Assembly (NCBI GenBank): GCA_003164275.1
Contig: PLSY01000392.1
Location: 32,754-96,753 of the forward strand
Direction of reading: 5' to 3'
Origin: Acidimicrobiaceae bacterium
Lineage (GTDB): Bacteria > Actinomycetota > Acidimicrobiia > Acidimicrobiales > RAAP-2
Length of the DNA: 64,000 nt
In this document: in pieces, positions 1-64,000 of the stretch
Position numbering within the stretch: position 1 is the first letter of the stretch
Layout: every line of letters begins with the position of its first letter
The notes under the pieces: model-generated
Seen by the model: the letters and a program-made list of their open reading frames with translations, nothing else
What the model was told of the DNA's origin: nothing
The model's database searches: none
Position numbers and translations under genes: made by a program

Positions 1-332
1 TCGATCACCACTCTGGGTGAGTCCCACGGTTCATGCCGGCACGGCAAGGAAGCTCGGATAGCGATCGGGCACTCCCCCAGGTCAATCGGTGCAGGCGATT
101 TGACGCCGGAAAGCCCCGGGCTTGACTTCGGCGACCATGGTGGCCGCCAGCGAGAGTGGCTGCTGTCTCGAGCGCTGATTCCCGAAGCGCCGCTTTCTCA
201 GAACGCCGTTGACCGCCGGCGGGCGGATACGGGCGAGCACAGACACCCTCTGACTGAGGCCAACGAGAAACATAGTAAGTGGTAGAACTAGGTAGGCGGA
301 TCGGGAATACCGCAGAATATGGGGTGATACGG
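1..332. other. Upstream region without a supported gene
   Basis: I find no convincing gene here. Short reading frames exist on both strands, but they are arginine- and proline-rich, lack a domain signature and overlap the CoA-transferase gene or one another. The downstream part holds a CATAGT hexamer near 271 that could serve as a -10 element, and the 12-mer GTGGTAGAACTA at 279-290, which recurs at 15929-15940. The left edge may cut a gene of which nothing recognisable remains. Confidence 0.4.
279..290. promoter_or_regulatory. 12-mer shared with the 15.9-kb intergenic region (candidate operator)
   Basis: GTGGTAGAACTA lies 42 bases before the CoA-transferase start codon and occurs identically at 15929-15940, between a KstR-like TetR gene and a nitronate monooxygenase gene. 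A chance second copy of a given 12-mer in 64 kb is unlikely. TAGAAC resembles one half of the KstR box (TnnAACnnGTTnnA), but the second half is absent. Confidence 0.35.
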
Positions 333-2801
333 ATGGCTGGAGTTTTTGACGGGCTGCGGGTGCTGGACCTGTCGTGGGGCATCGCCGGACCCATGACATC
401 AATGCTCCTGGTGGACAACGGAGCGCAGGTAACCCGCATCGAGCCCCCAAACGGTGATCCATTCGGGGCGCAATCCGGTTACCGAGTGTGGCACCGGGGC
501 AAGCGAAGCGCCCGCTTGGACCTTCGTTCGAGCGCCGGACGGTCAGACTTTTTGACCATGGCGGCTCGGGCAGACATCGTGCTCGACAGCTTCTCCCCAG
601 GAACCATGACCGATTTGGGGATCGACCACGACCAACTGACTGCTGGCAACCCACGGATCATCACCTGTTCGATCACGGGGTACGGCGAAGAGGGCAGGGA
701 CCGTGACCGCCCGGGACTGGACGCGTTGGTGGCAGCTCGCACCGGACTCCTCTACGACCAGAAGGGACGGCGGGGCACGGCCATGGAGTACATCTCGGGT
801 CGTCCCGGGCCATTTCCCGAGTTCGATGCGCCGGCTGGACTCGTACGGGGTGCGGATCGGCCGGGTCCGGTCTTCCCTCGGACTCCGTGGCCAAGCGTGG
901 GGGCAACCTACCTAGCCACGTTTGGGCTTTCAGCGGCCCTACGGGCGCGTGAGGTAACCGCCCGGGGGCAACGAGTCACGACCTCCCTTCTCCAGGGAGC
1001 GCTGGCCGCAGTGGCACTCAACTGGCAGCGGGTGGAGCGGCCCGACTCACCGCTCTACTGGATGTGGCCTATCGACTCCCGATCCATCGAAGGAATCTTC
1101 GAATGCGCTGACGGCCGATGGGTACACCACTGGACGCTTCGACCCAACTGGGTGCTGAAAGCAGCGGAATCAGGCGACCCGACGACCGTAACAATCGACA
1201 CCGCCTACCGGGACGACCCCGACCGAGTCTCGATGGAAGAAGATGGCTTACTGCTCGGGATCATCAAATACCCTGAGCTAGCAGCGGCGTTCCGGAAGTT
1301 CCCAGCCGACGTCTGGGTGAAGGCAGCAGAGGTTGCCGGCATCGGTATCTCCATCATCCGCTCACCAACAGAGGCACTCTCTGACCCATTCTTCATCGCC
1401 GACGGGTGCGTGGCCGAGGTCGATGACCCCGAGGTCGGGGCCATCCGTCATGCCGGTGTCCTGCTCGACTTCTCGGCAACGCCCGGTGCCGTCAGTGGTC
1501 CGTCTCCGGTGTCCGGCCAAGATACCGACGAGGTACTGGCTGAGGCGCACTCTGCTGCGCCTCCAAGCTCCGGGGCCACCGTCGGCGATCAGCCAGCCGG
1601 CAGCGCAGCAGCCCAAGCGAACCAGCTGGCGTATCCACTCGCCGGCATCCGAGTTCTCGACCTCGGCCTTGGAGTTGCAGGACCGTTCACGGGGCGCATG
1701 CTGGCTGACCTGGGGGCCGATGTCATCAAGGTGAATGCCCTCTACGACTCGTTCTGGAATGGCACCCACATGGGTCTCGGCATCAACCGGGGCAAGCGCA
1801 GCGTCTCCCTCAACCTCAAGCACGACCACGGGCGGGCTGCCCTCAAGCGGCTGATCGCCCAGGCTGATGTGGTGACGACCAACTGGCGGCCGGGCGCCGC
1901 AGCCAGGCTGGGAATCGACTACGAGACGCTCCGCCATCAGTTCCCGCGACTGGTGTTCTGCAATACCCGAGGTTACGAGAAAGGCCCCCGGTCCAACCTT
2001 CCGGGCACGGATCAGAACGCCGCAGCTCTTACTGGAACCGAGTGGGAAGACGGGGCCTGCGACGCCGGCAACCCACCCCTATGGAGTCGTTCGAACATGG
2101 GCGACACCGGCAACGCCCTACTGGCGGCCACCGCCATCACCGCTGCCCTCTACCACCGGGACCGTACTGGCGAGGGACAGGAGGTCGCCACAGCCATCGT
2201 CAATGCGGGGCTCCTGCACACCTCATACGCTTGGGTGCGATCGGACGGCAGCCCCGGGGACTACGTCCATGTCGACGGCAACCAAGTGGGCTTCACCGCC
2301 TACTACCGCATGTACAAGGCCGCCGACGATCGCTGGCTATTCGTCGCTGCCCTCTCCGATGACGAGCAAAAGCAGCTTCTCGAGGTGGCCGGAGCGGTGA
2401 AATCGAATGACGACGGTGCAGTCGACGGAGATACGGCAGCGTCCCTGGCCGACAGAATCGCGAGTCGACCAGCCGGGGAGTGGGCGGTCCTCCTCGATAC
2501 CGCCGGAGTTCCGGCCGAGATCGTTGACGAGCAGTTCTGTCGGACCCTCTTCGACGATCCCGAGGCGCGGGAGCGCCAGCTGGTGGCCGAGACGTACTCG
2601 GGGAGCGTCGGACGCTTCGAGGACCCCGGGCTACTCGTAGCCGTCACCCCTGGAGGGGGCACCGTGCAGCGGGGACCATGCATGTGCGGCGAGCACACTC
2701 GGGGCATCCTGCTCGAGCACGGATACTCAGATGAGGAAATCGACGGCTTGATCGCGGAAGGCGCGGTGTTGGATGCCCCGCTACAGGCGCAACCTCTGTG
2801 A
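333..2801 (+). CDS. Tandem CaiB/BaiF (family III) CoA-transferase fusion
   Basis: This 822-residue protein should move CoA between acyl groups in the cytosol. It contains two complete family III CoA-transferase domains, roughly residues 1-400 and 434-822, joined by an Ala/Gly/Ser-rich linker. Each half begins with the typical pattern of GLRVLDLS or GIRVLDLG followed by AGP and a glycine-rich turn. Each keeps the aspartate expected to form the aspartyl-CoA thioester, near D130 (PGLDALV) and D560 (PGTDQNA). Ordinary members have about 400 residues and work as interlocked dimers, so this chain could form its own pseudo-dimer. I chose ATG 333 because the CoA-transferase pattern starts there; an in-frame GTG at 279 adds 18 residues without homology. 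The substrate is unknown. Confidence 0.9.
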   Translation: MAGVFDGLRVLDLSWGIAGPMTSMLLVDNGAQVTRIEPPNGDPFGAQSGYRVWHRGKRSARLDLRSSAGRSDFLTMAARADIVLDSFSPGTMTDLGIDHDQLTAGNPRIITCSITGYGEEGRDRDRPGLDALVAARTGLLYDQKGRRGTAMEYISGRPGPFPEFDAPAGLVRGADRPGPVFPRTPWPSVGATYLATFGLSAALRAREVTARGQRVTTSLLQGALAAVALNWQRVERPDSPLYWMWPIDSRSIEGIFECADGRWVHHWTLRPNWVLKAAESGDPTTVTIDTAYRDDPDRVSMEEDGLLLGIIKYPELAAAFRKFPADVWVKAAEVAGIGISIIRSPTEALSDPFFIADGCVAEVDDPEVGAIRHAGVLLDFSATPGAVSGPSPVSGQDTDEVLAEAHSAAPPSSGATVGDQPAGSAAAQANQLAYPLAGIRVLDLGLGVAGPFTGRMLADLGADVIKVNALYDSFWNGTHMGLGINRGKRSVSLNLKHDHGRAALKRLIAQADVVTTNWRPGAAARLGIDYETLRHQFPRLVFCNTRGYEKGPRSNLPGTDQNAAALTGTEWEDGACDAGNPPLWSRSNMGDTGNALLAATAITAALYHRDRTGEGQEVATAIVNAGLLHTSYAWVRSDGSPGDYVHVDGNQVGFTAYYRMYKAADDRWLFVAALSDDEQKQLLEVAGAVKSNDDGAVDGDTAASLADRIASRPAGEWAVLLDTAGVPAEIVDEQFCRTLFDDPEARERQLVAETYSGSVGRFEDPGLLVAVTPGGGTVQRGPCMCGEHTRGILLEHGYSDEEIDGLIAEGAVLDAPLQAQPL

Positions 2802-2890
2802 GTGGCTTCGTTCGCCCAACGCATTCCAAATCCGCACCGATCGCGACATGGCCTCAAGTGGGTGCGCAGGCCGTAGACCTCCTCTGAGCG

Positions 2891-2926
2891 ACCCCACTGC
2901 CTCTGAGCAAGCCCATTGAGTGGGGT
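2891..2926. terminator. Candidate terminator between convergent genes
   Basis: ACCCCACT (2891-2898) and AGTGGGGT (2919-2926) are perfect 8-base inverted arms around a 20-base loop. They sit between the converging CoA-transferase and VOC genes. There is no T-tract, as is common in GC-rich actinobacteria. Confidence 0.4.
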
Positions 2927-2938
2927 GACGAGTGACAG

Positions 2939-3376
2939 CTAGCCCACCGGGGCAAGTCTCTGCATAAGCGTGACGGAAAAGCCAAACCACTGCTCGGGGT
3001 CGAGTACCAGCTGGTATACCGCCATCGCCTGTTCTTGATCGTTGCCCTGCCTGCTGTCGTACTCGTATCGAATGGTGAATCCGCGTTCTTTCAACCACTG
3101 TCTCGCCTCGTCCACGTCGGCGATCTCCCAAACCAGCGGTCCGATCTGCCCCGCCCCGTGCTCCGCCAACCGGGCCCCGAACGGTCCCTTTCCGTCGATT
3201 GGAGCCACGAACTCGATGAAGCCATCAAAATCAGTGGCAGAGAGGACAGGAACGCCCTCGATGGGATGTGGTCGGGGCAGGTTCAGGCCAAGCAGCTCAT
3301 TGAACTGAGCGACGGCTGAATCGATCTGGTCCTCGCGAACGACGAGCTCCACCCGGTTGAATCCGACAATCTCCAT
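2939..3376 (-). CDS. VOC (glyoxalase/bleomycin-resistance fold) family protein
   Basis: A small single-domain protein of 145 residues with the vicinal-oxygen-chelate fold: it opens with FNRVELVV and has the later repeat EFVAPI, GQIGPLVWEIADVDEARQWLKERGF. Such proteins are metal-dependent epimerases, lyases or binding proteins, for example methylmalonyl-CoA epimerase-like. No specific activity can be assigned. I start it at ATG 3376, which has GGGGGAG just upstream; an in-frame extension to 3508 adds 44 residues without the fold. It diverges from the DUF35/thiolase-like pair, and the intergenic region contains a strong palindrome. Confidence 0.75.
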   Translation of the reverse strand: MEIVGFNRVELVVREDQIDSAVAQFNELLGLNLPRPHPIEGVPVLSATDFDGFIEFVAPIDGKGPFGARLAEHGAGQIGPLVWEIADVDEARQWLKERGFTIRYEYDSRQGNDQEQAMAVYQLVLDPEQWFGFSVTLMQRLAPVG

Positions 3377-3562
3377 GATGCTCCCCCATCGGTACGGTCC
3401 GTTCGGCACCGCATTTCTTACAACGACTTCGACGTCGGCACAGTATGCGCGGTACTTGCTATGTGTCGAGCCCGGGTCGCTAGTGTCACCGACAACCTCA
3501 ACTCGCACTGAAGACCGTCAGCCGACAGTGGTTGCGTTCGACGTCATCGCAACTTAGGTTGT

Positions 3563-3580
3563 CCCTAGTAGTTACTAGGG
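3563..3580. promoter_or_regulatory. 18-bp palindromic operator candidate
   Basis: CCCTAGTA and TACTAGGG form a perfect inverted repeat around a 2-base centre (GT). It lies between the divergent VOC gene (start 3376) and DUF35 gene (start 3661). Its size and symmetry suit a TetR- or MarR-type dimer, but no regulator gene is adjacent. Confidence 0.55.
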
Positions 3581-3660
3581 GGAATGAATGCGGTCGATCG
3601 GATTTGCAGTCGGAGAGGTCACTACAAGCGGCGACACATGGTTGCTGACGGAGCGTATGC

Positions 3661-4059
3661 GTGGACGACGATGAACTCTTGACCGTGGATGACACCGGCC
3701 GGTTCTTCTGGTCCGGTCTCCGGCGCGGCGTCGTGCTCTTGGCTACCTGCCGGCGCTGTGGACTGGTGCAGCACCCTCCATCGCCCATGTGCCCGCGGTG
3801 CGGGTCGCTCGAGTGGGACGCACGGAAGGCATCGGGCAGGGGCACTGTCCTAAGCTGGATCATCTCGCGTCATCCCACCCAGGCTGATGACGAGGCCCGC
3901 ATTGTGGTCCTGGTCGAGCTGGAAGAAGGCGCCCGGGTCGTCGGCAACTTCACCGGCGCTGGACAAGTGGCAAACGACCAGCCCGTTGAGGCCGTCTTTG
4001 CCCCCGGAGACGAGGAGCCAGCACTCCGGTTCCAAACTGCGACGGGACGTGGTTGCTGA
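3661..4059 (+). CDS. DUF35 OB-fold protein with zinc ribbon (partner of thiolase-like protein)
   Basis: A 132-residue protein with an N-terminal rubredoxin-like zinc ribbon (CRRC and CPRC pairs near residues 37-56) followed by an OB-fold that starts at SGRGTVLSWIISRHP. DUF35 proteins pair with thiolase-superfamily enzymes as acyl-CoA-binding subunits. ChsH2 with Ltp2 in sterol side-chain degradation is the characterised example. It starts with GTG, and its TGA stop overlaps the ATG of the thiolase-like gene by one base, which supports a two-subunit complex. The family and pairing are clear; the substrate is not. Confidence 0.85.
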   Translation: MDDDELLTVDDTGRFFWSGLRRGVVLLATCRRCGLVQHPPSPMCPRCGSLEWDARKASGRGTVLSWIISRHPTQADDEARIVVLVELEEGARVVGNFTGAGQVANDQPVEAVFAPGDEEPALRFQTATGRGC

Positions 4060-5204
4060 TGGCCCTTCGACCCGGGGCTACGGCCGTGGCCGGCATCGGC
4101 CAGACCGAATTCTCGAAGGCATCCGGCCGCAGCGAACTCCAGTTGGCCGCCGAAGCGGTAAAGAGTGCCCTCGACGATGCCGGACTGCTCCCTTCCGAGG
4201 TCGACGGCCTGGTCACCTTCACCCAAGACACCAACGACGAGCTGGCTCTGATGCGCAGCGTGGGGATCACCGGAACTCGGTGGACGTCTCGGACGCCCTT
4301 CGGAGGAGGGGGCGCGTCAGCGACCATCGAGCACGCGGCAGCGGCCGTGGCCAGCGGAGCGGCGGAGGTGGTGGTCGTCTACCGGGCGTTCAACGAGCGC
4401 TCAGGCCATCGCTTTGGCCAGCCCCAGCCGGCGTCCGGCCCCGGCAACACCGATTGGTACGTCCGCTATGGCCTCGACACCCCAGCCAAGATGTACTCAC
4501 TGTGGTTCCAGCGGTACATGCACCGTTTCGGACTGACCAACGCCGATTTCGGCCGGTATGCAGTGGTCGCCCGAGCTCATGCCGCCACCAATCCGAACGC
4601 ATGGTTCTACCAGCGTCCCATCACCCTGGACGACCACCAGGCCTCCCGGTGGATCGTCGAGCCCATCCTCCGGCTCCTCGACTGCTGCCAGGAGAGCGAC
4701 GGCGGCGTGGCCTGCATCGTCACGACCACGGAGAGGGCAAGGGACCTACGCCAGCCGGTGGTCACCGTCGAAGGGGCATCCCAAGCCAACCTGATCAACG
4801 GCGACGTGACCTTCAACTACTACGGCGAGGACCTCACGAGGTTCACCGAGACCGAAGACGTGGCCGCTCAGCTTTGGGCGGCCACCGGACTCTCCCCAAC
4901 TGACATCGACGTTGCCATGATCTACGAGAACTTCAGCCCGGTTGTGTTCTACCAACTGGAGGCCTTCGGCTTCTGCGGCCACGGAGAGGCCAAGGACTTC
5001 ATAGCCGACGGCCACATCGGGCTGAGCGGCACGCTCCCGGTCAACACCAATGGTGGCCTGCTCGGCGAGGCCTACATCCACGGCGTCAACAACATCCTCG
5101 AGGGAGTGCGTCAGCTCCGAGGGAGCGCGGCCAACCAGGTCGGGGGCGTCGAGCGCGTCCTGTGCAGTGCCGGACGGAGCGCGCTGATACTCGGAACCCC
5201 CTAG
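4059..5204 (+). CDS. Thiolase-like lipid-transfer protein, predicted Ltp2-type retro-aldolase subunit
   Basis: This 381-residue thiolase-superfamily protein lacks the nucleophilic cysteine: the segment where it belongs reads FGGGGASATIEHAA (near 81-95). It has a tyrosine at 289 in YENFS and another at 339 in GEAYIHG, 50 residues apart. From memory, Ltp2 of Thermomonospora curvata uses two tyrosines with the same spacing for retro-aldol cleavage of a hydroxyacyl-CoA. I therefore favour a retro-aldolase acting with the DUF35 protein encoded just upstream. A binding or scaffold role remains possible. ATG 4059 overlaps the previous stop; a TTG lies 6 bases upstream. Confidence 0.8.
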   Translation: MALRPGATAVAGIGQTEFSKASGRSELQLAAEAVKSALDDAGLLPSEVDGLVTFTQDTNDELALMRSVGITGTRWTSRTPFGGGGASATIEHAAAAVASGAAEVVVVYRAFNERSGHRFGQPQPASGPGNTDWYVRYGLDTPAKMYSLWFQRYMHRFGLTNADFGRYAVVARAHAATNPNAWFYQRPITLDDHQASRWIVEPILRLLDCCQESDGGVACIVTTTERARDLRQPVVTVEGASQANLINGDVTFNYYGEDLTRFTETEDVAAQLWAATGLSPTDIDVAMIYENFSPVVFYQLEAFGFCGHGEAKDFIADGHIGLSGTLPVNTNGGLLGEAYIHGVNNILEGVRQLRGSAANQVGGVERVLCSAGRSALILGTP

Positions 5205-5270
5205 TGGCCTGAGTTTCGAACGCCGCAAAACTAGTCCGGTCGAGGCGGATTCCCGGAGGGGCGCTCGGGA

Positions 5271-6761
5271 TCAGTCAGCGAACGAGGCCCGCAGCACCCG
5301 GCGCAGCAGCTTACCGGTGTCGTTGTAGGGAAGCTCCTCGATGAACAGGACCCGAGCCGGGGTGCGGGACGAGCGTAGATGAGACCGCACCCACTCCTGC
5401 AGCTCGGCCTCGGTCGGCTGTGTCCCCTCGGCGATCACGACCGCAGCCACAACCTTTTCTCCCCACTCGGTGTCGGGCACACCGAATACCCCGACCTCGA
5501 CCACCGAGTCGTGGGCGAGCAATGTCTCTTCGATCTCGCCTGGCGACATGTTCTCGCCGCCCCGCACGATCACGTCGTCGAGGCGGCCCTCGACGAACAA
5601 GAAGCCCTCGGCGTCGACGAACCCACCGTCCTTCGTCGCAAACCACCCCTCGGCATCGAGGACCGCGCCACCCAGGTACTCACCGGAGACCTGTTCGCCC
5701 CGCACGTGGATCTCCCCCACCTCGCCCACGGATAGCACGGTGCCCTCCGGGTCGCGTACCTCGAGCTCCAAGGTGGGGAGGGGACGCCCGACCGAGGCCA
5801 GCCGCCGTCGGGCCGTCGGGTCGTCGCTGGACAGGGCGTCGCGGTGGTCGTCGGGGGTGAGCACGGCGATGGTGGAGCTGGTCTCGGTCAGGCCGTAGGC
5901 GTTGACGAAGTCCACCCCGGGCAGCAACGAGAGGGCCCGCTCAATGGTCGACACCGGCATCCGGCCTCCCCCGTAGGAGAGGTGGCGGAGATGGGGAAGC
6001 CCGATGCCCTCACGCTCGATCACATCGAGGATCCGCCCGAGCATCGTCGGCACCACCATGGCGTGGGTGATGTGCTCGTCGCGGGCGAGGCCCACCCAGG
6101 TGTCGGGCTGGAAGGACTCCATCTGCACCATCCGCCGCCCGCTGTAGACCGAGCTCAAGATGGCCGAGATCCCGGCCACATGATAGGGCGGCACACTGAT
6201 GAGGGCCGCCTCGTCCTCGGTCGAGCCAAGGAACTCGACGGTCGAGATGATGTAGTTGACCAGATGGCGGTGGCGGAGGACCGCGCCCTTCGGAGCGCCG
6301 GTCGTCCCTGAGGTGAAGAGGAGCACGGCGATGTCGTCGGGGTCAGGCATCCAGAACGCCTCTTTGTCGGGGGTCTTCGTGGTGGCGACGAGGTACTCCG
6401 AGCGGTCGATGGCCTCCAGGTCCCCGGTCGCACCGGCGGGAAGCGAGATGTCGTCACCGGTCACGATCAGGGCTGGGGCCAGCCGCTCGAGGATCGAGGC
6501 CAGCGCCTCTGGGGCGAGCCGGTAGTTGAGGGGGGCGAAGACCCGGCCCGACATGCCCGCACCGAACAACAAGAGGGGGATGGCTTCTGAGTTCTGGTCC
6601 AGGATGCCGACGTTCGGGCGGTGCTGGCCGTCGAGCCAGGCGGCGGTTGCCCGGGTGCGGTCCAGCATCTCGGCGTAGGTGATCCCACCGTGCCGGGAGC
6701 CGAGGGCGATCCGGTCGCCGGCCCCTTGAGCGGCCATCTCCAACAGCATCGACAGGTTCAT
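5271..6761 (-). CDS. AMP-forming acyl-CoA synthetase
   Basis: A 496-residue ANL-superfamily ligase that should activate a carboxylic acid to its CoA thioester through an acyl-adenylate. Visible motifs are the P-loop-like LLFTSGTTGAPKGAV near residue 140, YGLTETSS near 255, the hinge-region RLDDVIVRGGENMSPGEIEE, and the C-terminal catalytic lysine in NDTGKLLRR. The length is normal for the family. The ATG at 6761 has GGAG upstream. It is transcribed convergently to the thiolase-like gene and divergently from the CoA-transferase at 7031. The substrate cannot be deduced. Confidence 0.9.
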   Translation of the reverse strand: MNLSMLLEMAAQGAGDRIALGSRHGGITYAEMLDRTRATAAWLDGQHRPNVGILDQNSEAIPLLLFGAGMSGRVFAPLNYRLAPEALASILERLAPALIVTGDDISLPAGATGDLEAIDRSEYLVATTKTPDKEAFWMPDPDDIAVLLFTSGTTGAPKGAVLRHRHLVNYIISTVEFLGSTEDEAALISVPPYHVAGISAILSSVYSGRRMVQMESFQPDTWVGLARDEHITHAMVVPTMLGRILDVIEREGIGLPHLRHLSYGGGRMPVSTIERALSLLPGVDFVNAYGLTETSSTIAVLTPDDHRDALSSDDPTARRRLASVGRPLPTLELEVRDPEGTVLSVGEVGEIHVRGEQVSGEYLGGAVLDAEGWFATKDGGFVDAEGFLFVEGRLDDVIVRGGENMSPGEIEETLLAHDSVVEVGVFGVPDTEWGEKVVAAVVIAEGTQPTEAELQEWVRSHLRSSRTPARVLFIEELPYNDTGKLLRRVLRASFAD

Positions 6762-6872
6762 CCATCACTCCATTTCCAACTAAGGCCTTGGCGACCTACG
6801 CCGGTCCGCACCGCCGTCGCACCATTATCCCCTGCATCGTCCAACGGGCCTCGGCGCTCCGGCCCGACGGCC

Positions 6873-6887
6873 TGAACAGTTCGTTCA
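6873..6887. promoter_or_regulatory. Inverted repeat upstream of CoA-transferase (candidate operator)
   Basis: TGAAC and GTTCA flank AGTTC, giving a 15-base dyad with an overlapping GAAC-A-GTTC palindrome. It lies in the 269-base divergent region between the synthetase (start 6761) and CoA-transferase (start 7031), with a GATAAT hexamer at 6905-6910 just downstream. I saw nothing else notable in that region. Confidence 0.35.
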
Positions 6888-7030
6888 CACTACTCACCAG
6901 GGCCGATAATCCCCCAATGGAGGCGTTCCTCGCCGTCGGTGGGGCGGCTGGACAGGTGGGTGGAAATGCTTCGACCCTCGAAGATCGGTACTGTAACGTC
7001 CGCAACTGCACGAAGAAGGGGAGGTCAACG

Positions 7031-8290
7031 ATGTCCGATCACCAATTGCTCTCGGGAGTCCGGGTAGTGGAGAGTTCGATGCTGGGACCGGCCGAGATGG
7101 GCGGCCTCCTGGCCGACCTCGGTGCGGACGTCGTGAAGGTCGAGCCGCCGGGGGGCGACTACGGACGCCGCATGACGTGGCCCATCATCCGCACCCAGGA
7201 CCCCGACGCCCCCGAGGGAACCGACAACTCGCTCCTCTCGCTCCACATCAACCGGGGCAAGCGCTCGGTCGTCATCGACTTGCGACAAGAGGCGGGTGTC
7301 GAGGCCTATCTCGACTTGGTCCGCGACGCCGACGTTGTCATCGAGGCCATGCGCCCTGGGGCCCTCGCCAAGCGAGGCCTGTCTTTCGAGCGGCTGCGTG
7401 AGGTGAACCCGAAGATCGTCTTCTGCTCGATCTCGGGCTACGGGGCCACGGGCCCGTACCGCGACATGCCTGCCCATGGCATCGCCTTTGACGCCTGGGC
7501 CGGCCAGATGCCCATCATGACCGACGAGAACGGGTACGCCCGGATGGCCGAGCACACGAGCGTTGGCATCCACGCCGGGCCCATGTACGGGGCCATGGTC
7601 ATCCTGGCCGCAGTCATCAATGCCCGCGCCACCGGCGAGGGCACGACCATGGAGATCGCCCAGTCCGATGCGGCTGCCTATTTCGACTGGTACCGCATCG
7701 AGACGTGGAAGGCCTACGAGCGGCCCGAAGACGAGGTCTACGGCAACGCCGCCGACCACGGGGAACGCAGGGCACCAGGCATCGGCGGCATGGGCAACAG
7801 CGTGCGGTACCAGGTGTACCCGACGAGCGACGGTCACATCTTGTTCATGGCCAGCGAGCAGGCCTTCTGGAAGAACTTCTGCGCCGGCATCGATCGCATG
7901 GACCTCTTCGAGCGCTGGCCCGGCGCCGAGTACGGGGAGCACGCCAAAGGGAACCTGGAGATGCAGGCCATCCTCACCGAGATCTTCGGCTCCCGGACCA
8001 CAGCCGAGTGGGTCGTCTACGGTAGCGAGGAGAACACCCCGATCTGCCCGATCAACACGCCGAAGACGATCATGGACGATCCCCAGTTCCACGACCGCTT
8101 CGAGTGGATCCCGGCCGAGCAGCTCGACGCCGACATGCTGAGCTTCCCGGTGAAGGTCGATGGTAAGAACCTCCCGGCACCGACTCGGGCCCCGGGCGTC
8201 GGCCAGCACACCGACGAGGTGTTCAAGGAGATCGCCGGCTACGACGATGAAAGGATCGCCGCCCTCCGGGAGTCGGGGATCCTTCGCTGA
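7031..8290 (+). CDS. CaiB/BaiF family III CoA-transferase
   Basis: A single-domain family III CoA-transferase of 419 residues, the normal length. It starts LLSGVRVVESSMLGPAEMGG and keeps the catalytic aspartate at D154 (IAFDAWAG). It should transfer CoA from a donor acyl-CoA to a catabolic acid without using ATP. ATG 7031 has GGGGAGG about 5 bases upstream; the reading frame continues to 6788 but the extra residues match no CoA-transferase pattern. A hotdog thioesterase follows 29 bases downstream in the same direction, so the two are probably cotranscribed. Confidence 0.9.
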   Translation: MSDHQLLSGVRVVESSMLGPAEMGGLLADLGADVVKVEPPGGDYGRRMTWPIIRTQDPDAPEGTDNSLLSLHINRGKRSVVIDLRQEAGVEAYLDLVRDADVVIEAMRPGALAKRGLSFERLREVNPKIVFCSISGYGATGPYRDMPAHGIAFDAWAGQMPIMTDENGYARMAEHTSVGIHAGPMYGAMVILAAVINARATGEGTTMEIAQSDAAAYFDWYRIETWKAYERPEDEVYGNAADHGERRAPGIGGMGNSVRYQVYPTSDGHILFMASEQAFWKNFCAGIDRMDLFERWPGAEYGEHAKGNLEMQAILTEIFGSRTTAEWVVYGSEENTPICPINTPKTIMDDPQFHDRFEWIPAEQLDADMLSFPVKVDGKNLPAPTRAPGVGQHTDEVFKEIAGYDDERIAALRESGILR

Positions 8291-8319
8291 GCACCGACAA
8301 CGGGAGCATCGGGGGGGCG

Positions 8320-9006
8320 ATGAGCAGCGATACCGGCCGACCAGGGGGCGACGCGCCCCCTGTGGCCGCTCGGGCCTGGAGCGGCGGGGGGAGGGAGGAG
8401 TTGGCCGCAGCGGTCAGGTCACTCATGGCCGCCACCGTCGACGCCATGGCCTCGCCCGAGGTCCTCGGCGACGCCACCTCACGAGTGGCCGCCCTGGCGG
8501 CCGAGCTCGAGGCCTATGTCCCCGACGTCGGGCCGATCCCGAGGAACTGGTCTCCAGACGGCACCATCGACCGGAAGGACCCGGCCATCCTGGCCAACCG
8601 CATGCCCTTCGACATGGTCGTGGGGGCCTGCAACCCCATGTCCCCTCCCATCACCTTGGAGGCCCAGCCGCCGAAGGCGCTCGGTCACACCGTGTTCGGG
8701 GCGCCCTTCGAAGGCGCTCCCGGATGCGTGCACGGGGCGGCCCTGGCTGCGGCCTTCGACATCATCCTCACGGCCGCCAACCTGGTGGCCGAGGCGGCGG
8801 GGCCGACGGTGACCTTGTCGATCAGCTATCTGAAGCCGACCAAGATCGGCGTGCCCTGCCTGTTCGAGTCGTGGGTGACCAGCATCGAGGGACGAAGGAC
8901 CCACAGCCACGGCCACCTGATCCAAGATGGCGTCGTGACCGTCGAGGCCGAGGGCGAGTTCCGCAAGATGGACCCGGACCGAATCGCGTCGATGCACCGT
9001 CGCTGA
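8320..9006 (+). CDS. PaaI-like hotdog-fold thioesterase
   Basis: A 228-residue protein with an alanine-rich N-terminal helical part and a hotdog domain from about residue 110. The segment GCVHGAALAAAFD contains the HG motif (H138) and acidic residue (D147) expected of the PaaI/4HBT thioesterase group, followed by VTLSISYLKPTKIG. It probably hydrolyses an acyl-CoA made or consumed by the CoA-transferase upstream. ATG 8320 is preceded by a run of G. A GAGCTC-GGC-GAGCTC hairpin at 9005-9019 spans its end. Confidence 0.8.
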   Translation: MSSDTGRPGGDAPPVAARAWSGGGREELAAAVRSLMAATVDAMASPEVLGDATSRVAALAAELEAYVPDVGPIPRNWSPDGTIDRKDPAILANRMPFDMVVGACNPMSPPITLEAQPPKALGHTVFGAPFEGAPGCVHGAALAAAFDIILTAANLVAEAAGPTVTLSISYLKPTKIGVPCLFESWVTSIEGRRTHSHGHLIQDGVVTVEAEGEFRKMDPDRIASMHRR

Positions 9007-9019
9007 GCTCGGCGAGCTC
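9005..9019. terminator. Short hairpin between convergent genes
   Basis: Two GAGCTC boxes separated by GGC can pair into a 6-base stem. The hairpin begins at the stop codon of the thioesterase gene and faces the converging LLM gene. It is short and lacks a T-tract, so it is a weak candidate. Confidence 0.3.
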
Positions 9020-9046
9020 GTGCATCACGCCCTGGCGACCGGGGCC

Positions 9047-9979
9047 TCAGGCGGTGGCGGAGCGGAAGGCGGTAACCACCTCGTGGAAGTACTCACTGGC
9101 CGCCTCGTGCCCATCCGGGGGCACGAGCACGATACGGAAGTCGGTCACCCCGGCCGCTGCCTGCCGGGCCACCGGCTCCATGGTCTTTTCGAGGTCCAGC
9201 TTGCCGGTGTCGTCCTTTGCCGCCCGCAGGTTGCCGACCACGCCGAGGTCGGAGGGATCGCGCCCGAACTCGGCCACCGACTTGCGCATGCGGGCGATCC
9301 CCTGTTCGATGTCGGCGGCATCGTCACCCCAGGGGATCCACCCTGAGCCGTAGGTGGCCAGCCGCTCCATCGATCTGGCGTTGATCGTTCCGCTGGTCCA
9401 GATGGGCACGCCGCCCGGCTGGACGGGCTTCGGCATCTGGTGGATGTTGGCGAAGGCCAGCTCGTCGCTCTGGTAGCTGGCCCGGTCGTTGCGCCACAGG
9501 GTCTGGCACACCTCGAGGGTGTGGTTGAGGAGGCGGCCGCGACCCTCGAAGGACAGGCCGGCGGCCTCGTACTCCTCACGCTGCCACCCCACCCCGACGC
9601 CGATGTCCAGCCTGCCGTTCGACAGCACGTCGATGGTGGCAGCCATCTTGGCCAGCACCACCGGCCGTCTGAGGGCGGCGATCAAGATGTTGGTGGCGAA
9701 GCGCATCTGGGTGGTGACCGCAGTCAGATGGGCGATGGTGGTGATCGGGTCGAGCCAGGCCCCGTCGGGTCCGGTCGGCTGCTTGCCGCCCTTCGCACCC
9801 CCGTTGGCCGGGTTGTCGTAGGCCTCGAGGTTCTCCCCGAAGACGACGTGATCGGACATGACCAGGCGGTCGACGCCGCCGGCGTCGGCCGCCCGGGCGA
9901 AGTCAACCAGATAGGACCAGTCCTGGGCGCTCTCGGCCGTGAAGGTCTTCAGTCCTGTCGATAGCTGCGGGTTTGCCAT
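9047..9979 (-). CDS. LLM-class F420-dependent oxidoreductase
   Basis: A 310-residue luciferase-like TIM-barrel protein of the F420-binding branch. Features include DRLVMSDHVVFGENLEAY near residue 35, TQMRFATNILIAALRRPVVLAK, and the family hallmark VLSNGRLDIGVGVGWQREEYEAAG. It probably moves a hydride between F420 and a catabolic alcohol, ketone or enoyl compound. I start it at ATG 9979 (MANPQLSTG), the start that fits the family; the upstream in-frame extension is unrelated. It is the last gene of a reverse operon behind an SDR and an NTF2-like gene. Confidence 0.85.
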   Translation of the reverse strand: MANPQLSTGLKTFTAESAQDWSYLVDFARAADAGGVDRLVMSDHVVFGENLEAYDNPANGGAKGGKQPTGPDGAWLDPITTIAHLTAVTTQMRFATNILIAALRRPVVLAKMAATIDVLSNGRLDIGVGVGWQREEYEAAGLSFEGRGRLLNHTLEVCQTLWRNDRASYQSDELAFANIHQMPKPVQPGGVPIWTSGTINARSMERLATYGSGWIPWGDDAADIEQGIARMRKSVAEFGRDPSDLGVVGNLRAAKDDTGKLDLEKTMEPVARQAAAGVTDFRIVLVPPDGHEAASEYFHEVVTAFRSATA

Positions 9980-10034
9980 GGATCTCCCTCGGGTGGTTGG
10001 AATGCGGTCTTTGCCATCGGCTCGTGTCTGTGGA

Positions 10035-10862
10035 TCACGACGCCGGATAGGCCTCTTTCGACTGAGTCTGCCAGTCAGGCATGGGATAGAACTGGCTCTG
10101 GTCGGGGAAGGCCCGCAGCGTGTGCCCGCCATCCACGGTCAGCAGCTGCCCGGTCACCCAGGACGACTCGGGGCCGGCCATGTAGCGGATGGCCTGGGCG
10201 ATGTCGTCGACCTCACCCGACCGGTGCAGGGCCTGGCCGGCCAAGAACGCGTCGATCACGTCCTCTCGGGCGAACAGGCCGGCCGTCCCCGGAGTACGGG
10301 TCAGTCCGGGCTGCACCGAGTTGACCCTGATGCCGGCCTCGCCGAGCTCGTCGGCTGCCACCCGCACCAGCTGGTCGACGGCGGCCTTGCCGGCGCTGTA
10401 GGAGGCGAGGAACCGGGACGAGAAGACGGCGGCCGTCGACGACACGGCCACGAAAGATCCCCCGCCGGCTCTCACCATGGCCTGGCCGGCGTACTTGAGA
10501 AAGAGGAAGACCGGGCGAACATTCTGGTCGACCTCGTTGATGAACTGGTCGTCCCCGTAGAGCAAGACCGGACTGTAGGAGCCCCCTCCGGGAACGACCA
10601 CGGCGATGTCCAGGCGGCCCTCGTCCGACGCCGCGTCGACGGCGGCCCGCACGTCGTCGGCACTGTTGGCGTCACAGACGGCGACGCTGACGGTCAGGCC
10701 CTCGCCCTCCAAGGCATCCTTGGCTTGGAGCAGCTTCTCCTCGGTGCGTCCGGCGATGGTCACCTCGGACCCGTCAGCGGCCAGCAACCGTGCCGTGCCG
10801 AGCCCGATCCCGCTCCCCCCGCCGACGACGATGGCCCGTTTCCCCTGTAGTGCGTCTGACAT
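10035..10862 (-). CDS. Short-chain dehydrogenase/reductase (SDR)
   Basis: A classical SDR of 275 residues that should oxidise or reduce an alcohol/ketone with NAD(P). The Rossmann motif GGGSGIG is at residues 14-20 and the catalytic residues are S141/S142, Y155 and K159 (YSAGK). The typical NAG segment is replaced by PGGGSYSP near 91-98, an unusual variant. It sits 16 bases downstream of the NTF2-like gene and 55 bases upstream of the LLM start, which suggests one transcript. Confidence 0.9.
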   Translation of the reverse strand: MSDALQGKRAIVVGGGSGIGLGTARLLAADGSEVTIAGRTEEKLLQAKDALEGEGLTVSVAVCDANSADDVRAAVDAASDEGRLDIAVVVPGGGSYSPVLLYGDDQFINEVDQNVRPVFLFLKYAGQAMVRAGGGSFVAVSSTAAVFSSRFLASYSAGKAAVDQLVRVAADELGEAGIRVNSVQPGLTRTPGTAGLFAREDVIDAFLAGQALHRSGEVDDIAQAIRYMAGPESSWVTGQLLTVDGGHTLRAFPDQSQFYPMPDWQTQSKEAYPAS

Positions 10863-10878
10863 GGTGTTCCCCTCAGCT

Positions 10879-11343
10879 TCAGGATGTCTCGAGTGCGGCG
10901 TGGAGCTCGGTCCAGTCGACCTGGACCAGGCGATCGGCTATCAGCCACTTCTGGCCGGGGTCGCGCCGGTAGCGGTCTTGGTACCGGATGAGCATGACGA
11001 AATCGAGGCCACCGTGGATCCCCGGGCTCAGGTGGCGAGCCGTGCAGTACACCTCGCCCTCGGCCTCGTCCCCGGTGACGTGCACGAGGTGGTTCCCGAT
11101 GAAGTGGAAGGTCTTCTCGTAGCGAGAGATCACCGAAGGGACCACACCGATCTCCTCGTGGCCGGTCCGGGTCGAGATGACCTCTTCGCCGTCCGGGCCC
11201 GGACGGAACACCCGGAGCGTCGCCTCGGCGTGGAAGGCACTGAGGAACAGGTCGCGGTCACGTCGGTCGACGCCGGCGGCATAGCGGGCGGCCAGGGCCC
11301 CGATGGCCTGGATATCACCGGGCTGACTGTCACTACTGGCCAT
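10879..11343 (-). CDS. NTF2-like/SnoaL-type protein
   Basis: A 154-residue alpha+beta barrel protein of the NTF2-like superfamily. The opening helix (IGALAARYAAGVDRRD), the FHAEAT strand, the FHFIGNHLVHV segment and the terminal W-LIADR strand fit this fold. Members include ketosteroid isomerase-like and dehydratase enzymes, so it may isomerise or dehydrate a pathway intermediate. It is the first gene of the reverse operon and diverges from the IclR gene. A related protein is encoded at 23675-24208. Confidence 0.75.
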   Translation of the reverse strand: MASSDSQPGDIQAIGALAARYAAGVDRRDRDLFLSAFHAEATLRVFRPGPDGEEVISTRTGHEEIGVVPSVISRYEKTFHFIGNHLVHVTGDEAEGEVYCTARHLSPGIHGGLDFVMLIRYQDRYRRDPGQKWLIADRLVQVDWTELHAALETS

Positions 11344-11388
11344 GGTTCCCCCTGCACTCGGCGTCCGATTCCCGACCGCCTGCTAGTC

Positions 11389-11406
11389 TGTCTCGCATAC
11401 TAGACA
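11389..11406. promoter_or_regulatory. Inverted repeat in the IclR divergent region
   Basis: TGTCT and AGACA (5-base arms, 8-base spacer) lie between the NTF2-like gene start (11343) and the IclR start, with a CATACT hexamer inside. The location fits an IclR-type operator controlling both directions, but the arms are short. Confidence 0.3.
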
Positions 11407-11545
11407 CTCGTCATTCCTGCACGACAAGGTATACCACGCCAGGCCTGCGACCCGGGAGGCGTTCCCTGACCGGAGTGGGCCTCGGTCGCCCCTCGAGCTG
11501 TGCACGTGGGTGGGGACCCGGTCGATCGGGGTCGGCGTGCCTGTG

Positions 11546-12406
11546 ATGCCTGCTCCGTCGGTGACGAGGGCCGCCAGGCTCCTCGCCGAGCTGGCTGCCC
11601 ACCCTGACGATGACGCCACCCTGTCGCAACTGGCCCGCCGGCTACAGATCAACAAGACGTCCTGTCAGAGCCTCCTGCTCGCCCTCGTGGACGAGGGCCT
11701 CGTCATCCGGGGGAGCGACCGCAGGTACAGGCTCGGATCCGGTCTTATCTCGTTGGGCGAGGCGGCCAAGGCCTCACTCCGGGTTCCCGAGTTGGTCGAG
11801 CCGGAGTTGCTCGGCCTCAGCGGTGAGTTCGGTGTGACTGCGTTGTCAGGAGTCCGGTCAGGTCACGATCTCGTCCTCATTGCCACCCATGAGGTGATGG
11901 ACCCCTTGGGCCTGGGCATCCGTCTCGGACAACGCCTCCCCCTCCAGGCCCCGTTCGGCCCGGTCTATCTGGCCTGGGAGGCGCCCTCGGCCGTCGAGGC
12001 ATGGATTGCCCGCTCGGACCCGCCGCTCGACCACGTCGAGCGGGACGAGGCCCACGAGGTCCTTCGACGCGTCCGCAGCCGCGGCTGCAGCATCACCGTG
12101 AGACGGCCGGACAGCCAGAGGGCGACAGCCGTCGAGCCGGGAGGGAACAGCCGAGACCCGTCGGGTCCGTCGAAGTCCCGTCGGATCCACATGGAGTATC
12201 CGGGCCCGACGGAGGGAGTCCCGGGATGGAGCCTGCTCGGAGTCGGGGCTCCCGTCTTCGGACGAGCCGGCGAGATGGTCTGCTCGGTGGCGGTGACCGC
12301 CTTCCCCTTCCCTCTCGGTCCGGTCGAGATCGACCACGTGGCGGCGCGGGTCATGGCCTCAGCCTCCACCATCACCCGAACGCTCGGCGGCGGTCCCGTA
12401 CCGTGA
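11546..12406 (+). CDS. IclR-family transcriptional regulator
   Basis: A 286-residue regulator with an N-terminal winged helix-turn-helix (TRAARLLAELAAHP, ATLSQLARRLQINKTSC) and a C-terminal effector domain that includes LGLGIRLGQRLPLQAPFGPV and the late MVCSVAVTAFP segment. Family members control aromatic and terpenoid catabolism, often as activators. It is divergent from the NTF2-like/SDR/LLM operon and is the obvious candidate to regulate it. ATG 11546 is my choice; an in-frame GTG at 11510 would add 12 residues. Confidence 0.85.
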   Translation: MPAPSVTRAARLLAELAAHPDDDATLSQLARRLQINKTSCQSLLLALVDEGLVIRGSDRRYRLGSGLISLGEAAKASLRVPELVEPELLGLSGEFGVTALSGVRSGHDLVLIATHEVMDPLGLGIRLGQRLPLQAPFGPVYLAWEAPSAVEAWIARSDPPLDHVERDEAHEVLRRVRSRGCSITVRRPDSQRATAVEPGGNSRDPSGPSKSRRIHMEYPGPTEGVPGWSLLGVGAPVFGRAGEMVCSVAVTAFPFPLGPVEIDHVAARVMASASTITRTLGGGPVP

Positions 12407-12645
12407 CCACGTCCTCTGTCTCATCGGGCCGGACTCCGTCTCGACCGCCCTACAGGATGCACTGGTCATCGGCAGGGAGATCAACCCCTCCCTGCTAGCG
12501 GAGGCCGGTCGACACCGAGGACCCATTGAGGCTGGGTCCGATTCCCGCGGTGACGACCCAGCCGCAGCCCATGCATCGGCCGTGCGAGCGAGGCAGTATG
12601 GGGTGGGGCTGCGTTCCGCCCCTTCCGAAACTAGAAGGAGGCACC

Positions 12646-13575
12646 GTGCTTCAAGTCGCTCCGGAGATCGCCCCGTTGGTCTCGACGTTCCCCATCCAGG
12701 ACCTGGACCCCGAGTCCCTCGCTGCCATCCGCCAGGGAATGGGTGCCATTCCCGTTGACCTCTCCGACGCCGTGAAGCGTGAGGACATCGTCGTTCCGGG
12801 CAGCCCGGACGTGGTCATCCGGGTCCACCGCCCCGTTGGAGTCGAAGGCCCGCTCCCCTGCTACTACGCCATCCACGGAGGCGGCTACGTCATGGGCAGC
12901 AATGCCATGGACGACGCCCGCTTCGATGCCTGGTGCCCGAAGTTCCAATGCGTCGGAGTCTCCGTCGAGTACCGGCTGGCCCCCGAGACTCCCTATCCCG
13001 GTCCCCTCGACGACTGCTATCTCGGGCTCAAGTGGGTCTACGAGCACCACGAGGAGATCGGCGTCCTTCCCGATCACATCGGTATCGGAGGGGTCAGCGC
13101 AGGAGGGGGCTTGGCTGCCGCTCTCGCCCTCCTGGCCCGGGACCGGGGCGAGGTGCCGCTGCGCTTCCAACTCCTCGACTGCCCCATGCTCGACGACCGC
13201 CAGACCACCCCTTCCAGCCAGCTCGACGGGCTGCACGTGTGGAGTCGTCACTCGAACACCTTCGGCTGGCAGGCCTATCTCGGCGACCTCTACGGGGCCG
13301 ACCACGTTCCCGCCTACGCAGCCGCGGCCCGGGCCACCGACCTCACGGGGTTGCCGCCGGCCTACGTGTGTGTCGGGGGTGTCGACGGGTTCCGGGACGA
13401 GGACATCGACTACGCCACCCGGCTCAACCAGGCCGGGGTGCCGTGTGACCTCCACGTCTTCTCCGGCGCTCCCCATGGCGTGATGATGTTCACCGAGTCG
13501 TCAGTGGCCAAGCGCTATGCCGAGAGCTCGCTGGCCTGGGTGGGTGAGCAGCTCCGAGCAGGTTCCGTCGACTGA
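12646..13575 (+). CDS. Alpha/beta hydrolase, hormone-sensitive lipase (HSL) type
   Basis: A 309-residue carboxylesterase of the HSL family. It has the oxyanion-hole motif HGGGY near residue 76, the nucleophile elbow GVSAGGG near 152, an aspartate in GVDGFRDED and a late histidine in GAPHGVM. The esterase should hydrolyse short- or medium-chain esters or lactones in the cytosol. The GTG start at 12646 is clear from AGAAGGAGG immediately upstream; the in-frame ATGs further upstream have no homologous sequence. It stands alone, 239 bases after the IclR gene, in an interval where I see no other feature. Confidence 0.9.
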   Translation: MLQVAPEIAPLVSTFPIQDLDPESLAAIRQGMGAIPVDLSDAVKREDIVVPGSPDVVIRVHRPVGVEGPLPCYYAIHGGGYVMGSNAMDDARFDAWCPKFQCVGVSVEYRLAPETPYPGPLDDCYLGLKWVYEHHEEIGVLPDHIGIGGVSAGGGLAAALALLARDRGEVPLRFQLLDCPMLDDRQTTPSSQLDGLHVWSRHSNTFGWQAYLGDLYGADHVPAYAAAARATDLTGLPPAYVCVGGVDGFRDEDIDYATRLNQAGVPCDLHVFSGAPHGVMMFTESSVAKRYAESSLAWVGEQLRAGSVD

Positions 13576-13587
13576 GCGCCTGCTCAG
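13572..13587. terminator. Small hairpin at the esterase stop codon
   Basis: CTGAGC and GCTCAG form perfect 6-base arms around GCCT. The left arm contains the esterase stop codon (TGA 13573-13575). It could end transcription toward the converging PPOX gene. The rest of the 176-base convergent gap shows nothing I can name. Confidence 0.35.
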
Positions 13588-13751
13588 CTCCCCCCTGGCC
13601 GGAGCCGCTCGACGTTGCCCATTCCTTCCCGGGGGGGGACGGCGACGAGCTCGAGGACCTCGCTGTCCTCCTTGCGGCTCAGAGTGTGGCCCCTCGGGAA
13701 GCGATGGACCTCGTTCGCTGGCTGTGGGGCGGCCCGCTCGGGGCGGAGCTC

Positions 13752-14249
13752 CTAGAGGAACTGCGCCGTCGAGCCGGCGACCGGCATTTCGCCCATGCCC
13801 AGCTTGCGGTGGTCCCACGAACGGGTCCGCTCGACATCGATCCTCACGGCGACCCGCTTGTGGAGCATGACCTCCACCATTGGCTTCAGCTCCTCGGTGT
13901 ACTCACCCATGTAGCGCTCGAAGATACTGACACCGACCTTCCAGAGGGCGTCAGCGTCGTCCACGACCACGCCCCGGCCTTCAAAGGAGACTCCGCGCAG
14001 CGTCCCGTAGGTGAGACCGTCGTCGGCGAGAAACGTCACCCGGTCGTCGCGTCGCAGATTGGCCACCTTCTGCGACTTCGCCTTCGTCTCGATCCAGATC
14101 TGGCCGTCGATGACGGCGTACCACATGGCCACCAAGTGGGGGACTCCGCTCGGGCCGATGGAGGCGAGCGTCCCGGTACGGTTCTGGACGAGGAACTCGG
14201 CGATTTCCTCATCGGTCAGGGCGATCGATGCTCGTTGATTCTCACTCAT
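13752..14249 (-). CDS. PPOX-class (F420-type) flavoprotein/split beta-barrel protein
   Basis: A 165-residue split beta-barrel protein. TGTLASIGPSGVPHLVAMWYAVIDGQIWIETKAKSQK reads as the pyridoxamine-phosphate-oxidase-like fold, in the subgroup that commonly uses F420H2 in actinobacteria. It may reduce an enone, quinone or nitro compound. It is downstream of a crotonase gene and a KstR-like regulator on the same strand, 84 bases from the crotonase stop, so it may belong to that unit. Confidence 0.8.
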   Translation of the reverse strand: MSENQRASIALTDEEIAEFLVQNRTGTLASIGPSGVPHLVAMWYAVIDGQIWIETKAKSQKVANLRRDDRVTFLADDGLTYGTLRGVSFEGRGVVVDDADALWKVGVSIFERYMGEYTEELKPMVEVMLHKRVAVRIDVERTRSWDHRKLGMGEMPVAGSTAQFL

Positions 14250-14333
14250 GGTCCATTCCTTCTGTTGTCGTATTCGTCGGTGTGTACGTCAAGGCTGTCT
14301 CATGACCCGGATGCGCCGGCCAGGCCGCACAGA

Positions 14334-15083
14334 TCAGTGGCCAGTCCAGTTGGCCGGTCGCTTCTCGAAGAAGGCGCTGATGCCCTCCCTCACGTCAACG
14401 CTGGCCACTAGGCGGCCGTGGGCAGCGTCCGACCGGGACCACATCTGCGTCTCGTCCCCGTTTGCCTCGGCGTTGATCAGTCCCAGCGCCTCCCGGACGG
14501 CCAGAGGTGCATTGCCGCAGACCCGGTCGGCCAACGTGAGCGCGCCGGCGAGGGCCTCACCGGGAGCGGTGACCAGATTGACGAACCCGAGTCGTTCGGC
14601 CCGCTCGGCGCTGAGGTTCTGCGCGGTGAGCAGCATCTCCCGAGCCACGTTCAAGGGGAGGGCGCGTGCCACCCTGAAGGCGCCCCCGAAGTCGGGCATC
14701 AGCCCCCGTCTGACCTCGGGGAGCCCGAACTCGGCCTCGGCGGAGGCCACCACCAGGTCGCAGCACAGCACCAGCTCCATCCCGCCGCCCAGCGCATAGC
14801 CTTCGACGGCGGCGATCAGCGGCTTCGACCGCTGCCGCGTGATGAGACCCACCAGTCCGCCGCGCTCGGTGGGCTCCCCGGGGCCGCCGGCCAAGTCGGC
14901 ACCGGCGGAGAAGACCCTCTCTCCTCCGGTGAGCACACCACACCAAAGCTCGGGGTCATCCTCCAACTCGTTCATGGCCGCGTCGATCCCTGCGGTGATG
15001 TCCGCGTTCAGGGCGTTCCGCTTGGCCTCCCGGTCCATGGTGACGACCAGGGTCCGACCGTGGCGGCTGGTCGAGACGGTCAA
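14334..15083 (-). CDS. Enoyl-CoA hydratase/isomerase (crotonase)
   Basis: A 249-residue crotonase with both catalytic glutamates in place: one in GGGMELVL and one in FGLPEVRRGLMPD. It should hydrate or isomerise an enoyl-CoA in beta-oxidation. The opening VSTSRHGRTLVVTMDREAKRNALN is typical for the family. The best start is TTG 15083; the frame runs on to 15728, but that part overlaps the TetR gene and is not crotonase-like. It follows the TetR gene by 76 bases on the same strand. Confidence 0.85.
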   Translation of the reverse strand: MTVSTSRHGRTLVVTMDREAKRNALNADITAGIDAAMNELEDDPELWCGVLTGGERVFSAGADLAGGPGEPTERGGLVGLITRQRSKPLIAAVEGYALGGGMELVLCCDLVVASAEAEFGLPEVRRGLMPDFGGAFRVARALPLNVAREMLLTAQNLSAERAERLGFVNLVTAPGEALAGALTLADRVCGNAPLAVREALGLINAEANGDETQMWSRSDAAHGRLVASVDVREGISAFFEKRPANWTGH

Positions 15084-15159
15084 GGCCTCGTGGCCTTTGA
15101 TCGACGACGCCCTCTGGCGCCAGCACGCAGCTCGCCCTCGTTCAGCTCTCTCATTGTCC

Positions 15160-15825
15160 TCATCTCGATGTCGCTGTCTGTGTTTCTGTCGATGTCTGGG
15201 TCGGGCCGTCCGGTGGAACGAGTAGCAGCTCGACTGCGTCCTCCAGCATCCGGTAGACGTCGGAGATGAGCAGACGGCCCCCCGACCAGGCCCGCAGACC
15301 GGAGTCGAGGACAGCTTCCACCACCCGAACGATACGGGCGGCGATGGCCGGTTCCATCCCTTCGAGCACTCCGAGAAAGACCTCGGAGGTGGCCTCGTCG
15401 ATCCGGTTGAGGACTGCCGCCGCTCCGGGATCGTCCGAGGCGGCCAGCCGGGTGACCAACTTGCCGATCTGCGGTCGCTTCTCGAACGCCCCCAAGGTTC
15501 GTCGGAGGGCGTCCAACAGGCGATCGGCCGGCGACTCCCCGACCAGCGGACTTCGGGTGATTGAGGATCGGAGGGTCGCTGCCCGCTGGACGAGCACTTC
15601 GGCGAACAGGTGCTCTTTGGAGGCGAAGTAGTGGTAGACGGTCCCGAGCGCCACTGACGACTCCTCGGCCACCTCGCGCATGTGAATACGTTCGTAGTCG
15701 CGCCGGTCGAGGAGGGCCAAGGCGGCATCCACGATCCGCTGTCGACGGGCCGCTTGGTTGGCGCTCAGACAGGTCGCCTGACCGTCCCCGCACGCAGGGG
15801 AGGCGACATTCACCCCCGTCGCCAT
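15160..15825 (-). CDS. TetR-family regulator, KstR-like
   Basis: A 221-residue TetR regulator. The helix-turn-helix is RREYERIHMREV-type: MREVAEESSVALGTVYHYFASKEHLF lies near residues 49-74 (here the first helix reads YERIHMREV). The C-terminal part (RLLDALRRTLGAFEKRP, then SDVYRMLEDAVELLL) follows the pattern I remember for KstR, the repressor of sterol catabolism. It probably represses its own operon with the crotonase and PPOX genes and perhaps the divergent nitronate monooxygenase. The ligand is likely an acyl-CoA. The KstR relationship is from memory of the sequence and is not proven. Confidence 0.8.
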   Translation of the reverse strand: MATGVNVASPACGDGQATCLSANQAARRQRIVDAALALLDRRDYERIHMREVAEESSVALGTVYHYFASKEHLFAEVLVQRAATLRSSITRSPLVGESPADRLLDALRRTLGAFEKRPQIGKLVTRLAASDDPGAAAVLNRIDEATSEVFLGVLEGMEPAIAARIVRVVEAVLDSGLRAWSGGRLLISDVYRMLEDAVELLLVPPDGPTQTSTETQTATSR

Positions 15826-16147
15826 CGGCCCGTTGGTCGGTCCATGGGCAAACGAGCTCCCGGGGCGACGGTCCTGCCGACTGCGCCGTGCATGGCTGTG
15901 CGGTTCACGACGACCCTTCCCCTGTCCGGTGGTAGAACTAAAACTAGAATCTAATATTAGTGGACGACCGGCCGAGTCGCACGACGGCTGGACAGAAATG
16001 GAGCGCCCACCGTGTCACCAGCGACTGCCTCCCCACGATGACGTCCGGCGAGCCCCCGGATCGAGGGCCATCCTTCACCAGGACCGAGGAGACCACCGAG
16101 TTGTCATCCCGGCGCGAACCCACCGGCGCGCTCGGTGCCGGTGTCTG
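15826..16147. other. Divergent intergenic region with an A/T-rich operator-like island
   Basis: A 322-base region between the TetR gene and the nitronate monooxygenase gene. Around 15930-15962 the sequence is strikingly A/T-rich for this genome and holds the shared 12-mer GTGGTAGAACTA and the palindrome CTAATATTAG. A 62-codon frame at 15960-16148 (GTG start) ends in TGATG, overlapping the monooxygenase start. It has no recognisable domain; it could be a leader peptide but I do not call it a gene. Confidence 0.5.
15929..15960. promoter_or_regulatory. Candidate TetR operator: GTGGTAGAACTA plus palindrome CTAATATTAG
   Basis: The segment combines the 12-mer at 15929-15940, a second related box AAACTAGAAT at 15941-15950 and a perfect 10-base palindrome at 15951-15960. 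The dyad can be extended imperfectly to ACTA...TAGT. It lies about 100 bases before the TetR start and about 190 before the nitronate monooxygenase start, a suitable place for autoregulation and divergent control. Confidence 0.45.
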
Positions 16148-17011
16148 ATGGCGATCGCTCCCCTCGAATTCAGCCGGCTCACCCTCCCGGTGATTGCCGC
16201 CCCCATGACGTCGGTGTCCACCCCCGAGCTGGTCGGCGCAGCCTGCGCCGCCGGGGTGGTCGGAGCGTTCCCGACGTCCAACCCGAGGTCGGCGTCCGAA
16301 CTGGATGAGTGGCTGGAGCGCATCGCAGCCGAGACCGCGTCCCGCTCGACCTCAGTCCGACCAGGCCCGGTGGCCGCCAATCTGATCGTCCACCGGAGCA
16401 ACCAGAGGCTCGCTGACGACCTGGCATGCATCGGTGCCCACGGGGTGGACATCGCCATCACCAGTGTCGGCAACCCCCTGCCCGTCTTGGCTGACCTCCA
16501 TGCGGCCGGTTGCCGCGTGCTGGCCGATGTGGCTTCGTTGGCCCATGCGGAAAAGGCGCTGGCCGGCGGCGTCGACGGCCTTGTCCTACTGAGCGCCGGA
16601 GCCGGGGGGAACACCGGCTGGGCCAACCCCTTCGCCTTCGCCCGAGCTGTCCGGCGCTTCTACGATGGTCCGCTCGTACTGGCCGGGGGCATCAGCGACG
16701 GGACGTCGTTGTGGTCGGCTATCACCCTCGGCTACGACCTCGGCTACATGGGCACCAAGTTCATCGCCACACCCGAGAGCGGCGCTTCACCCGAGTGGAA
16801 GTCGGCCGTCGTCGAGTCCTCGCTCGACGACATCGACCTCGGGGTGTCCCCGTTCGGCATCTCGGCCAGCCTTCTGGCGTCGGTGGGCAGCGCCGGCCAC
16901 ACCGTGTCCGGGGTCACGGCCGAAGTCCCGGCCAAAGACGTCATCGAGGCGACCGCCGCAGAATGGCACGAAGCTCGCGCCACTACCCTTGCCAACCTCC
17001 TGGGGAGGTGA
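16148..17011 (+). CDS. Nitronate monooxygenase-like FMN protein (2-nitropropane dioxygenase family)
   Basis: A 287-residue TIM-barrel flavoprotein. It opens with LEFSRLTLPVIAAPMTSVSTPELVGAACAAG, and the FMN-binding region is visible as LLSAGAGGNTGWANP followed by LVLAGGISDG and LGYDLGYMGTKFIATPES. Related proteins oxidise alkyl nitronates with O2 or act as enoyl reductases. The length is slightly short for the family. Start ATG 16148 overlaps the stop of a short upstream frame. It diverges from the KstR-like regulator and converges on the SDR at 17071. Confidence 0.8.
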   Translation: MAIAPLEFSRLTLPVIAAPMTSVSTPELVGAACAAGVVGAFPTSNPRSASELDEWLERIAAETASRSTSVRPGPVAANLIVHRSNQRLADDLACIGAHGVDIAITSVGNPLPVLADLHAAGCRVLADVASLAHAEKALAGGVDGLVLLSAGAGGNTGWANPFAFARAVRRFYDGPLVLAGGISDGTSLWSAITLGYDLGYMGTKFIATPESGASPEWKSAVVESSLDDIDLGVSPFGISASLLASVGSAGHTVSGVTAEVPAKDVIEATAAEWHEARATTLANLLGR

Positions 17012-17070
17012 GGCCCCCCTCGTAGAGTAAGTGCGGGATCGGCCAGAGTCCGAAAGGAACCGGGTGATCT

Positions 17071-17880
17071 TCAACGATTGAGCTTGCCGAGGTCGACGCG
17101 CACCTGTCCCCCTGTCATGGTCTTGGCATCGTCGGAGGCAAGGAAGGCGACGACGCTCGAGACGTCTTCGGGTTCCATGAGGCGCACCGGCAGGCCGTTC
17201 ATGAACACCGGGCCAAGGGTCTCTGCCTTCAAGGCCACCATGGCCCCGAGGTCGGGCTCATGGGCCATATCGGTCTCTACGCCGGTCGGATGGATGGAGT
17301 TCACCCGGATGCTGTACTCGGCAAGCTCGTTGGCCAGGCATCTGGCGATGCCCACTACCCCGTGTTTGGCCGCCGTGTAGCCGACGGTGAAGGGTTGGCC
17401 GTAGAGGCCGGCCACCGAACTCGTGAGGATGATCGAACCGCCGTCACCTTGGCTGATCATGGTCGGGATGGCCGCCTTGGCCGTGTGCCAGACACCGGTC
17501 AGGTTGACATCGATGACCTCCCGCCACTGCTCGTCGGTCATCTCCCAGGAGTTCCCGATGTTGAGGATCCCGGCGTTGGCGACGACGATGTCGACCCGAC
17601 CGAGCTCGGCCACCCCTTGGTCGAGGGCGCTCTGCAGCTCCTCCATGTCCCGGACGTCGGCCCGACGAGCGACGATCCGGCGCCCCTCCTTCTCCACCAG
17701 GGCGACCGTCTCCTCGAGGTCCTCGGGCGTGGCCGGGGGATAGTTGACCGTGTCGAATCCCGCGCACAGGTCGATGGCGATGATGTCCGCCCCCTCTGCG
17801 GCCAGCCGCACGGCATGGGCCCGACCCTGCCCCCGGGCCGCGCCCGTGATGAATGCCACCTTGCCGTCGAGACGACCCAT
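17071..17880 (-). CDS. Mycofactocin-type NAD-dependent SDR
   Basis: A 269-residue SDR with the Rossmann motif GAARGQG at residues 13-19, NAG at 102-104 and catalytic S154/S155, Y168 and K172. The combination of ARGQGRAHAVRLAAEGADIIAIDLC and the insertion YPPATPEDLEETVALVE is characteristic of SDRs that hold NAD tightly and pass electrons to mycofactocin. It probably oxidises an alcohol released by the Baeyer-Villiger and esterase steps. It is the last gene of the BVMO/aldehyde dehydrogenase/SDR operon. No mycofactocin biosynthesis gene is in the window. Confidence 0.88.
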   Translation of the reverse strand: MGRLDGKVAFITGAARGQGRAHAVRLAAEGADIIAIDLCAGFDTVNYPPATPEDLEETVALVEKEGRRIVARRADVRDMEELQSALDQGVAELGRVDIVVANAGILNIGNSWEMTDEQWREVIDVNLTGVWHTAKAAIPTMISQGDGGSIILTSSVAGLYGQPFTVGYTAAKHGVVGIARCLANELAEYSIRVNSIHPTGVETDMAHEPDLGAMVALKAETLGPVFMNGLPVRLMEPEDVSSVVAFLASDDAKTMTGGQVRVDLGKLNR

Positions 17881-17925
17881 CGGTTCCCCCTTGTTGGTTG
17901 TCGGGCCCTCGGCCCTCTTGTCGGC

Positions 17926-19344
17926 CTAGCCCTTTGCCGTGTACCTGACCTGCAGTTGAGTCATGCCATCCAGGCCCCATTGGCCGTTCTCGGCACCGAT
18001 TCCGCTCCACTTGGCCCCCACCAATGGCTGGTCCGGGCCGAGCTCGGAGTGGGCGTTAACGAGCGAGGTGCCGCAGTCGAGACGCTCGGCCACCGCTGCC
18101 CCCCGCTCGGGGTCGCCCGTCCACACCGAGCCCGAGAGCCCGAAGGTGGTGGCGTTGGCCCGGGCCACGGCATCGTCGACATCTCGGTAGGTCATAACCG
18201 GGACGGCCGGTCCGAACTGCTCCTCGTCCACGATCCGCACGCCGTCGTCTACGTCGACCAGCACGGTCGGTGCGAAAAAGTAGCCCGGCCCGTCGAGTGC
18301 CTTGCCACCCACGGTGGCGTGGCCTCCGGCATGCAGCGCATCCTCGACCAACTCGGTCACTCGGTTGAACTGGGGGAGGTTGTTGATCGGGCCGAGCTGT
18401 GTGCTCTCGTCCATGCCGTCCCCCACCACCACGGTTCGGGCCAGTTCGGTCAGCGTCTCGACCACGCCAGCGGCCAGGCTCTCGTGGACGTAGATGCGCT
18501 TGACGGCGGCACAGATCTGACCTGTGTTCTGGAAGGCCTTCCAGAACAGCTTCTCGCCCACTTCCGTCGGGTCGGCGTCGTCGAGGACGATCGCCGCGTC
18601 GTTGCCACCGAGCTCCAGGGTCAGATGCTTCAGATCCGGCGCCGACGACGAGGAGATGGCTTTGCCTGTCGCCACCGATCCGGTGAAGCTGATCTTGTTG
18701 GGCACTGGATGCTCGGTCATCATGCGACCGAGCGCGTCTCCGCCGCTCACCACGTTCAGCACCCCAGGCGGGAAGACGTCACGCAAGAGCTCGCCCATCA
18801 ACAAGGTGGCCAGTGGCGTGAAAGGGGATGGCTTCAGAACCACGGTGTTGCCGGCCAACATGGCCGGGGCGATCTTGAAGGCGGCCACCACGACCGGCGC
18901 GTTCCACGGAGCGATGGCCGCCACCACCCCGAGCGGCCGGCGCAGGGCTTCCACCAACGCCTTCTCGTCGTCCCGGATGACCTGGCGGGGATTGGGCAGC
19001 TCGGCGTAGTAGCGGAACCACATGGCAGCCACTTGGGCCTCGCCGCCGGCAATGCGCAGTGGCTTTCCCTGCTCGGCGGTCAGGAGCGGGCCGATTCGAT
19101 CCGAGGCCGCCGCCATGACGTCGGCTGCCCGGCGAAGGCAGTCCCGACGAAACCCTTCGTCACTCCTCCAGGCCAGGAAGGCCTCGGCGGCAGACCCCAT
19201 GGCTGCCTCCAGCTGGGCGGCCGTGCATTCGGGCGCTTCGGCGAACACGGCGCCGGTGGCCGGGTTGATGACGCCGAAGGAGGAGCCCCCGACCTCGGGC
19301 CGTCCGCCGATGGTCATGGTCTGGGCCGTTGACGCATCACTCAT
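17926..19344 (-). CDS. NAD(P)-dependent aldehyde dehydrogenase
   Basis: A 472-residue aldehyde dehydrogenase that should oxidise an aldehyde to the acid. It has PWNAP near 146-150, the cofactor loop FTGSVATGK near 220-228, the general-base glutamate E244 in LELGGND and the nucleophile C278 in NTGQICAAVKR. The length is normal. It lies between the BVMO gene (75-base gap) and the SDR gene (45-base gap) on the same strand, which suggests an ester-to-alcohol-to-aldehyde-to-acid route. Confidence 0.93.
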   Translation of the reverse strand: MSDASTAQTMTIGGRPEVGGSSFGVINPATGAVFAEAPECTAAQLEAAMGSAAEAFLAWRSDEGFRRDCLRRAADVMAAASDRIGPLLTAEQGKPLRIAGGEAQVAAMWFRYYAELPNPRQVIRDDEKALVEALRRPLGVVAAIAPWNAPVVVAAFKIAPAMLAGNTVVLKPSPFTPLATLLMGELLRDVFPPGVLNVVSGGDALGRMMTEHPVPNKISFTGSVATGKAISSSSAPDLKHLTLELGGNDAAIVLDDADPTEVGEKLFWKAFQNTGQICAAVKRIYVHESLAAGVVETLTELARTVVVGDGMDESTQLGPINNLPQFNRVTELVEDALHAGGHATVGGKALDGPGYFFAPTVLVDVDDGVRIVDEEQFGPAVPVMTYRDVDDAVARANATTFGLSGSVWTGDPERGAAVAERLDCGTSLVNAHSELGPDQPLVGAKWSGIGAENGQWGLDGMTQLQVRYTAKG

Positions 19345-19419
19345 GCGAGATCCCCTCGTTTCACACTCGATGTTCCGATGTCATTGTTGCAGGATCTGGG
19401 CGAGGGAGGCCTGCCATGG

Positions 19420-21345
19420 CTACGAGAACAGATAGTCGTCCTCATTGACCTCACGCGTCTGATTCCAGTAGTCGAACAGGTTGAACGGCCAGTTCTGGGC
19501 CACGCGACCGAACTCGTTCTTGTACCAGCTCGACACGTCCGACGCTCCCCAGGCTCGCTCCAGGGTGGCCGCATCGATTCGTTCGTTGTAGGCATCGTGG
19601 GCCTCCCGTCGACAGTCCATGGACTTCGCGCCCCGCTCCAGCAGCAGGCGGAGACTCTCGGCGATGTAGTGGGCCTGGCATTCCGAGAAGTAGACGATGC
19701 TGCCGTTGACCACGATGTTGGTGTTAGGCCCGTACATGAGGAACAGGTTGGGGAACCCCGGAATGGTGAGCCCGAGGTGGGCACGGGCGTCTCCACCCCA
19801 CGCCTCATGCAGGTCCGCTCCTCCCCTTCCGACGATGCGCATGGGCGTGAGGAACTGCGATGCCCGAAAGCCCGTCCCATAGATGATGACGTCGTGGTCG
19901 ATGATGCGCCCGTCCTCCAGTGCTACCCCCGACGGCGTGATGGCGGCGATCGGCTCGGTCTCCACGGTGACGTTCTCCCGCTGCAACGCAGTCGAGTAGA
20001 CGCCGCTGTCGACCACCATGCGCTTCGCCCCGAACGGATAGGCCGGCAGCATCTTGGCCCGGAGGTCCGGGTCGGGGAAGACGAACTCGTAGTAGGCCGT
20101 CAGCCCTTGGCGTATGGCGTCGTTCTCGGCGCTCACCGACCCAGAGGCGATGTCCCAGTCCGGGTCGACGACGGTCCGGGGGAGCAGCCCCTCTTGGAGC
20201 CTGGAGAACACCGAGAGCCGGTCCCAGCGGGCGTACTCGGGGATGTGGTCCAGGACCCACCGGAGGTTCTCCGGCAGGTCGTCGTGATAGTTGGGCATCG
20301 GCACGAGCCACGGTGGAGTGCGCTGATAGATGGTCAGCTGAGCGGCGCGCTCGGCCAGCCACGGGATGAACTGGACGGCACTCGCTCCTGAGCCGATGAC
20401 CCCGACTCGGGCACCGTCGACCTCGACGTCGTCCTCCCACCGGGCCGAGTGGAACGACCGGCCCTCGAACGAGTCGATCCCCTCTATGTCCGGGAACGAC
20501 GGTCGATTGAGCTGGCCGACCGCGCTGACCAGGGCGTCGAACTGGTGGGCGGAGCGCCGCCCCTCGGCATCGCGGACCGTCACGGTCCACGACGACGCGT
20601 CATCGTTCCACACCGCCTCATCGACCTCGTGGCAGTAGGAGATGGCGTCAGCCAGGTGGAGCTCTTCTACACAGGTGCGGAAGTAGTCGAGCAGCACCGG
20701 TTGGGTCGAGTTGAACTGGGGCCAGTGGGGACTCTGGGCAAAGGAGTAACTGTAGAGATGATTGGGCACGTCGACCCGGCATCCCGGATAGGTGTTCTCG
20801 AGCCAGGTGCCGCCCACGTCGGCGTTCTTCTCATAGACACGGACGCTGCAGCCGGCCTGGCGGAGACGCAGCGCGGTCACGATCCCCGACATGCCCGCCC
20901 CGATGATCGCCACCGTCATGGGTCGGTCGGGAGTGATCTCCGAAGCCCGCCAGGCCGGCTTGCGCAGATCTGCGCCCCCGAGGGCCAGTTCTTCTTCGAA
21001 CAGCTGGAAGTGGTCGTCGTCCACCGGGCCGCACAGGAACTCGATCGAGGACCTCAGCTGCTCGCCAGTGAGGGGCGGAGCCGGTTTGCACCCGGCGTCC
21101 CGGAAACGGATCAGGGCCCGGGCTACAAGATCCCTGGCCCGATCGGCCTGTTCGGGCGAGAGCCCGTCCTCCCCCGTCATCTGCACGCTCGACGGGTCCG
21201 GTCGAAACTCATCGGCCAGGAGACCAACCTCACCCGTGAGGTGGGCCGCGGCAACGAGCAGCTGGGGCACCGGGACACCATCCAACCGGCGGTTGATGGT
21301 GTGGTCATCTTCGACCACGGGTTGAGCATCGAAGTCGAGCCGCAT
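19420..21345 (-). CDS. Type I Baeyer-Villiger-like FAD monooxygenase
   Basis: A 641-residue flavoprotein that should insert oxygen next to a ketone to give an ester or lactone, using FAD and NADPH. The FAD Rossmann motif GAGMSG is at 149-154, YPGCRVDVPNHLYSYSF follows, and the Baeyer-Villiger fingerprint F-x-G-x-x-x-H-x-x-x-W is at 293-303 (FEGRSFHSARW, then E in place of the usual P or D). An N-terminal extension of about 140 residues is of the kind seen in many actinobacterial members. ATG 21345 is preferred over an in-frame start at 21402. It diverges from a TetR regulator. Confidence 0.9.
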   Translation of the reverse strand: MRLDFDAQPVVEDDHTINRRLDGVPVPQLLVAAAHLTGEVGLLADEFRPDPSSVQMTGEDGLSPEQADRARDLVARALIRFRDAGCKPAPPLTGEQLRSSIEFLCGPVDDDHFQLFEEELALGGADLRKPAWRASEITPDRPMTVAIIGAGMSGIVTALRLRQAGCSVRVYEKNADVGGTWLENTYPGCRVDVPNHLYSYSFAQSPHWPQFNSTQPVLLDYFRTCVEELHLADAISYCHEVDEAVWNDDASSWTVTVRDAEGRRSAHQFDALVSAVGQLNRPSFPDIEGIDSFEGRSFHSARWEDDVEVDGARVGVIGSGASAVQFIPWLAERAAQLTIYQRTPPWLVPMPNYHDDLPENLRWVLDHIPEYARWDRLSVFSRLQEGLLPRTVVDPDWDIASGSVSAENDAIRQGLTAYYEFVFPDPDLRAKMLPAYPFGAKRMVVDSGVYSTALQRENVTVETEPIAAITPSGVALEDGRIIDHDVIIYGTGFRASQFLTPMRIVGRGGADLHEAWGGDARAHLGLTIPGFPNLFLMYGPNTNIVVNGSIVYFSECQAHYIAESLRLLLERGAKSMDCRREAHDAYNERIDAATLERAWGASDVSSWYKNEFGRVAQNWPFNLFDYWNQTREVNEDDYLFS

Positions 21346-21366
21346 ACATGCATGCTTCCACCTGCT

Positions 21367-21380
21367 TGGACATCCGTCCA
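21367..21380. promoter_or_regulatory. Palindrome between the BVMO and TetR genes (operator candidate)
   Basis: TGGAC and GTCCA flank ATCC, a perfect 14-base dyad 22 bases upstream of the BVMO start codon and 70 bases upstream of the TetR start. Its form and place fit a TetR operator. A TTGAC hexamer-like sequence lies just to its right near 21387. Confidence 0.5.
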
Positions 21381-21449
21381 GTACTGTTGACTTCGTGCAC
21401 ATCAGGCTTGGCGCTCACCCCATCGAGGCGACAGCCGGGCGGCCGATCG

Positions 21450-22049
21450 GTGACTGAGGTCCCGAAGACCCGTTGGTCGTCTAGCCAGTTGGCATCACGG
21501 ACCTCTATCCGAGACGCCGCGGCACGAGTGGTCGCCCGAGAAGGGCTGGCAGGCTGCACCGTTCGGGCTGTGGCCATGGAGGCCGGACTGCCGAAGAGCA
21601 CCGTGCACTATCTGGTGGTCGACACCAACGAGCTGGTCGACCTGGCCGTGCAGTCTTTCATCGGGCAGCTCGTCGCCCAATGGCGATCGATCATCGAGGA
21701 CGAGGTCGACGGCGGCCAGGCACTGAGCTCCCTTGTTCGCATGTTCCTCGGCCGGGGACCGCAGACCGTCACCTTGAAGGACCCGAGCCTATGGTCCTCG
21801 TACACCACCCATGCGTGGAAGCGGGGGGCGGACGAAGAGATCCTGGCCTGTTTTTCCATGGTGTCCCAGCTCTTCGAGGAGGTGCTCGAACGCCACGGGG
21901 TCTCCGACCCGGCCATACGGGCGAGATCGATCCACTACTACCTCCTCGGCGCAGTACAGCGGAACGTCACCCTGCCGGTTCCATCCACAGAAGTGGCCTT
22001 CGCCATCTCGTCACTGTCGGGAGTGGCCATCGACCCCGATGCTTGTTGA
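21450..22049 (+). CDS. TetR-family regulator of the BVMO operon
   Basis: A 199-residue TetR-type regulator. The N-terminal helix-turn-helix reads SIRDAAARVVAREGLAGCTV, then RAVAMEAGLPKSTVHYLV. The C-terminal ligand domain is helical, with a GRGPQTVTLKDPSLWSSYTTHAWK segment. It is divergent from the BVMO/ALDH/SDR operon and most likely represses it until a substrate or product binds. I chose GTG 21450; the frame extends to 21348, but that extra part overlaps the palindrome and lacks TetR sequence. Confidence 0.82.
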   Translation: MTEVPKTRWSSSQLASRTSIRDAAARVVAREGLAGCTVRAVAMEAGLPKSTVHYLVVDTNELVDLAVQSFIGQLVAQWRSIIEDEVDGGQALSSLVRMFLGRGPQTVTLKDPSLWSSYTTHAWKRGADEEILACFSMVSQLFEEVLERHGVSDPAIRARSIHYYLLGAVQRNVTLPVPSTEVAFAISSLSGVAIDPDAC

Positions 22050-22135
22050 ACGTCAGCGCGCCGCATCGATGCCAGTGGCGTCTCGCCCCGAGACTTCCGT
22101 CATCTCGGTGCCGCCAACGATGTTCTGGTTGCCGT

Positions 22136-22822
22136 TCAGGCCAACGGGCTGAACTGGGCTCCGTCGAAACGATCGACGGTGGTGAACTCGGAGACTTCGG
22201 CCCTCTTCAGCTTGGTGATCACCTTCACAGGGTGTCCCAGTGCCAACATGCCGGCCAGGGCGAATCCGGTGGGTATGCCAAGCACGTCTTTGACCGCCGG
22301 TTCCTGGCGGGCAAGAGCTGTCGTCATGACCCCGGCCAAACCGACGTCGCGGGCGGCGAGCAGGATGTTGTGAGCGAATGGATAGACCGAAGCCCCTCCC
22401 GCAATGCTCTGACGGTCGAGCCCGTTATCCATAACGGCCAGCTGGGCCAGCTCGACAACCAGCACGAGCAGGACCGGCACCTCATCTAGGTGATCGGAGA
22501 ATGGCATTGGGGTAGGCGTCGCCCTGGCCTCCTCCAAATCAATGGCCGGACCGGTCCACTTCCCGTCGTCCAGAGGGGCGAAGGCCACCAGCCCGGCGTA
22601 GACATGGGCCATGTACTCCCGCCAGCTCAACACGTACAGTTCCCGTATCCGGCGGCGTATCGTTCGGTCCTTCACGACGATCACGTGCCAGCCCTGCCGG
22701 TTGCCACCACTCGGGGCGAAACGGGCCACGTCCAACAGGCCCATGACCTCCTGATCGGACACCTCCTCGTCGGTGAACTCCCGCGTGGCCGGTGTCGTCC
22801 TCATGACGTCCCTCAACTCCAT
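22136..22822 (-). CDS. Nitroreductase-family FMN protein
   Basis: A 228-residue nitroreductase-fold protein. TPATREFTDEEVSDQEV and VARFAPSGGNRQGWHVIVVKD contain the phosphate-contacting and FMN-binding residues, and the late GLAGVMTTALARQEPAVKDVLGIP and GHPVK segments fit the family. It may reduce quinones, enones or nitro groups. It converges on the TetR gene (86-base gap) and its start at 22822 diverges from the cupin gene. Confidence 0.88.
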   Translation of the reverse strand: MELRDVMRTTPATREFTDEEVSDQEVMGLLDVARFAPSGGNRQGWHVIVVKDRTIRRRIRELYVLSWREYMAHVYAGLVAFAPLDDGKWTGPAIDLEEARATPTPMPFSDHLDEVPVLLVLVVELAQLAVMDNGLDRQSIAGGASVYPFAHNILLAARDVGLAGVMTTALARQEPAVKDVLGIPTGFALAGMLALGHPVKVITKLKRAEVSEFTTVDRFDGAQFSPLA

Positions 22823-22985
22823 GCCCGCATGGTAACGGGCAGGACCCGATCACGCCGGGCCGATCGGAGGGGCCGGCTCGGAGGGACGCGACCCCGTCGA
22901 CGAAGTGGCCAGCCATCGACCGTCACCGGACCTCTCGCTTGTCCTACGCTCGTGGCTGACGAGTGAGAGAGGGTGGGATCATTCA

Positions 22986-23435
22986 ATGAGAAGAGTTGTG
23001 ACCGGCGAGATCGACGGCCGCTCTGTCGTCGTCTCGGACGGAGTCGTTCCTTCATCGAAGTATTGGGACGAGCTCTGGCTGACCTCAGCCAACGAGCCGC
23101 TCGGTCACCAAGCCGACGGCCAGATGCTTGCCCTCGAGCCGGAGCGAGGCGGCACAAACTGGCGGTTGGTTGCCGTTCCTCCCAAGGCCTCGATGGGCGC
23201 AGCCCGGGTGGTCGACGAGACGGTCAGAGGAGTGGCGGACGCCGAAGGATTCCACAAGACCGACACCGTGGACTACGTCTATGTCCTCGACGGCGACCTC
23301 ACCTTGAAGCTGGAGGATGGCGAGGCGCAGCTCCATCCAGGGGATTGCGTCGTCCAACGTGCCACCAATCACGCGTGGCACAACTACAACGACGAGCCCG
23401 TCCACATCCTCGCCGTCATGGTTACCCTTTCCTGA
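22986..23435 (+). CDS. Cupin-domain protein
   Basis: A 149-residue single-cupin protein. The barrel is seen in TDTVDYVYVLDGDLTLKLEDGEAQLHPGDCVVQRATNHAWHNY, with metal-type histidines at HAWHN. Small cupins bind ligands or catalyse isomerase, decarboxylase or dioxygenase reactions, so no function is assigned. I start it at ATG 22986, with GAGAGAGGG upstream. The next gene follows after 239 bases, in which I see no feature. Confidence 0.75.
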   Translation: MRRVVTGEIDGRSVVVSDGVVPSSKYWDELWLTSANEPLGHQADGQMLALEPERGGTNWRLVAVPPKASMGAARVVDETVRGVADAEGFHKTDTVDYVYVLDGDLTLKLEDGEAQLHPGDCVVQRATNHAWHNYNDEPVHILAVMVTLS

Positions 23436-23674
23436 ACCTCCCCACTGTGGACATCCGGTCGACCACCTGGATACTCGGACCCTGCCTGCGACCCAAGGGC
23501 TCAGTGGGGAGATGAGCAGTGGTCGGCTTCGCTCGGGCCCGTAGTCCGTGCCCCGACTCCCCCCTCCTCGCTCATGTCGGGGCGGAGCAACTCCGGGCAA
23601 CTCCCCCCAGCCGCAATCGAGTGACGATCGGCAACTCCGATCACGGACGTGGAGAGCGCCGCTCAACGTCGGCC

Positions 23675-24208
23675 ATGTGCGAAGATCGCCCAGTGCCGGA
23701 CAGCGTGGTTCGCGATAGCGAGTGGCTCAGAACTGTCGTCGAGATCCAACAACTGTGCTACCGCTACGCCTTGGCCGTCGACTCGCGGGACATGGATTCG
23801 CTCGTCCGGCTTTTTGTCGCAGACGTCAAGATCGGAAAGGGTGCCGCCGGACGGGAGGCCCTGAAAGAGTGGTACACCGAGGCCCTTCGAACGGTCGGGG
23901 CGACCGTCCATTTCGTCGGCAATCACACGGTGGATGTCGCCAACGAAACGGAGGCGGACGGGGTCGTCTACTGCCGCGAGGAGATCGAGGACCTGACGAC
24001 CGGCACGTGGCGAGCCGGGATGATCCAGTACTGGGACCGGTACCGGCTGGTCGAGGGCGAGTGGCTCTTTGTCAGGCGACGCGTTCGGCGGTGGTTCGCC
24101 ACCGAGCCGTTCACCACCGGACCTGCTCCGGGGAGTGGAACGGGGCCGACCGAGGCCGCGCTGCCCGGGGCGTTCCCCACCTGGTCGGCCTTCTGGGAAG
24201 TGCCGTAG
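23675..24208 (+). CDS. NTF2-like/SnoaL-type protein
   Basis: A 177-residue protein of the NTF2-like superfamily: EIQQLCYRYALAVDSRDMDSLVRLFVADV, then VHFVGNHTVDV and MIQYWDRYRLVEGEWLFVRRRVRRWF. It resembles the protein at 10879-11343. It may be an isomerase or dehydratase, or a small-molecule binder. ATG 23675 is my start, with a GTG at 23693 as an alternative. The stop codon lies inside a perfect 15-base inverted repeat. Confidence 0.72.
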   Translation: MCEDRPVPDSVVRDSEWLRTVVEIQQLCYRYALAVDSRDMDSLVRLFVADVKIGKGAAGREALKEWYTEALRTVGATVHFVGNHTVDVANETEADGVVYCREEIEDLTTGTWRAGMIQYWDRYRLVEGEWLFVRRRVRRWFATEPFTTGPAPGSGTGPTEAALPGAFPTWSAFWEVP

Positions 24209-24235
24209 GCCTTTGGCGCTGCCTACGGCACTTCC
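24196..24235. terminator. Strong bidirectional hairpin terminator overlapping a stop codon
   Basis: GGAAGTGCCGTAGGC (24196-24210) and its exact reverse complement (24221-24235) surround a 10-base loop. The left arm carries the last codons and the TAG stop of the NTF2-like gene. The hairpin lies at the meeting point of that gene and the long reverse operon, so it could stop both transcripts. There is no T-tract. Confidence 0.7.
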
Positions 24236-24401
24236 GGGCTGCCGCTAGCTCTCGGGCGCTCCAGATCACTGGGCCGGCACCGGATGCGGCCATTCGATTT
24301 GCGCTGGCCGCGTGGCCACCAGCTTCGGCCAGTAGTTACCTGCCCTGCTGACCCCTTGGCATAGACCCACGTTGTCGAGGTACGTGGCCGACTCTCAGGC
24401 C

Positions 24402-25967
24402 TCAGGCTGAGGCTGCCACCTCGGCCGCCCAGCGGTAGTCGGCCTTCCCGCTCGGGGACCGAACCACCTTGGCCACGAAGACCACCTGTTTGGGAACTTT
24501 GTAGCCGGCAAGTGATTGGCGGGCAAGGTCCCGTAGGGCCCCTTCGTCGGCCGCCGCTCCAGGAGTCGACTCGACCACGGCGACGACTCGATGGCCCCAC
24601 CGCTCGTCGGGCGCTCCGACCACCACGACGTCGTAGACATCGTCGCTCTGTCGGAGGACGGCCTCCACCTCTTCGGGGTAGACCTTTTCGCCGCCGGTAT
24701 TGATGCAGATCGATCCTCGGCCCAGCAACGTAATGGAGCCGTCGGCCCCGACCGTCCCCATGTCGCCGGTGAGCGACCAACGCCTGTCATTCCAATGTAC
24801 GAAGGTGGACGCCGACTTCTCGGGATCGTTGTAGTAGGCGAGGGGGATGCGCCCGGTGCGGGCAATCCGGCCGACGCGCTCGGAGCCGGGCGGGACGGGC
24901 TGGTGAGTGTCCTCGTCCATGACCACAGCCTGGCGGGCGGCGAACTTCGGTTCGGGCTTGTCCCCCGAGGGACCGATGAACACCCGGCTGGCCTGGATTC
25001 CCGTCTCCGATGAGCCGTAGCCGTCAGCCAGTGGGACCGATGGGAAGGTGTCGAGGAAGCGCTCCCGGACGGCTGGCGAGAGGGGCGCCCCTCCCGAGCT
25101 GAAGGTGCGCAGCGAGCCAATGTCGGGCTTCGGGTCCAACTCGTCCCAGGCATCGAGCAGCGGACGCATGACGGCATCGCCCACCGCGCTCGTGGCGTTC
25201 ACCTGCTCGGCCTCGACGGTCCGCCATACCTCCGCGGCGTCGAGGGGCCCGGGCCACAGGACGGCCCTGTTCCCACCGAACAGGTACATCATGACCGTCC
25301 AGCCGCCGGCGGCATGCATCAATGGGGCGAGGGACAAGAAGGTGGACTGCTGGTCGCCAATGCGCTCGAGCAGTTCCTTCACCGAGGTGACCTCCGGCCG
25401 ACTGGGGTCGCCTCCACCCATGCAGGCGAAAAAGGCGTCCTCTTGTCGCCAGACAACCCCCTTCGGCATGCCCGTGGTGCCCCCGGTGTAGAGCACATAA
25501 TGGTCGTCCCCCGACCGGGGCCCGAAGTCCCGCGACGCAGACGACGAGTCCAACGCCTCCTCATAGGGGCCCCCGGTCATCAGCCGCCAGCCAAGGGTCG
25601 GGACGTCGCCTGCCACCTCGGCCACCCGGTCTTCAAACTCGGGCTGGTAGATGACCCCGACCATTTCGGCGTCGTTGAACAGGTGCCGGAGCTCGGTGGT
25701 CACGTATCGGAAGTTGACATTGATGGGCACGGCCCGCACCTTGTAGGCGGCCAGCGTCCCTTCGATGTACTCGAAGCAGTTCTGGAGGTAGAGGCCGATG
25801 TGCTGGCCGGGCTCAACCCCCTGGTCGACGAACCAGCGGGCCAGCCTGTTGGAGCGCTCCTCCAACTCGGCGTAGGTCCGTTGACCGCCCCCACAGCGAA
25901 GGGCCACCCGCTCGGGGACCTGGTCGGCAACGGCCTCCCAAATATCGGCAAGATTGAAATCGCTCAT
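24402..25967 (-). CDS. AMP-forming acyl-CoA synthetase
   Basis: A 521-residue ANL ligase. Motifs are VLYTGGTTGMPKGVV near 160, YGSSETG near 310, SLTGDMG and the GGEKVYPEEVEAVL hinge region, and the C-terminal lysine in PSGKADYRW. GTG/ATG-type overlap with the carboxylase gene (ATGA, start 25967) indicates translational coupling. It is the last gene of the nine-gene reverse operon and should activate a free acid entering or re-entering the pathway. Confidence 0.9.
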   Translation of the reverse strand: MSDFNLADIWEAVADQVPERVALRCGGGQRTYAELEERSNRLARWFVDQGVEPGQHIGLYLQNCFEYIEGTLAAYKVRAVPINVNFRYVTTELRHLFNDAEMVGVIYQPEFEDRVAEVAGDVPTLGWRLMTGGPYEEALDSSSASRDFGPRSGDDHYVLYTGGTTGMPKGVVWRQEDAFFACMGGGDPSRPEVTSVKELLERIGDQQSTFLSLAPLMHAAGGWTVMMYLFGGNRAVLWPGPLDAAEVWRTVEAEQVNATSAVGDAVMRPLLDAWDELDPKPDIGSLRTFSSGGAPLSPAVRERFLDTFPSVPLADGYGSSETGIQASRVFIGPSGDKPEPKFAARQAVVMDEDTHQPVPPGSERVGRIARTGRIPLAYYNDPEKSASTFVHWNDRRWSLTGDMGTVGADGSITLLGRGSICINTGGEKVYPEEVEAVLRQSDDVYDVVVVGAPDERWGHRVVAVVESTPGAAADEGALRDLARQSLAGYKVPKQVVFVAKVVRSPSGKADYRWAAEVAASA

Positions 25968-27469
25968 GGCATGATCCCTTGTCCTCGGGGTGCTCGTAGG
26001 GCCGTGTGGCGCCCCTCGCTTAGCTCCAGGCCGGCGAGGAGGGCATTGCGGAGATCGCGGGGGTCGATGACGTCGTCGTAGGACAGCTTGCTCCCGGCGC
26101 TGACCGAGGCCTTGGCCTGCTCAGCGGCCACCCGGGCCCGCTCCTCGGGGTCGGCGATGTTGCTGGCCTCCGAGGAGGCAGGGAGCGCTCCGAGGGTGAT
26201 CGAGGGGAAGGCCAAGGTGATGGTCTGTCCGTCGAAGGGGTTCATGGCCATGATCGACGAGCCGAAGCCGAAGGCCTTGCGCAAGGTGACGTGGAGCTTC
26301 GGCACATCGAGGAGGTGTTGGACGGCGAACATCTTGGCGGCGTGGCGCAGGATCCCCTGCTGTTCGGCCAGGGTGCCGGCGAGGACGCCGGGGTTGTCGG
26401 CCAGAAAGATGCACGGCAGCCCGAAGGCGCCGGCCACGTCGAGGAAGTGGGCGGCCTTGTCGGCGGCATCGCTGTCGATGCTGCCGGCCATGACGCTCGG
26501 GTTGTTGGCCACGATGGCCACGCTGTGGCCTCCGAGGAAGGCGAGGGCCGTGACCATCGATCGGCCGAACTCCGGTTGGATCTCGATGAGTTCGCCCCCG
26601 TCGACCAGCTCCTCCAAGACGGGATGGATCGGATAGGGGCGCCTCGGGTCGGGTGGGATGATCTCGAGCAGTGAGTCGAGCCGGCGGGGGCCGACGTCTG
26701 GGCCGTCGAGGAAGGGTGGGGGCTCCCACCCGTTCAGGGGGAAGTGGGCGAGGTACCGTCGGGCCAGTTGGATTGCCTCGACGTCGTCCGACACCACGTT
26801 GTGGACCACCCCGGAGGTGGTCGCCGCCACGTGCGGGCCGCCGAGGGCCTCTTTGGTCACGTCTTCTCCAGTGCCCGACTTCACCAACGGGGGGCCGGCG
26901 GCGAAGATCGACGCCGACTCGGTCATCACCACGAAGTCCGAGAGGGGGGCGGTCAGCGCACCGTGGCCGGCCGAGGCGCCGAGCACCAGGCAGACCATGG
27001 GGACAGAGCCGGACAGCTCGGCCAGGCCCTGGAGGTCGCCCGGGCGCCTGCCCGACGACGAGCTGGTCACCCGATGGCCGGCGCCCTCCAGCATCATGAC
27101 AAGGGGCACCCGCTCCTGTGTGGCCAGTTGGCACAACCGGTAGCGCTTGTCGGATGCGCCACTGCCGATCGAGCCGCCGAGCACGGTGACGTCCTCGGCC
27201 CCGGCTACGGCCGGTCGACCGCCGATCCTCCCCGAACCGGCGACCAAGGCGTCGGCGGGGGTGGGAGGGTCATCCGTCGTCCCCACCAGATTGCCGATCT
27301 CGAAGAAGGTACCCCGGTCGAAGAGGGCGGCGAGCCGTTCCCTGGCGTTCAGCCGTCCTCGCTCGCCTTGGCGGATGAGGCGGGCCTCGCCGCCCATGCC
27401 CAGCGCCTCGGCCTTCCGACGCTCGATCTCTTCGAGGGCGGGCCCCCAACCGTGCAGCTCGTCCCCCAT
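25964..27469 (-). CDS. Acyl-CoA carboxylase beta subunit (carboxyltransferase)
   Basis: A 501-residue carboxyltransferase subunit, which transfers CO2 from biotin to an acyl-CoA. Both crotonase-fold halves are present: the first with FFEIGNLVG and GASAGHGALTAPLSDF, the second with VATALAFLGGHSVAIVANNP and the oxyanion-forming glycines around GVLAGT. The expected partner (biotin carboxylase with a biotin-carrier domain) is not in the window. ATG 27469 (MGDELHGW) is preceded by GGAGGG; an in-frame GTG at 27538 is an alternative. Acetyl-, propionyl-, methylcrotonyl- and geranyl-CoA are all possible substrates. Confidence 0.87.
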   Translation of the reverse strand: MGDELHGWGPALEEIERRKAEALGMGGEARLIRQGERGRLNARERLAALFDRGTFFEIGNLVGTTDDPPTPADALVAGSGRIGGRPAVAGAEDVTVLGGSIGSGASDKRYRLCQLATQERVPLVMMLEGAGHRVTSSSSGRRPGDLQGLAELSGSVPMVCLVLGASAGHGALTAPLSDFVVMTESASIFAAGPPLVKSGTGEDVTKEALGGPHVAATTSGVVHNVVSDDVEAIQLARRYLAHFPLNGWEPPPFLDGPDVGPRRLDSLLEIIPPDPRRPYPIHPVLEELVDGGELIEIQPEFGRSMVTALAFLGGHSVAIVANNPSVMAGSIDSDAADKAAHFLDVAGAFGLPCIFLADNPGVLAGTLAEQQGILRHAAKMFAVQHLLDVPKLHVTLRKAFGFGSSIMAMNPFDGQTITLAFPSITLGALPASSEASNIADPEERARVAAEQAKASVSAGSKLSYDDVIDPRDLRNALLAGLELSEGRHTALRAPRGQGIMP

Positions 27470-27548
27470 CAGCTCTGTGCTCCCTCCGACCAGCTCGTTG
27501 CCACCATTGTGGCCGTTCCGCCGGGCAAGCGTTGACACGCCGTAACGG

Positions 27549-28241
27549 TCAGAGGTTGGTGGTGATGCTGTAGCGATCGGCTGGATGGGTGTGAATCCCG
27601 ACGCTGATGAGGCGTCCGCCCTGGTCCCGGTGGCGTCGGGTGATGACGAGCGCGGCGCCCCCGACCTCGGTACCCAGCGCCTCGGCGATGCGGGCCTGAA
27701 GCAGTGACGCGGAGATGGTCTGTTCAACTCGTTGGTTGGCCAGCATGTCGATGGTCAGGTGGTCGCGCAGGAGCGTGTCGGCCGGAAGGTCGCCCCGCAG
27801 GTAGTGCTCACTCCAGCACAACGGGGTGTCGTCACCGCGCCGGCGTACCCTCTTGCCCTCGATCACCGACCACTTGGTGCCTCGTCTCACCCCCATGCGG
27901 CGGGCCAGCTCGGCATTCGCCACCACTTCACCCGTCCACGGCGAGGACAGTCGGGTCTCAGCGGCCAGGGTGGCGATGTCGGCTGCCGACTGGGCGACAG
28001 GTTGATAGCCGGCCGCCGGGATCGGGGCTATGACCGTCGTCCCGACCCCCGGGCGCCTGCTGATCATGCCGAACTGCTCGAGGCTGCCGAGCGCCCGGCG
28101 CACGGTGCCTCGGGCCAGTCCGTGGGTGGAGCACAGCTCTCCTTCGGTGGGGAGCCGGTCACCGACCCGGAACGTGCCCTCAGCGATCTGCACCATGAGG
28201 GCGTCGGCCAGTTGCCGGTGGTGCGGAATGCTCACGGCCAC
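27549..28241 (-). CDS. GntR/HutC-type transcriptional regulator (UTRA domain)
   Basis: A 230-residue regulator with an N-terminal winged helix (HHRQLADALMVQIAEGTFRVGDRLPTEGEL, then GTVRRALGSLEQFGMISRRPGVGT) and a C-terminal UTRA ligand domain (CWSEHYLRGDLP, LGTEVGGAALVITRRH). It lies inside the long operon, 79 bases before the carboxylase start and 39 bases after the phosphotransferase gene. It probably senses a pathway intermediate and controls this operon. Confidence 0.88.
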   Translation of the reverse strand: MAVSIPHHRQLADALMVQIAEGTFRVGDRLPTEGELCSTHGLARGTVRRALGSLEQFGMISRRPGVGTTVIAPIPAAGYQPVAQSAADIATLAAETRLSSPWTGEVVANAELARRMGVRRGTKWSVIEGKRVRRRGDDTPLCWSEHYLRGDLPADTLLRDHLTIDMLANQRVEQTISASLLQARIAEALGTEVGGAALVITRRHRDQGGRLISVGIHTHPADRYSITTNL

Positions 28242-28280
28242 GGCCCCGAGACCGCTGTCTCGTGTTTGATCGCATGGCCA

Positions 28281-29267
28281 TCACCCACCGGCTTCGTCCA
28301 GAGTCACGAGGTCGACCGCCCGGCCGAGGACGACCATGGCATGACCCCCGATGTCGTGGGACTGCTCCCGGGTCGGGTCTTTCAGCGATCGCTGGTGGAT
28401 CCCTTCCAACAGGACGGCCAGGCGGAAGTTGTACAGGACCCGGTAGTAGGTGAGGTCGCCGATCTCCTCGAGACCCCGGGCGACCCGGTACCGCTCCACC
28501 AGCTCCTCGGTCGACGGCCAACCCTCTCCGGTGGCCGGAATCCACACCTCGCAGAATCCGGCCAGGTCGAGCAGTGGATCGCCGATCGTGGCCGTCTCCC
28601 AGTCGAGGATGGCAACGACCCGCCCCGGTGGGTCGGGGGCGATGAGGGCGTTCAGCATGTGGAAGTCACCATGCATGATGGTGGGCTCGAAGTGGTCGGG
28701 AAGGTTCGCCTCGAGCCAGGCTGTCACCTGTTCGATCCCTGGCATCTGGCGCCCTTCGTAGGAGGCCAGTTGGCGGCTCCACCGGGCCACTTGGCGCTCG
28801 TGGAAGTGCTCGGGGTGGCCGAGGTCGCCGAGCCCCGCCGACTCCCAGTCGACCTCGTGGAGCCGGCCCAGCGCGTCGACCATGGCGAAGGCGACCTGGC
28901 TCCGGTGCTCCTCGTCATCGAGCGCCTCGGGGACGGGCAGTGGGTTCACCCCATTCACCCGCTCCATCAGATAGAAGGTGCAGCCGAGCACCTCGTGGTC
29001 ATCGCACAAGGCGACGACGGCCGGATGGGGGACATCGGTCCCACCGAGGCCTGCGAGTAGCCGGTACTCCCGGCGCATTCCTTCGTTTGCTCGTTCCAAG
29101 GCCACCCTCGACGGGCGACGCAGGACCCAGTGCCCCTCCCCTCGGTCGACCAGGAACATGGCGTTGGAGGCTCCGCCGCCCAACGGCGCAACCGAGAGGG
29201 GCTTCCCCGTTTCGAGGCCGGCATCATCGAGGAAGGCGGCCAGCCGGTCGAGGTCGACGAGTTCCAC
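28281..29267 (-). CDS. APH/ACAD10-type phosphotransferase family protein
   Basis: A 328-residue kinase-fold protein. It has the ATP-binding-like GGGASNAMFLV near 31-40, the catalytic loop HGDFHMLN at 199-206 and the metal-binding LDWE at 221-224. Such proteins occur next to acyl-CoA dehydrogenases in catabolic operons and, as ACAD10/11 homologues suggest, can phosphorylate hydroxyacyl-CoAs to help remove the hydroxyl group. This context (SDRs, acyl-CoA dehydrogenase, CoA ligases) supports that role better than antibiotic resistance. It starts with GTG 1 base after the SDR stop. Confidence 0.85.
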   Translation of the reverse strand: MELVDLDRLAAFLDDAGLETGKPLSVAPLGGGASNAMFLVDRGEGHWVLRRPSRVALERANEGMRREYRLLAGLGGTDVPHPAVVALCDDHEVLGCTFYLMERVNGVNPLPVPEALDDEEHRSQVAFAMVDALGRLHEVDWESAGLGDLGHPEHFHERQVARWSRQLASYEGRQMPGIEQVTAWLEANLPDHFEPTIMHGDFHMLNALIAPDPPGRVVAILDWETATIGDPLLDLAGFCEVWIPATGEGWPSTEELVERYRVARGLEEIGDLTYYRVLYNFRLAVLLEGIHQRSLKDPTREQSHDIGGHAMVVLGRAVDLVTLDEAGG

Positions 29268-29268
29268 G

Positions 29269-29961
29269 TCAGTTGCCCCGAGCGGTCATGCCGCCGTCAA
29301 CAGCGATGACGGCCCCGTTGACGAACGATGCCTCGAGGGCGGTCAAGGCCACGATCATGTGGGCGATCTCCTCAGGTGTTCCGTACCGTCCGACCGGGAT
29401 GTGGCGCTTGGCGTACTTCGCGCGGTGCTCTTCGGGGATGAGCTCGGTCATGCCGGTCAGGGTCGCCCCCGGACACACGCAGTTGGCGGTGACCCCCTTC
29501 CCACCGAGCTCACCGGCCAGGGACCGGGTGAACCCGACGAGACCGTGCTTGGACACCGAGTACGGGCTGATGTTGGGTGATGCCACCAGTGCCTCCGTCG
29601 AGGCCACGTTGACGATACGGCCGTGGCCGGAGGCGACCAGGTCGTCGAGGCATGCCCGCACCATGAGCATGGCGCCCGACAGGTTGACGGCCAGCGTCCT
29701 GTCCCAGACTGACACGAAATCCTCGCCCCCGATCGGGCTGCCTGCAGGCATGCCCGCTGCGTTGACCAGGATGTCGACGGCCCCGAGGCTCTGGTGGACG
29801 TCGGCCATTCCGGCCTCGATGGAGGCGGCGTCGCTGACATCCACGGGCCGCTCCCCGTGGATGTCGAAGCTGGCCACCTTTACGCCTTGTGCCTCCAGCA
29901 GCTCGACAGTGGCCCGGCCCATGCCGGAGTGGCCGCCCGTGACGATGGCCACCCGGCTCAT
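29269..29961 (-). CDS. Short-chain dehydrogenase/reductase (SDR)
   Basis: A 230-residue SDR with TGGHSGMG near residue 8-15, NAAG near 67 and a Ser/Tyr/Lys catalytic set in VASTEALVASPNISPYSVSKHG. It should interconvert an alcohol and a ketone, possibly on a CoA ester. Start ATG 29961 overlaps the stop of the quinone-reductase-like gene by 4 bases. The next gene starts 1 base after its stop, so all are coupled. Confidence 0.9.
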   Translation of the reverse strand: MSRVAIVTGGHSGMGRATVELLEAQGVKVASFDIHGERPVDVSDAASIEAGMADVHQSLGAVDILVNAAGMPAGSPIGGEDFVSVWDRTLAVNLSGAMLMVRACLDDLVASGHGRIVNVASTEALVASPNISPYSVSKHGLVGFTRSLAGELGGKGVTANCVCPGATLTGMTELIPEEHRAKYAKRHIPVGRYGTPEEIAHMIVALTALEASFVNGAVIAVDGGMTARGN

Positions 29962-30950
29962 GCCGGCATCTCCACAATGACCTTGCCGAGGGCCCGCCGC
30001 TCGAATACCACCCTCATGGCATCGGCGGTCTCGGCCAGAGGGAACCGGTGACCGATGGCCGGAGTCACCAGGCCCTGTCCGTACCATTCGAACAGCTGGC
30101 GGAAGTCCCTGGCGTTGGCCGCCGGGTCGGCGATGGCCGAGAGCCCATAGGCCACCCCGACCAGCGAGATCCCCTTCAAGATGGTCTGGTTGACCTTCAC
30201 CACCGGGATGTCCCCAGAGGCGAAACCGATCACCAGGTACCGGCCGTTCCAGGCCAGGCATCTCATCTGCTCCCTGGCGTCGGGTCCGCCGACGGTGTCG
30301 AAGACCACGTCGACTCCCCGACCGCCCGTGTTCTCCTTCACGGCCGCCGACAGGGAGTCGAAGCGCTGATGGTCGAGCATCACGTCCGCGCCGAGGGAGC
30401 GGGCCAGCTCACACTTCTCCTCGCCGCCGGCGACAGCCACCACCTTCGCCCCCGCCGCCTTCGCCACCTGGACGGCGGCCGAGCCACATCCGCCGCTCGC
30501 CCCGAGCACGAGGACCCACTCACCGGCCGTCAGGGACCCCCTGGTCAACAGGCCGTGGATGGCGGTGCCGTAGGTGATGTTGAAGCCGGCAGCCTCGTCG
30601 AACGGCATGTCGTCTGGAATGCGGTGGACCTGATGGTTGGGCGGCGTGGCCACAGCCTCGGTGGCGAACCCTCCGGAGCCGACCACGGCGAGAACCCGGT
30701 CCCCGAGCGACAGACCCGAGACCTCCGGCCCGATCTCTTCGATCTCGCCGGCGCACTCGGTGCCGGCCACGAAAGGGGGCAGAAGGGATGACTGATAGAG
30801 ACCACGGACCATGAGCACGTCCGGGTAATTGACCGAGGCAGCCCGTACTTTGATACGAACCGACCCCGGTCCGATCGGAGGGGACGGTCGCTCCCGGAGC
30901 TCGAGGCTCCCTTCGCCGCTCAGCTCGGTGCAGACAGCAGCAATGGTCAC
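29958..30950 (-). CDS. Zinc-less MDR-family NADPH:quinone reductase-like oxidoreductase
   Basis: A 330-residue medium-chain reductase of the quinone-oxidoreductase branch. It has VKVRAASVNYPDVLM near 35, NITYGTAIHGLL, the cofactor motif GASGGCGSAAVQ and a C-terminal MRVVFERRALGKVIVEM. The cysteine-rich zinc lobe of alcohol dehydrogenases is absent. It may reduce enoyl-CoA or enone intermediates. The start is GTG 30950, overlapping the SDR stop as GTGA and preceded by GGGGGCGGGG. The frame continues upstream to 31325 only as an overlap with the SDR gene. Confidence 0.88.
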   Translation of the reverse strand: MTIAAVCTELSGEGSLELRERPSPPIGPGSVRIKVRAASVNYPDVLMVRGLYQSSLLPPFVAGTECAGEIEEIGPEVSGLSLGDRVLAVVGSGGFATEAVATPPNHQVHRIPDDMPFDEAAGFNITYGTAIHGLLTRGSLTAGEWVLVLGASGGCGSAAVQVAKAAGAKVVAVAGGEEKCELARSLGADVMLDHQRFDSLSAAVKENTGGRGVDVVFDTVGGPDAREQMRCLAWNGRYLVIGFASGDIPVVKVNQTILKGISLVGVAYGLSAIADPAANARDFRQLFEWYGQGLVTPAIGHRFPLAETADAMRVVFERRALGKVIVEMPA

Positions 30951-31702
30951 GCCCCGCCCCCATCGAGTGAGAGCAGGGCGCCGGTCATGTACGACGAAGC
31001 CTCCGAGGCCAAGAACAAGGCGGTGCCGACGACTTCGTCGGCCGTGGCGATCCTCTGCAACGAGATACGGGCGGCCAACATCTGTTCGATCTCCGGCGTC
31101 GGGATGGCCTTGTCGAAGCTGTCGGTGTGGAAGGGGCCGCACACGATGGCATTGACCCGTATCCCCTTCGGGCCGAGCTCCTGGGAGGCGGCCTGGGTGA
31201 GCACGTTGAGCCCCGCCTTGGCCGCCGCGTAGACAACGGTGTGGGGGGACGGGCGCAGTGACGCCTTCGAGCTCACATTGATGATGGAGCCTCCACGAGC
31301 CATGTGCCCGGCGGCCAGCCCGCACAGGCGGAGTGGGCCTTTCAAGTTCACCGCCACCGTCTTGTCGAACAGGTCCTCGGTGATCCCCGCCAGTGACGGC
31401 GGAACCGGCGCGATGCCGGCATTGTTAACCAGGATGTCCAGGGAGCCAAACTCCTCGATCGTCCGGTTGACCAGGTGCTCGCACCCCTCCCAGTCCCCAA
31501 CATGGCAGCTGACGGCGAGGGCACGACGGCCGAGGGCGCGGATGGCCGTTGCCACCTCTTCGCACGCTTCCGCCTTGCGACTCGAGACGACCACGTCGGC
31601 GCCGGCTTCGGCCAGGCCCAAGGCCATGGCCCGTCCGAGGCCCTTGCTTCCTCCGGTGACGATGGCTACTTTTCCGTCGACGCGAAATGAGGGGTTGGTC
31701 AT
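30947..31702 (-). CDS. Short-chain dehydrogenase/reductase (SDR)
   Basis: A classical 251-residue SDR with TGGSKGLG near residue 17, NNAG near 92, and catalytic VSSKAS...YAAAKAG. The C-terminal ALFLASEASSYMTGALLSLDGG is typical. It overlaps the CoA ligase gene by 4 bases on one side and the quinone-reductase-like gene by 4 bases on the other. It should act on an acyl-CoA alcohol or ketone after activation by the ligase. Confidence 0.92.
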   Translation of the reverse strand: MTNPSFRVDGKVAIVTGGSKGLGRAMALGLAEAGADVVVSSRKAEACEEVATAIRALGRRALAVSCHVGDWEGCEHLVNRTIEEFGSLDILVNNAGIAPVPPSLAGITEDLFDKTVAVNLKGPLRLCGLAAGHMARGGSIINVSSKASLRPSPHTVVYAAAKAGLNVLTQAASQELGPKGIRVNAIVCGPFHTDSFDKAIPTPEIEQMLAARISLQRIATADEVVGTALFLASEASSYMTGALLSLDGGGA

Positions 31703-33243
31703 GCCACGGCCGCCCGGTACTCGTCACGCAGGCCGGCCTTGTGGAGCTTGCCCGTCGGGAGCCTCGGGAGCTCATCGCGGAAGTCGATCACCCGGGGCAC
31801 CTTGTAGGGAGCGAGGTGAGACCGCACATAGGACCGGAGCTCTTCGGACAGCTCTGGGGTTCCTTTTACGCCCTCGGCGAGCTGCACCACGGCGTGCACG
31901 TACTCCCCCATGTCGGGGTCGGGGAGCCCGAAGACGGCCACGTCGGCCACCTTCGGGTCCATGATTAGGCACGACTCGATCTCAGCGGGGTAGATGTTGA
32001 CGCCTCCCGAGATGATCATGAACGTCTTGCGGTCGGTGAGGAACAGATAGCCATCTTCGTCGAGATACCCGACGTCCCCGAGTGCCGACCACATCGGGTG
32101 GTCAGGGTGGCGGCTCTCGGAGGTCTTCTTCGGATCCCCGTGGTACTCGAAGGGGATCTGATCTTGCTCGAAGTAGATGAGGCCTGACTGGCCTGCGGGC
32201 AACTCGTTACCGTCGTCGTCGCAGATGTGCGGGATGCCCATGAGTGGCTTGCCCACCGATCCGGGGTGTTCGAGCCATTCGACGGCTGAGATGAAGGTCA
32301 TGCCCGTTCCCTCGGTGGCCGCGTAGTACTCGGTGATGATGGGCCCGAGCCATTCGATCATCTGTCGCTTGACGTCGACCGGACACGGTGCGGCGGCATG
32401 GACGATGCACTCAAGGCTGGAGAGGTCATACTTCAGGCGGACCTCGTCGGGAAGCTTGAGCACCCGCACGAGCATGGTCGGGACCACCTGGCTGTGGGTC
32501 ACGTGCTCACGTTCGATGAGGGCGAGGAACTCCTCCGCATCGAATTTCTCCATCACCACCAACGTCCCACCCATCTCGTGGACACCGGCCGACCACTGCA
32601 GCCCGGCTGCATGATAGAGGGGAGCGGGGCACAGATAGACCGATGCCTCGCTCATGCCCAGCATCATCCGCTCGAGGGACGAGACACCCAAGTTCGAAGG
32701 GTCGTCGATCTGGTTGGTCTTGAGCGGACGGCGAATGCCCTTCGGGCGGCCGGTCGTACCCGACGAGTAGAGCATCACGTCGCCCCGCGGCTGATCGGCC
32801 AACGGTTCTGCCGGATAGTCGGCGACCGCCTCCTCGTAGGACTCGAACCCCGGTTCGGCCCCGTCCATCATGAGTCGGATGGTGCAGTCCGGTACGAGAG
32901 GAAGCAGTTCGACCGCTGTCTTGGCCAGGGCTGCCGTCGAGATCAGCGCGGTGGCCCCTGAGTCGTTGATCAGGTACGCGGCCTCCTCGGGCGACAGGTA
33001 GCGGTTCACCGCGGTCAAATAGAAGCCCGAACGCAGGGCGCCCCAGTAGACCTCGAAGTAGCGAGGATGATTCTCGGCCAGCAGGGCGATCTTGTCCCCG
33101 GGACGGAGACCCCGAGCGTAGAGAAGCTGGGCCAGTCGGGCCGAGGCGTCGTCGAGCTGGCGGTAGGTGATCACCTGGCCCGACCTTCCCATCACGACGG
33201 CCGGCTTGTCGGGGGTAGATTCCGCATGGAGCCCCGGGTACAT
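31699..33243 (-). CDS. AMP-forming acyl-CoA synthetase (fatty-acid-CoA ligase-like)
   Basis: A 514-residue ANL ligase with MLYSSGTTGRPKGI near residue 163, YYAATEGTG near 304, SALGDVGYLDEDGYLFLTDR and the C-terminal lysine in LPTGKLHK. It sits 2 bases after the acyl-CoA dehydrogenase stop and overlaps the SDR gene by 4 bases. The likely role is to activate the acid whose CoA ester is then oxidised by the dehydrogenase. Confidence 0.91.
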   Translation of the reverse strand: MYPGLHAESTPDKPAVVMGRSGQVITYRQLDDASARLAQLLYARGLRPGDKIALLAENHPRYFEVYWGALRSGFYLTAVNRYLSPEEAAYLINDSGATALISTAALAKTAVELLPLVPDCTIRLMMDGAEPGFESYEEAVADYPAEPLADQPRGDVMLYSSGTTGRPKGIRRPLKTNQIDDPSNLGVSSLERMMLGMSEASVYLCPAPLYHAAGLQWSAGVHEMGGTLVVMEKFDAEEFLALIEREHVTHSQVVPTMLVRVLKLPDEVRLKYDLSSLECIVHAAAPCPVDVKRQMIEWLGPIITEYYAATEGTGMTFISAVEWLEHPGSVGKPLMGIPHICDDDGNELPAGQSGLIYFEQDQIPFEYHGDPKKTSESRHPDHPMWSALGDVGYLDEDGYLFLTDRKTFMIISGGVNIYPAEIESCLIMDPKVADVAVFGLPDPDMGEYVHAVVQLAEGVKGTPELSEELRSYVRSHLAPYKVPRVIDFRDELPRLPTGKLHKAGLRDEYRAAVA

Positions 33244-33245
33244 GG

Positions 33246-34532
33246 TCAGACCTCCAGCATCGGGGCGAACTGGGCCATCGCCGCAGCCCGGCGCCCGGGT
33301 AGGTGCTCACTCGGCCAGGGGCCGGGCGCGGCCTGGTGCTCTTTCAGCACGGACCGGGCGATGGTCATCTTGTGGACCTCGGTCGGCCCATCGGCGATCC
33401 CGAGGGACATGGAGCCCAGCAGCATCTTGGCCAGCGGCATCTCGTTCGACACCCCGAGGGCCCCGTGGAGGTGGATGGTCCGCATCACCGCCTCGTGGAA
33501 CACCTTCGGTGTGGCCACCTTCACTCCGGCGATCTCCCGCCTGGCCCCCCTCGCCCCTTTGGTGTCGAAGGCCCATGAGGCGTGGAGGACCTGGAGGCGG
33601 AACTGGGTCAGCTCGATCCAGGCGTCGGCCACCTTTTCCTGGGTGAGCTGCTTGCGGGCCAGGAGCTCACCTTGCGTGGTGCGACTGAGTGCCCGCTCAC
33701 ACAGCATGTCGAGGCAGCGCCCGACCATCCCGACCGTGCGCATGGCGTGGTGGAGGCGCCCACCCCCGAGCCTGGTCTGGGCGATAGCGAAGGCCTGCCC
33801 CTCGCCGCCGAGGAGATTCTCCGCCGGCACCCTGACCCCTGAGTACCGCACATAGGGATGGTTGCCCGTCCCCTCGGCATCCCAACCGAGCCCGGTCCGC
33901 CTGATGATCTCCATGCCGGGAGTCTCGGCCGGAACGAGGAACATCGACGTCCCCTGGTACACCGGCACGTCCGGATCGGTGATGGCCATCACGACGATGA
34001 AGGCGGCGTGCTCGAAGCTGGAGGAGAACCACTTCTCACCGTCGATGACCCACTCGTCACCGTCCCTGACGGCCCGGGTGGTGAACAGCGACGGATCGGC
34101 GCCGCCCTGGGGCTCTGTCATGGCGTAACAGGAGGAGATCCGGCCTTCGAGGAGTGGCTGAAGAAAGCGCTCTTTCTGTTCCGGGGTGCCGTAGTGGGCC
34201 ACGATCTCCGCATTGCCCGAGTCGGGAGCCTGGCAGCCGAAGACACTCGGGGCGAACGAGGACCGCCCGAGGATCTCGTTCATGTAGGCCAGCCGGACCT
34301 GGCCGTAGCCCTGGCCGCCCAGATCGTGGGTGAGGTGGCACGACCAGAGACCTTGTTTGCGCACCTCGTCCTGCAAGGGGCGGATGATGGCTGCATGGAC
34401 CGGGTTGGACTTGTCATACATCACCTCCTCCCCGGCGAAGGCGAGGTCGAGAGGCTCCACCTTCTCGGCCACGAAGGTCCTGATCCACTCCAGCTGAGCC
34501 GCGAACTCAGGCTCGATATCGAAATTGGTCAC
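33246..34532 (-). CDS. Acyl-CoA dehydrogenase
   Basis: A 428-residue FAD-dependent acyl-CoA dehydrogenase. It shows CYAMTEPQGGADPSLFTTRA in the middle domain, the EKWFSSS segment, and the C-terminal helix bundle with HLHGALGVSNEMPL. It is the first gene of the nine-gene reverse operon and should introduce the double bond that starts beta-oxidation. The 92-base stretch to the divergent esterase start must contain its promoter. Confidence 0.92.
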   Translation of the reverse strand: MTNFDIEPEFAAQLEWIRTFVAEKVEPLDLAFAGEEVMYDKSNPVHAAIIRPLQDEVRKQGLWSCHLTHDLGGQGYGQVRLAYMNEILGRSSFAPSVFGCQAPDSGNAEIVAHYGTPEQKERFLQPLLEGRISSCYAMTEPQGGADPSLFTTRAVRDGDEWVIDGEKWFSSSFEHAAFIVVMAITDPDVPVYQGTSMFLVPAETPGMEIIRRTGLGWDAEGTGNHPYVRYSGVRVPAENLLGGEGQAFAIAQTRLGGGRLHHAMRTVGMVGRCLDMLCERALSRTTQGELLARKQLTQEKVADAWIELTQFRLQVLHASWAFDTKGARGARREIAGVKVATPKVFHEAVMRTIHLHGALGVSNEMPLAKMLLGSMSLGIADGPTEVHKMTIARSVLKEHQAAPGPWPSEHLPGRRAAAMAQFAPMLEV

Positions 34533-34624
34533 CGGTACTCCCCTTCAAGGTTGTGCCCATAATGTACAGACAATTGCTGCGAGCAGGGCGGGGGGATGCC
34601 ACGTCCGCCATCCGAGGGGGGAAG

Positions 34625-35560
34625 GTGCCGAGTCCCGAGCACGAACAGATGGTTGCAGAGGTCATCGAGTCCGGCATGCGCACGCCTGATGAACTGCCAC
34701 CGGACGATGTCTTGGTCGCCATTCGTCAGGCGGAGGCGTCGACGCCTCCTCCGGTCACCTCAGGATGCTCGGTCGCCCCAGTCGACGCCGGTGGCGTGCC
34801 CGGCTGGGTGGTGACGCCCGATGGACCCGTCCCGAGTTCGACCATCCTCTACCTCCACGGCGGCGGCTATCTGTTCATGACGGCAAGGAGCCACCTGGCA
34901 GTCATGGCCGCACTCGCCGTCGAAGCAAGGGCCGTGTGCATTGGCATCGACTACCGGCGCGCCCCCGAGCATCCGTTCCCAGCCGCCGTCAACGATGCCA
35001 TCTCCGCCTATCAGTGGCTCCTGGACGGCGGCCGCCATCCCAAGACGATCGCCGTGGCCGGAGACTCGGCCGGTGGCGGCCTGGTACTCGCCACCCTGGT
35101 CGCCCTACGCGACCGGGGAACAGCCATGCCCGCCGCAGCCGTCTGCTTTTCCCCCTGGACCGACCTCGCCGTCACCGGTGCCTCAGCCGACACGGCCGAC
35201 GATCCGGTGGTGGGCCGGGCGGCCCTCCGGATGATGGCCGCCGCCTACCTGGACGGTGCCGATCCGACAGACCCGCTGGCTTCCCCGCTGTATGCCGATC
35301 TCCACGGTCTTCCACCCCTCCAGATCCAGGTCGGTGACCGTGAATCGCTCCTCAATGACGCCAGGCGATTCGTCGAGCGGGCCACTGCAGCCGGGGCCAT
35401 GGTCAGCTACCTCGAGCTCCCGGGTGTCATCCACATGTGGATCGTGTTCGGGCCCGACGTCCCGGAGTCCAAGCAGGCCTTCGCGGCAGCCGGATCGTTC
35501 CTCTCCGATCACCTCGATCAGGCCGATGGAACAGGTGCCGGACGGCTCGATGACCGGTAG
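34625..35560 (+). CDS. Alpha/beta hydrolase, HSL type
   Basis: A 311-residue HSL-family esterase with HGGGYLFM near residue 77, the nucleophile elbow AGDSAGG near 150, a late aspartate (GDRESLLND) and histidine (GVIHMW). It should hydrolyse an ester or lactone made by the oxidative enzymes. I prefer GTG 34625 (first residues PSPEHEQM fit the family, GAGGGGGG upstream). ATG 34562 in the same frame would leave only 29 bases to the divergent acyl-CoA dehydrogenase start. The next gene follows after 43 bases. Confidence 0.85.
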   Translation: MPSPEHEQMVAEVIESGMRTPDELPPDDVLVAIRQAEASTPPPVTSGCSVAPVDAGGVPGWVVTPDGPVPSSTILYLHGGGYLFMTARSHLAVMAALAVEARAVCIGIDYRRAPEHPFPAAVNDAISAYQWLLDGGRHPKTIAVAGDSAGGGLVLATLVALRDRGTAMPAAAVCFSPWTDLAVTGASADTADDPVVGRAALRMMAAAYLDGADPTDPLASPLYADLHGLPPLQIQVGDRESLLNDARRFVERATAAGAMVSYLELPGVIHMWIVFGPDVPESKQAFAAAGSFLSDHLDQADGTGAGRLDDR

Positions 35561-35603
35561 GCTCGCCTCCACCAGGTGAAACGATCCAAGGGGGATACGC
35601 CAA

Positions 35604-36716
35604 GTGCAGACCGAGGCCGCAGTGTTGTGGGAGACCGGTGCCAAGTGGAGCGTGGAGCCAATCGAACTCGATCCGCCTCAAGCCGGTGAGGTGCTGGTCA
35701 AGCTGGCCGCCTCTGGGATGTGCCACTCAGACGAGCACCTGGTTACTGGCGACCTGCCCGGGTCACTTCCCTGCGTCGGTGGCCACGAAGGGGCAGGCAT
35801 CGTCGAAGAGGTGGGCCCTGGGGTCTCGGACTTCCAGCCCGGGGACCACGTGGTGTTCGGATTCGTCCCGGCGTGCGGGAAGTGCGGGCCGTGCGTGCGA
35901 GGCCACTCCAACCTGTGCGAAGTCGGGGCCACGCTCATGCGGGGGCGCCAAATGGACGGGACCGCCCGCCATCACGCCCAGGGCCAGGACCTGTTCACCA
36001 TGACCTGTCTCGGCACGTTCGCCCGGCACACCGTTGTCAACCAGGCCTCGTGCGTGAAGATCGCCGACGACATCCCACTCGAACTGGCGTGCCTGGTGGG
36101 CTGCGGGGTCACGACCGGATGGGGGTCGTCCGTGTACGCGGCCGGCATCGCTCCCGGCGACAACGTGGCCGTCATCGGAGCGGGAGGCATCGGCTCTGCA
36201 GCCATCCAAGGGGCCCGCCTGGCCGGGGCCGAGCGGATCTTCGCCATCGATCCGGTGGCCTTCAAGAGGGAGAAGGCCCTGACCTTCGGGGCCACGCACG
36301 TCGCCAACAGCGTGGAGGAGGCCACGGAGCTCATCCGCGAGATCACCTGGGGCAAGATGTGCGACAAGGTCATCTACTCGATCGGCGTCGGCGACGGGCA
36401 GATGATCTCCTCGGTCATGGGCATCGCCGCCAAGCGGGGCCGGGTGGTGATCACCAACATCCACCCGATCGGCGAGATGTCGGTCAGCCTCAACCTGTGC
36501 GACCTGACCTTGATGGAGAAGCAGATCGTCGGCTCCCTGTTCGGGACGGCCAACTTCCGCTACGACATTCCGAAGCTGCTCGAGCTCTACCGCCAAGGTC
36601 AGCTCGACCTCGACGGCATGGTCACCAACACCTACAAGCTGGGAGACATCAACCAGGGCTACCAGGACCTGCGGGACGGCAAGAACATCCGCGGCGTCAT
36701 GGTCTACGAGGACTGA
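35604..36716 (+). CDS. Zinc-dependent alcohol dehydrogenase, NDMA-dependent/mycofactocin type
   Basis: A 370-residue MDR alcohol dehydrogenase. It has both zinc sites: catalytic ligands in MCHSDEH, GGHEGAG and the cysteine of CLVGCGV, and the structural CGKCGPC...C cluster near 92-110. The opening TEAAVLWETGAKWSVEPIEL and the insertion GATLMRGRQMDG match the group whose NADH stays bound and is recycled by an external acceptor such as mycofactocin (NDMA in vitro). It starts with GTG after AAGGGGGAT. It should oxidise primary alcohols to aldehydes. Confidence 0.9.
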   Translation: MQTEAAVLWETGAKWSVEPIELDPPQAGEVLVKLAASGMCHSDEHLVTGDLPGSLPCVGGHEGAGIVEEVGPGVSDFQPGDHVVFGFVPACGKCGPCVRGHSNLCEVGATLMRGRQMDGTARHHAQGQDLFTMTCLGTFARHTVVNQASCVKIADDIPLELACLVGCGVTTGWGSSVYAAGIAPGDNVAVIGAGGIGSAAIQGARLAGAERIFAIDPVAFKREKALTFGATHVANSVEEATELIREITWGKMCDKVIYSIGVGDGQMISSVMGIAAKRGRVVITNIHPIGEMSVSLNLCDLTLMEKQIVGSLFGTANFRYDIPKLLELYRQGQLDLDGMVTNTYKLGDINQGYQDLRDGKNIRGVMVYED

Positions 36717-36869
36717 TCGAAGACCCCGGGTCGACTCCAGGCGCCGTGACTACCCAGACCGGCGCTCGTCGCCGAGCTGTATCGTCTGGCCAATGACACC
36801 CCACCCCGGCCCGACTCTGGCGGAACGAGAAGTCATCCCCGACCATCGTCAAACCTTCACCTTGAGGCC

Positions 36870-37655
36870 ATGACAAAGCGCTTTGCCGGAAGTAGGGCGC
36901 TCGTCACCGGGGCGAGCCGGGGCATCGGAGCGGCGGTGGCTGTGCAGTTGGCGGCCGAGGGCGCCGACATCGCCATCGTCGCCCGAAGCGTCGAGCCCCA
37001 CACCAAGATCGCCGGCAGTCTCAACGAGACGGCTGAGCAGATACGCGGGCTCGGGTCCCGATGCATCGTCATCGGCGCCGACCTGAGCGACGGGGAGGAC
37101 CGAGCACGCATCGTCCCCGAGGCCCTGGAGGGACTGGGAGGCCTCGACATCCTGGTGAACAACGCGGCGGCGGCAATCTACCAGCCACCCGAGACGTACT
37201 CCCTCAAACACCGGCGGCTGTCCATGGAAGTCAACTACCAAGCACCGGCCGACCTCATGCAGGCCGTCATCCCCCACCTCGCCGCTGCCGGCGAGGGGTG
37301 GATCGTCAACCTGACCAGCGGGGCGGCGAACCACACTCCCGGACCGCCGTTTGCCGTCCAGGTCGAGATCGGCCTCTACGGTGCGACCAAGGCCGCCCTC
37401 AACCGCCTGACCAATGCCATGGGAGCATCCGTCTACGGGAGCGGCGTTCGGGTCAATGCCGTCATGCCCAGGGCCGCAGTACTGAGCGAAGGTGCCGACG
37501 TCCTGGTCGGCAACCTCCTCCAGGCCGATCAGGTCGAGCCGATGGAGACCATGGTGGAAGCAGTGCTGGCTCTGTGCACGTGCGAGGCCGAGCGAACTGG
37601 CAAGGTCTACATCAGCCTCGACTTGTTGGACGAGCTCGCAGGATCCTCGCTTTAG
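36870..37655 (+). CDS. Short-chain dehydrogenase/reductase (SDR)
   Basis: A 261-residue SDR with TGASRGIG near residue 13, NNAA near 96 and LTSGAANH...LYGATKAAL as the catalytic set. The C-terminal stretch after the active site (MPRAAVLSEGADVLVG) is shorter and less conserved than in classical SDRs. It lies 153 bases after the alcohol dehydrogenase gene on the same strand, and I see no clear feature in that gap. Confidence 0.88.
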   Translation: MTKRFAGSRALVTGASRGIGAAVAVQLAAEGADIAIVARSVEPHTKIAGSLNETAEQIRGLGSRCIVIGADLSDGEDRARIVPEALEGLGGLDILVNNAAAAIYQPPETYSLKHRRLSMEVNYQAPADLMQAVIPHLAAAGEGWIVNLTSGAANHTPGPPFAVQVEIGLYGATKAALNRLTNAMGASVYGSGVRVNAVMPRAAVLSEGADVLVGNLLQADQVEPMETMVEAVLALCTCEAERTGKVYISLDLLDELAGSSL

Positions 37656-37731
37656 GGCCACCCACCCTGAAAGCCGGCTGCTCGGGAAGTCGGTTACGGG
37701 GGCGTCGACTGAGTGCGCCCTTCCCCGCTGA

Positions 37732-39201
37732 TCAGAGGTTCCCGGCCCCCCGGGCGATGGCAGGCAGGCTTCTGGCTTCAATGGAGCCCTCCAAGAAAGG
37801 GACGACCGCCTCGGCCGCCAGGGGGCGGGCGAACAGGTAGCCCTGGCCGAGGTCGCACTGCTCACGCTCGAGCTGACAGTACTGACCGGTGGTCTCGATG
37901 CCCTCGGCCAGGGTCTCGAGGCCTAAGGACTTGCCCAGCTGGACCAGCGTGTGGATCAGCGCCTCGGACGCACCCGAGTCGGACATGGAAGAGACAAAGG
38001 ACCGATCGATCTTGAGCGTGTCCACTGGGAACTGGCGCAAGTAGGCAAGCGACGAGTACCCGGTGCCGAAGTCGTCGATGGCGATGCGCACGCCCATCTC
38101 CTTTAGCCTGTGCAGTCGGGGAATGGCGGAGTCGACGTCTCCCATGATGGCCGTCTCGGTTATCTCGATGACGAGCGATCCGGGATCGAATCTTGAATCG
38201 TCCAGTGTCTCTTGGAGATCGACGATGGACTGGTCAGTGTCCAGTTGCCGGGCTGAGACGTTCACCGAGATATCCAGCCGGTGGCCGAGCGCCTTCCAGT
38301 AGTTGCCTCGCCGACAGGCCTCGGCAATGACCCAACGTCCGACGTCGATGATCATGCCCGAGTCTTCGAGCATGGGAATGAACGCGTCGGGCTGTACGAC
38401 ACCCCGAACCGGGTGGCGCCACCGCAGCAAGGCTTCGACCCCTTTGGTCTGGCCGGTTTCGAGGTTGAAGATCGGTTGGTACACGAGAAAGTACTGGCCC
38501 TTGACCAGGGCACCACGGAGATCTGTCTCCAAGAGATGGTGGTCCTGGATGGCCGCGTGCATCTCGGGACGGAAGATGGTGGAGCAGTTCTTTCCGCCGG
38601 CCTTGGCCTGATGGAGTGCGATGTCAGCGTCTCTGAGGAGCTCGGCGGCTGACGGCCGCGTCCCGGCGGCAATGCCGATGCTGGCCGTCACCTTCAGCGG
38701 TTCGGACCGTTGCCCCTCCAACAAAAAGGGCTCCCGGAGGGAACCGAGCAGGCGGCCGGCCACGAGCTCGGGGTTCGACTCGACACTGGACCCGTCCACC
38801 AAAACGATGAACTCGTCGCCGCCCAGCCGGCCGATGCTGTCGCTTTCACGCATGGTGGCGCAAAAGCGCTCGGCAACGGCACACAGAAGCTCGTCCCCAG
38901 ACCCATGACCGAAGGTGTCGTTCACATCCTTGAAGCCGTCGAGGTCGATGAACAGGGCCGCGACCGGGGCGTATCCCCTCCGGGACCGAGCCAGCATCTG
39001 CTCGGCCCGGTCGAGGATCAATGCCCGGTTGGGCAGTCCGGTCAGCGGGTCGTGAAGCGCCTGATAGCGGATCTGGTCGACGAGTCTGGCGTTGTTGATC
39101 GAGATGGAGGCCTGTTGGACACGTGCCGGTCCGGCGTCGAGCCGACCTCGCCGCCCGCCGCCCGTCGCTTGTCCACAGTTCAGTATCGACAAGCCGGTCA
39201 T
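37732..39201 (-). CDS. Diguanylate cyclase/phosphodiesterase (GGDEF-EAL), truncated sensor domain
   Basis: A 489-residue c-di-GMP enzyme with an intact GGDEF domain (GGDEF at 127-131 and the inhibitory RxxD site at 118-121) and an intact EAL domain (EALLRW near 256, then NVSARQ, EITET, DDFGTGYSS and AEGIET). It therefore may both make and cleave c-di-GMP. The first 30 residues are not a sensor, but residues 27-40 (ARVQQASISINNARL) read like the end of a GAF domain that normally precedes GGDEF. The rest of the GAF domain is missing, which suggests 5' loss. It is downstream of an acyl-CoA dehydrogenase gene. Confidence 0.9.
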   Translation of the reverse strand: MTGLSILNCGQATGGGRRGRLDAGPARVQQASISINNARLVDQIRYQALHDPLTGLPNRALILDRAEQMLARSRRGYAPVAALFIDLDGFKDVNDTFGHGSGDELLCAVAERFCATMRESDSIGRLGGDEFIVLVDGSSVESNPELVAGRLLGSLREPFLLEGQRSEPLKVTASIGIAAGTRPSAAELLRDADIALHQAKAGGKNCSTIFRPEMHAAIQDHHLLETDLRGALVKGQYFLVYQPIFNLETGQTKGVEALLRWRHPVRGVVQPDAFIPMLEDSGMIIDVGRWVIAEACRRGNYWKALGHRLDISVNVSARQLDTDQSIVDLQETLDDSRFDPGSLVIEITETAIMGDVDSAIPRLHRLKEMGVRIAIDDFGTGYSSLAYLRQFPVDTLKIDRSFVSSMSDSGASEALIHTLVQLGKSLGLETLAEGIETTGQYCQLEREQCDLGQGYLFARPLAAEAVVPFLEGSIEARSLPAIARGAGNL

Positions 39202-39267
39202 CCACCTTTAGCCAGCTCAGACGAGTAGACGACCGACCACTGGGCTGCTGGTTCTGCGTCCGGGTGG

Positions 39268-40479
39268 TTAGGAGCGGGCCCCGAGCGAGCTGAAGGGCAC
39301 GTCCTTGTCGGTCCTCGGCTCCCTCGGAAGGCCGAGCACCATCTCACCCAGCGAGTTGCGCTGGATATTGTCGGTCCCCCCGCCGAGCTTCGACATCCAC
39401 TGATTGAGGAACAGGGTCTGCCACAGGCCTCCGTCGATGGCACTCTCTCCCGACAGCATTCCGGCCGCGCCTTCGATCTCCATGAACAGATCGCCGGTGG
39501 CGCTCATGTGCTGGGAGACAAACAGCTTGGTCGTCGCCGCTTCGGGGCCCGGTTGGCGCCCGTGGGAGAGGGCGGTCTGCACCCGATAGTTCATGTATCG
39601 GAGAAGCTGGGTCCTCATGTAGAACGACGCCAGGTCCTGGCGGATGACCGGATCGCTGGCCGCCCCGGTACGCCTGGCCAGCTCGAATACCTGTTCGGGG
39701 GTGACGCCGCCGCCGCTGCCGCCGATCAGGGTGCGCTCGTTCGCCATGGTGGTGTGGGCGACAGCCCATCCTCCGTTGACCGCGCCAACCACGTTCTCCG
39801 CCGGCACCCGCACGTCGGAGAGGAATACCTCATTGAAGTGGGCATGGCCGGTGATCTGGCGGAGGGGCCGGACCTCGACCCCGGGAGTGCGCATGTCCAC
39901 CAAGAAGTAGGTGATCCCTTTGTGCTTCGGGAGGTCCGGATCGGTGCGGGCGATGAGAATGCCCCAATCGCTGTGCTGGGCACCAGAGGTCCAGACCTTC
40001 TGGCCGTTCACTACGAACTCATCCCCGTCACGCTCGGCGCGGGTCTTCAGCCCGGCGAGGTCGGATCCGGCGTCCGGCTCGGAGAACAACTGGCACCACA
40101 CCTCTTCACCACGCAGCATGCCCCCGAGGTAGCGCTGCTTTTGTTCCTCGGTCCCATGGGCGATCAGGGTCGGCCCGCACATGCCGATGCCGACGGCGAA
40201 CACTCCGGTCGACACGTCGTACTTGGCCGCCTCCTGATTGAAGATGGCCTGGTGCCAGGCGGTGTCGGCCCTGCCCCCGTACTCGACCGGCCAGGTGATC
40301 GCACCCCAACCGCCCTCGTAGAGCTGGTGCTGCCACTTGCGGCAGCGCTCGGCGTAGTCGTCCAGCTCATGGTTCTGTGACCAGTCGTCGGTGCCGCCCC
40401 GAAGAGGAGCGTTCTCGGACAGCCAGGCCCGCACTTCGCTGCGGAACTGTGCATCTTCGGGAGAGTCGTCAAAATTCAT
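39268..40479 (-). CDS. Acyl-CoA dehydrogenase
   Basis: A 403-residue acyl-CoA dehydrogenase of the actinobacterial FadE type. It has FDDSPEDAQFRSEVRAWL at the start, QLFSEPDAGSDLAGLKTRA and VNGQKVWTSGA in the middle, and the C-terminal GGGTDNIQRN. In place of the usual EIQRN the motif has DNIQRN. I use ATG 40479, which has AGGAT upstream; a TTG at 40488 is in frame. It is alone, without the paired subunit some members need. Confidence 0.9.
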   Translation of the reverse strand: MNFDDSPEDAQFRSEVRAWLSENAPLRGGTDDWSQNHELDDYAERCRKWQHQLYEGGWGAITWPVEYGGRADTAWHQAIFNQEAAKYDVSTGVFAVGIGMCGPTLIAHGTEEQKQRYLGGMLRGEEVWCQLFSEPDAGSDLAGLKTRAERDGDEFVVNGQKVWTSGAQHSDWGILIARTDPDLPKHKGITYFLVDMRTPGVEVRPLRQITGHAHFNEVFLSDVRVPAENVVGAVNGGWAVAHTTMANERTLIGGSGGGVTPEQVFELARRTGAASDPVIRQDLASFYMRTQLLRYMNYRVQTALSHGRQPGPEAATTKLFVSQHMSATGDLFMEIEGAAGMLSGESAIDGGLWQTLFLNQWMSKLGGGTDNIQRNSLGEMVLGLPREPRTDKDVPFSSLGARS

Positions 40480-40734
40480 GGACGTCAACCATCCTGGTTC
40501 GTCGGGCTACTGGGTAGCTGTCGGTCGGCCCCTGGGCCTGGTCGCCCGACTGTACCGTTTCAGGTGCTCGGCGACCCTCGCGTGTGTCGCCGGCCCCCGC
40601 GAGTCGGAGCCCACCCTCGCTCAGCGACCACCACATCGTCACGGAGCACCGCCGCTGGCTACATTACGCCCAGCGCCAAGCGACGCGCCGTGGTGGCCGA
40701 GCGGGCCGCCGGTCGCTCCAGAAAGAGAGATCCA

Positions 40735-41763
40735 ATGCACTTCGGCCTGCGGCTGAACCTCTATCGAGCGGCAAGGTTGCACATCCCCCTCGAGTTAGTC
40801 CAAGCCGCCGACGACCTCGGCTACCACTCGGTGTGGACAGCCGAGGCCTACGGCAGCGACGCCCTCTCCCCGCTCGCGTATCTGGCCGGACTGACCCGAC
40901 AGATCAAGCTCGGTACCTCGATCGCCCAGCTTGCTGCCCGTCCGCCGACGACCCTCGCCATGCATGCCATGACTGTCGACGCCCTGGCCGGCGGAGGCCG
41001 GGTCATCATCGGCATCGGCGTATCGGGTCCTCAGATCGTCGAAGGCTGGTACGGCCAGCCCTGGGGTAGGCCAACCGACCGGTTGAGGGACTACGTGGCC
41101 ATCATGCGCAAGGTCCTCGACCGCTCCGAGCCGGTGAGCTACGACGGAGCTGAGCTGTCACTCCCATACCGGGGGCCGGGGTCGACAGGACAGGGCAAGG
41201 CCCTCCGGTCGATCCTGCACCCAGAGGCGCCCATTCCCCTGTGGCTGGCCTCAGGGGGTCCCCGCAACACCGAGCTGTGTGCCGAGGTGGCCGATGGCTG
41301 GCTGCCCATGGGACTCGGCCCCGGAGAGACGCTCGAACCGCTCGAGCGTGGCTGGAACAAGCGGGGCGGTAGGCCCGACGATTTCCAGATCTTCACCGGT
41401 GCATCAGTCGAGATAACCGACGACGTGGCCGGAGCCCTCGACAGCCGTCGACCGCTCACTGCCATGTACGTGGGTGGGATGGGCACCGAGACCCACAACT
41501 ACCACCGGGATGCCATGGCCAGACGGGGCTTCCCAGACGAAGCACGACGAATCCAGGAGCTGTGGCTGGCCGGGCGGAAGGAGGAGGCCGTTGCCGCCGT
41601 TCCCGACGAGTACCTGGAGCAGGCGCTGTTCGTCGGGGACGAGCAGCGCATCCGGAGGAAGTGGGCCGAGCGGTCCCTTCCGGGCCTGGCCACCGGGCTC
41701 ATCCTCGATGTCCCAGGCATAGACGAACTCCGCCTCATGGCGGACCTGAAGGAGGGCTCATGA
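40735..41763 (+). CDS. LLM-class F420-dependent oxidoreductase
   Basis: A 342-residue luciferase-like protein. It begins MHFGLRLNLYRAARLHIP and has YHSVWTAEAYGSDALSP, IKLGTSIAQLAARPPTTLAMHAMTVD and the GGRVIIGIGVSGPQIVEGWYG segment of F420-binding LLM enzymes. The late RRKWAERSLPGLATGLILDV region is also typical. It should transfer hydride between F420 and a carbonyl or enoyl group. ATG 40735 has GAAAGAGAG upstream; it overlaps the next gene as ATGA. The 255-base upstream stretch, facing the acyl-CoA dehydrogenase start, holds nothing I can name. Confidence 0.86.
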   Translation: MHFGLRLNLYRAARLHIPLELVQAADDLGYHSVWTAEAYGSDALSPLAYLAGLTRQIKLGTSIAQLAARPPTTLAMHAMTVDALAGGGRVIIGIGVSGPQIVEGWYGQPWGRPTDRLRDYVAIMRKVLDRSEPVSYDGAELSLPYRGPGSTGQGKALRSILHPEAPIPLWLASGGPRNTELCAEVADGWLPMGLGPGETLEPLERGWNKRGGRPDDFQIFTGASVEITDDVAGALDSRRPLTAMYVGGMGTETHNYHRDAMARRGFPDEARRIQELWLAGRKEEAVAAVPDEYLEQALFVGDEQRIRRKWAERSLPGLATGLILDVPGIDELRLMADLKEGS

Positions 41764-42557
41764 CCTACGACACCATCCTTGTCGACAGGCCGGCCGAATA
41801 CGTCGCCCGCATCACCCTCAACCGGCCCGAGAAACGCAACGCCATTTCCACACCGATGCGGGTGGAACTGCTGGATGCCCTGAGGACCCACGACCACGAC
41901 CCCGAAGTTCGAGTCACCATCATCCGTGGCGCTGGCAAGTGCTTCTCGGCCGGCTACGACCTGACCGGCGGGCCCATGATGGAGGGTGCTCCGTTCTACT
42001 CCGCCCCGGGCGACGGGCAGTGGGCCCGCCAGGCCAATGACACCTGGTTCAGCATCTGGGATCTGGCGAAACCCGTCATCGCCCAGATTCACGGGTACGC
42101 CATCGCCGGGGCCACGGAGCTGGCCTCGGCCTGTGATCTCGTCTACGTGGCTGACGACGCGGCCATCAGCTATCCGGTCGTCCGCCTCCTCAGCCCACCC
42201 GACTGGCAGTACCACACCGTGCTCTTGGGCATGCGCCGAGCGATGGAGCTCATGCTCACCGGCGACCCCATCTCAGGCGTCGAGGCTGCGGCCATCGGAT
42301 TCGCCAATAAGTCGTTCGCCCCGGACGACCTCGAAGAGTCGGTCCTCGGAGTTGCCGGTCGCATCGCCGGGATACCGAGTGACCTCACCCAGATCAACAA
42401 GCGAAGCGTCCACCGGGCGTTCGATGTCTGGGGTGCCCGGGCCGCCATCCGGGCGGGAACCGAGCTGCAGGCGCTGGCCGCCCACACCAAGACGGCAGCC
42501 GACCAGCGAGAAGGTCTCCTCGAGCGGATGAAGGCGCAGTCGACGAAGCTGGACTAA
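41760..42557 (+). CDS. Crotonase-family protein lacking the second catalytic glutamate
   Basis: A 265-residue crotonase. The first catalytic glutamate is kept in GATELAS, but where hydratases have a glutamate in the LPE segment this one reads ISYPVVRLLSP, with valine instead. The oxyanion loops are normal. It may be an isomerase, hydrolase, lyase or decarboxylase rather than a classical hydratase. It overlaps the LLM gene by 4 bases, so the two act in one pathway. Confidence 0.85.
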   Translation: MTYDTILVDRPAEYVARITLNRPEKRNAISTPMRVELLDALRTHDHDPEVRVTIIRGAGKCFSAGYDLTGGPMMEGAPFYSAPGDGQWARQANDTWFSIWDLAKPVIAQIHGYAIAGATELASACDLVYVADDAAISYPVVRLLSPPDWQYHTVLLGMRRAMELMLTGDPISGVEAAAIGFANKSFAPDDLEESVLGVAGRIAGIPSDLTQINKRSVHRAFDVWGARAAIRAGTELQALAAHTKTAADQREGLLERMKAQSTKLD

Positions 42558-42583
42558 CTCGATCGCCGAGGATTTGAGGCGGT

Positions 42584-42597
42584 AAGAACATGTTTCA
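42584..42597. promoter_or_regulatory. KstR-like AACnnGTT box
   Basis: AAGAACATGTTTCA matches the KstR consensus TnnAACnnGTTnnA at seven of the eight fixed positions, differing only at the first T. It lies 27 bases after the crotonase stop and overlaps the first 15-base direct repeat. A KstR-like regulator is encoded at 15160-15825. Confidence 0.35.
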
Positions 42598-42605
42598 TTC
42601 CTGTT
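42591..42605. repeat. 15-bp direct repeat, copy 1
   Basis: TGTTTCATTCCTGTT occurs identically at 42805-42819, 214 bases downstream in the same orientation. The repeats flank a stretch with no clear gene. A duplicated binding site or the trace of a small insertion or duplication could explain them. Confidence 0.7.
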
Positions 42606-42804
42606 GTGGACAGCCCCTCGTAGAGGCGAGAACGGCCAAAGGCGCTTGAGCACGCTTGTCTGGGCAATCCCCGCTGGAGGATGGAGTTCGGAGCTGCGGG
42701 TGACCGATCTGTCTGCTGATCCTCCGGCGGAAAGGATCCCGCGCTACATGTTCTCCTTGCCGGAGCACCCCCGGGATCATCTGGACAAATCTTCGCCGAG
42801 CTTT

Positions 42805-42819
42805 TGTTTCATTCCTGTT
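42805..42819. repeat. 15-bp direct repeat, copy 2
   Basis: This is the second copy of TGTTTCATTCCTGTT. It ends 9 bases before the -35 hexamer of the substrate-binding-protein promoter, a place where an activator could bind. Confidence 0.7.
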
Positions 42820-42828
42820 AAGGCTGTC

Positions 42829-42857
42829 TTGTAAACGGCGTTTCCGACACGTATAGT
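42829..42857 (+). promoter_or_regulatory. Predicted sigma-70-type promoter of the first substrate-binding protein
   Basis: TTGTAA (42829-42834) and TATAGT (42852-42857) are separated by 17 bases. The paralogous gene downstream has the same arrangement, TTGTGG-N17-TATAGT, at 45228-45256, which supports both calls. Confidence 0.65.
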
Positions 42858-42864
42858 CGCCCTC

Positions 42865-42883
42865 GAAATTGCACTGCAGTTTC
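42865..42883 (+). promoter_or_regulatory. Leader hairpin/operator, imperfect inverted repeat
   Basis: GAAATTGC and GCAGTTTC pair at 7 of 8 positions around ACT. The element lies just after the -10 hexamer and ends 36 bases before the start codon. A perfect version occupies the same place in the paralogue's leader at 45270-45289. Confidence 0.55.
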
Positions 42884-42919
42884 ACGGATCGTGCAGGCGT
42901 GTTCACCTAGGGAGATCCC

Positions 42920-44203
42920 TTGCGTCGTCGACCGTTCGTAGCAGTTGGTATGGGAGTGCTGGCCATGACCGGCCTGGCGGCCTCCGTCGGGGCCGGGGCA
43001 GCGGGCGCCGCCACCACCTCGACCACCCCGATCGTCGTCGGCGGGGACGGCGACACCACCATTGCCGCCGGCGTGGCCCAGGGCTTCGAGGCCGGCATCT
43101 ACCGATTCAACAAGGCCGGTGGCCTCGACGGGCGCAAGATCAAGTTCACCGGGTTCCTGGACGACGGCTTCAGCGCCCAGACCAACCTGACCAACGCCCA
43201 GCAGCTGGTGCAGAACCAGCACGTCACCATGGTGGCGCCGTTCCTCAGTGAGGTCGGGACAGCGGCCACCGAGACCTTCCTTCAGAACAACAAGACGCCC
43301 TTCATCGGGTGGGCAGTCAACTCGGCCTTCACCACTGCGCCGGCTTGGGGCTGGGGCATCAATGGGAATCAGGAGAACCCCAACGCCCAGGGGTACGCCG
43401 GCACCCAGCAGGTGCTGAAGGTGACCGGCTTCTCGAGTACACCGAAGAAGGCGAAGATGGCTCTCATCGCCGAGAACATCGCCGGTGGCATCCAATCGTC
43501 GAACGCCCTGGCCGGAGCGTTCAAATACGCCAAGACCACGGTCGTCTACAAAGAGGCTCCGATCGCCGTGCTCGGGACCACGAGCTACGCCCCCTATGCG
43601 CAGGCCATCATCGCCTCCGGTGCCAACATCGTCTACGAGGTGCTCAACTCGGCCGACTCCGTGGGATTGGCCGCAGCCCTCAAGTCGGGTGGCTTCAAGG
43701 GCAGCATCTTCAATGGCGTGACCTACTTTCCCGGCCAGTTGGCCAGCCAGCCCAACGAGGCGTCAGCCCTAAACGGCGTCTACGTCCAAGATGAGTTCCC
43801 AGCCGATGAAAACAACACCCCAGCCACCATTCAGGCCCAAAAGGACCTGAAGTCCATAGGCCAGCCCCCCTACCTGACCTCGGGCGTCTCGGTCGGCTAC
43901 TGGTCGGCCATCGTCTTGGAGCAGATGTTGAAGGCCACGCTGGCCAAAGTCGGCGGCGATCCGAACAAGGTGACCGGCGCCACCATCCAATCGACGGTCA
44001 ACAGTGGCACCTACAGCTACAGCGACCCCATCGCCGGCGGCATCGGACCGATGTACTTCCCGGCTGCCGAGAGCATTCCGACTGGATGCATCACCACCCT
44101 CAAGACGGTGGGCACGGGCTTCAAGCAGCTCCAGCCCTACCAGTGCCAGAGCGCAGTGAACATCTCCAAGCAGTCGATCTACAACCAAAAGACGGGCAAG
44201 TAG
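42920..44203 (+). CDS. ABC-type branched-chain-amino-acid-like substrate-binding protein (paralogue A)
   Basis: A 427-residue exported binding protein of the type I periplasmic fold (LivJ-like). The signal peptide has basic MRRRPF, a hydrophobic core and AGAAGA-A before the mature part. There is no lipobox cysteine, unusual for a Gram-positive binding protein. The mature part reads PIVVGGDGD, IYRFNKAGGLDGRK, NLTNAQQLVQNQ and VAPFLSEVGTA. The start is TTG 42920, preceded by AGGGAG. No permease or ATPase gene lies nearby. It is a close relative of the protein at 45339. The ligand is probably a small organic acid or amide-like compound. Confidence 0.88.
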   Translation: MRRRPFVAVGMGVLAMTGLAASVGAGAAGAATTSTTPIVVGGDGDTTIAAGVAQGFEAGIYRFNKAGGLDGRKIKFTGFLDDGFSAQTNLTNAQQLVQNQHVTMVAPFLSEVGTAATETFLQNNKTPFIGWAVNSAFTTAPAWGWGINGNQENPNAQGYAGTQQVLKVTGFSSTPKKAKMALIAENIAGGIQSSNALAGAFKYAKTTVVYKEAPIAVLGTTSYAPYAQAIIASGANIVYEVLNSADSVGLAAALKSGGFKGSIFNGVTYFPGQLASQPNEASALNGVYVQDEFPADENNTPATIQAQKDLKSIGQPPYLTSGVSVGYWSAIVLEQMLKATLAKVGGDPNKVTGATIQSTVNSGTYSYSDPIAGGIGPMYFPAAESIPTGCITTLKTVGTGFKQLQPYQCQSAVNISKQSIYNQKTGK

Positions 44204-44206
44204 TCC

Positions 44207-44242
44207 CACTAACCCCCCGGCCCAAGGGGCGGGGGGTTAGTG
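44207..44242 (+). terminator. Strong hairpin terminator after paralogue A
   Basis: CACTAACCCCCCG (44207-44219) and its exact reverse complement (44230-44242) form a 13-base stem with a 10-base loop, beginning 4 bases after the stop codon. It lacks a T-tract. It should insulate paralogue A from the hydrolase gene that starts 12 bases later. Confidence 0.75.
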
Positions 44243-44253
44243 TCGCCACCACC

Positions 44254-45162
44254 ATGGTGAGGATCGACGTCGAGTTCACCGGCACGGGGGGTACTGCCCT
44301 ACGGGGCTGGCTCTACCGACCCGATGGGCCAGACCGGCGGGACGCGCCGGCCGTGGTGATGGCCCATGGCTTCTCTGCCACCAAGGCGATGGCCCTCGAG
44401 CGCTACGCCGAGATCATCTGTGCCGGTGGCATCGCCGTGCTCCTCTATGACCACAGGAACTTCGGGACGAGTGACGGAGAGCCCCGCCAGCTCGTCGATC
44501 CTTGGCGGCAGGCTCGCGACTACATCGTCGCTCTCGATTGGCTGGCATCGCAGCCGGGTGTCGACCCTGGGCGACTTGGCATCTGGGGATCAAGCTTCAG
44601 CGGCGGCCATGTGCTGGTGGTCGGGGCCGTCGACCGACGGGTACGTGCCGTTGTCGCCAATGTCCCCTTCGTCGGAGTGGCGCCAATCGATGACATCGAC
44701 CGATTCGAGCGCATGGAGTCGTTGCTCAGTGCCGACCCCGAGGGCGTGCTGGCCGACACGACCGGGGCTCCGAGCGGGCCGTTCGCCGTGGTGAACGAGC
44801 CCGGAGTGGAGTGGCCGGTCATTTTGCCCCAGCCCGAGGCGGCCGACTGGTTCCTCGATGTGGGCCGTCGTGACGGCTCGGGATGGCACAACCGGGTCTG
44901 GATGGCCAGCGTTCCGAGTGAGCCGCTCGATCCGGCCTTGGCGGTGCCACGACTGCATTCGCCCGTGCTCATGGTGGTCGCCTCCCATGACGACGTGGCG
45001 GCCACGGCCAAGGCCCTCGTAGCCTTCGACCACCTGCCCGGCCCGAAGGAGCTGCTTACCATCGACGGGCACCACTTCACTCCCTACGACGGAGAGGCGT
45101 TAGATCGGGCAGCCGTGGCCGCCCAGGACTTCTTCACGACCCACCTTTCTTCTCCGACGTAA
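44254..45162 (+). CDS. Alpha/beta hydrolase (dienelactone hydrolase-like/DUF1100-type)
   Basis: A 302-residue alpha/beta hydrolase. VMAHGFSATKAM near 35, LLYDHRNFGTSDGEPRQ near 71, the nucleophile elbow GSSFSGG near 112 and the late histidine in DGHHFTPY complete the triad, with an aspartate in SHDDVA. It should hydrolyse an ester, lactone or amide. It is located between the two substrate-binding proteins, behind a strong terminator, so a separate promoter or read-through is needed. I start it at ATG 44254. Confidence 0.85.
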   Translation: MVRIDVEFTGTGGTALRGWLYRPDGPDRRDAPAVVMAHGFSATKAMALERYAEIICAGGIAVLLYDHRNFGTSDGEPRQLVDPWRQARDYIVALDWLASQPGVDPGRLGIWGSSFSGGHVLVVGAVDRRVRAVVANVPFVGVAPIDDIDRFERMESLLSADPEGVLADTTGAPSGPFAVVNEPGVEWPVILPQPEAADWFLDVGRRDGSGWHNRVWMASVPSEPLDPALAVPRLHSPVLMVVASHDDVAATAKALVAFDHLPGPKELLTIDGHHFTPYDGEALDRAAVAAQDFFTTHLSSPT

Positions 45163-45210
45163 GCCCTCAGCCCTTCGGGCATTCGGTCAAGGCCAACGCC
45201 AGGGGACGCC

Positions 45211-45223
45211 GAGCCTGCGGCTC
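45211..45223. terminator. Small hairpin after the hydrolase
   Basis: GAGCC and GGCTC pair around TGC in the 176-base gap before the second binding-protein gene. A second small GCCC-TTC-GGGC hairpin is at 45170-45180. Either might attenuate transcription, but both are short. Confidence 0.3.
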
Positions 45224-45227
45224 TCCC

Positions 45228-45256
45228 TTGTGGCTGTTGTGCCGCACCCCTATAGT
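45228..45256 (+). promoter_or_regulatory. Predicted sigma-70-type promoter of the second substrate-binding protein
   Basis: TTGTGG (45228-45233) and TATAGT (45251-45256) are 17 bases apart, the same design as the promoter of paralogue A at 42829-42857. The following bases CGC are also shared. Confidence 0.65.
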
Positions 45257-45269
45257 CGCAGTCGCCGAC

Positions 45270-45289
45270 GGAACTGCCGATGCAGTTCC
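45270..45289 (+). promoter_or_regulatory. Leader hairpin/operator, perfect inverted repeat
   Basis: GGAACTGC and GCAGTTCC are perfect 8-base arms around CGAT, followed by CACGG as in paralogue A. The element lies between the -10 hexamer and the start codon. It could be an operator at the transcription start or an RNA hairpin. Confidence 0.65.
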
Positions 45290-45338
45290 ACGGCCCAGGG
45301 GGATCTGGGACCCGACCGGCGACACCTAGGGGGAGTCC

Positions 45339-46625
45339 GTGCGGAGAAAGTCCATTGCTGCCGTTGGTCTGGCCGGCCTGACGCTCTCGGGGCTACTTGC
45401 CTCATTGGGAGCTTCGCTACCGGCTGGAGCGGCGACTTCGAGCACCACGCCAATCATCGTCGGAGGCGATGGGGACCTCGACGTCTCCACCGGAGTCGGC
45501 CAGGGCTTCGAGGCCGGCATCTACCGGTTCAACAAGGCAGGTGGCCTCGACGGACGCAAGATCGTGTTCACCGGCTTCCTCGATGACGGCTTCAGCGCCC
45601 AGACCAACCTGACCAACGCCCAGCAGCTGGTGCAGAACCAGCACGTGACCGTTGTGGCCCCGTTCCTGAGCGAGGTCGGAACGGCGGCAACAGCAACCTT
45701 CTTGAAGTCCAGCAAAGTTCCATTCATAGGGTGGGCGGTCAACTCGGCGTTCACCACTCAACCGGCGTGGGGCTGGGGCGTCAACGGCCAGCAGAACAAT
45801 CCCAATGCCCAAGGGATCGTCGGTGTGAAACAGCTGCTCAAGATCACCGGCAATACCAAGACCCCGTCCAAGATGAAGGTGGCGCTGATCGCTGAGAACA
45901 TCAGCGGAGGCATCCAAGGCAATAACGCCCTCCAAGGCGCCTTCGAGTACGGGGGGGCCAAAGTCGTCTACAAGGAAGCTCCGATCGCCGTCATCGGCAC
46001 GACCAGCTATGCGCCTTACGCTCAAGCCCTCATCGCGTCGGGCGCCAATGTGGCGTACGAGGTGCTGGACTCCGCCGATTCGGTGGGGCTGGCTGCCGCC
46101 TTGAAGTCCGCCGGCTTCAAGGGAACCATCGTCAACGGGGTGACCTACTTTCCGGGACAGCTAGCCAGCCAACCGAACGAGGCCTCGGCCATCAACGGGG
46201 TGCTGGTCCAAGATGAGTTCCCCGCCGACGAGAACCTGACCCCTGCCACCAAGCAGGCACAGAAGGACTTCGCCTCGGTAGGACAAAAGCCGTACCTCGT
46301 CTCCGGCGCATCGGTCGGCTACTGGTCCGCCATCGTACTGGAACAGATGTTGAAGGCGACGTTGGCCAAGGTGGGCGGTGACCCGAACAAGGTGACCGGC
46401 GCCACCATCGAGTCCACCGTCAACAGTGGCAACTTCAGCTATGTCGGCCCCATCCCCGGCGGAATGGGGACGATGTACTTCCCGGCCGCCGAGTTCATCC
46501 CCACGGGCTGCAGCACTACCCTCAGGGTGGTGGGCACGGGCTACAAGCAACTCACGCCCTATCAATGCCAGGGGTCAGTAAACATCTCAGCCGGTCGGCC
46601 CTACAACATGAAGACCGGAAAGTAG
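45339..46625 (+). CDS. ABC-type branched-chain-amino-acid-like substrate-binding protein (paralogue B)
   Basis: A 428-residue exported binding protein closely related to paralogue A: long blocks such as GFEAGIYRFNKAGGLDGRK, GFLDDGFSAQTNLTNAQQ and VGGDPNKVTGATI are shared. The signal peptide is MRRKSIAAVGLAGLTLSGLL with PAGAA before the mature part; again there is no lipobox cysteine. Differences cluster in the loops (for example SSKVPF against NNKTPF), which could change ligand preference. The start is GTG 45339 after AGGGGGAG. It is followed by a D-aminoacylase-like gene after 40 bases. Confidence 0.9.
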   Translation: MRRKSIAAVGLAGLTLSGLLASLGASLPAGAATSSTTPIIVGGDGDLDVSTGVGQGFEAGIYRFNKAGGLDGRKIVFTGFLDDGFSAQTNLTNAQQLVQNQHVTVVAPFLSEVGTAATATFLKSSKVPFIGWAVNSAFTTQPAWGWGVNGQQNNPNAQGIVGVKQLLKITGNTKTPSKMKVALIAENISGGIQGNNALQGAFEYGGAKVVYKEAPIAVIGTTSYAPYAQALIASGANVAYEVLDSADSVGLAAALKSAGFKGTIVNGVTYFPGQLASQPNEASAINGVLVQDEFPADENLTPATKQAQKDFASVGQKPYLVSGASVGYWSAIVLEQMLKATLAKVGGDPNKVTGATIESTVNSGNFSYVGPIPGGMGTMYFPAAEFIPTGCSTTLRVVGTGYKQLTPYQCQGSVNISAGRPYNMKTGK

Positions 46626-46665
46626 TCCGTCGATCTCTCCCGGCGGACGACGCGAAGGGACACCA

Positions 46666-48330
46666 ATGGACAACGACATCGTTCTTCGAGGCGGCATGGT
46701 CGTCGATGGCACCGGAGCCGTCGGCTTCGAGGCGGACGTGGCGGTGAAGGACGGCCGGATCTCGGCCATCGGGAAGGGGCTGTCGGGGATCCGTGAGCTG
46801 GACGCCTCAGGACAGATCGTGTGCCCGGGGTTCATCGACATCCACACCCACTACGATGCCCAGGTCTTCTGGGACCCGGCCCTCAGTCCCTCCTCGGCCC
46901 ACGGTGTCACGTCGGTGGTGGCCGGCAACTGCGGATTCTCCATCGCCCCGGTCCATGCTGACGGTGTGGATCTTCTGGCCCATACCCTGCAACACGTCGA
47001 GGACATGAGCTTCGACACCTTGGCCGCCGGTGTGCCGTGGGACGAGTTCGAGACCTTCCCGCAGTACCTCGACGCCGTCGAACGCCACGGCATGTCCCTC
47101 AACTTCGGCTGCTATGTGGGCCATACCGCGATCAGGCTCTATGCCATGGGGGACGAGGCCTACGAGCGACCGGCCACGCCCACCGAGCTCGACAACATGG
47201 CCGGCCTGGTGGACGGAGCCATGGCGGCCGGCGCCCTCGGGTTCGCCAGTAGCTGGGCCCCCACCCACCGAGGTGACAAGGGGCGCCCGGTGCCCTCTCG
47301 AGTCGCCGACTTCGCCGAGGTGGCGGCCCTCATGGAGCCCCTGCGCACACGGAACAAGGGTGTCGTCGCCCTCTTGCCGGGTGGGGCGATGGCCAATGAC
47401 GCGATGTTCGATCTCCAGCGCCACATAGGCCGACCATTCACCTGGACCGCCCTGCTCACGATGGCCGGCTCCGACCGCCACAAGGACGTGATGGCCGAGC
47501 ACGCCGAAGCCCGAGCAACAGGAGTCGACGTCTGGCCCCAGGTCTCGTGCCGTCCTCTGATCTTCCAGTTGACCATGCTCGAGCCGTTCACCTTCAATCC
47601 TTGGCCCAACTTCGCCGCCCTCATGGACCGGCCCATCGACGAGAGGATCGCCGCCTACCGCGATCAGAGCTGGCGGGACTCGACCTGGGACCAGTTCCAA
47701 GGTGGGCTGAGCCAGATGCTCAACTGGTCCTCGATGGCCGTGGCCGAATCCGCCAAACGGCCCGACCTCATCGGTCGGTCCATCGCTGAACTCGCCGAGG
47801 AACAGTCCATCACCCCCTTGGACGTGATGCTGGATGTGGCTCTTTCAGATGACCTGATGACCCGCTTCTCGTCGGTGGTCGCCAACAGTGACCCCGAGGG
47901 CATTGCCTTTTTGTTGCAGCGGGACGACGTCCTCCTCGGCCTGGCCGATTCCGGGGCTCACGTCAGCCAGCTGTGCGATGCCTGCTTTGCCACTGACCTC
48001 TTGGGCAACTGGGTACGCGAGCGCGAAGTCATGCCCATCGAAAAGGCGGTCCACAAACTCACCGGCGAGCCCGCCGCCGTCTATGACCTTTCCGACCGTG
48101 GGGTCCTCGAGGTCGGCCGGGCAGCCGACGTGGTCGTCTTCGACCCGGAGACGGTTGCCCCCGGCCCGTTGCGCCGAGTGGTGGACTTTCCTGCCAATGG
48201 CGAGCGCCTCACCGCCGACGCACCGGTGGGGATGACCCACACCCTGGTCAACGGCGTGCCCATCCGGATCGACGGTAGCGCCGACCCAGAAGGCTTCAAC
48301 AAGCGGGCCGGCACCCTCCTGCGGTCATAG
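46666..48330 (+). CDS. N-acyl-D-amino-acid deacylase-like amidohydrolase
   Basis: A 554-residue amidohydrolase of the D-aminoacylase branch. The N-terminal beta-sandwich and the metal motif H60-T-H62 (GFIDIHTHYDAQ) are present, and DSGAHVSQLCDA carries the late aspartate. The C-terminal MTHTLVNGVPI returns to the beta-sandwich. It should hydrolyse an amide, perhaps an N-acyl D-amino acid. It starts 40 bases after the second binding-protein gene and is probably read with it, so the two may serve uptake and hydrolysis of the same compound. Confidence 0.88.
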   Translation: MDNDIVLRGGMVVDGTGAVGFEADVAVKDGRISAIGKGLSGIRELDASGQIVCPGFIDIHTHYDAQVFWDPALSPSSAHGVTSVVAGNCGFSIAPVHADGVDLLAHTLQHVEDMSFDTLAAGVPWDEFETFPQYLDAVERHGMSLNFGCYVGHTAIRLYAMGDEAYERPATPTELDNMAGLVDGAMAAGALGFASSWAPTHRGDKGRPVPSRVADFAEVAALMEPLRTRNKGVVALLPGGAMANDAMFDLQRHIGRPFTWTALLTMAGSDRHKDVMAEHAEARATGVDVWPQVSCRPLIFQLTMLEPFTFNPWPNFAALMDRPIDERIAAYRDQSWRDSTWDQFQGGLSQMLNWSSMAVAESAKRPDLIGRSIAELAEEQSITPLDVMLDVALSDDLMTRFSSVVANSDPEGIAFLLQRDDVLLGLADSGAHVSQLCDACFATDLLGNWVREREVMPIEKAVHKLTGEPAAVYDLSDRGVLEVGRAADVVVFDPETVAPGPLRRVVDFPANGERLTADAPVGMTHTLVNGVPIRIDGSADPEGFNKRAGTLLRS

Positions 48331-48338
48331 CGCGACGA

Positions 48339-48372
48339 CAGGGCGGTCGCCCGACGTTCGGGTAACGCCCTG
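48339..48372 (+). terminator. Nested hairpin terminator after the amidohydrolase
   Basis: The outer stem is CAGGGCG (48339-48345) with CGCCCTG (48366-48372). The inner stem is CCCGA-CGT-TCGGG (48350-48362). It begins 8 bases after the stop codon. The remaining bases up to the epimerase start at 48534 contain only its ribosome-binding site that I can name. Confidence 0.55.
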
Positions 48373-48533
48373 GTGACGGAGAGGCAATCCTCTCGTTGCT
48401 TCAAACAGCCGCTATGAATGCCGGCAAGGACGCCGTGATTCGAGGCAACATCTGGGGAGCCCGGGCTACGGTGTCGGCGTAGTGGGCCGTGTGAAGCCAC
48501 ACGACAACAAAGGAACTGCGGGGGGATCGTACG

Positions 48534-49505
48534 GTGCTACGAGGCAAAAAGATTCTGGTCACCGGGGCCAACGGGCAGATCGCATTCCCGATCTGCGAGT
48601 ACCTCGCACCTGAGAACGACGTCTGGGGTGTCGCACGGTTCAGCGATCCGGCCAGTCGGGCCAGACTGGAGGCGGCCGGGGTGACGGCCCGCTTCCTCGA
48701 CCTGGACAAGCCGGACTTCACCGACATCCCCGATGACTTCGACTACGTGCTGCATCTCGCTGCCTACCTGTCGCCAGGCAAAGACTATGAGGCCGCACTC
48801 CGCACCAATGCCGACGGCACGGGGCTGGTGTTGCATCACTGCCGACGGGCGACGGCTGCCCTCGTGATGACCACCGGCTCGGTCTACGACCCGAATCCCG
48901 ACCCGTGGCACCTTTACCGAGAGACCGACCCCCTCGGAGACGGCCACCTCCCCATCATCCCCACCTATTCGATCTCGAAGATCGCCGAGGAGGCGGTGGC
49001 CCGCAGCTGTTCGCTGATGTTCGAGCTGCCCGTCTCCATTGTCAGGATGAACGTGGCCTATGGGCGGAACGGCGGGATGGCCGTCTACCACCTGGACTCG
49101 GTGGTCGACGGCCGACCGGTTCCAGTGCGCTGGGATCCATCGCCCTACAGCCCCATCTTCCAAGACGACGTGAACTGGCAGATCGAGCCCTTGTTGGGCG
49201 CAGCGACGACTCCGGCCACCATCATCAACTTCGCCGGTGACGAGGCCGTCAGCATCCAGGAGTGGACGGCATACTTCGGCGAGCTGGCCGGTCGCACTCC
49301 CCAGTTCCGGCTCGATGTCGTCGACGGGACGCACCGCGGTGTGGCCATCGACGTCTCGAAGCGGCTGGCCATCACCGGGCCGTGCCGCACCGACTGGAGA
49401 ACCGGCATGAGGTTGGTCTTCGAGTCGAGGTACCCCGATGGGGTGACCGCCGACACGGTGGCACCGAAGGGCGCCGCCCACTCGATGGAACAGACCACAC
49501 CGTAA
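48534..49505 (+). CDS. NAD-dependent epimerase/dehydratase family protein
   Basis: A 323-residue extended SDR. The dinucleotide motif VTGANGQIAFP is near residue 8, and TTGSVYDP...TYSISKIAEEA contains the active-site Ser and YxxxK. Relatives act on nucleotide sugars or hydroxy-steroid-like substrates. In this catabolic setting a dehydrogenase role is as likely as sugar epimerisation. GTG 48534 is preceded by GGGGGGA. Confidence 0.85.
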   Translation: MLRGKKILVTGANGQIAFPICEYLAPENDVWGVARFSDPASRARLEAAGVTARFLDLDKPDFTDIPDDFDYVLHLAAYLSPGKDYEAALRTNADGTGLVLHHCRRATAALVMTTGSVYDPNPDPWHLYRETDPLGDGHLPIIPTYSISKIAEEAVARSCSLMFELPVSIVRMNVAYGRNGGMAVYHLDSVVDGRPVPVRWDPSPYSPIFQDDVNWQIEPLLGAATTPATIINFAGDEAVSIQEWTAYFGELAGRTPQFRLDVVDGTHRGVAIDVSKRLAITGPCRTDWRTGMRLVFESRYPDGVTADTVAPKGAAHSMEQTTP

Positions 49506-49534
49506 GGCGCTGGATCTTCGGCCCCAGCTGTCTG

Positions 49535-49560
49535 CCCTGTCGGCTGTCAGGCCGACAGGG
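49535..49560. terminator. Bidirectional hairpin between convergent genes
   Basis: CCCTGTCGGC (49535-49544) and GCCGACAGGG (49551-49560) are perfect 10-base arms around TGTCAG. The hairpin lies between the converging epimerase and amidohydrolase genes. Confidence 0.65.
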
Positions 49561-49629
49561 GGCGACCCACCTCAGGTTCCACGCCGCCAGTCCGCGGACG
49601 ACGATGCCGACAGCACACGTGAGGATCAG

Positions 49630-50832
49630 CTACGACGGGGTGAAGTCGAAGACCCTCCGGGCGTTGCCTTGGAGCACATCGTCACGACGACCGGGACTGA
49701 GGCCGGCGAGCTGGCCGCCGATGAGCGAAGGGCTTGTCGGCCATGAGGTGTCCGCATGGGGATAGTCCACCTCGACCATCACGTTGTCCAAGGGCATCTT
49801 GTCGAGCACTGAGCTGCCGAAGGGCTCGTCGAGCAGACAGGCGAACACGTGCTCGGCGAAGACCTCCGAGGGGAGCGTGTCCAGGTCGTGGTAGTCGACC
49901 AGATGCTCCAGGCCGTTGTTCCTCGCTCGGATGAATGCGCTCTCGCGCTGAGAGAACGAGTGGTCACAGCGCTCGAGTGCATACGGTATCCAGCCGATTC
50001 CCCCCTCCGAGAGGCAGAGCTTCAGCTCTGGCGCCCGCGTGAAAATGCCGCTGAAGATCCAGTCGATCATGGTGGTCATCAAGTTGACCGGTAGCAACGT
50101 GAGGGCGGCCTCGATCGAGGCGTCGGGCGAGCTCTGAGGGAGCGCCGAGGACGAGCCGATGTGGGTACAGGCCGGCAGGCCGAGCTCGCCGGCCCTGCGC
50201 AGCAGCGGCTCCCAGTACCTGTCCTTGTCGTAGATGGAGGGCAGGCCGAGCTTGTAGGGATTCTCCGGAAATGTGAAGGCCTTTGCCCCTTTGGCGGCCG
50301 ATCGCTCGAGCTCGGCGCTGGCCAGCCCCTCGTCCCACAACGGCAGGATGACGAGGGGAATCAGCCGACCGGGGGCGGCGGCGCACCACTCGTCGATCAT
50401 CCAGTCGTTGTAGATGCGGACGCACTCGAGGGCGAGGTGCTTGTCGTCGGCCTCCAAGAACTCCTGGCCCGCGAACCGGGGGAAGGATGGAAAGCACAGT
50501 GAGGCGCTGACCTGGGCGGTGTCCATGTCCTTCACCCGCTCGATGGGGTCGAAGCATCCGGGCCTCAGGTCCTCGAATGAGCTTGGAATGTCGAGGAGGT
50601 CCCGCAGGCCCGGCTTCGAGAACAGACGGGCGCCCTGTTCGGCAATGGGTTTGGACTTGTTCCCGTAGACCCAGGTCTGCTGGCCGCCCACGAGATCGAC
50701 GCGGGGACCGGCATTTCGCCACTTGGACGGAAGGCGACTCGACCAGAGGTCAGGAGGTTCGACGACATGGTCGTCGACCGAGATCATCCACCCATCGAAC
50801 GACTTGTGCGGGCTATCCGTCGACACCGCCAC
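49630..50832 (-). CDS. Amidohydrolase-family (ACMSD-like) TIM-barrel metalloenzyme
   Basis: A 400-residue amidohydrolase of the ACMSD-like group, which contains decarboxylases and hydrolases. The early motif SVDDHVVEPPDLW holds the first metal ligands (D-x-H replaced by DDH), a second histidine is in CTHIGSSS and the late aspartate is in VEVDYPHADTSW. It is paralogous to the protein at 54090-55292, with the same length and motif order. It starts with GTG 50832. The substrate is unknown; ring-opened or beta-keto acids are plausible. Confidence 0.87.
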   Translation of the reverse strand: MAVSTDSPHKSFDGWMISVDDHVVEPPDLWSSRLPSKWRNAGPRVDLVGGQQTWVYGNKSKPIAEQGARLFSKPGLRDLLDIPSSFEDLRPGCFDPIERVKDMDTAQVSASLCFPSFPRFAGQEFLEADDKHLALECVRIYNDWMIDEWCAAAPGRLIPLVILPLWDEGLASAELERSAAKGAKAFTFPENPYKLGLPSIYDKDRYWEPLLRRAGELGLPACTHIGSSSALPQSSPDASIEAALTLLPVNLMTTMIDWIFSGIFTRAPELKLCLSEGGIGWIPYALERCDHSFSQRESAFIRARNNGLEHLVDYHDLDTLPSEVFAEHVFACLLDEPFGSSVLDKMPLDNVMVEVDYPHADTSWPTSPSLIGGQLAGLSPGRRDDVLQGNARRVFDFTPS

Positions 50833-50924
50833 CTCCCCTACCTCTAATCCGAACCTCTCGTCTGCTTAGTGGCCGCCCACTCATGCTGTCAAGATGCCGA
50901 CCAACTGTTCTAAATGGCGAACGA

Positions 50925-50952
50925 TAGACCCTAAGGGCCGGTGCGCTACAAT
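50925..50952 (+). promoter_or_regulatory. Predicted promoter of the MFS gene
   Basis: TACAAT (50947-50952) is a good -10 hexamer with TAGACC (50925-50930) 16 bases upstream. The operator-like repeats begin 9 bases after the -10, so transcription would start beside them. Confidence 0.5.
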
Positions 50953-50961
50953 GTCTTCAAG

Positions 50962-50983
50962 TGATGACATCACATGATGACAT
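50962..50983 (+). promoter_or_regulatory. Operator candidate: two TGATGACAT direct repeats
   Basis: TGATGACAT occurs at 50962-50970 and 50975-50983, 13 bases from start to start. The first copy also forms the palindrome TGATG-A-CATCA. It lies between the -10 and the MFS start, where a bound repressor would block transcription. The TetR gene at the end of this operon is the likely ligand-responsive repressor. Confidence 0.6.
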
Positions 50984-50998
50984 AGGAAGAGTGGACAG

Positions 50999-52525
50999 AT
51001 GATGGGAGCCGAGGCGACGACGGCTGACATCCAGTCGTGGCGCCAGCGGGGCCTGCTGCCCACCCTCATCATGGTGGCGGCGCTGGTCGCCATTGTGAGC
51101 AGCCTCGGGGCGCCACTCATTCCGACCATCGCCAGGGCCGACCACATCTCCTTGAGCACGGCCCAATGGCTGCTCACCGCCGCTCTCCTCACGGGAGCCG
51201 TTGCCACCCCGATCATGGGCCGACTGGCCGATGGGCCGCGACAACGGCAAGTGGTCATCTTCGCCCTGACGGCTGTCCTGGCCGGCTGCGTGCTGGCCGC
51301 GGTGGCCGACAGCTTCACCATCATCGTGATCGGCCGGGGACTCCAAGGAGTCGGCCTCGGTCTTCTGCCCGTCACCATGGCCATCGCCCGGGGGCACCTT
51401 CCGAATGAGCGATCTGGGCGGGCCATCGCCACCCTGTCGGTCACCGCCGCAGTTGGAGTCGGTCTCGGCTATCCCCTGACCGGTGTGATCACCCAGGTGT
51501 TCAACTTCCATGCTGCGTTCTGGTTCGGGGCCATCATGGTCGGTGCCGCCCTCATCGTCGTGGTGGCCGTCCTCCCCCGGAACACGGATGCGCCGTCGCG
51601 CTCGTTCGACACCCTCGGCTCTTATGCCCTCAGTGCCGTGGTCATCGGGGTCTCTGTCCTGCTCAGCGAAGGGGGCGGTTGGGGATGGACCTCTCCCCTG
51701 GCGCTCGGCACCATCGTCGCCTGCATCATCGTGCTGGCCATCTGGGTCCGCCATGAGCTGTCCACCGCCGATCCGCTCATAGACGTCCGCCAGGTGAGGA
51801 ACCGCTCGGTCCTGACCGCCGACGTATCCGGCTTCATCATGTCGGTGGCCATGTATCTGTTCTTGCCCGTCACCGTCGAGTTCGTGCAGATTCCGGCATC
51901 GGCAGGGTACGGCTTCACCGCCTCCATCGTCATCTCCAGCCTGGTGCTCGTACCCCTGTCCGCCGGGTCGTTCCTCGCCTCCCGCTGTCTGACCCTGTAC
52001 GACCGCCGGTTCGGGGTGCGGAGCATGATCCCCTTCGGCGCCATCATCTTCGCCCTGGCCGCCGGCTTCTTCGCCGTGGAGCACCGGGCCCTGTGGGAGG
52101 CCTTCGTCGCCATGGGCTTCGCCGGGCTCGGCGTCGGGTTCACCTTTGCCGCCATGCCGGGGTTCATCGTGCGAGCCGTACCGCCGAGCGAGACCGGAAG
52201 TGCCATGGGCTTCTACCAAGTGCTGCGCAGCATCGGGCTGTCCGTCGGAAGTGCCTTCTCGGCCGCCGTGCTCACCGCGTACACCCACGCCGGGCACAGC
52301 TTGCCGACCGAGCAGGGCTTCGGCATCGCCCTCTACATTTCTTCGGCCCTCTGCCTCCTCACTGCGGTGCTCAGCTATGTGCTGCCGGGCAAGACACCCA
52401 CCCGCTCGGCCCAGGACCAAGGCGATGTCGACGAGTTCATGGAGGAGGAGGCCGAGCTGGCCGGGGGCGGCGTGATGCTCTCCGCCGACCGCCCTTCCTA
52501 CAGACCGGCGGAGGTGACGGAGTGA
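50999..52525 (+). CDS. MFS efflux transporter (EmrB/QacA-like, 14 TM type)
   Basis: A 508-residue membrane protein with many hydrophobic segments, long enough for about 14 transmembrane helices. The MFS signature GRLADGPRQR follows the second helix and the GLGLLPVTMAIARGHLP segment fits the drug:H+ antiporter family. It should export a toxic hydrophobic compound or intermediate. Start ATG 50999 (or 51002) follows AGGAAGAG. Its GTGA end overlaps the TetR gene, so the two are cotranscribed. Confidence 0.9.
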   Translation: MMGAEATTADIQSWRQRGLLPTLIMVAALVAIVSSLGAPLIPTIARADHISLSTAQWLLTAALLTGAVATPIMGRLADGPRQRQVVIFALTAVLAGCVLAAVADSFTIIVIGRGLQGVGLGLLPVTMAIARGHLPNERSGRAIATLSVTAAVGVGLGYPLTGVITQVFNFHAAFWFGAIMVGAALIVVVAVLPRNTDAPSRSFDTLGSYALSAVVIGVSVLLSEGGGWGWTSPLALGTIVACIIVLAIWVRHELSTADPLIDVRQVRNRSVLTADVSGFIMSVAMYLFLPVTVEFVQIPASAGYGFTASIVISSLVLVPLSAGSFLASRCLTLYDRRFGVRSMIPFGAIIFALAAGFFAVEHRALWEAFVAMGFAGLGVGFTFAAMPGFIVRAVPPSETGSAMGFYQVLRSIGLSVGSAFSAAVLTAYTHAGHSLPTEQGFGIALYISSALCLLTAVLSYVLPGKTPTRSAQDQGDVDEFMEEEAELAGGGVMLSADRPSYRPAEVTE

Positions 52526-53157
52526 CCACGCTCGACACTGACGAGGGGCAGGCCCCCAGAGCCACGCGGGTGAGGGACGCGGCGGCGAGCAAGGAGGCCC
52601 TCGTCGAAGCGGCCCGGGAGCTCTTCGGCCAAAAGGGGTTCGACCGCACGACGACCCGGGAGATCGGCGAGAAGGCGGGGATCGACGCCGCCCTCATCGC
52701 CCGGTACTTCGGCAACAAGGCCGAGCTCTACATTGCCGCCGTCGTCGCCGAGGGCCGAGAGGCCGGGCTGCCCGAGGCGTACGAGACAGTGGAGCAGATC
52801 GCCGACACCTTGTTCAGCCGGACCGACGAGCACGGTCCCGGGCCGGTCATGCAGGCCCTCATCCGGTCGGACACCACAGCGGAGATCAAAGACGCCGCCC
52901 GCGCCCACATGGCCAGGCGGCTGGTGGCGCCACTGGTCGCCGGCATGGAGCGTGAGGGGGCCGATCGGCCCGAGGTCCGGGCCGAGGCGACCGTGGCCGC
53001 ACTCCTCGGGATCAGCCTCGGGCGCTCACTCGGCTGGTTCGACTCCCTCAGGTCCATCCCCCAGGCCGAGCTGGTGGATCTGGTGGCGAAGGCCCTCGAC
53101 CCCCTGGCCGGCGACGGGCACGTGCCCGAACCGGACGGCACCGGGCCCGTTTCCTGA
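52522..53157 (+). CDS. TetR-family regulator of the MFS operon
   Basis: A 211-residue TetR regulator. The helix-turn-helix region is ALVEAARELFGQKGFDRTTT, then REIGEKAGIDAALIARYFGNK; the C-terminal domain is helical (AEATVAALLGISLGRSLGWF). GTG 52522 overlaps the MFS stop. In this arrangement the protein normally represses the transporter and itself, which fits the repeats at 50962-50983. Confidence 0.88.
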   Translation: MTTLDTDEGQAPRATRVRDAAASKEALVEAARELFGQKGFDRTTTREIGEKAGIDAALIARYFGNKAELYIAAVVAEGREAGLPEAYETVEQIADTLFSRTDEHGPGPVMQALIRSDTTAEIKDAARAHMARRLVAPLVAGMEREGADRPEVRAEATVAALLGISLGRSLGWFDSLRSIPQAELVDLVAKALDPLAGDGHVPEPDGTGPVS

Positions 53158-53169
53158 CGCTCACCGGCG

Positions 53170-53946
53170 TCACCGGGCGAGGAAGCCTCCATCGACCGGG
53201 AGCACCGTGCCGGTCACGTTTCCCGACATGTCCGAGGCCAGGAACAAGGCGGCATTGGCGCAGTCCTCGGCCGTGCTGGGCTTGCCGGTCGGCACGAACG
53301 ACCCGTACATGTCGATCTCTTCTTGGGTCCAGGGCTTGAAGGCGTCGTCGGCGCCCCGGCTGAAGTTGGTCAGGATGCTGGCCGGGGCGAAGGCATTGAC
53401 CCTGATCCCTTGGGCCGCCACCTCGACGGCCAGGCTCCTGGTCAGCTGGAGGCCCCCGGCCTTGGTCACGCCGTAGGGGACGCCGCCGAAGGCCACGATC
53501 CCGCCCACTGATCCGGTGTTGACGATGGCCCCGCCGCTGTCCTGGCGCTCGAACTGCAAGATGGCGTGCTTGCAGCCGTAGACGGTCCCCATCAAATTGA
53601 TGTTGATGAGCCGGTCCCAGTCCTCTGCCGTGTGCTCCGTCAGTCGCAGCCCGAACTTCTTCGTCCCGACCCCGGCGTTGTTGCACATGACGTCGAGCCG
53701 GCCGAACCGGTTGACGGCGGCGCTGACGGCTGCTTCGACCTCAGCCTCCCTCGACACGTCGCAGTGCACGGCCGAGATGGTCCCTCCGGCCTCGGCGACC
53801 AGGGAGACGGTCGTCTCCGCCCACTCGTCGTTCACATCGGCGGCAATCACCTTTGCCCCCTCGGCACAGAAGAGCTGAGCTGTCGCCCGGCCGACTCCCG
53901 AGCCCGCACCGGTTATCACACACACCCTGTCCTGAAGCAGACCCAC
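53170..53946 (-). CDS. Short-chain dehydrogenase/reductase (SDR)
   Basis: A classical 258-residue SDR with TGAGSGVG near residue 12, CNNAG near 91 and NTGSVGGIVAFGGVPYGVTKAG as catalytic Ser, Tyr and Lys. The end CANAALFLASDMSGNVTGTVLPVDGG is typical. It is convergent to the TetR gene with 12 bases between them and lies 143 bases after the amidohydrolase stop on the same strand. It should oxidise a cyclic or secondary alcohol. Confidence 0.92.
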   Translation of the reverse strand: MGLLQDRVCVITGAGSGVGRATAQLFCAEGAKVIAADVNDEWAETTVSLVAEAGGTISAVHCDVSREAEVEAAVSAAVNRFGRLDVMCNNAGVGTKKFGLRLTEHTAEDWDRLININLMGTVYGCKHAILQFERQDSGGAIVNTGSVGGIVAFGGVPYGVTKAGGLQLTRSLAVEVAAQGIRVNAFAPASILTNFSRGADDAFKPWTQEEIDMYGSFVPTGKPSTAEDCANAALFLASDMSGNVTGTVLPVDGGFLAR

Positions 53947-54089
53947 GGTGACCCCTATTCGATCGGTGCCCCCGGCTCTGTCCGGTGGCGAGGACCGTAA
54001 GGCTCGCGCCTCGGTCAGCCTTCATCAAACCGGAGGGCGAGCCCCCCGAAAGCCGAGTTGAAACCTCGCCGTCCCGAGCATCTGGGGGA

Positions 54090-55292
54090 CTACCCCCGGT
54101 CGAGGTCGAGGTCGAGCATCCGGATGGCGTTGCCCCGGACGATCTTGTAGATCTGCTCGTCGGTCAGGTCGGACATCATTTTTTCGGCCACCTTCTTCGT
54201 GTCCGGCCAGGTCGAGTCGGTGTGCGGGTAGTCGGTCTCGAAGGTGATGTTGTCGATGCCCACACGGTCGATCGACTCCAGACCGTGCTGGTCCTTGAAG
54301 AAGCAGCCGAAGACCTGGCGGTAGTAGTAGGTGGAGGGGGGCTCGGGCGTCAGATCATGGGAGTGGGTCCACGCCCGGTGGTCCTCCCAGACATCGTCGG
54401 CCCGCTCGAGAATGTAGGGCAGCCAACCGATCTGGCCCTCCGAGTAGGCCAGCTTCAAGGTCGGGTACCTGACGAGGACACCCGAGAAGAGGAAGTCGGC
54501 CAGCGAGGCCATGGCGTTGCCGAACGACAGCGTGGCAGCCACCGAGTCAGGGGCGTCAGCGGAGGTGGCCGGCATCTTGGACGACGAGCCGATGTGCATG
54601 CACACGACGGTCCCGGTCTCCGCGCAGGCGGTGAAGAACGGATCCCACTTGCCCGAGTGGATGCTCGGCAGTCCGAGGTGCGGCGGGATCTCGCTGAAGC
54701 AGACGGCCCGCACGCCACGGGCGGCGTTCCGGCGGACCTCGGTAGCGGCCAGCTCTGCGTCCCACAGGGGGATCAGGCAGAGGGGGATGAGCCGGCCCCC
54801 GCTGTCGAAGCACCATTCCTCGACCATCCAGTCGTTGTAGGCCTGGACGCAGGCCATCCCGAGGTCGCGGTCGGTGGTGGCCTCCGTGAAGGTCTGGCCG
54901 CAGAAGCGAGGGAAGGTCGGGAAACACAGTGATGCTTCGACGTGGTTCAGCTCCATGTCCTCGATACGGGCCTTGGGCTCGTAGCACCCGGGCCTCATCC
55001 CGTCGTAGGTGATCGGGCTCATCGTCATGTCGTCACGGTCGAACCCAGCGGCGGCGACGTGACGCTTGTGCACGTAGACGAGGTCCTCGAAGAACCAAAC
55101 GTCTGCTTCGGGCCCGTCGGGGTCGAAACTCACCTGGTAGTTACCACCACCGGTATGGACCATCGGGCCGATCCCTTTGCGCTCGATGTGGGGTGCACGG
55201 TCGACGAAGCGCTTCGGCAGCCACTTCTCCCACACGTGCGGGGGCTCAACGACATGGTCGTCAACACTGATGATCTTCGGAATTTCTGGCAT
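54090..55292 (-). CDS. Amidohydrolase-family (ACMSD-like) TIM-barrel metalloenzyme, paralogue
   Basis: A 400-residue amidohydrolase related throughout to the protein at 49630-50832. It shares SVDDHVVEPPHVW, the PGCYEPKARIEDMELN region, ASLCFPTFPRFCGQTF, YNDWMVEEWC, CMHIGSSS and ETDYPHTDSTWPD. Both keep the same putative metal ligands, so both should be active. A palindrome lies 25 bases upstream of the start. The pair probably handles two similar intermediates. Confidence 0.88.
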   Translation of the reverse strand: MPEIPKIISVDDHVVEPPHVWEKWLPKRFVDRAPHIERKGIGPMVHTGGGNYQVSFDPDGPEADVWFFEDLVYVHKRHVAAAGFDRDDMTMSPITYDGMRPGCYEPKARIEDMELNHVEASLCFPTFPRFCGQTFTEATTDRDLGMACVQAYNDWMVEEWCFDSGGRLIPLCLIPLWDAELAATEVRRNAARGVRAVCFSEIPPHLGLPSIHSGKWDPFFTACAETGTVVCMHIGSSSKMPATSADAPDSVAATLSFGNAMASLADFLFSGVLVRYPTLKLAYSEGQIGWLPYILERADDVWEDHRAWTHSHDLTPEPPSTYYYRQVFGCFFKDQHGLESIDRVGIDNITFETDYPHTDSTWPDTKKVAEKMMSDLTDEQIYKIVRGNAIRMLDLDLDRG

Positions 55293-55316
55293 AGCCGGCC
55301 CGTCCCATCTCCCTTA

Positions 55317-55333
55317 TCTGACGCTGCGTCAGA
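55317..55333. promoter_or_regulatory. 17-bp palindrome upstream of the amidohydrolase (operator candidate)
   Basis: TCTGACGC and GCGTCAGA are perfect 8-base arms around a single T. It lies 25 bases before the amidohydrolase start and about 207 bases before the divergent synthetase start. The rest of this 247-base region contains nothing else I can name. Confidence 0.6.
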
Positions 55334-55539
55334 GACCTTTTCCTGAGCCTAGCTCGCCGTATGGGTCTTCCCAAGCGACCTCGTCGACGTGGCGACACCC
55401 CCTATCCCGTGACATTGGCGTCCCAGGAGGCGGATCCCTTATCCTCATGCCCGGCATCAGTGCAGCACCGGTCGTGCCCGGCCCGCCGCCCGAGCATGAG
55501 CAGACCAAGACCGGAAACCGGCGACAAGGAGGGGGGGCA

Positions 55540-56982
55540 GTGAGCACGGCTCCCGACGCGACCGACGAGCACATCGACAATCTGGCCACCGTGTTGATGG
55601 ATCACCCCTTCGCCGACAGCGAGGATCTGATCTTCACCGTCGACCGGACCATGACGGCGGGCGAGGCCCGCAGTGGTGCACGCGCTCTCGCCGATGAGCT
55701 CGCCTCCCTCGGCGTGCAGCCCGGCCAGGCGGTCGGCGTCAAGCTCCCGAACGGCCCCGATGTCGTGGTGGCCATGGCAGGCATCTGGTTGGCCGGTGCG
55801 GTGTTCGTGCCCATCAACCCCCGTCTGCCCGACGCTGAGATCGACACCGTGGTGGGGCCGAGCGCACCGGCGGCGGTGATCGACCGGGACGGGGTACACA
55901 TTCTTCCCGAGCCACGCGCCTACGACGCCGGAACCGCCTTCATCCTTTGGACCTCGGGGACGACAGGGCAGCCGAAGCCCATCCTCCACACCCACCGTGG
56001 CTATGGCGAACTCCTCGACCGGGTCCTCAAACCCCTGCGATCGGGTTCGACAGCCCCGGCGAAGCGGCCCTCCCCCAACCTCATCCCCGTTTCGCTCGCC
56101 CTCAACGCCGGCATCTACAACGTCTTGTTCGGGCTCCGGGCCGGTGCTCCCCTGGTCATCATGGACAGATTCCAGACCACCTCGTTCGCCGAGCTGGTCC
56201 GGCGCTTCGAGATCCGCTCGACCGTCCTTCCTCCCGCCGCCATCGCCATGTTGAACGACGATCCCACCATCACCGATCTCGCCCCCCTCAAGTACGTTCG
56301 CAGCATCACGGCCCCGCTCTCGCCGCTCCAGGCCAAAAGGTTCACCGAGATGTTCGGCGTCTTCGTGCTCAACAGCTATGGCCAGGCCGAGGTTGGTGAG
56401 GTCATCGGCTGGACGGCGAGCGACGCCAAGACCTACCCCGAAAAGGTCGGGGCGGTCGGACGGCCCCACAAAGGGGTGGGCCTCAGAATCGTCGGCGATG
56501 ACGGAAACGAGGTGGCCACCGGGCAGACCGGCGAGCTCAGAGTCCGGCCCCCCAACATGGCGAGCGGCTACGCCTCGGGAGCCGAACTGGCCGACCGCAT
56601 CGATGCAGACGGGTACCTGGCCACCGGCGACCTCGGCCGGATAGACGAAGAGGGCTTCGTGTGGATCGAGGGACGCTCGAGCGACCTCATCAACCGGGGA
56701 GGCAACAAGGTCTTCCCCGATGAGGTCGAAGAGGTAATCTGCCTCGCTCCGTCGGTTTCCGAGGCCGCGGTCGTCGGGGCAGCGGACGAACGACTGGGGG
56801 AGGTGCCGGTGGCATTCGTGGTGTCGAGTGACGAGCTGGATCCCGAAGCGCTGACGGCGCTGTGTCGGGCCCATCTCACCCCCTACAAGATCCCCGTCGA
56901 CTTCGTGCGGGTCGACACCCTGCCCCGCAGTGAGGTCGGCAAGGTCCTGCGCCGTGAGCTGGCCGCCAGGTACGAGCGATGA
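55540..56982 (+). CDS. AMP-forming acyl-CoA synthetase
   Basis: A 480-residue ANL ligase, slightly short at the N-terminus. It has ILWTSGTTGQPKPILHTH near residue 135, NSYGQAEVGEV near 280, LATGDLGRIDEEGFVWIEGR and the GGNKVFPDEVEEV hinge region, and the C-terminal lysine in EVGKVLRR. The start is GTG 55540 with AAGGAGGGGGG upstream. It overlaps the esterase gene by 4 bases (ATGA), so the synthetase, esterase and LLM genes form one operon. Confidence 0.9.
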   Translation: MSTAPDATDEHIDNLATVLMDHPFADSEDLIFTVDRTMTAGEARSGARALADELASLGVQPGQAVGVKLPNGPDVVVAMAGIWLAGAVFVPINPRLPDAEIDTVVGPSAPAAVIDRDGVHILPEPRAYDAGTAFILWTSGTTGQPKPILHTHRGYGELLDRVLKPLRSGSTAPAKRPSPNLIPVSLALNAGIYNVLFGLRAGAPLVIMDRFQTTSFAELVRRFEIRSTVLPPAAIAMLNDDPTITDLAPLKYVRSITAPLSPLQAKRFTEMFGVFVLNSYGQAEVGEVIGWTASDAKTYPEKVGAVGRPHKGVGLRIVGDDGNEVATGQTGELRVRPPNMASGYASGAELADRIDADGYLATGDLGRIDEEGFVWIEGRSSDLINRGGNKVFPDEVEEVICLAPSVSEAAVVGAADERLGEVPVAFVVSSDELDPEALTALCRAHLTPYKIPVDFVRVDTLPRSEVGKVLRRELAARYER

Positions 56983-57866
56983 CCTGGAGCATCCCAAACC
57001 AACGAGACGTCGGCTATCCGGCCCCCGAGTCGCTCGTGGCCCGGCGTGAGGGTGCGGCCTCGATGCAGGCCAACCAACCGGTGGCCGAAGGGGCGACGGC
57101 GACCGATGCCACCGTCGGCGGGGTGGATTGCCTCGTCATCCAGCCGGACGCTCCCACCTCGACCATCCTCTATCTCCACGGTGGCGGCTACCGCCTGGGC
57201 ACCCCGTTGTCTTGGGTCTCGTTCGCCTCGCGGCTGGCCGTGGCGGCCAACGCCAAGGTGGTCGTGGCCGACTATCGACTGGCTCCCGAGCACCCCTTCC
57301 CCGCTGCCCTGCACGACGCCACCGCCGTCTTCGATGCCGTGCGGGGCGACGGCGGCCCCATCATCGTGATGGGCGACTCGGCCGGGGGTGGCCTCGCCGC
57401 CTCCCTGCTCGTCGCCTGCTTGACCTCAGACATCGCCGTACCCGACGCCCTGGTCGTCATCTCTCCATGGATTGACCTCACCGTCACCAACGAGACCTAC
57501 GCCTCTCGAGCCGAGTCCGACCAGCTCTTCCCCCGTGCCTCGGCCGACGAGGCGGCCGAGGCCTACCTGCAGGGAGCAGACGCCAAGGACCCGTTCGTCT
57601 CACCCCTGTTCGCCGAGCTGGCCGGCTTCCCTCCGTCGCTGGTCTTCGCCGGTGGGTTCGAAACCCTCCTCGGCGACGGCCTGGCCTTCACCACCCGCCT
57701 GGCCGAGGCAGGCGTCTCGGTGACGGGGCATTTCCCGGCCGGCATGCAGCACGTCTGGCCCACCTTGTTCCCTGACCTCCCCGAGTCGGCCGACGCCTTC
57801 GCCGCCATGGTCCAGTTCGTCGGTGCCGCCGTCGGCGCCCACGGGCCGGGCGCGGAGCAGGGGTGA
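56979..57866 (+). CDS. Alpha/beta hydrolase, HSL type
   Basis: A 295-residue HSL-family esterase with HGGGYRLG near 67, GDSAGGG near 130, an aspartate in the GGFETLLGDG region and the histidine of MQHVWP. It should hydrolyse esters or lactones. ATG 56979 overlaps the synthetase stop, and GTG 57863 of the LLM gene overlaps its own stop, so the middle gene is coupled on both sides. Confidence 0.9.
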   Translation: MTWSIPNQRDVGYPAPESLVARREGAASMQANQPVAEGATATDATVGGVDCLVIQPDAPTSTILYLHGGGYRLGTPLSWVSFASRLAVAANAKVVVADYRLAPEHPFPAALHDATAVFDAVRGDGGPIIVMGDSAGGGLAASLLVACLTSDIAVPDALVVISPWIDLTVTNETYASRAESDQLFPRASADEAAEAYLQGADAKDPFVSPLFAELAGFPPSLVFAGGFETLLGDGLAFTTRLAEAGVSVTGHFPAGMQHVWPTLFPDLPESADAFAAMVQFVGAAVGAHGPGAEQG

Positions 57867-58762
57867 GCGCCGTGCAGTTCGCCTACGGGGTCCCACTGTC
57901 GGGCCCGCTCAACCCAGCCCTCGCCACCACCGGTGCCCTCACCTCCCTGGCCAGGTCAGCCGAGGAGGCCGGCTTCGGGGCGGCCTATGTCACCGAGCAC
58001 CCGGCCCCGAGCCAACGGTGGCGGGAGAGCGGGGGGCATGACGCCCTCGACCCGTTCGTGGCCCTGTCGGTCATGTCGTATGGGACCTCGACCTTGCGGC
58101 TCCTCACCAACTTGACCGTCATCCCCTACCGCAACCCCTTCTTGTTGGCCAAGGCCTCGGCCACGGTCGACGTCCTGTCGGGCGGGCGCCTCATCCTCGG
58201 TGCCGGGGTCGGGTACATGAAGTCCGAGTTCGCCGCCCTCGGCGTCGACTTCGAGACCCGCAACGCCCGCGTCGACGAGTACCTCCAAGTCCTGAAGCTG
58301 GCCTGGACCGGTCAGCCCGTCGACTTCCAGGGCGAGTTCGTGACGGCCAAGGGGAACACCGCCCAGCCTCCGGCCGCCCAGCAGCCCGGGCCACCGATCT
58401 GGCTGGGCGGCAACAGCAAGCTGACCCGTCGACGGGTGGCCGAGGTGGCCGACGGGTGGATGCCCATGCCGTCGCCGAGGGGGGCGCCGGGCACGCCGTT
58501 GGAGAACCTGGACGACCTGGTCGGCCTGCTCGGCTACCTGCAGGACCATGCCTCCTCCATCGGGCGCACCGATCCCATCGACGTCATGTGCGTGCTGCCG
58601 GCCGAGGCCGCACAAGCCGCCGACCAGGCCACCGTCGACATGGTCGGACGACTGGCCGAAGTCGGGGTGACGTGGCTCGCCGTCAACGGCGTGGGCGAGA
58701 CCGTCGACCAGGCCACCGCTTTCATCGGCCGCTTCGGCGTAGGCGTCATCGCCAACCTCTGA
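57863..58762 (+). CDS. LLM-class F420-dependent oxidoreductase
   Basis: A 299-residue luciferase-like protein. AAYVTEHPAPSQRW near 38, LRLLTNLTVIPYRNPFLLAKASATVD near 75 and SGGRLILGAGVGYMKSEFAALG near 105 are the F420-LLM hallmarks. It is the third gene of the synthetase/esterase/LLM operon and probably oxidises the alcohol released by the esterase or reduces a carbonyl. It ends 38 bases before the converging PadR gene. Confidence 0.87.
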   Translation: MSAVQFAYGVPLSGPLNPALATTGALTSLARSAEEAGFGAAYVTEHPAPSQRWRESGGHDALDPFVALSVMSYGTSTLRLLTNLTVIPYRNPFLLAKASATVDVLSGGRLILGAGVGYMKSEFAALGVDFETRNARVDEYLQVLKLAWTGQPVDFQGEFVTAKGNTAQPPAAQQPGPPIWLGGNSKLTRRRVAEVADGWMPMPSPRGAPGTPLENLDDLVGLLGYLQDHASSIGRTDPIDVMCVLPAEAAQAADQATVDMVGRLAEVGVTWLAVNGVGETVDQATAFIGRFGVGVIANL

Positions 58763-58800
58763 CCGGCCCGTCGATCCGTTCGGGGCCGTGCGACGCGGCC

Positions 58801-59472
58801 TCAGCCGTCGACTCTCCGGGCGTCGAGGTCGGCCAGGTCGGCGAGCAGCCGGTCGGTGTTGTCCAGCTCGGCGCCGTAGTAGCGCTCGGCCCAGCGGATG
58901 ACCACGTCGGCGTAGGCCATCGCCTCATCGTCGGGCCGCACCCGGGCCCGGTCCTCTCGCACCTCGGCGAGCCTGCCCTCGAGCCAGTGCCGGTGGTCGG
59001 CGATCACGCCCCGCAGGGACTCCGGCTCCATGAGGTGGCCGAGCCACACCCGCAGCACCGTCGGGTTCTTCAAGATGGGCACGTCAGCCGGCTCGGCGGC
59101 CAGCCACTCGATGAGCCAGGCCCGCCCGGCCCCGGTGATCCGGTAGAGGCGCCGGGCCCTCGTGTCGTCCTTCGCCTCGATGCGCGAGGTCACGTAGCCG
59201 AGCGACTCGAGACGCCGGAGCTCGCCGTAGATCTGGCTCATGGCCGGGCTCCAGAAGAAGAAGCTCAGGCTGTGGTCGGCCCACTTCTTCAGGTCGTAGC
59301 CGGAGAGCTCCTGGCCGAAGGAGAGAAGGCCGAGGACGGCGTTGGCCGTGGCCGCGTTGGGCGGCTGCCTCTCCGCTGAGGTCGGCGCCGCCTCGCGCCC
59401 GGGGATGGTCCGATCGGTCGACGCCGATACGCCCGGTTCGTCCACAGCTGCTCCTTCCCACCGCCCGCCCAT
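58801..59472 (-). CDS. PadR-family transcriptional regulator
   Basis: A 223-residue regulator with the PadR winged helix (NAVLGLLSFGQELSGYDLKKW, MSQIYGELRRLESLGYVTS) and the C-terminal dimerisation helices (LRGVIADHRHWLEGRLAEVRED). It is slightly longer than small PadR proteins and belongs to the Vir-type branch. ATG 59472 has AAGGGGGAG upstream. It is divergent from the LLM/SDR/esterase/thiolase-like/DUF35 operon and probably represses it. Confidence 0.86.
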   Translation of the reverse strand: MGGRWEGAAVDEPGVSASTDRTIPGREAAPTSAERQPPNAATANAVLGLLSFGQELSGYDLKKWADHSLSFFFWSPAMSQIYGELRRLESLGYVTSRIEAKDDTRARRLYRITGAGRAWLIEWLAAEPADVPILKNPTVLRVWLGHLMEPESLRGVIADHRHWLEGRLAEVREDRARVRPDDEAMAYADVVIRWAERYYGAELDNTDRLLADLADLDARRVDG

Positions 59473-59489
59473 CGGTTGACGCTCCCCCT

Positions 59490-59529
59490 TATGCCTGTTA
59501 TCTATAGTCCAAATAGTCATACAAGCATA
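59490..59529. promoter_or_regulatory. Divergent promoter/operator region of PadR and the LLM operon
   Basis: The arms TATGC (59490-59494) and GCATA (59525-59529) enclose a stretch that includes two ATAGTC boxes (59504-59509 and 59513-59518) and the hexamer TATAGT at 59503-59508. It is A/T-rich for this genome. Both start codons are close by, so this is where PadR is expected to bind. Confidence 0.5.
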
Positions 59530-59542
59530 GGGGGTCGCCACC

Positions 59543-60691
59543 GTGAAATTCTCCATGATCTTCGAGGCGCAGCTGAACTACCCGACGCCCGAGCGGGAGC
59601 GCCAGAACATCCTCGACTGCGTGGATCAGGCGGTGCTCGGCGAGCAGGTGGGCTTCGACCGCGTCTGGGCGGTCGAGCACCACTCCCTTCGTTGGTACGC
59701 CCACATGAGCGCGCCGGAGATCTTCTTGACCTACGTGGCCGCCAAGACCGAGCGCATCCGTATCGGCCACGGGGTTGTCTGCATGCCGTTCAAGTACAAC
59801 CACCCCATCCGGGTGGCCGAGCGGGCGGCCATGCTCGACATCCTGTCGGGAGGCCGGCTCGACCTCGGGGCCGGGCGTGGGGCGACCGCCCAGGAGATGT
59901 CCCTGTTCGGGGTCGACCCCGAGCGCACCTACGCCGAGGTCGAGGAGTCCCTCAGGATCATCGCCAACGTCTGGCGTGAGGACCTGTTCGAATGGCATGG
60001 CCTCTTGGACATCGACCCCCATCCGGTGCTTCCCCATCCCGTCCAGAACCCGCATCCTCCGCTGTTCATGGCCTCGACGAAGCAGAACAGCCTGGAGCTG
60101 GCCGCCGAGTACGGGGTGGGGCCGCTCGTCTTCGGGTTCGCCGGCGTGGACGAGGTGGCCCACCTCCACGAGGTGTACCAGAACGCCATCGCCGGCCGGG
60201 ACGGCAGCCGCTTCGTCTCCACCGAGGTGAACGACCACTTCGGCGTCCTGTGCCCGACCATCGTGTTGGACGACCCAGAGGAGGCCCTGCGGATCGGGGC
60301 CAGGGGGCAGCGCTTCTTCGCCGAGTCCATCACCCACTGGTACGGAGCCGGCCCACCGCCCGTCCAAGACACCCTCGACGACGACAACGTCCAGGCCATC
60401 AAGGCCGACGCCGAGGCGGTCGTGGCTCGCCTGCACGAGGCCAAGATCCCGGTCAACCCGAACACGGTCGCCACCTACAACGTCAGCCATGCCTACGGCG
60501 ACGCCCAGGGGGCCATCGAGTACGTGGAGCTCCTGGAAGCGGCCGGGGCCACCGAGATCATGTGCATGATCCAGATGGGAACCGTCCCCCAGGAGATCTG
60601 CATGGAGACCATCCAGCGCTGGGGCGACACCATCATCCCCCACTTCCGGGCCAAAGAGGCGGCTGCGTCCACGACCGCTTCGGTGGCGTGA
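59543..60691 (+). CDS. LLM-class monooxygenase (luciferase/type II Baeyer-Villiger-like)
   Basis: A 382-residue luciferase-like enzyme in the FMN-dependent monooxygenase branch. MKFSMIFEAQLNYPTPERERQNILDCVDQAV, VWAVEHHSLRWYAHMSAPE and RLDLGAGRGATAQEMSLFG are typical of alkanal- or ketone-oxidising members such as diketocamphane-type monooxygenases. It needs reduced flavin from a partner reductase, which I do not see in the window. The start is GTG 59543. The stop overlaps the SDR start by one base (TGATG). Confidence 0.85.
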   Translation: MKFSMIFEAQLNYPTPERERQNILDCVDQAVLGEQVGFDRVWAVEHHSLRWYAHMSAPEIFLTYVAAKTERIRIGHGVVCMPFKYNHPIRVAERAAMLDILSGGRLDLGAGRGATAQEMSLFGVDPERTYAEVEESLRIIANVWREDLFEWHGLLDIDPHPVLPHPVQNPHPPLFMASTKQNSLELAAEYGVGPLVFGFAGVDEVAHLHEVYQNAIAGRDGSRFVSTEVNDHFGVLCPTIVLDDPEEALRIGARGQRFFAESITHWYGAGPPPVQDTLDDDNVQAIKADAEAVVARLHEAKIPVNPNTVATYNVSHAYGDAQGAIEYVELLEAAGATEIMCMIQMGTVPQEICMETIQRWGDTIIPHFRAKEAAASTTASVA

Positions 60692-61464
60692 TGGGCACCG
60701 TCCCGACCATCGACCTGGCCGACCGGGTGGTCATCATCACCGGCTCCTCCCAGGGTCAAGGGGCAGTCGAGGCCCGCCACTTCGCCGACCTCGGGGCGAA
60801 GGTGATCATGGCCGACGTCTCCGACGCCGAGGGCCAGGCCCTGGCCGACGAGATCGGCGCCACCTACCGCCACGTCGACATCTCACAGGCCTCGGACTGG
60901 GACGCGCTCATGAAGCAGGTCATGGCCGATCACGGGCGTCTCGATGTCCTCGTCAACAATGCGGCCGTCTACTGGACGGCCACCATCGAGGACGAGAGCG
61001 TCGAGAGCTTCGACCGTCTGATCGGGATCAACCTGCGGGGCACCTTCCTCGGCATCAAGTCCGCCATCGCTCCGATGCGGGCGACCGGCGGCGGCTCCAT
61101 CGTGAACATCGCCTCCATCGCCGGTGTGCGTGGCTTCCAGATGCACGGCGCCTATGGCTCGTCCAAGTGGGCCATCCGCGGCCTGACCAAGACGGCGGCG
61201 GCCGAGCTCGGGCCCGACGGGATCCGGGTCAACGTGGTCGTGCCCGGCACCATCGACTCCCCCATGGCCTGGTCGGGCGGCCCGAAGCCGGACGACGGGG
61301 CCTTCGACCACCTGCCCCTCGGTCGGGTCGGCGAGTCCGAAGAGATCGCCGCCCTCGTCGCCTTCCTGGCCTCGGACGCCTCGGGCTACATTACGGGCAC
61401 TGAAGTGATCATCGACGGGGGTGCGACCCTCGGGATCGTGAAGAGGGGGGGCGAATCGACATAG
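60691..61464 (+). CDS. Short-chain dehydrogenase/reductase (SDR)
   Basis: A 257-residue SDR with TGSSQGQG near residue 18, NNAAVY near 93 and IASIAGVRGFQMHGAYGSSKWA as the catalytic set. Its start overlaps the LLM stop (TGATG) and its TAG stop overlaps a possible ATA start of the esterase gene. It likely oxidises the alcohol that feeds or leaves the monooxygenase. Confidence 0.92.
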   Translation: MGTVPTIDLADRVVIITGSSQGQGAVEARHFADLGAKVIMADVSDAEGQALADEIGATYRHVDISQASDWDALMKQVMADHGRLDVLVNNAAVYWTATIEDESVESFDRLIGINLRGTFLGIKSAIAPMRATGGGSIVNIASIAGVRGFQMHGAYGSSKWAIRGLTKTAAAELGPDGIRVNVVVPGTIDSPMAWSGGPKPDDGAFDHLPLGRVGESEEIAALVAFLASDASGYITGTEVIIDGGATLGIVKRGGEST

Positions 61465-61475
61465 CACTCGACCCG

Positions 61476-62414
61476 TTGGCAGAGGCAATCGTTCGGGGCA
61501 TGGAGGGGGCGTTCCCGCCGTTCGAGGTGAGTGGCGCGGTGGCGGCCAGGGCCAACATGGAGGCCCTCCCCGGGCTGCCCGGCGATCCCGTCTACCAGGT
61601 GGTCGACCGGAGGATCGATGGACCCGGAGGCGAGATCCCCTTGCGCGTGTACCGGCCCGGCCCCGGGACCCGGGCGGTCATCGTCTTCTTCCACGGTGGC
61701 GGCTGGGCCATCGGGAACTTGGAGAGCCACGACGCCCTGTGCCGGTCCCTCGCCAACGCCACCGGCGCGGTGGTCGTAGCAGTCGACTACCGCCTCGCCC
61801 CCGAGCACATCTTCCCGGCGGCGGCCGACGACAGCCTGGCCGCCACCAAGTGGGTGGCCGAGCACAGCGACGAGCTCGACGTGGACCCCGGGCGCCTCGC
61901 CGTGATGGGGGACAGCGCCGGGGGGAACCTGGCCGCCGTGGTCTCGCTCATGGCCCGCGACAGTGGCGGGCCGGCCATCGCCGTCCAGGTCGGCCTGTAC
62001 CCGGTGACCTCGGCCGACCTCGACAGGCAGTCCTACGTCGACAACGGCACCGGGTACTTCTTGACCAGGGCCACCATGGAGTACTTCTGGGACCTCTATG
62101 TGCCCGACGAGGGCGACCGGAGCAATCCCTATGCCGCCCCCTTGGCCGCGACCGACCTGTCGGGCCTGCCTCCGTCGCACATCATCACGGCCGAGCACGA
62201 CCCCTTACGCGACGAGGGGGAGGCCTACGCCAACGCCCTGCGAGAGGCCGGGGTGACCTCGACGAACACCCGCTACGGCGGGATGTTCCACGGGTTCATC
62301 AACATGGCGTCCATCCTCCCGCCGGCCGCCCAGGCCCTCAACGACGTGGCCTCGCTGCTCCGACAGGTGCTCGAGACCGAGGCCGTTGAGCCACCCGAGT
62401 CGCAACCGGTCTGA
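61476..62414 (+). CDS. Alpha/beta hydrolase, HSL type; start codon uncertain
   Basis: A 312-residue HSL esterase from the TTG at 61476: HGGGWAIG near 76, GDSAGGNLA near 147, and the late histidine in MFHGFI. The family normally begins LDPLAEAI-like, and that segment is present starting at 61464-61467, before the TTG. The in-frame ATA at 61461 overlaps the SDR stop as ATAG and has AGGGGGGG 9 bases upstream. So translation may begin at ATA, at the TTG or at ATG 61500. It sits between the SDR and thiolase-like genes. Confidence 0.85.
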   Translation: MAEAIVRGMEGAFPPFEVSGAVAARANMEALPGLPGDPVYQVVDRRIDGPGGEIPLRVYRPGPGTRAVIVFFHGGGWAIGNLESHDALCRSLANATGAVVVAVDYRLAPEHIFPAAADDSLAATKWVAEHSDELDVDPGRLAVMGDSAGGNLAAVVSLMARDSGGPAIAVQVGLYPVTSADLDRQSYVDNGTGYFLTRATMEYFWDLYVPDEGDRSNPYAAPLAATDLSGLPPSHIITAEHDPLRDEGEAYANALREAGVTSTNTRYGGMFHGFINMASILPPAAQALNDVASLLRQVLETEAVEPPESQPV

Positions 62415-62416
62415 CC

Positions 62417-63583
62417 GTGGCCCATCCCTTCTCGGACGTGGCCATCGCCGGCGTCTTCAACACTGCACAGGCTCGCAGCCTCCCCGGCCACGACTCGCTG
62501 TCCATCGCCATCGAAGGGGCCCTCGGCGCCCTTGATGACGCCGGGCTCACCGCGGCGGACGTCGACGGGGTCATCGGCGAGCGCTCGGGCGAGCTGACCT
62601 ACGAGCTCCGCCTCGGCCCGTGCCGTCGGTCCTTGAACGGCCTCGGGATCCCGGCCGTCCTCGAGGCCGCCGCCCTCATCGCCACCGGCCAGTGCCAGGT
62701 CGTCCTCGTCGTCGGCGGCAGTGCCGGGGTCTACACGGACCGGGCCTCGACGGCCCCGTGGACGAGGCCCACCAACGAGTTCGTCGTCGGCTACGGCATG
62801 TTCACTGCCGTCGAGTTCGCCTTGATGGCCAAGCGCCACATGCTCACCTTCGGCACTACCCCTGAGCAGATGGCTGTGGTGGCCGCGACCATCCGCAACA
62901 ACGGCCACATCAACCCGGGGGCGGTCTACTTCGACCGGGGGCCGTTCACCCCCGACGACATCCTGGCTTCTCGGCCCATCGCCGAGCCGTTCCACCTCCT
63001 CGATTGCTCGACGACGTCTGAGGGCGGCTGCGGCCTGGTCCTCACGAGCGCCGAGCGGGCCGCCGACCTGGCCTCGAGGCCGGCGTTCATCCTCGGCGGC
63101 GGAAGCGATGCCTTCGGTCCGTCCTACCAGCACGGCCCGATCTGGGACTTCACGGGGCACAGGGGCGATGAGCTGCCGGCCGGCTACGTGGGCCGGAGGG
63201 CGGCGGCTTCTGCCTTCTCCACCGCCGGCCTGGCCCCGGCCGACGTCGATGCCCTCGAGCTCTACGACCCGTTCAGCTTCGAGATCATCCGACAGCTCGA
63301 GGCCTTCGGCTTCTGCGCCGAGGGCGAAGGGGGGGCCTTCGTGGAGGCCGGCTCGATCGGCCCGGACGGCGCCTTCCCGGTCACCACCGACGGCGGTACG
63401 ATGTCTTTTGCCCACCCCGGCAACTCGACCCAGATGCTGCAGCGGGTCATCCGGGGCGTCGAGCAGGTGCGGGGCACGTGTGCGTCGGCCCAGGTGCAGG
63501 GGGCCAAGGTGGCCCTGTGCTCCAACGGGGGATCAGGTGCGCTGTTCAATGACGTCATGCTGGTCGGGTCGGAGCGCCCATGA
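62417..63583 (+). CDS. Thiolase-like lipid-transfer protein
   Basis: A 388-residue thiolase-superfamily protein. It lacks the nucleophilic cysteine (LNGLGIPAVLEAAALIATG near 73-91). It keeps Y283 in YDPFSFE, but where the protein at 4059 has a second tyrosine it has H333 in FAHPGNS, closer to the HPxG motif of ordinary thiolases. It could be an aldolase variant, a Claisen-type enzyme or a non-catalytic partner. The GTG start follows the esterase stop by 2 bases, and its end overlaps the DUF35 start as ATGA. Confidence 0.83.
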   Translation: MAHPFSDVAIAGVFNTAQARSLPGHDSLSIAIEGALGALDDAGLTAADVDGVIGERSGELTYELRLGPCRRSLNGLGIPAVLEAAALIATGQCQVVLVVGGSAGVYTDRASTAPWTRPTNEFVVGYGMFTAVEFALMAKRHMLTFGTTPEQMAVVAATIRNNGHINPGAVYFDRGPFTPDDILASRPIAEPFHLLDCSTTSEGGCGLVLTSAERAADLASRPAFILGGGSDAFGPSYQHGPIWDFTGHRGDELPAGYVGRRAAASAFSTAGLAPADVDALELYDPFSFEIIRQLEAFGFCAEGEGGAFVEAGSIGPDGAFPVTTDGGTMSFAHPGNSTQMLQRVIRGVEQVRGTCASAQVQGAKVALCSNGGSGALFNDVMLVGSERP

Positions 63584-63999
63584 CCACCCTCCAGCCACAG
63601 TCGCCCGGGACTCCGGCCCCGACCCCGTCCCTGTTCTCCGCCCCCTACTGGGAGGGGTGCGCGGTCGGCGAGCTTCGCTTCGTCCGGTGCCGGAACTGCC
63701 ATCAGGCCATCGCCGACGCCCCCCGGGTGTGCTGGCGCTGCCACAGCTGGGATCTAGCCTGGGAGACCAGTGCCGGTCGGGGCACGCTCTACAGCTGGAC
63801 CATCGTGTGGCGCCCCCAGACACCGGAGTTCCGCGTCCCCTACGCCGTCGCCCTCATCGATCTCGAAGAGGGCGTGGCTGTGGTCAGCTCCATCGTGGGG
63901 TGCGAGCCCGAAGATCTCATCGAGGGCATGGCCTTGGCCGTCGAGTTCCATCCGAGCAGCGAAGACATGGCCCTCCCCTACTTCCGGCCGGTCGGCTAG
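63580..63999 (+). CDS. DUF35 OB-fold protein with zinc ribbon
   Basis: A 139-residue partner protein for the thiolase-like enzyme. The zinc ribbon has CRNC and CWRC near residues 33-50, and the OB-fold follows from SAGRGTLYSWTIVWRPQTPEF. Compared with the 3.7-kb pair, gene order is reversed (thiolase-like first). The stop is one base from the end of the window, so the gene is complete and further operon genes may follow. Confidence 0.87.
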   Translation: MTTLQPQSPGTPAPTPSLFSAPYWEGCAVGELRFVRCRNCHQAIADAPRVCWRCHSWDLAWETSAGRGTLYSWTIVWRPQTPEFRVPYAVALIDLEEGVAVVSSIVGCEPEDLIEGMALAVEFHPSSEDMALPYFRPVG

Positions 64000-64000
64000 C

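Follow-up and report, generated by a model that had tools for sequence, protein, structure and literature searches.

A PadR-linked operon joining a candidate Baeyer-Villiger monooxygenase module to a thiolase-like/DUF35 pair in an Acidimicrobiaceae bacterium

Do five tightly spaced genes at the end of a 64-kb stretch of Acidimicrobiaceae DNA encode a single route for the degradation of a ketone? The original prediction was that they could form one self-contained, PadR-controlled pathway, perhaps induced by terpenoids or alicyclic ketones, with oxygen insertion next to the ketone, ester or lactone opening, alcohol oxidation and C-C cleavage. We analysed the whole 64-kb stretch of DNA, referred to here as the window, together with related loci in other genomes. 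The features discussed are the following.

59543..60691, + strand: LLM, a luciferase-like monooxygenase and type II Baeyer-Villiger candidate (382 aa, GTG start; PF00296, 167.7 bits)
60691..61464, + strand: SDR, a classical NAD(P)-dependent short-chain dehydrogenase (257 aa; PF13561, 209.7 bits)
61476..62414, + strand: HSL-type esterase, Abhydrolase_3, LipP1 (PF07859, 270.8; NCBIfam LipP1, 382.1, cut-off 350)
62417..63583, + strand: thiolase-like protein, putative CoA-dependent aldolase-type lyase (PF22691, 116.6 bits)
63580..63999, + strand: DUF35/ChsH2-type OB-fold partner (PF01796, 66.1 bits; complete to its stop)
~58801..59472, - strand: divergent PadR-family regulator (PF03551, 43.1, cut-off 27)
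59504..59522, palindromic: 19-bp operator, predicted PadR site (24.2 bits), common to other LLM promoters
55402..58762, + strand: neighbouring operon with an AMP-forming acyl-CoA ligase, an Abhydrolase_3 esterase and a TIGR03619 F420-type LLM
3661..5204, + strand: DUF35 and Ltp2-type steroid side-chain aldolase pair, separate from the operon
19420-21402: type I Baeyer-Villiger monooxygenase (BVMO)-like gene, 38 kb from the operon

An operon made of two modules

In agreement with the original prediction of five coupled genes under PadR control, the ORF list and Pfam scans of the 64-kb window place five + strand ORFs with the expected domains at 59543..63999, and two of their four junctions overlap. 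LLM and SDR share 1 bp and the thiolase-like and DUF35 genes 4 bp, while 2 bp separate the esterase from the thiolase-like gene. The esterase start is uncertain: the gap behind the SDR gene is 11 bp when translation begins at TTG 61476, and 35 bp when it begins at ~61500, as in the 304-aa database gene call P0241. The PadR start is likewise uncertain, its ORF being open as far as 59556. The window stops 1 base past DUF35, so that the 3' end of the operon lies outside it. Third-position GC is 0.89-0.93 in the LLM, esterase, thiolase-like and DUF35 genes. A simple gene filter preferred an antisense ORF to the SDR ORF; the SDR gene is beyond doubt because of its Pfam score (given above).

The LLM and its partners were followed through 29 LLM loci, obtained from genomes searched at E<=1e-110; close relatives are among them, and some loci are cut by contig ends. 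Within 3 kb of the LLM gene, an SDR gene (at least 40% identity) is present in 11 loci and absent from 18, an esterase gene is present in 10 and absent from 19, and a PadR gene is present in 8. In a comparison set of 80 thiolase loci, the corresponding numbers are one for SDR and zero for esterase. The exact order PadR|LLM-SDR-EST (EST, esterase) is found in L152 and L166, and with extra SDR genes in L131 and L132; L124 has LLM-SDR-EST without an adjacent PadR gene, and Yinghuangia has PadR|LLM-SDR-SDR-EST-SDR with the operator. In addition, the genome-wide best match to the window SDR falls in the LLM cluster in five of six other genomes (102-168 candidates each), and that to the window esterase in three of six (48-57 candidates). 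The association of SDR and esterase with LLM is therefore beyond chance, which upholds their predicted role as partners of the monooxygenase.

The operator matrix was built from seven sites chosen by eye among 15 upstream regions. The region upstream of the window LLM was visible during this choice, but its site was excluded from the matrix; leave-one-out and control scans were run. The site at 59504-59522 is the top match in the 64 kb on both strands, the next unrelated site reaching 6.2 bits. Sites of at least 18 bits are present in 9 of the 29 LLM loci, namely in L124 and in each of the eight whose PadR gene lies no further than 3 kb away; the other 20 have none. The contrast between 8/8 PadR-bearing loci and 1/21 loci without a PadR gene within 3 kb supports PadR control, as had been proposed. 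Module 1, PadR|LLM-SDR-esterase, recurs across other actinobacteria with a common 19-bp operator.

The remaining two genes behave differently. No thiolase-like gene (at least 55% identity) lies within 3 kb of the LLM gene in any of the 29 LLM loci, and no LLM gene (at least 45%) was found near the thiolase-DUF35 pair in the 80 thiolase loci, some of them short; the only relative is a 29% paralogue in L007. A widely conserved five-gene cassette was consequently rejected, and the claim of one conserved route is not supported by this check of gene order, in which the modules stand apart. A literature search of limited reach returned no paper describing this gene set. The operon is thus two modules joined, PadR/LLM-SDR-esterase and thiolase-like/DUF35.

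Whether the pair shares the substrate of module 1 is a separate matter. It may be part of a different pathway, one that usually includes a two-domain CoA-transferase and an amidohydrolase; we consider this a serious possibility, if short of probable. In the 80 thiolase loci, DUF35 lies within 3 kb of the thiolase-like gene in 77 and an amidohydrolase gene in 23, and a two-domain CoA-transferase III cluster is present in 29; no operator of at least 18 bits occurs in the 1.36 Mb of these loci scanned. P0005 (87%, 2.3 Mb) and P0011 (84%, 1.5 Mb), two close relatives of the thiolase-like protein whose contigs are long, have no equal-sized contig among the listed LLM or esterase relatives. Against a separate pathway stand the tight junctions in the window and the metagenomic relatives, among which the longest contigs are of equal size for LLM, esterase and thiolase-like gene (9876), for LLM and thiolase-like gene (31922) and for esterase and thiolase-like gene (36100). 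Co-location is here deduced solely from these equal sizes, and the full five-gene order in metagenomic relatives is only indirectly supported. LLM and thiolase-like gene also occur together more often than expected, in 8 instead of about one of the 395 class genomes, the genomes being related to each other.

The monooxygenase and its likely reaction

Type II Baeyer-Villiger monooxygenases have a luciferase-like fold and use two-component flavin chemistry. The closest tested family of the window LLM is of this type, which supports the proposed attack on a ketone: according to PMC12239570, which also names type II Baeyer-Villiger monooxygenases, EGO55_13860 of Caenibius tardaugens, assayed in E. 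coli extracts, forms testosterone acetate from progesterone, and the N. aromaticivorans LLM is 88% identical to it. A search of N. aromaticivorans pNL2 with the window LLM gave one match place, adjoining an HTH regulator; the identity is 44% over 97%, measured against this pNL2 relative and not EGO55_13860. With the pNL2 LLM as query, the top hit was the window-LLM orthologue in every one of 14 chosen LLM-bearing genomes. In a tree the window LLM falls outside the clade of the sphingomonad LLMs, which neighbours it, and the 44% identity leaves room for a different substrate. The LLM is uncommon in the phylum (3 of 396 genomes, the search centre among them) and occurs in 20 of 395 genomes of the class, in searches that scored up to four candidates per genome and, for the class, were centred on G004 (Acidimicrobiales); genomes are called Acidimicrobiia here on the strength of that centring.

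The LLM might instead be another flavin or F420 oxidoreductase, such as an epoxidase, hydroxylase or reductase, with the esterase taking an external ester. Its best solved relative, RslO1 (7bip), is proposed to form an epoxide (PMC8093152), and the Bac_luciferase family takes in many F420 enzymes. However, 7bip reaches only 97.9 bits, compared with 306-322 bits for the sphingomonad LLMs listed, in whose family one member acted as a Baeyer-Villiger enzyme in the extracts mentioned above, and an operator upstream of ribBA in Nocardia (see below) fits a demand for FMN. We therefore hold this alternative to be quite improbable. The diketocamphane monooxygenases (4uwm), which are type II enzymes, share the luciferase-like fold of the window LLM, yet score only 31.6 bits.

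No flavin reductase family was detected by Pfam among the 53 window ORFs scanned, operon included; likewise, some pdc LLMs have no flavin reductase nearby (PMC12239570). A nitroreductase-family gene is located at 22136-22822. The steroid monooxygenase of Rhodococcus rhodochrous (4ap3) carries out the same type of reaction on progesterone (PMC12239570), but is a type I enzyme binding FAD and NAD(P)H and not an LLM. The BVMO-like gene at 19420-21402 scores alike against three references (steroid monooxygenase 213.8, CHMO 213.0, PAMO 210.0) and was dropped as a substrate clue.

Evidence on the substrate

In Nocardia cerradoensis (G407), one operator separates LLM-SDR-EST from a KstD gene (PRK07843, 815.3, cut-off 788). 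A second copy (30.1 bits) directly precedes ribBA, and both a PadR gene (44%) and a KshA gene (593 bits to 4qdc) are close by. In the control for secondary sites, the pattern read backwards matched 0 to 6 times in each genome, and four times in G407 against the two operator sites observed; sites of 19-25 bits in L185-L192 adjoin genes without evident link. Secondary operator sites are by themselves weak evidence, the ribBA site with its adjoining PadR gene being an exception. The L184 protein is named KshA-like because of Pfam KshA_C (293 bits) and its match to 4qdc; it matches no NCBIfam model at E<=1e-20.

The SDR, in which the motifs TGxxxGxG and YxxxK can be read, has 3alpha,20beta-hydroxysteroid dehydrogenase (2hsd, 1hdc) and Rv2002 (1nff) as best solved relatives. 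A steroid link is also seen in L158, where a complete ChsE-ChsH2-ChsE-ChsH1-Ltp2-type set lies ~3 kb away from the LLM orthologue, and LLM genes lie near Ltp2 relatives (54-56%) in L156, L157, L161 and L163. Elsewhere in the window, the Ltp2-type gene 4053-5204 gives 443.9 bits to T. curvata Ltp2 (6ok1_A) and 534.7 to PRK07855 (cut-off 469), and its DUF35 partner contains zf-ChsH2 and OB_ChsH2_C. The esterase of the neighbouring operon matches the Steryl acetyl hydrolase Pfam family (52.8 bits, cut-off 21), and this operon may act in the same pathway.

The same ketone-ester-alcohol-ketone chemistry could nevertheless serve a polycyclic or terpenoid ketone other than a steroid, for example a hopanoid or other triterpenoid, steroid use then being specific to the Nocardia and sphingomonad lineages. 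No KshA relative at E<=1e-90 was found in 395 genomes of the class. At E<=1e-40, KshA is absent from G404, G406 and G408 and from the 20 LLM-bearing Acidimicrobiia, the sole exception among the latter being a Rieske match of 31% in G151. KstD at E<=1e-100, a cut-off that may miss divergent KstD, is absent from the same 20 genomes and from G404, G406 and G408, and present in G407 and G740. Neither family was detected by Pfam among the 53 window ORFs scanned. Two Yinghuangia genomes also have no close KshA or KstD, though Yinghuangia keeps module and operator. Among the NCBIfam models listed, the SDR reaches only the generic PRK07231 cut-off (215.1, cut-off 215), and its top model is alicyclic, hydroxycyclohexanecarboxylate dehydrogenase (241, far under the cut-off of 400). 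Three observations argue against a non-steroid substrate, which we regard as unlikely: the LLM is related by best match to the progesterone LLM family; Ltp2-type genes adjoin LLM at five Acidimicrobiia loci and are present elsewhere in the window; and in Nocardia this operator has kstD and kshA as neighbours. Of the substrate first proposed, the ketone is retained; a generic terpenoid or alicyclic compound gives way to a steroid 20-ketone as best guess.

The thiolase-like/DUF35 pair and a proposed pathway

By profile alignment to SCP2-thiolase, the thiolase-like protein has Asn74 in the column that we take, from the thiolase motif, to hold the nucleophilic Cys. None of 65 family members has Cys there, and ordinary thiolysis was rejected. 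His333 and Cys368, of the thiolase type, are retained. The protein also is not Ltp2 (PRK07855, 188.2, cut-off 469). As in Ltp2-ChsH2 and Sal-Shy (PMC12329534), the window pair combines a thiolase fold and DUF35 with the catalytic Tyr and lacks the nucleophilic Cys. Its motif is YDPF, as against YDHF in Ltp2 and YDCY in Sal: Tyr283 corresponds to catalytic Tyr294 of Ltp2, with Pro replacing His, and of the Sal signature Tyr302/Cys304 the Tyr is kept and Cys is changed to Pro. Phe331 stands at Ltp2 Tyr344 by profile alignment, while MAFFT places this region differently. Because the family scan, which retained 80 of 225 relatives, used the patterns E[LF]YDPFSF and EIIRQ[LF]EA as seeds, YDPF conservation in the 65 alignment rows is partly circular; a separate alignment of 20 of the 120 listed relatives is free of this selection. 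DUF35 contains an OB_ChsH2_C domain (PF01796) and a C4 zinc motif, C-x2-C-x10-C-x2-C, as in ChsH2 (PMC12329534). The two proteins form a separately conserved pair with the Tyr of the Ltp2/Sal aldolases. The C-C cleavage first proposed may stand, but thiolysis is unlikely because the thiolase nucleophile is absent, and a reaction of the retro-aldol type appears more likely.

The chemistry originally proposed for LLM, SDR and esterase is likely, given the best-match family of the LLM, the shared operator and the steroid-gene neighbours in Nocardia. On these sequence comparisons we lean, with modest confidence, towards a PadR-regulated operon that oxidatively removes a side chain bearing a ketone; its substrate would most likely be a 20-keto steroid or close polycyclic relative. 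Supplied with reduced FMN by a reductase whose gene lies elsewhere, LLM would insert oxygen beside the ketone, a step modelled on the conversion by the C. tardaugens relative (PMC12239570). The esterase would split the resulting ester, and the SDR would oxidise the freed alcohol to a ketone, or make the 20-ketone from a 20-alcohol. The thiolase-like/DUF35 pair, joined in this lineage, might catalyse acid-base cleavage or formation of a C-C bond in a CoA-activated side chain. Homology, synteny and shared regulation suggest the first three steps; the fourth is suggested by family and residues only. Still more tentatively, and on balance doubtfully, the one operon could cover the whole C21-to-C19 steroid deacetylation (LLM, acetyl-ester hydrolase, 17-hydroxysteroid dehydrogenase) together with a new YDPF-type lyase family, its catalytic residues unlike those of Ltp2 and Sal, acting on CoA-activated side chains of the same substrates.

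The pdc cluster of C. tardaugens (PMC12239570) has an LLM of the same best-match family and a ketone-to-ester step proposed to come first. It differs in being an alphaproteobacterial cluster of four genes with a type I BVMO, TetR and LuxR and no esterase or SDR, whereas the window operon has PadR, SDR, esterase, thiolase-like and DUF35 genes and lies 38 kb from the BVMO-like gene. It was in this alphaproteobacterium that the key genes for the degradation of progesterone by bacteria were described, in 2025, with no enzyme assigned to the cleavage of the ester (PMC12239570). Module 1 provides direct candidates for this missing esterase and for the next dehydrogenase. It also brings a regulator, for which an operator is predicted, and a means of predicting which actinobacteria transform progestogens. 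Among thiolase-fold/DUF35 lyases, a third active-site arrangement may be represented by the thiolase-like family.

Organization of the operon

The original prediction of a five-gene operon proved to be real. ORF analysis combined with a domain scan placed all five genes on the + strand, with the PadR gene divergent from them:

58801-59472, divergent from the five-gene set: PadR regulator
59543-60691, + strand: luciferase-like monooxygenase (LLM), a type II Baeyer-Villiger candidate
60691-61464, + strand: short-chain dehydrogenase (SDR)
about 61476-62414, + strand: HSL-type esterase
62417-63583, + strand: thiolase-like protein
63580-63999, + strand: DUF35 protein

The LLM and SDR genes overlap by 1 bp and the thiolase-like and DUF35 genes by 4 bp; the remaining two junctions are short gaps. 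One base of the window is left past the DUF35 stop, so that the operon may extend further. The esterase start is uncertain because the frame stays open 5′ of the TTG start, as far as an ATA that overlaps the stop codon of the SDR (I-ALDPLAEAIV...; 61461-61476).

A second ligase/esterase/LLM operon adjoins the five genes at 55402-58762 and consists of a tightly coupled AMP ligase, an Abhydrolase_3 esterase (with a Steryl acetyl hydrolase Pfam match) and a TIGR03619 LLM. On the - strand, positions 17071-21402 encode consecutively an SDR, an aldehyde dehydrogenase and a type I BVMO-like protein; the last, 660 aa long, carries ~155 additional N-terminal residues. A 68% relative of this SDR adjoins PadR in L152, the LLM locus of the closest relative.

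Gene order in relatives

The genome scan with a thiolase alignment yielded 225 loci, of which 80 were kept. Within 3 kb of the thiolase gene, DUF35 was present in 77 of these 80 loci and an SDR (≥40%) in one, and neither an LLM (≥45% identity) nor the esterase was found in any. The usual neighbours were two-domain CoA-transferase III (29 loci), Amidohydro_2 proteins and AMP ligases. LLM itself is uncommon, being present in 3/396 phylum-drawn genomes, the search centre among the three. Within 3 kb of its orthologues (29 loci) we found the SDR in 11, the esterase in 10, PadR in 8 and a relative (≥50%) of the side-chain aldolase Ltp2 in 3, and a thiolase-like gene (≥55%) in none. The order PadR|LLM-SDR-esterase is identical to that of the window in L152 (78% LLM) and L166; it is PadR|LLM-SDR-SDR-esterase-SDR in two Yinghuangia loci (L131, L132) and LLM-SDR-esterase in Nocardia cerradoensis (L124). 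Across whole genomes, the window SDR finds its best match inside the LLM cluster in G404, G406, G407 (N. cerradoensis), G408 and G151 (102-168 candidates), and outside it in G081. For the window esterase this holds in G406, G407 and G408 (48-57 candidates); the cluster holds only the second-best match in G151 and no match in G081, and G404 lacks an esterase match at E≤1e-45.

For the full five-gene order, the conservation of which had been proposed as a check, the support is indirect and comes from shared longest contigs. In the database, a relative of LLM (79%), one of the esterase (66%) and one of the thiolase (77%) have a longest contig of 9876 bases in common; one of 31922 bases is common to relatives of LLM (96%) and thiolase (92%), and one of 36100 bases to relatives of esterase (64%) and thiolase (81%). 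Against it count the thiolase relatives at 87% (2.3-Mb contig) and 84% (1.5 Mb), for which no LLM or esterase of equal longest contig was among the matches listed, as do the reciprocal absences (LLM from 80 thiolase loci, thiolase-like gene from 29 LLM loci). Among 395 genomes of one class, 20 had LLM (E≤1e-110), 21 thiolase (E≤1e-150) and 8 both (hypergeometric P 1.3e-6, kinship ignored); the two genes were not adjacent in those eight.

Other arrangements were also seen. L123, L125, L128, L159 and L160 show an alternative LLM context: the orthologue is transcribed away from an acyl-CoA dehydrogenase gene whose product shares 59-60% identity with that of window 39268-40488. The mycobacterial loci L064, L067, L069 and L078 share the order amidohydrolase, two-domain CoA-transferase III, thiolase-like, DUF35 and a fifth gene, 31-32% identical to the window PadR; the L069 product, the one scanned, matched no Pfam family at E≤1e-4. 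The metagenome-assembled L011, L012 (titled Bifidobacterium breve) and L014 (Acidobacteriota) match in gene order L006, L008 and L009 (titled Actinomycetota or Candidatus Microthrix) and L005 and L015 (Actinomycetes); their titles are probably wrong.

Predicted PadR operator and proposed steroid link

A 19-bp palindrome, nTAnnnCnATTAGnnnTAy, is present upstream of LLM genes in other genomes. A matrix built from seven such sites, none from the window, scored 24.2 bits at 59504-59522, in the stretch separating PadR from LLM, against 6.2 bits for the next-best unrelated site across the 64 kb, and none of 20 simulated 64-kb sequences reached 24.2 bits. In leave-one-out analysis the sites ranked first in 9/9 source loci. 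Sites of at least 18 bits occurred in 8/8 LLM loci with PadR within 3 kb versus 1/21 without (Fisher P 2e-6; matrix sites drawn from the same loci), and in none of the 80 thiolase loci (1.36 Mb). The anticipated PadR control is thus supported, with PadR predicted to bind the palindrome.

The window LLM shares 44% identity (97% coverage) with the sole LLM found on Novosphingobium aromaticivorans plasmid pNL2, an LLM encoded beside an HTH regulator. According to PMC12239570, the N. aromaticivorans LLM is 88% identical to EGO55_13860 of Caenibius tardaugens, which was shown to turn progesterone into testosterone acetate; the N-terminus of the pNL2 protein, MKFSIIYE, equals the start encoded by the cloning primer for EGO55_13860. 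When the pNL2 LLM was searched against 14 chosen LLM-bearing genomes, the top match in all 14 was the window-LLM orthologue (46-51% identity). A tree places the window LLM together with G397 (100/100) within a 28-row actinobacterial clade, next to the clade of sphingomonad LLMs.

Genomic context points the same way. In Nocardia, LLM-SDR-esterase and a gene for 3-oxosteroid 1-dehydrogenase (815.3 bits to PRK07843, cut-off 788) have an operator between them. A second site in this genome (30.1 bits) directly precedes ribBA, and a PadR gene (44%) and a gene for KshA (593 bits against 4qdc) are close by; RibBA makes riboflavin precursors, so this position fits an FMN enzyme. LLM lies ~3 kb from a ChsE-ChsH2-ChsE-ChsH1-Ltp2-type set in L158, and Ltp2 relatives are near LLM in L156, L157, L161 and L163. 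The best solved relatives of the window SDR, a member of a broad family, are 3alpha,20beta-hydroxysteroid dehydrogenase and Rv2002. Elsewhere the window holds:

3661-5204: Ltp2-type gene (443.9 bits to 6ok1_A) and DUF35 gene

This aldolase has the catalytic motif YENF versus YDHF and retains the GEAY tyrosine.

The scarcity of the steroid ring enzymes KshA and KstD speaks against a steroid substrate. KshA at E≤1e-90 was found in 0/395 class genomes, a sample without a positive control. Among 41 chosen genomes (20 LLM-bearing class members, 16 LLM-negative genomes and G404, G406, G407, G408 and G740), KshA at E≤1e-40 was detected only in G407, G740 and, weakly, G151 (31%), and KstD at E≤1e-100 only in G407 and G740. 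In these organisms either other enzymes attack the rings, or a different polycyclic ketone serves as substrate, or the side chain alone is transformed.

The thiolase-like/DUF35 pair

At the nucleophile column aligned with thiolases the window protein has Asn74, and 0/65 relatives have Cys; His333 (65/65) and Cys368 (61/65) occupy the positions of the thiolase His and second Cys, as placed by the thiolase motifs. Tyr283, Asp284, Pro285, Phe286, His333 and Cys368 are also invariant in a 20-row alignment whose rows, unlike those of the 65 relatives, were unselected by the Tyr-Asp-Pro-Phe motif. Tyr283 (65/65) aligns with the catalytic Tyr of Ltp2 and of Sal, another side-chain aldolase (catalytic residues from PMC12329534). 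The residue after Tyr-Asp, however, is Pro, whereas it is His in Ltp2 and Cys in Sal, and by the defining residues of each the protein falls outside both. The lack of a nucleophilic Cys together with the kept Tyr283, His333 and Cys368 favours a putative acid-base C-C lyase, acting by retro-aldol cleavage or in the opposite direction; the candidate residues are Tyr283 and Cys368/His333.

The type of chemistry originally proposed was guessed well; a single five-gene route shared among relatives found no support. Judged from sequence, LLM-SDR-esterase is a recurring, PadR-linked set and a putative Baeyer-Villiger module with kinship to progesterone catabolism. Thiolase-like plus DUF35 form a separately conserved candidate lyase pair, joined to the LLM module in the window lineage.
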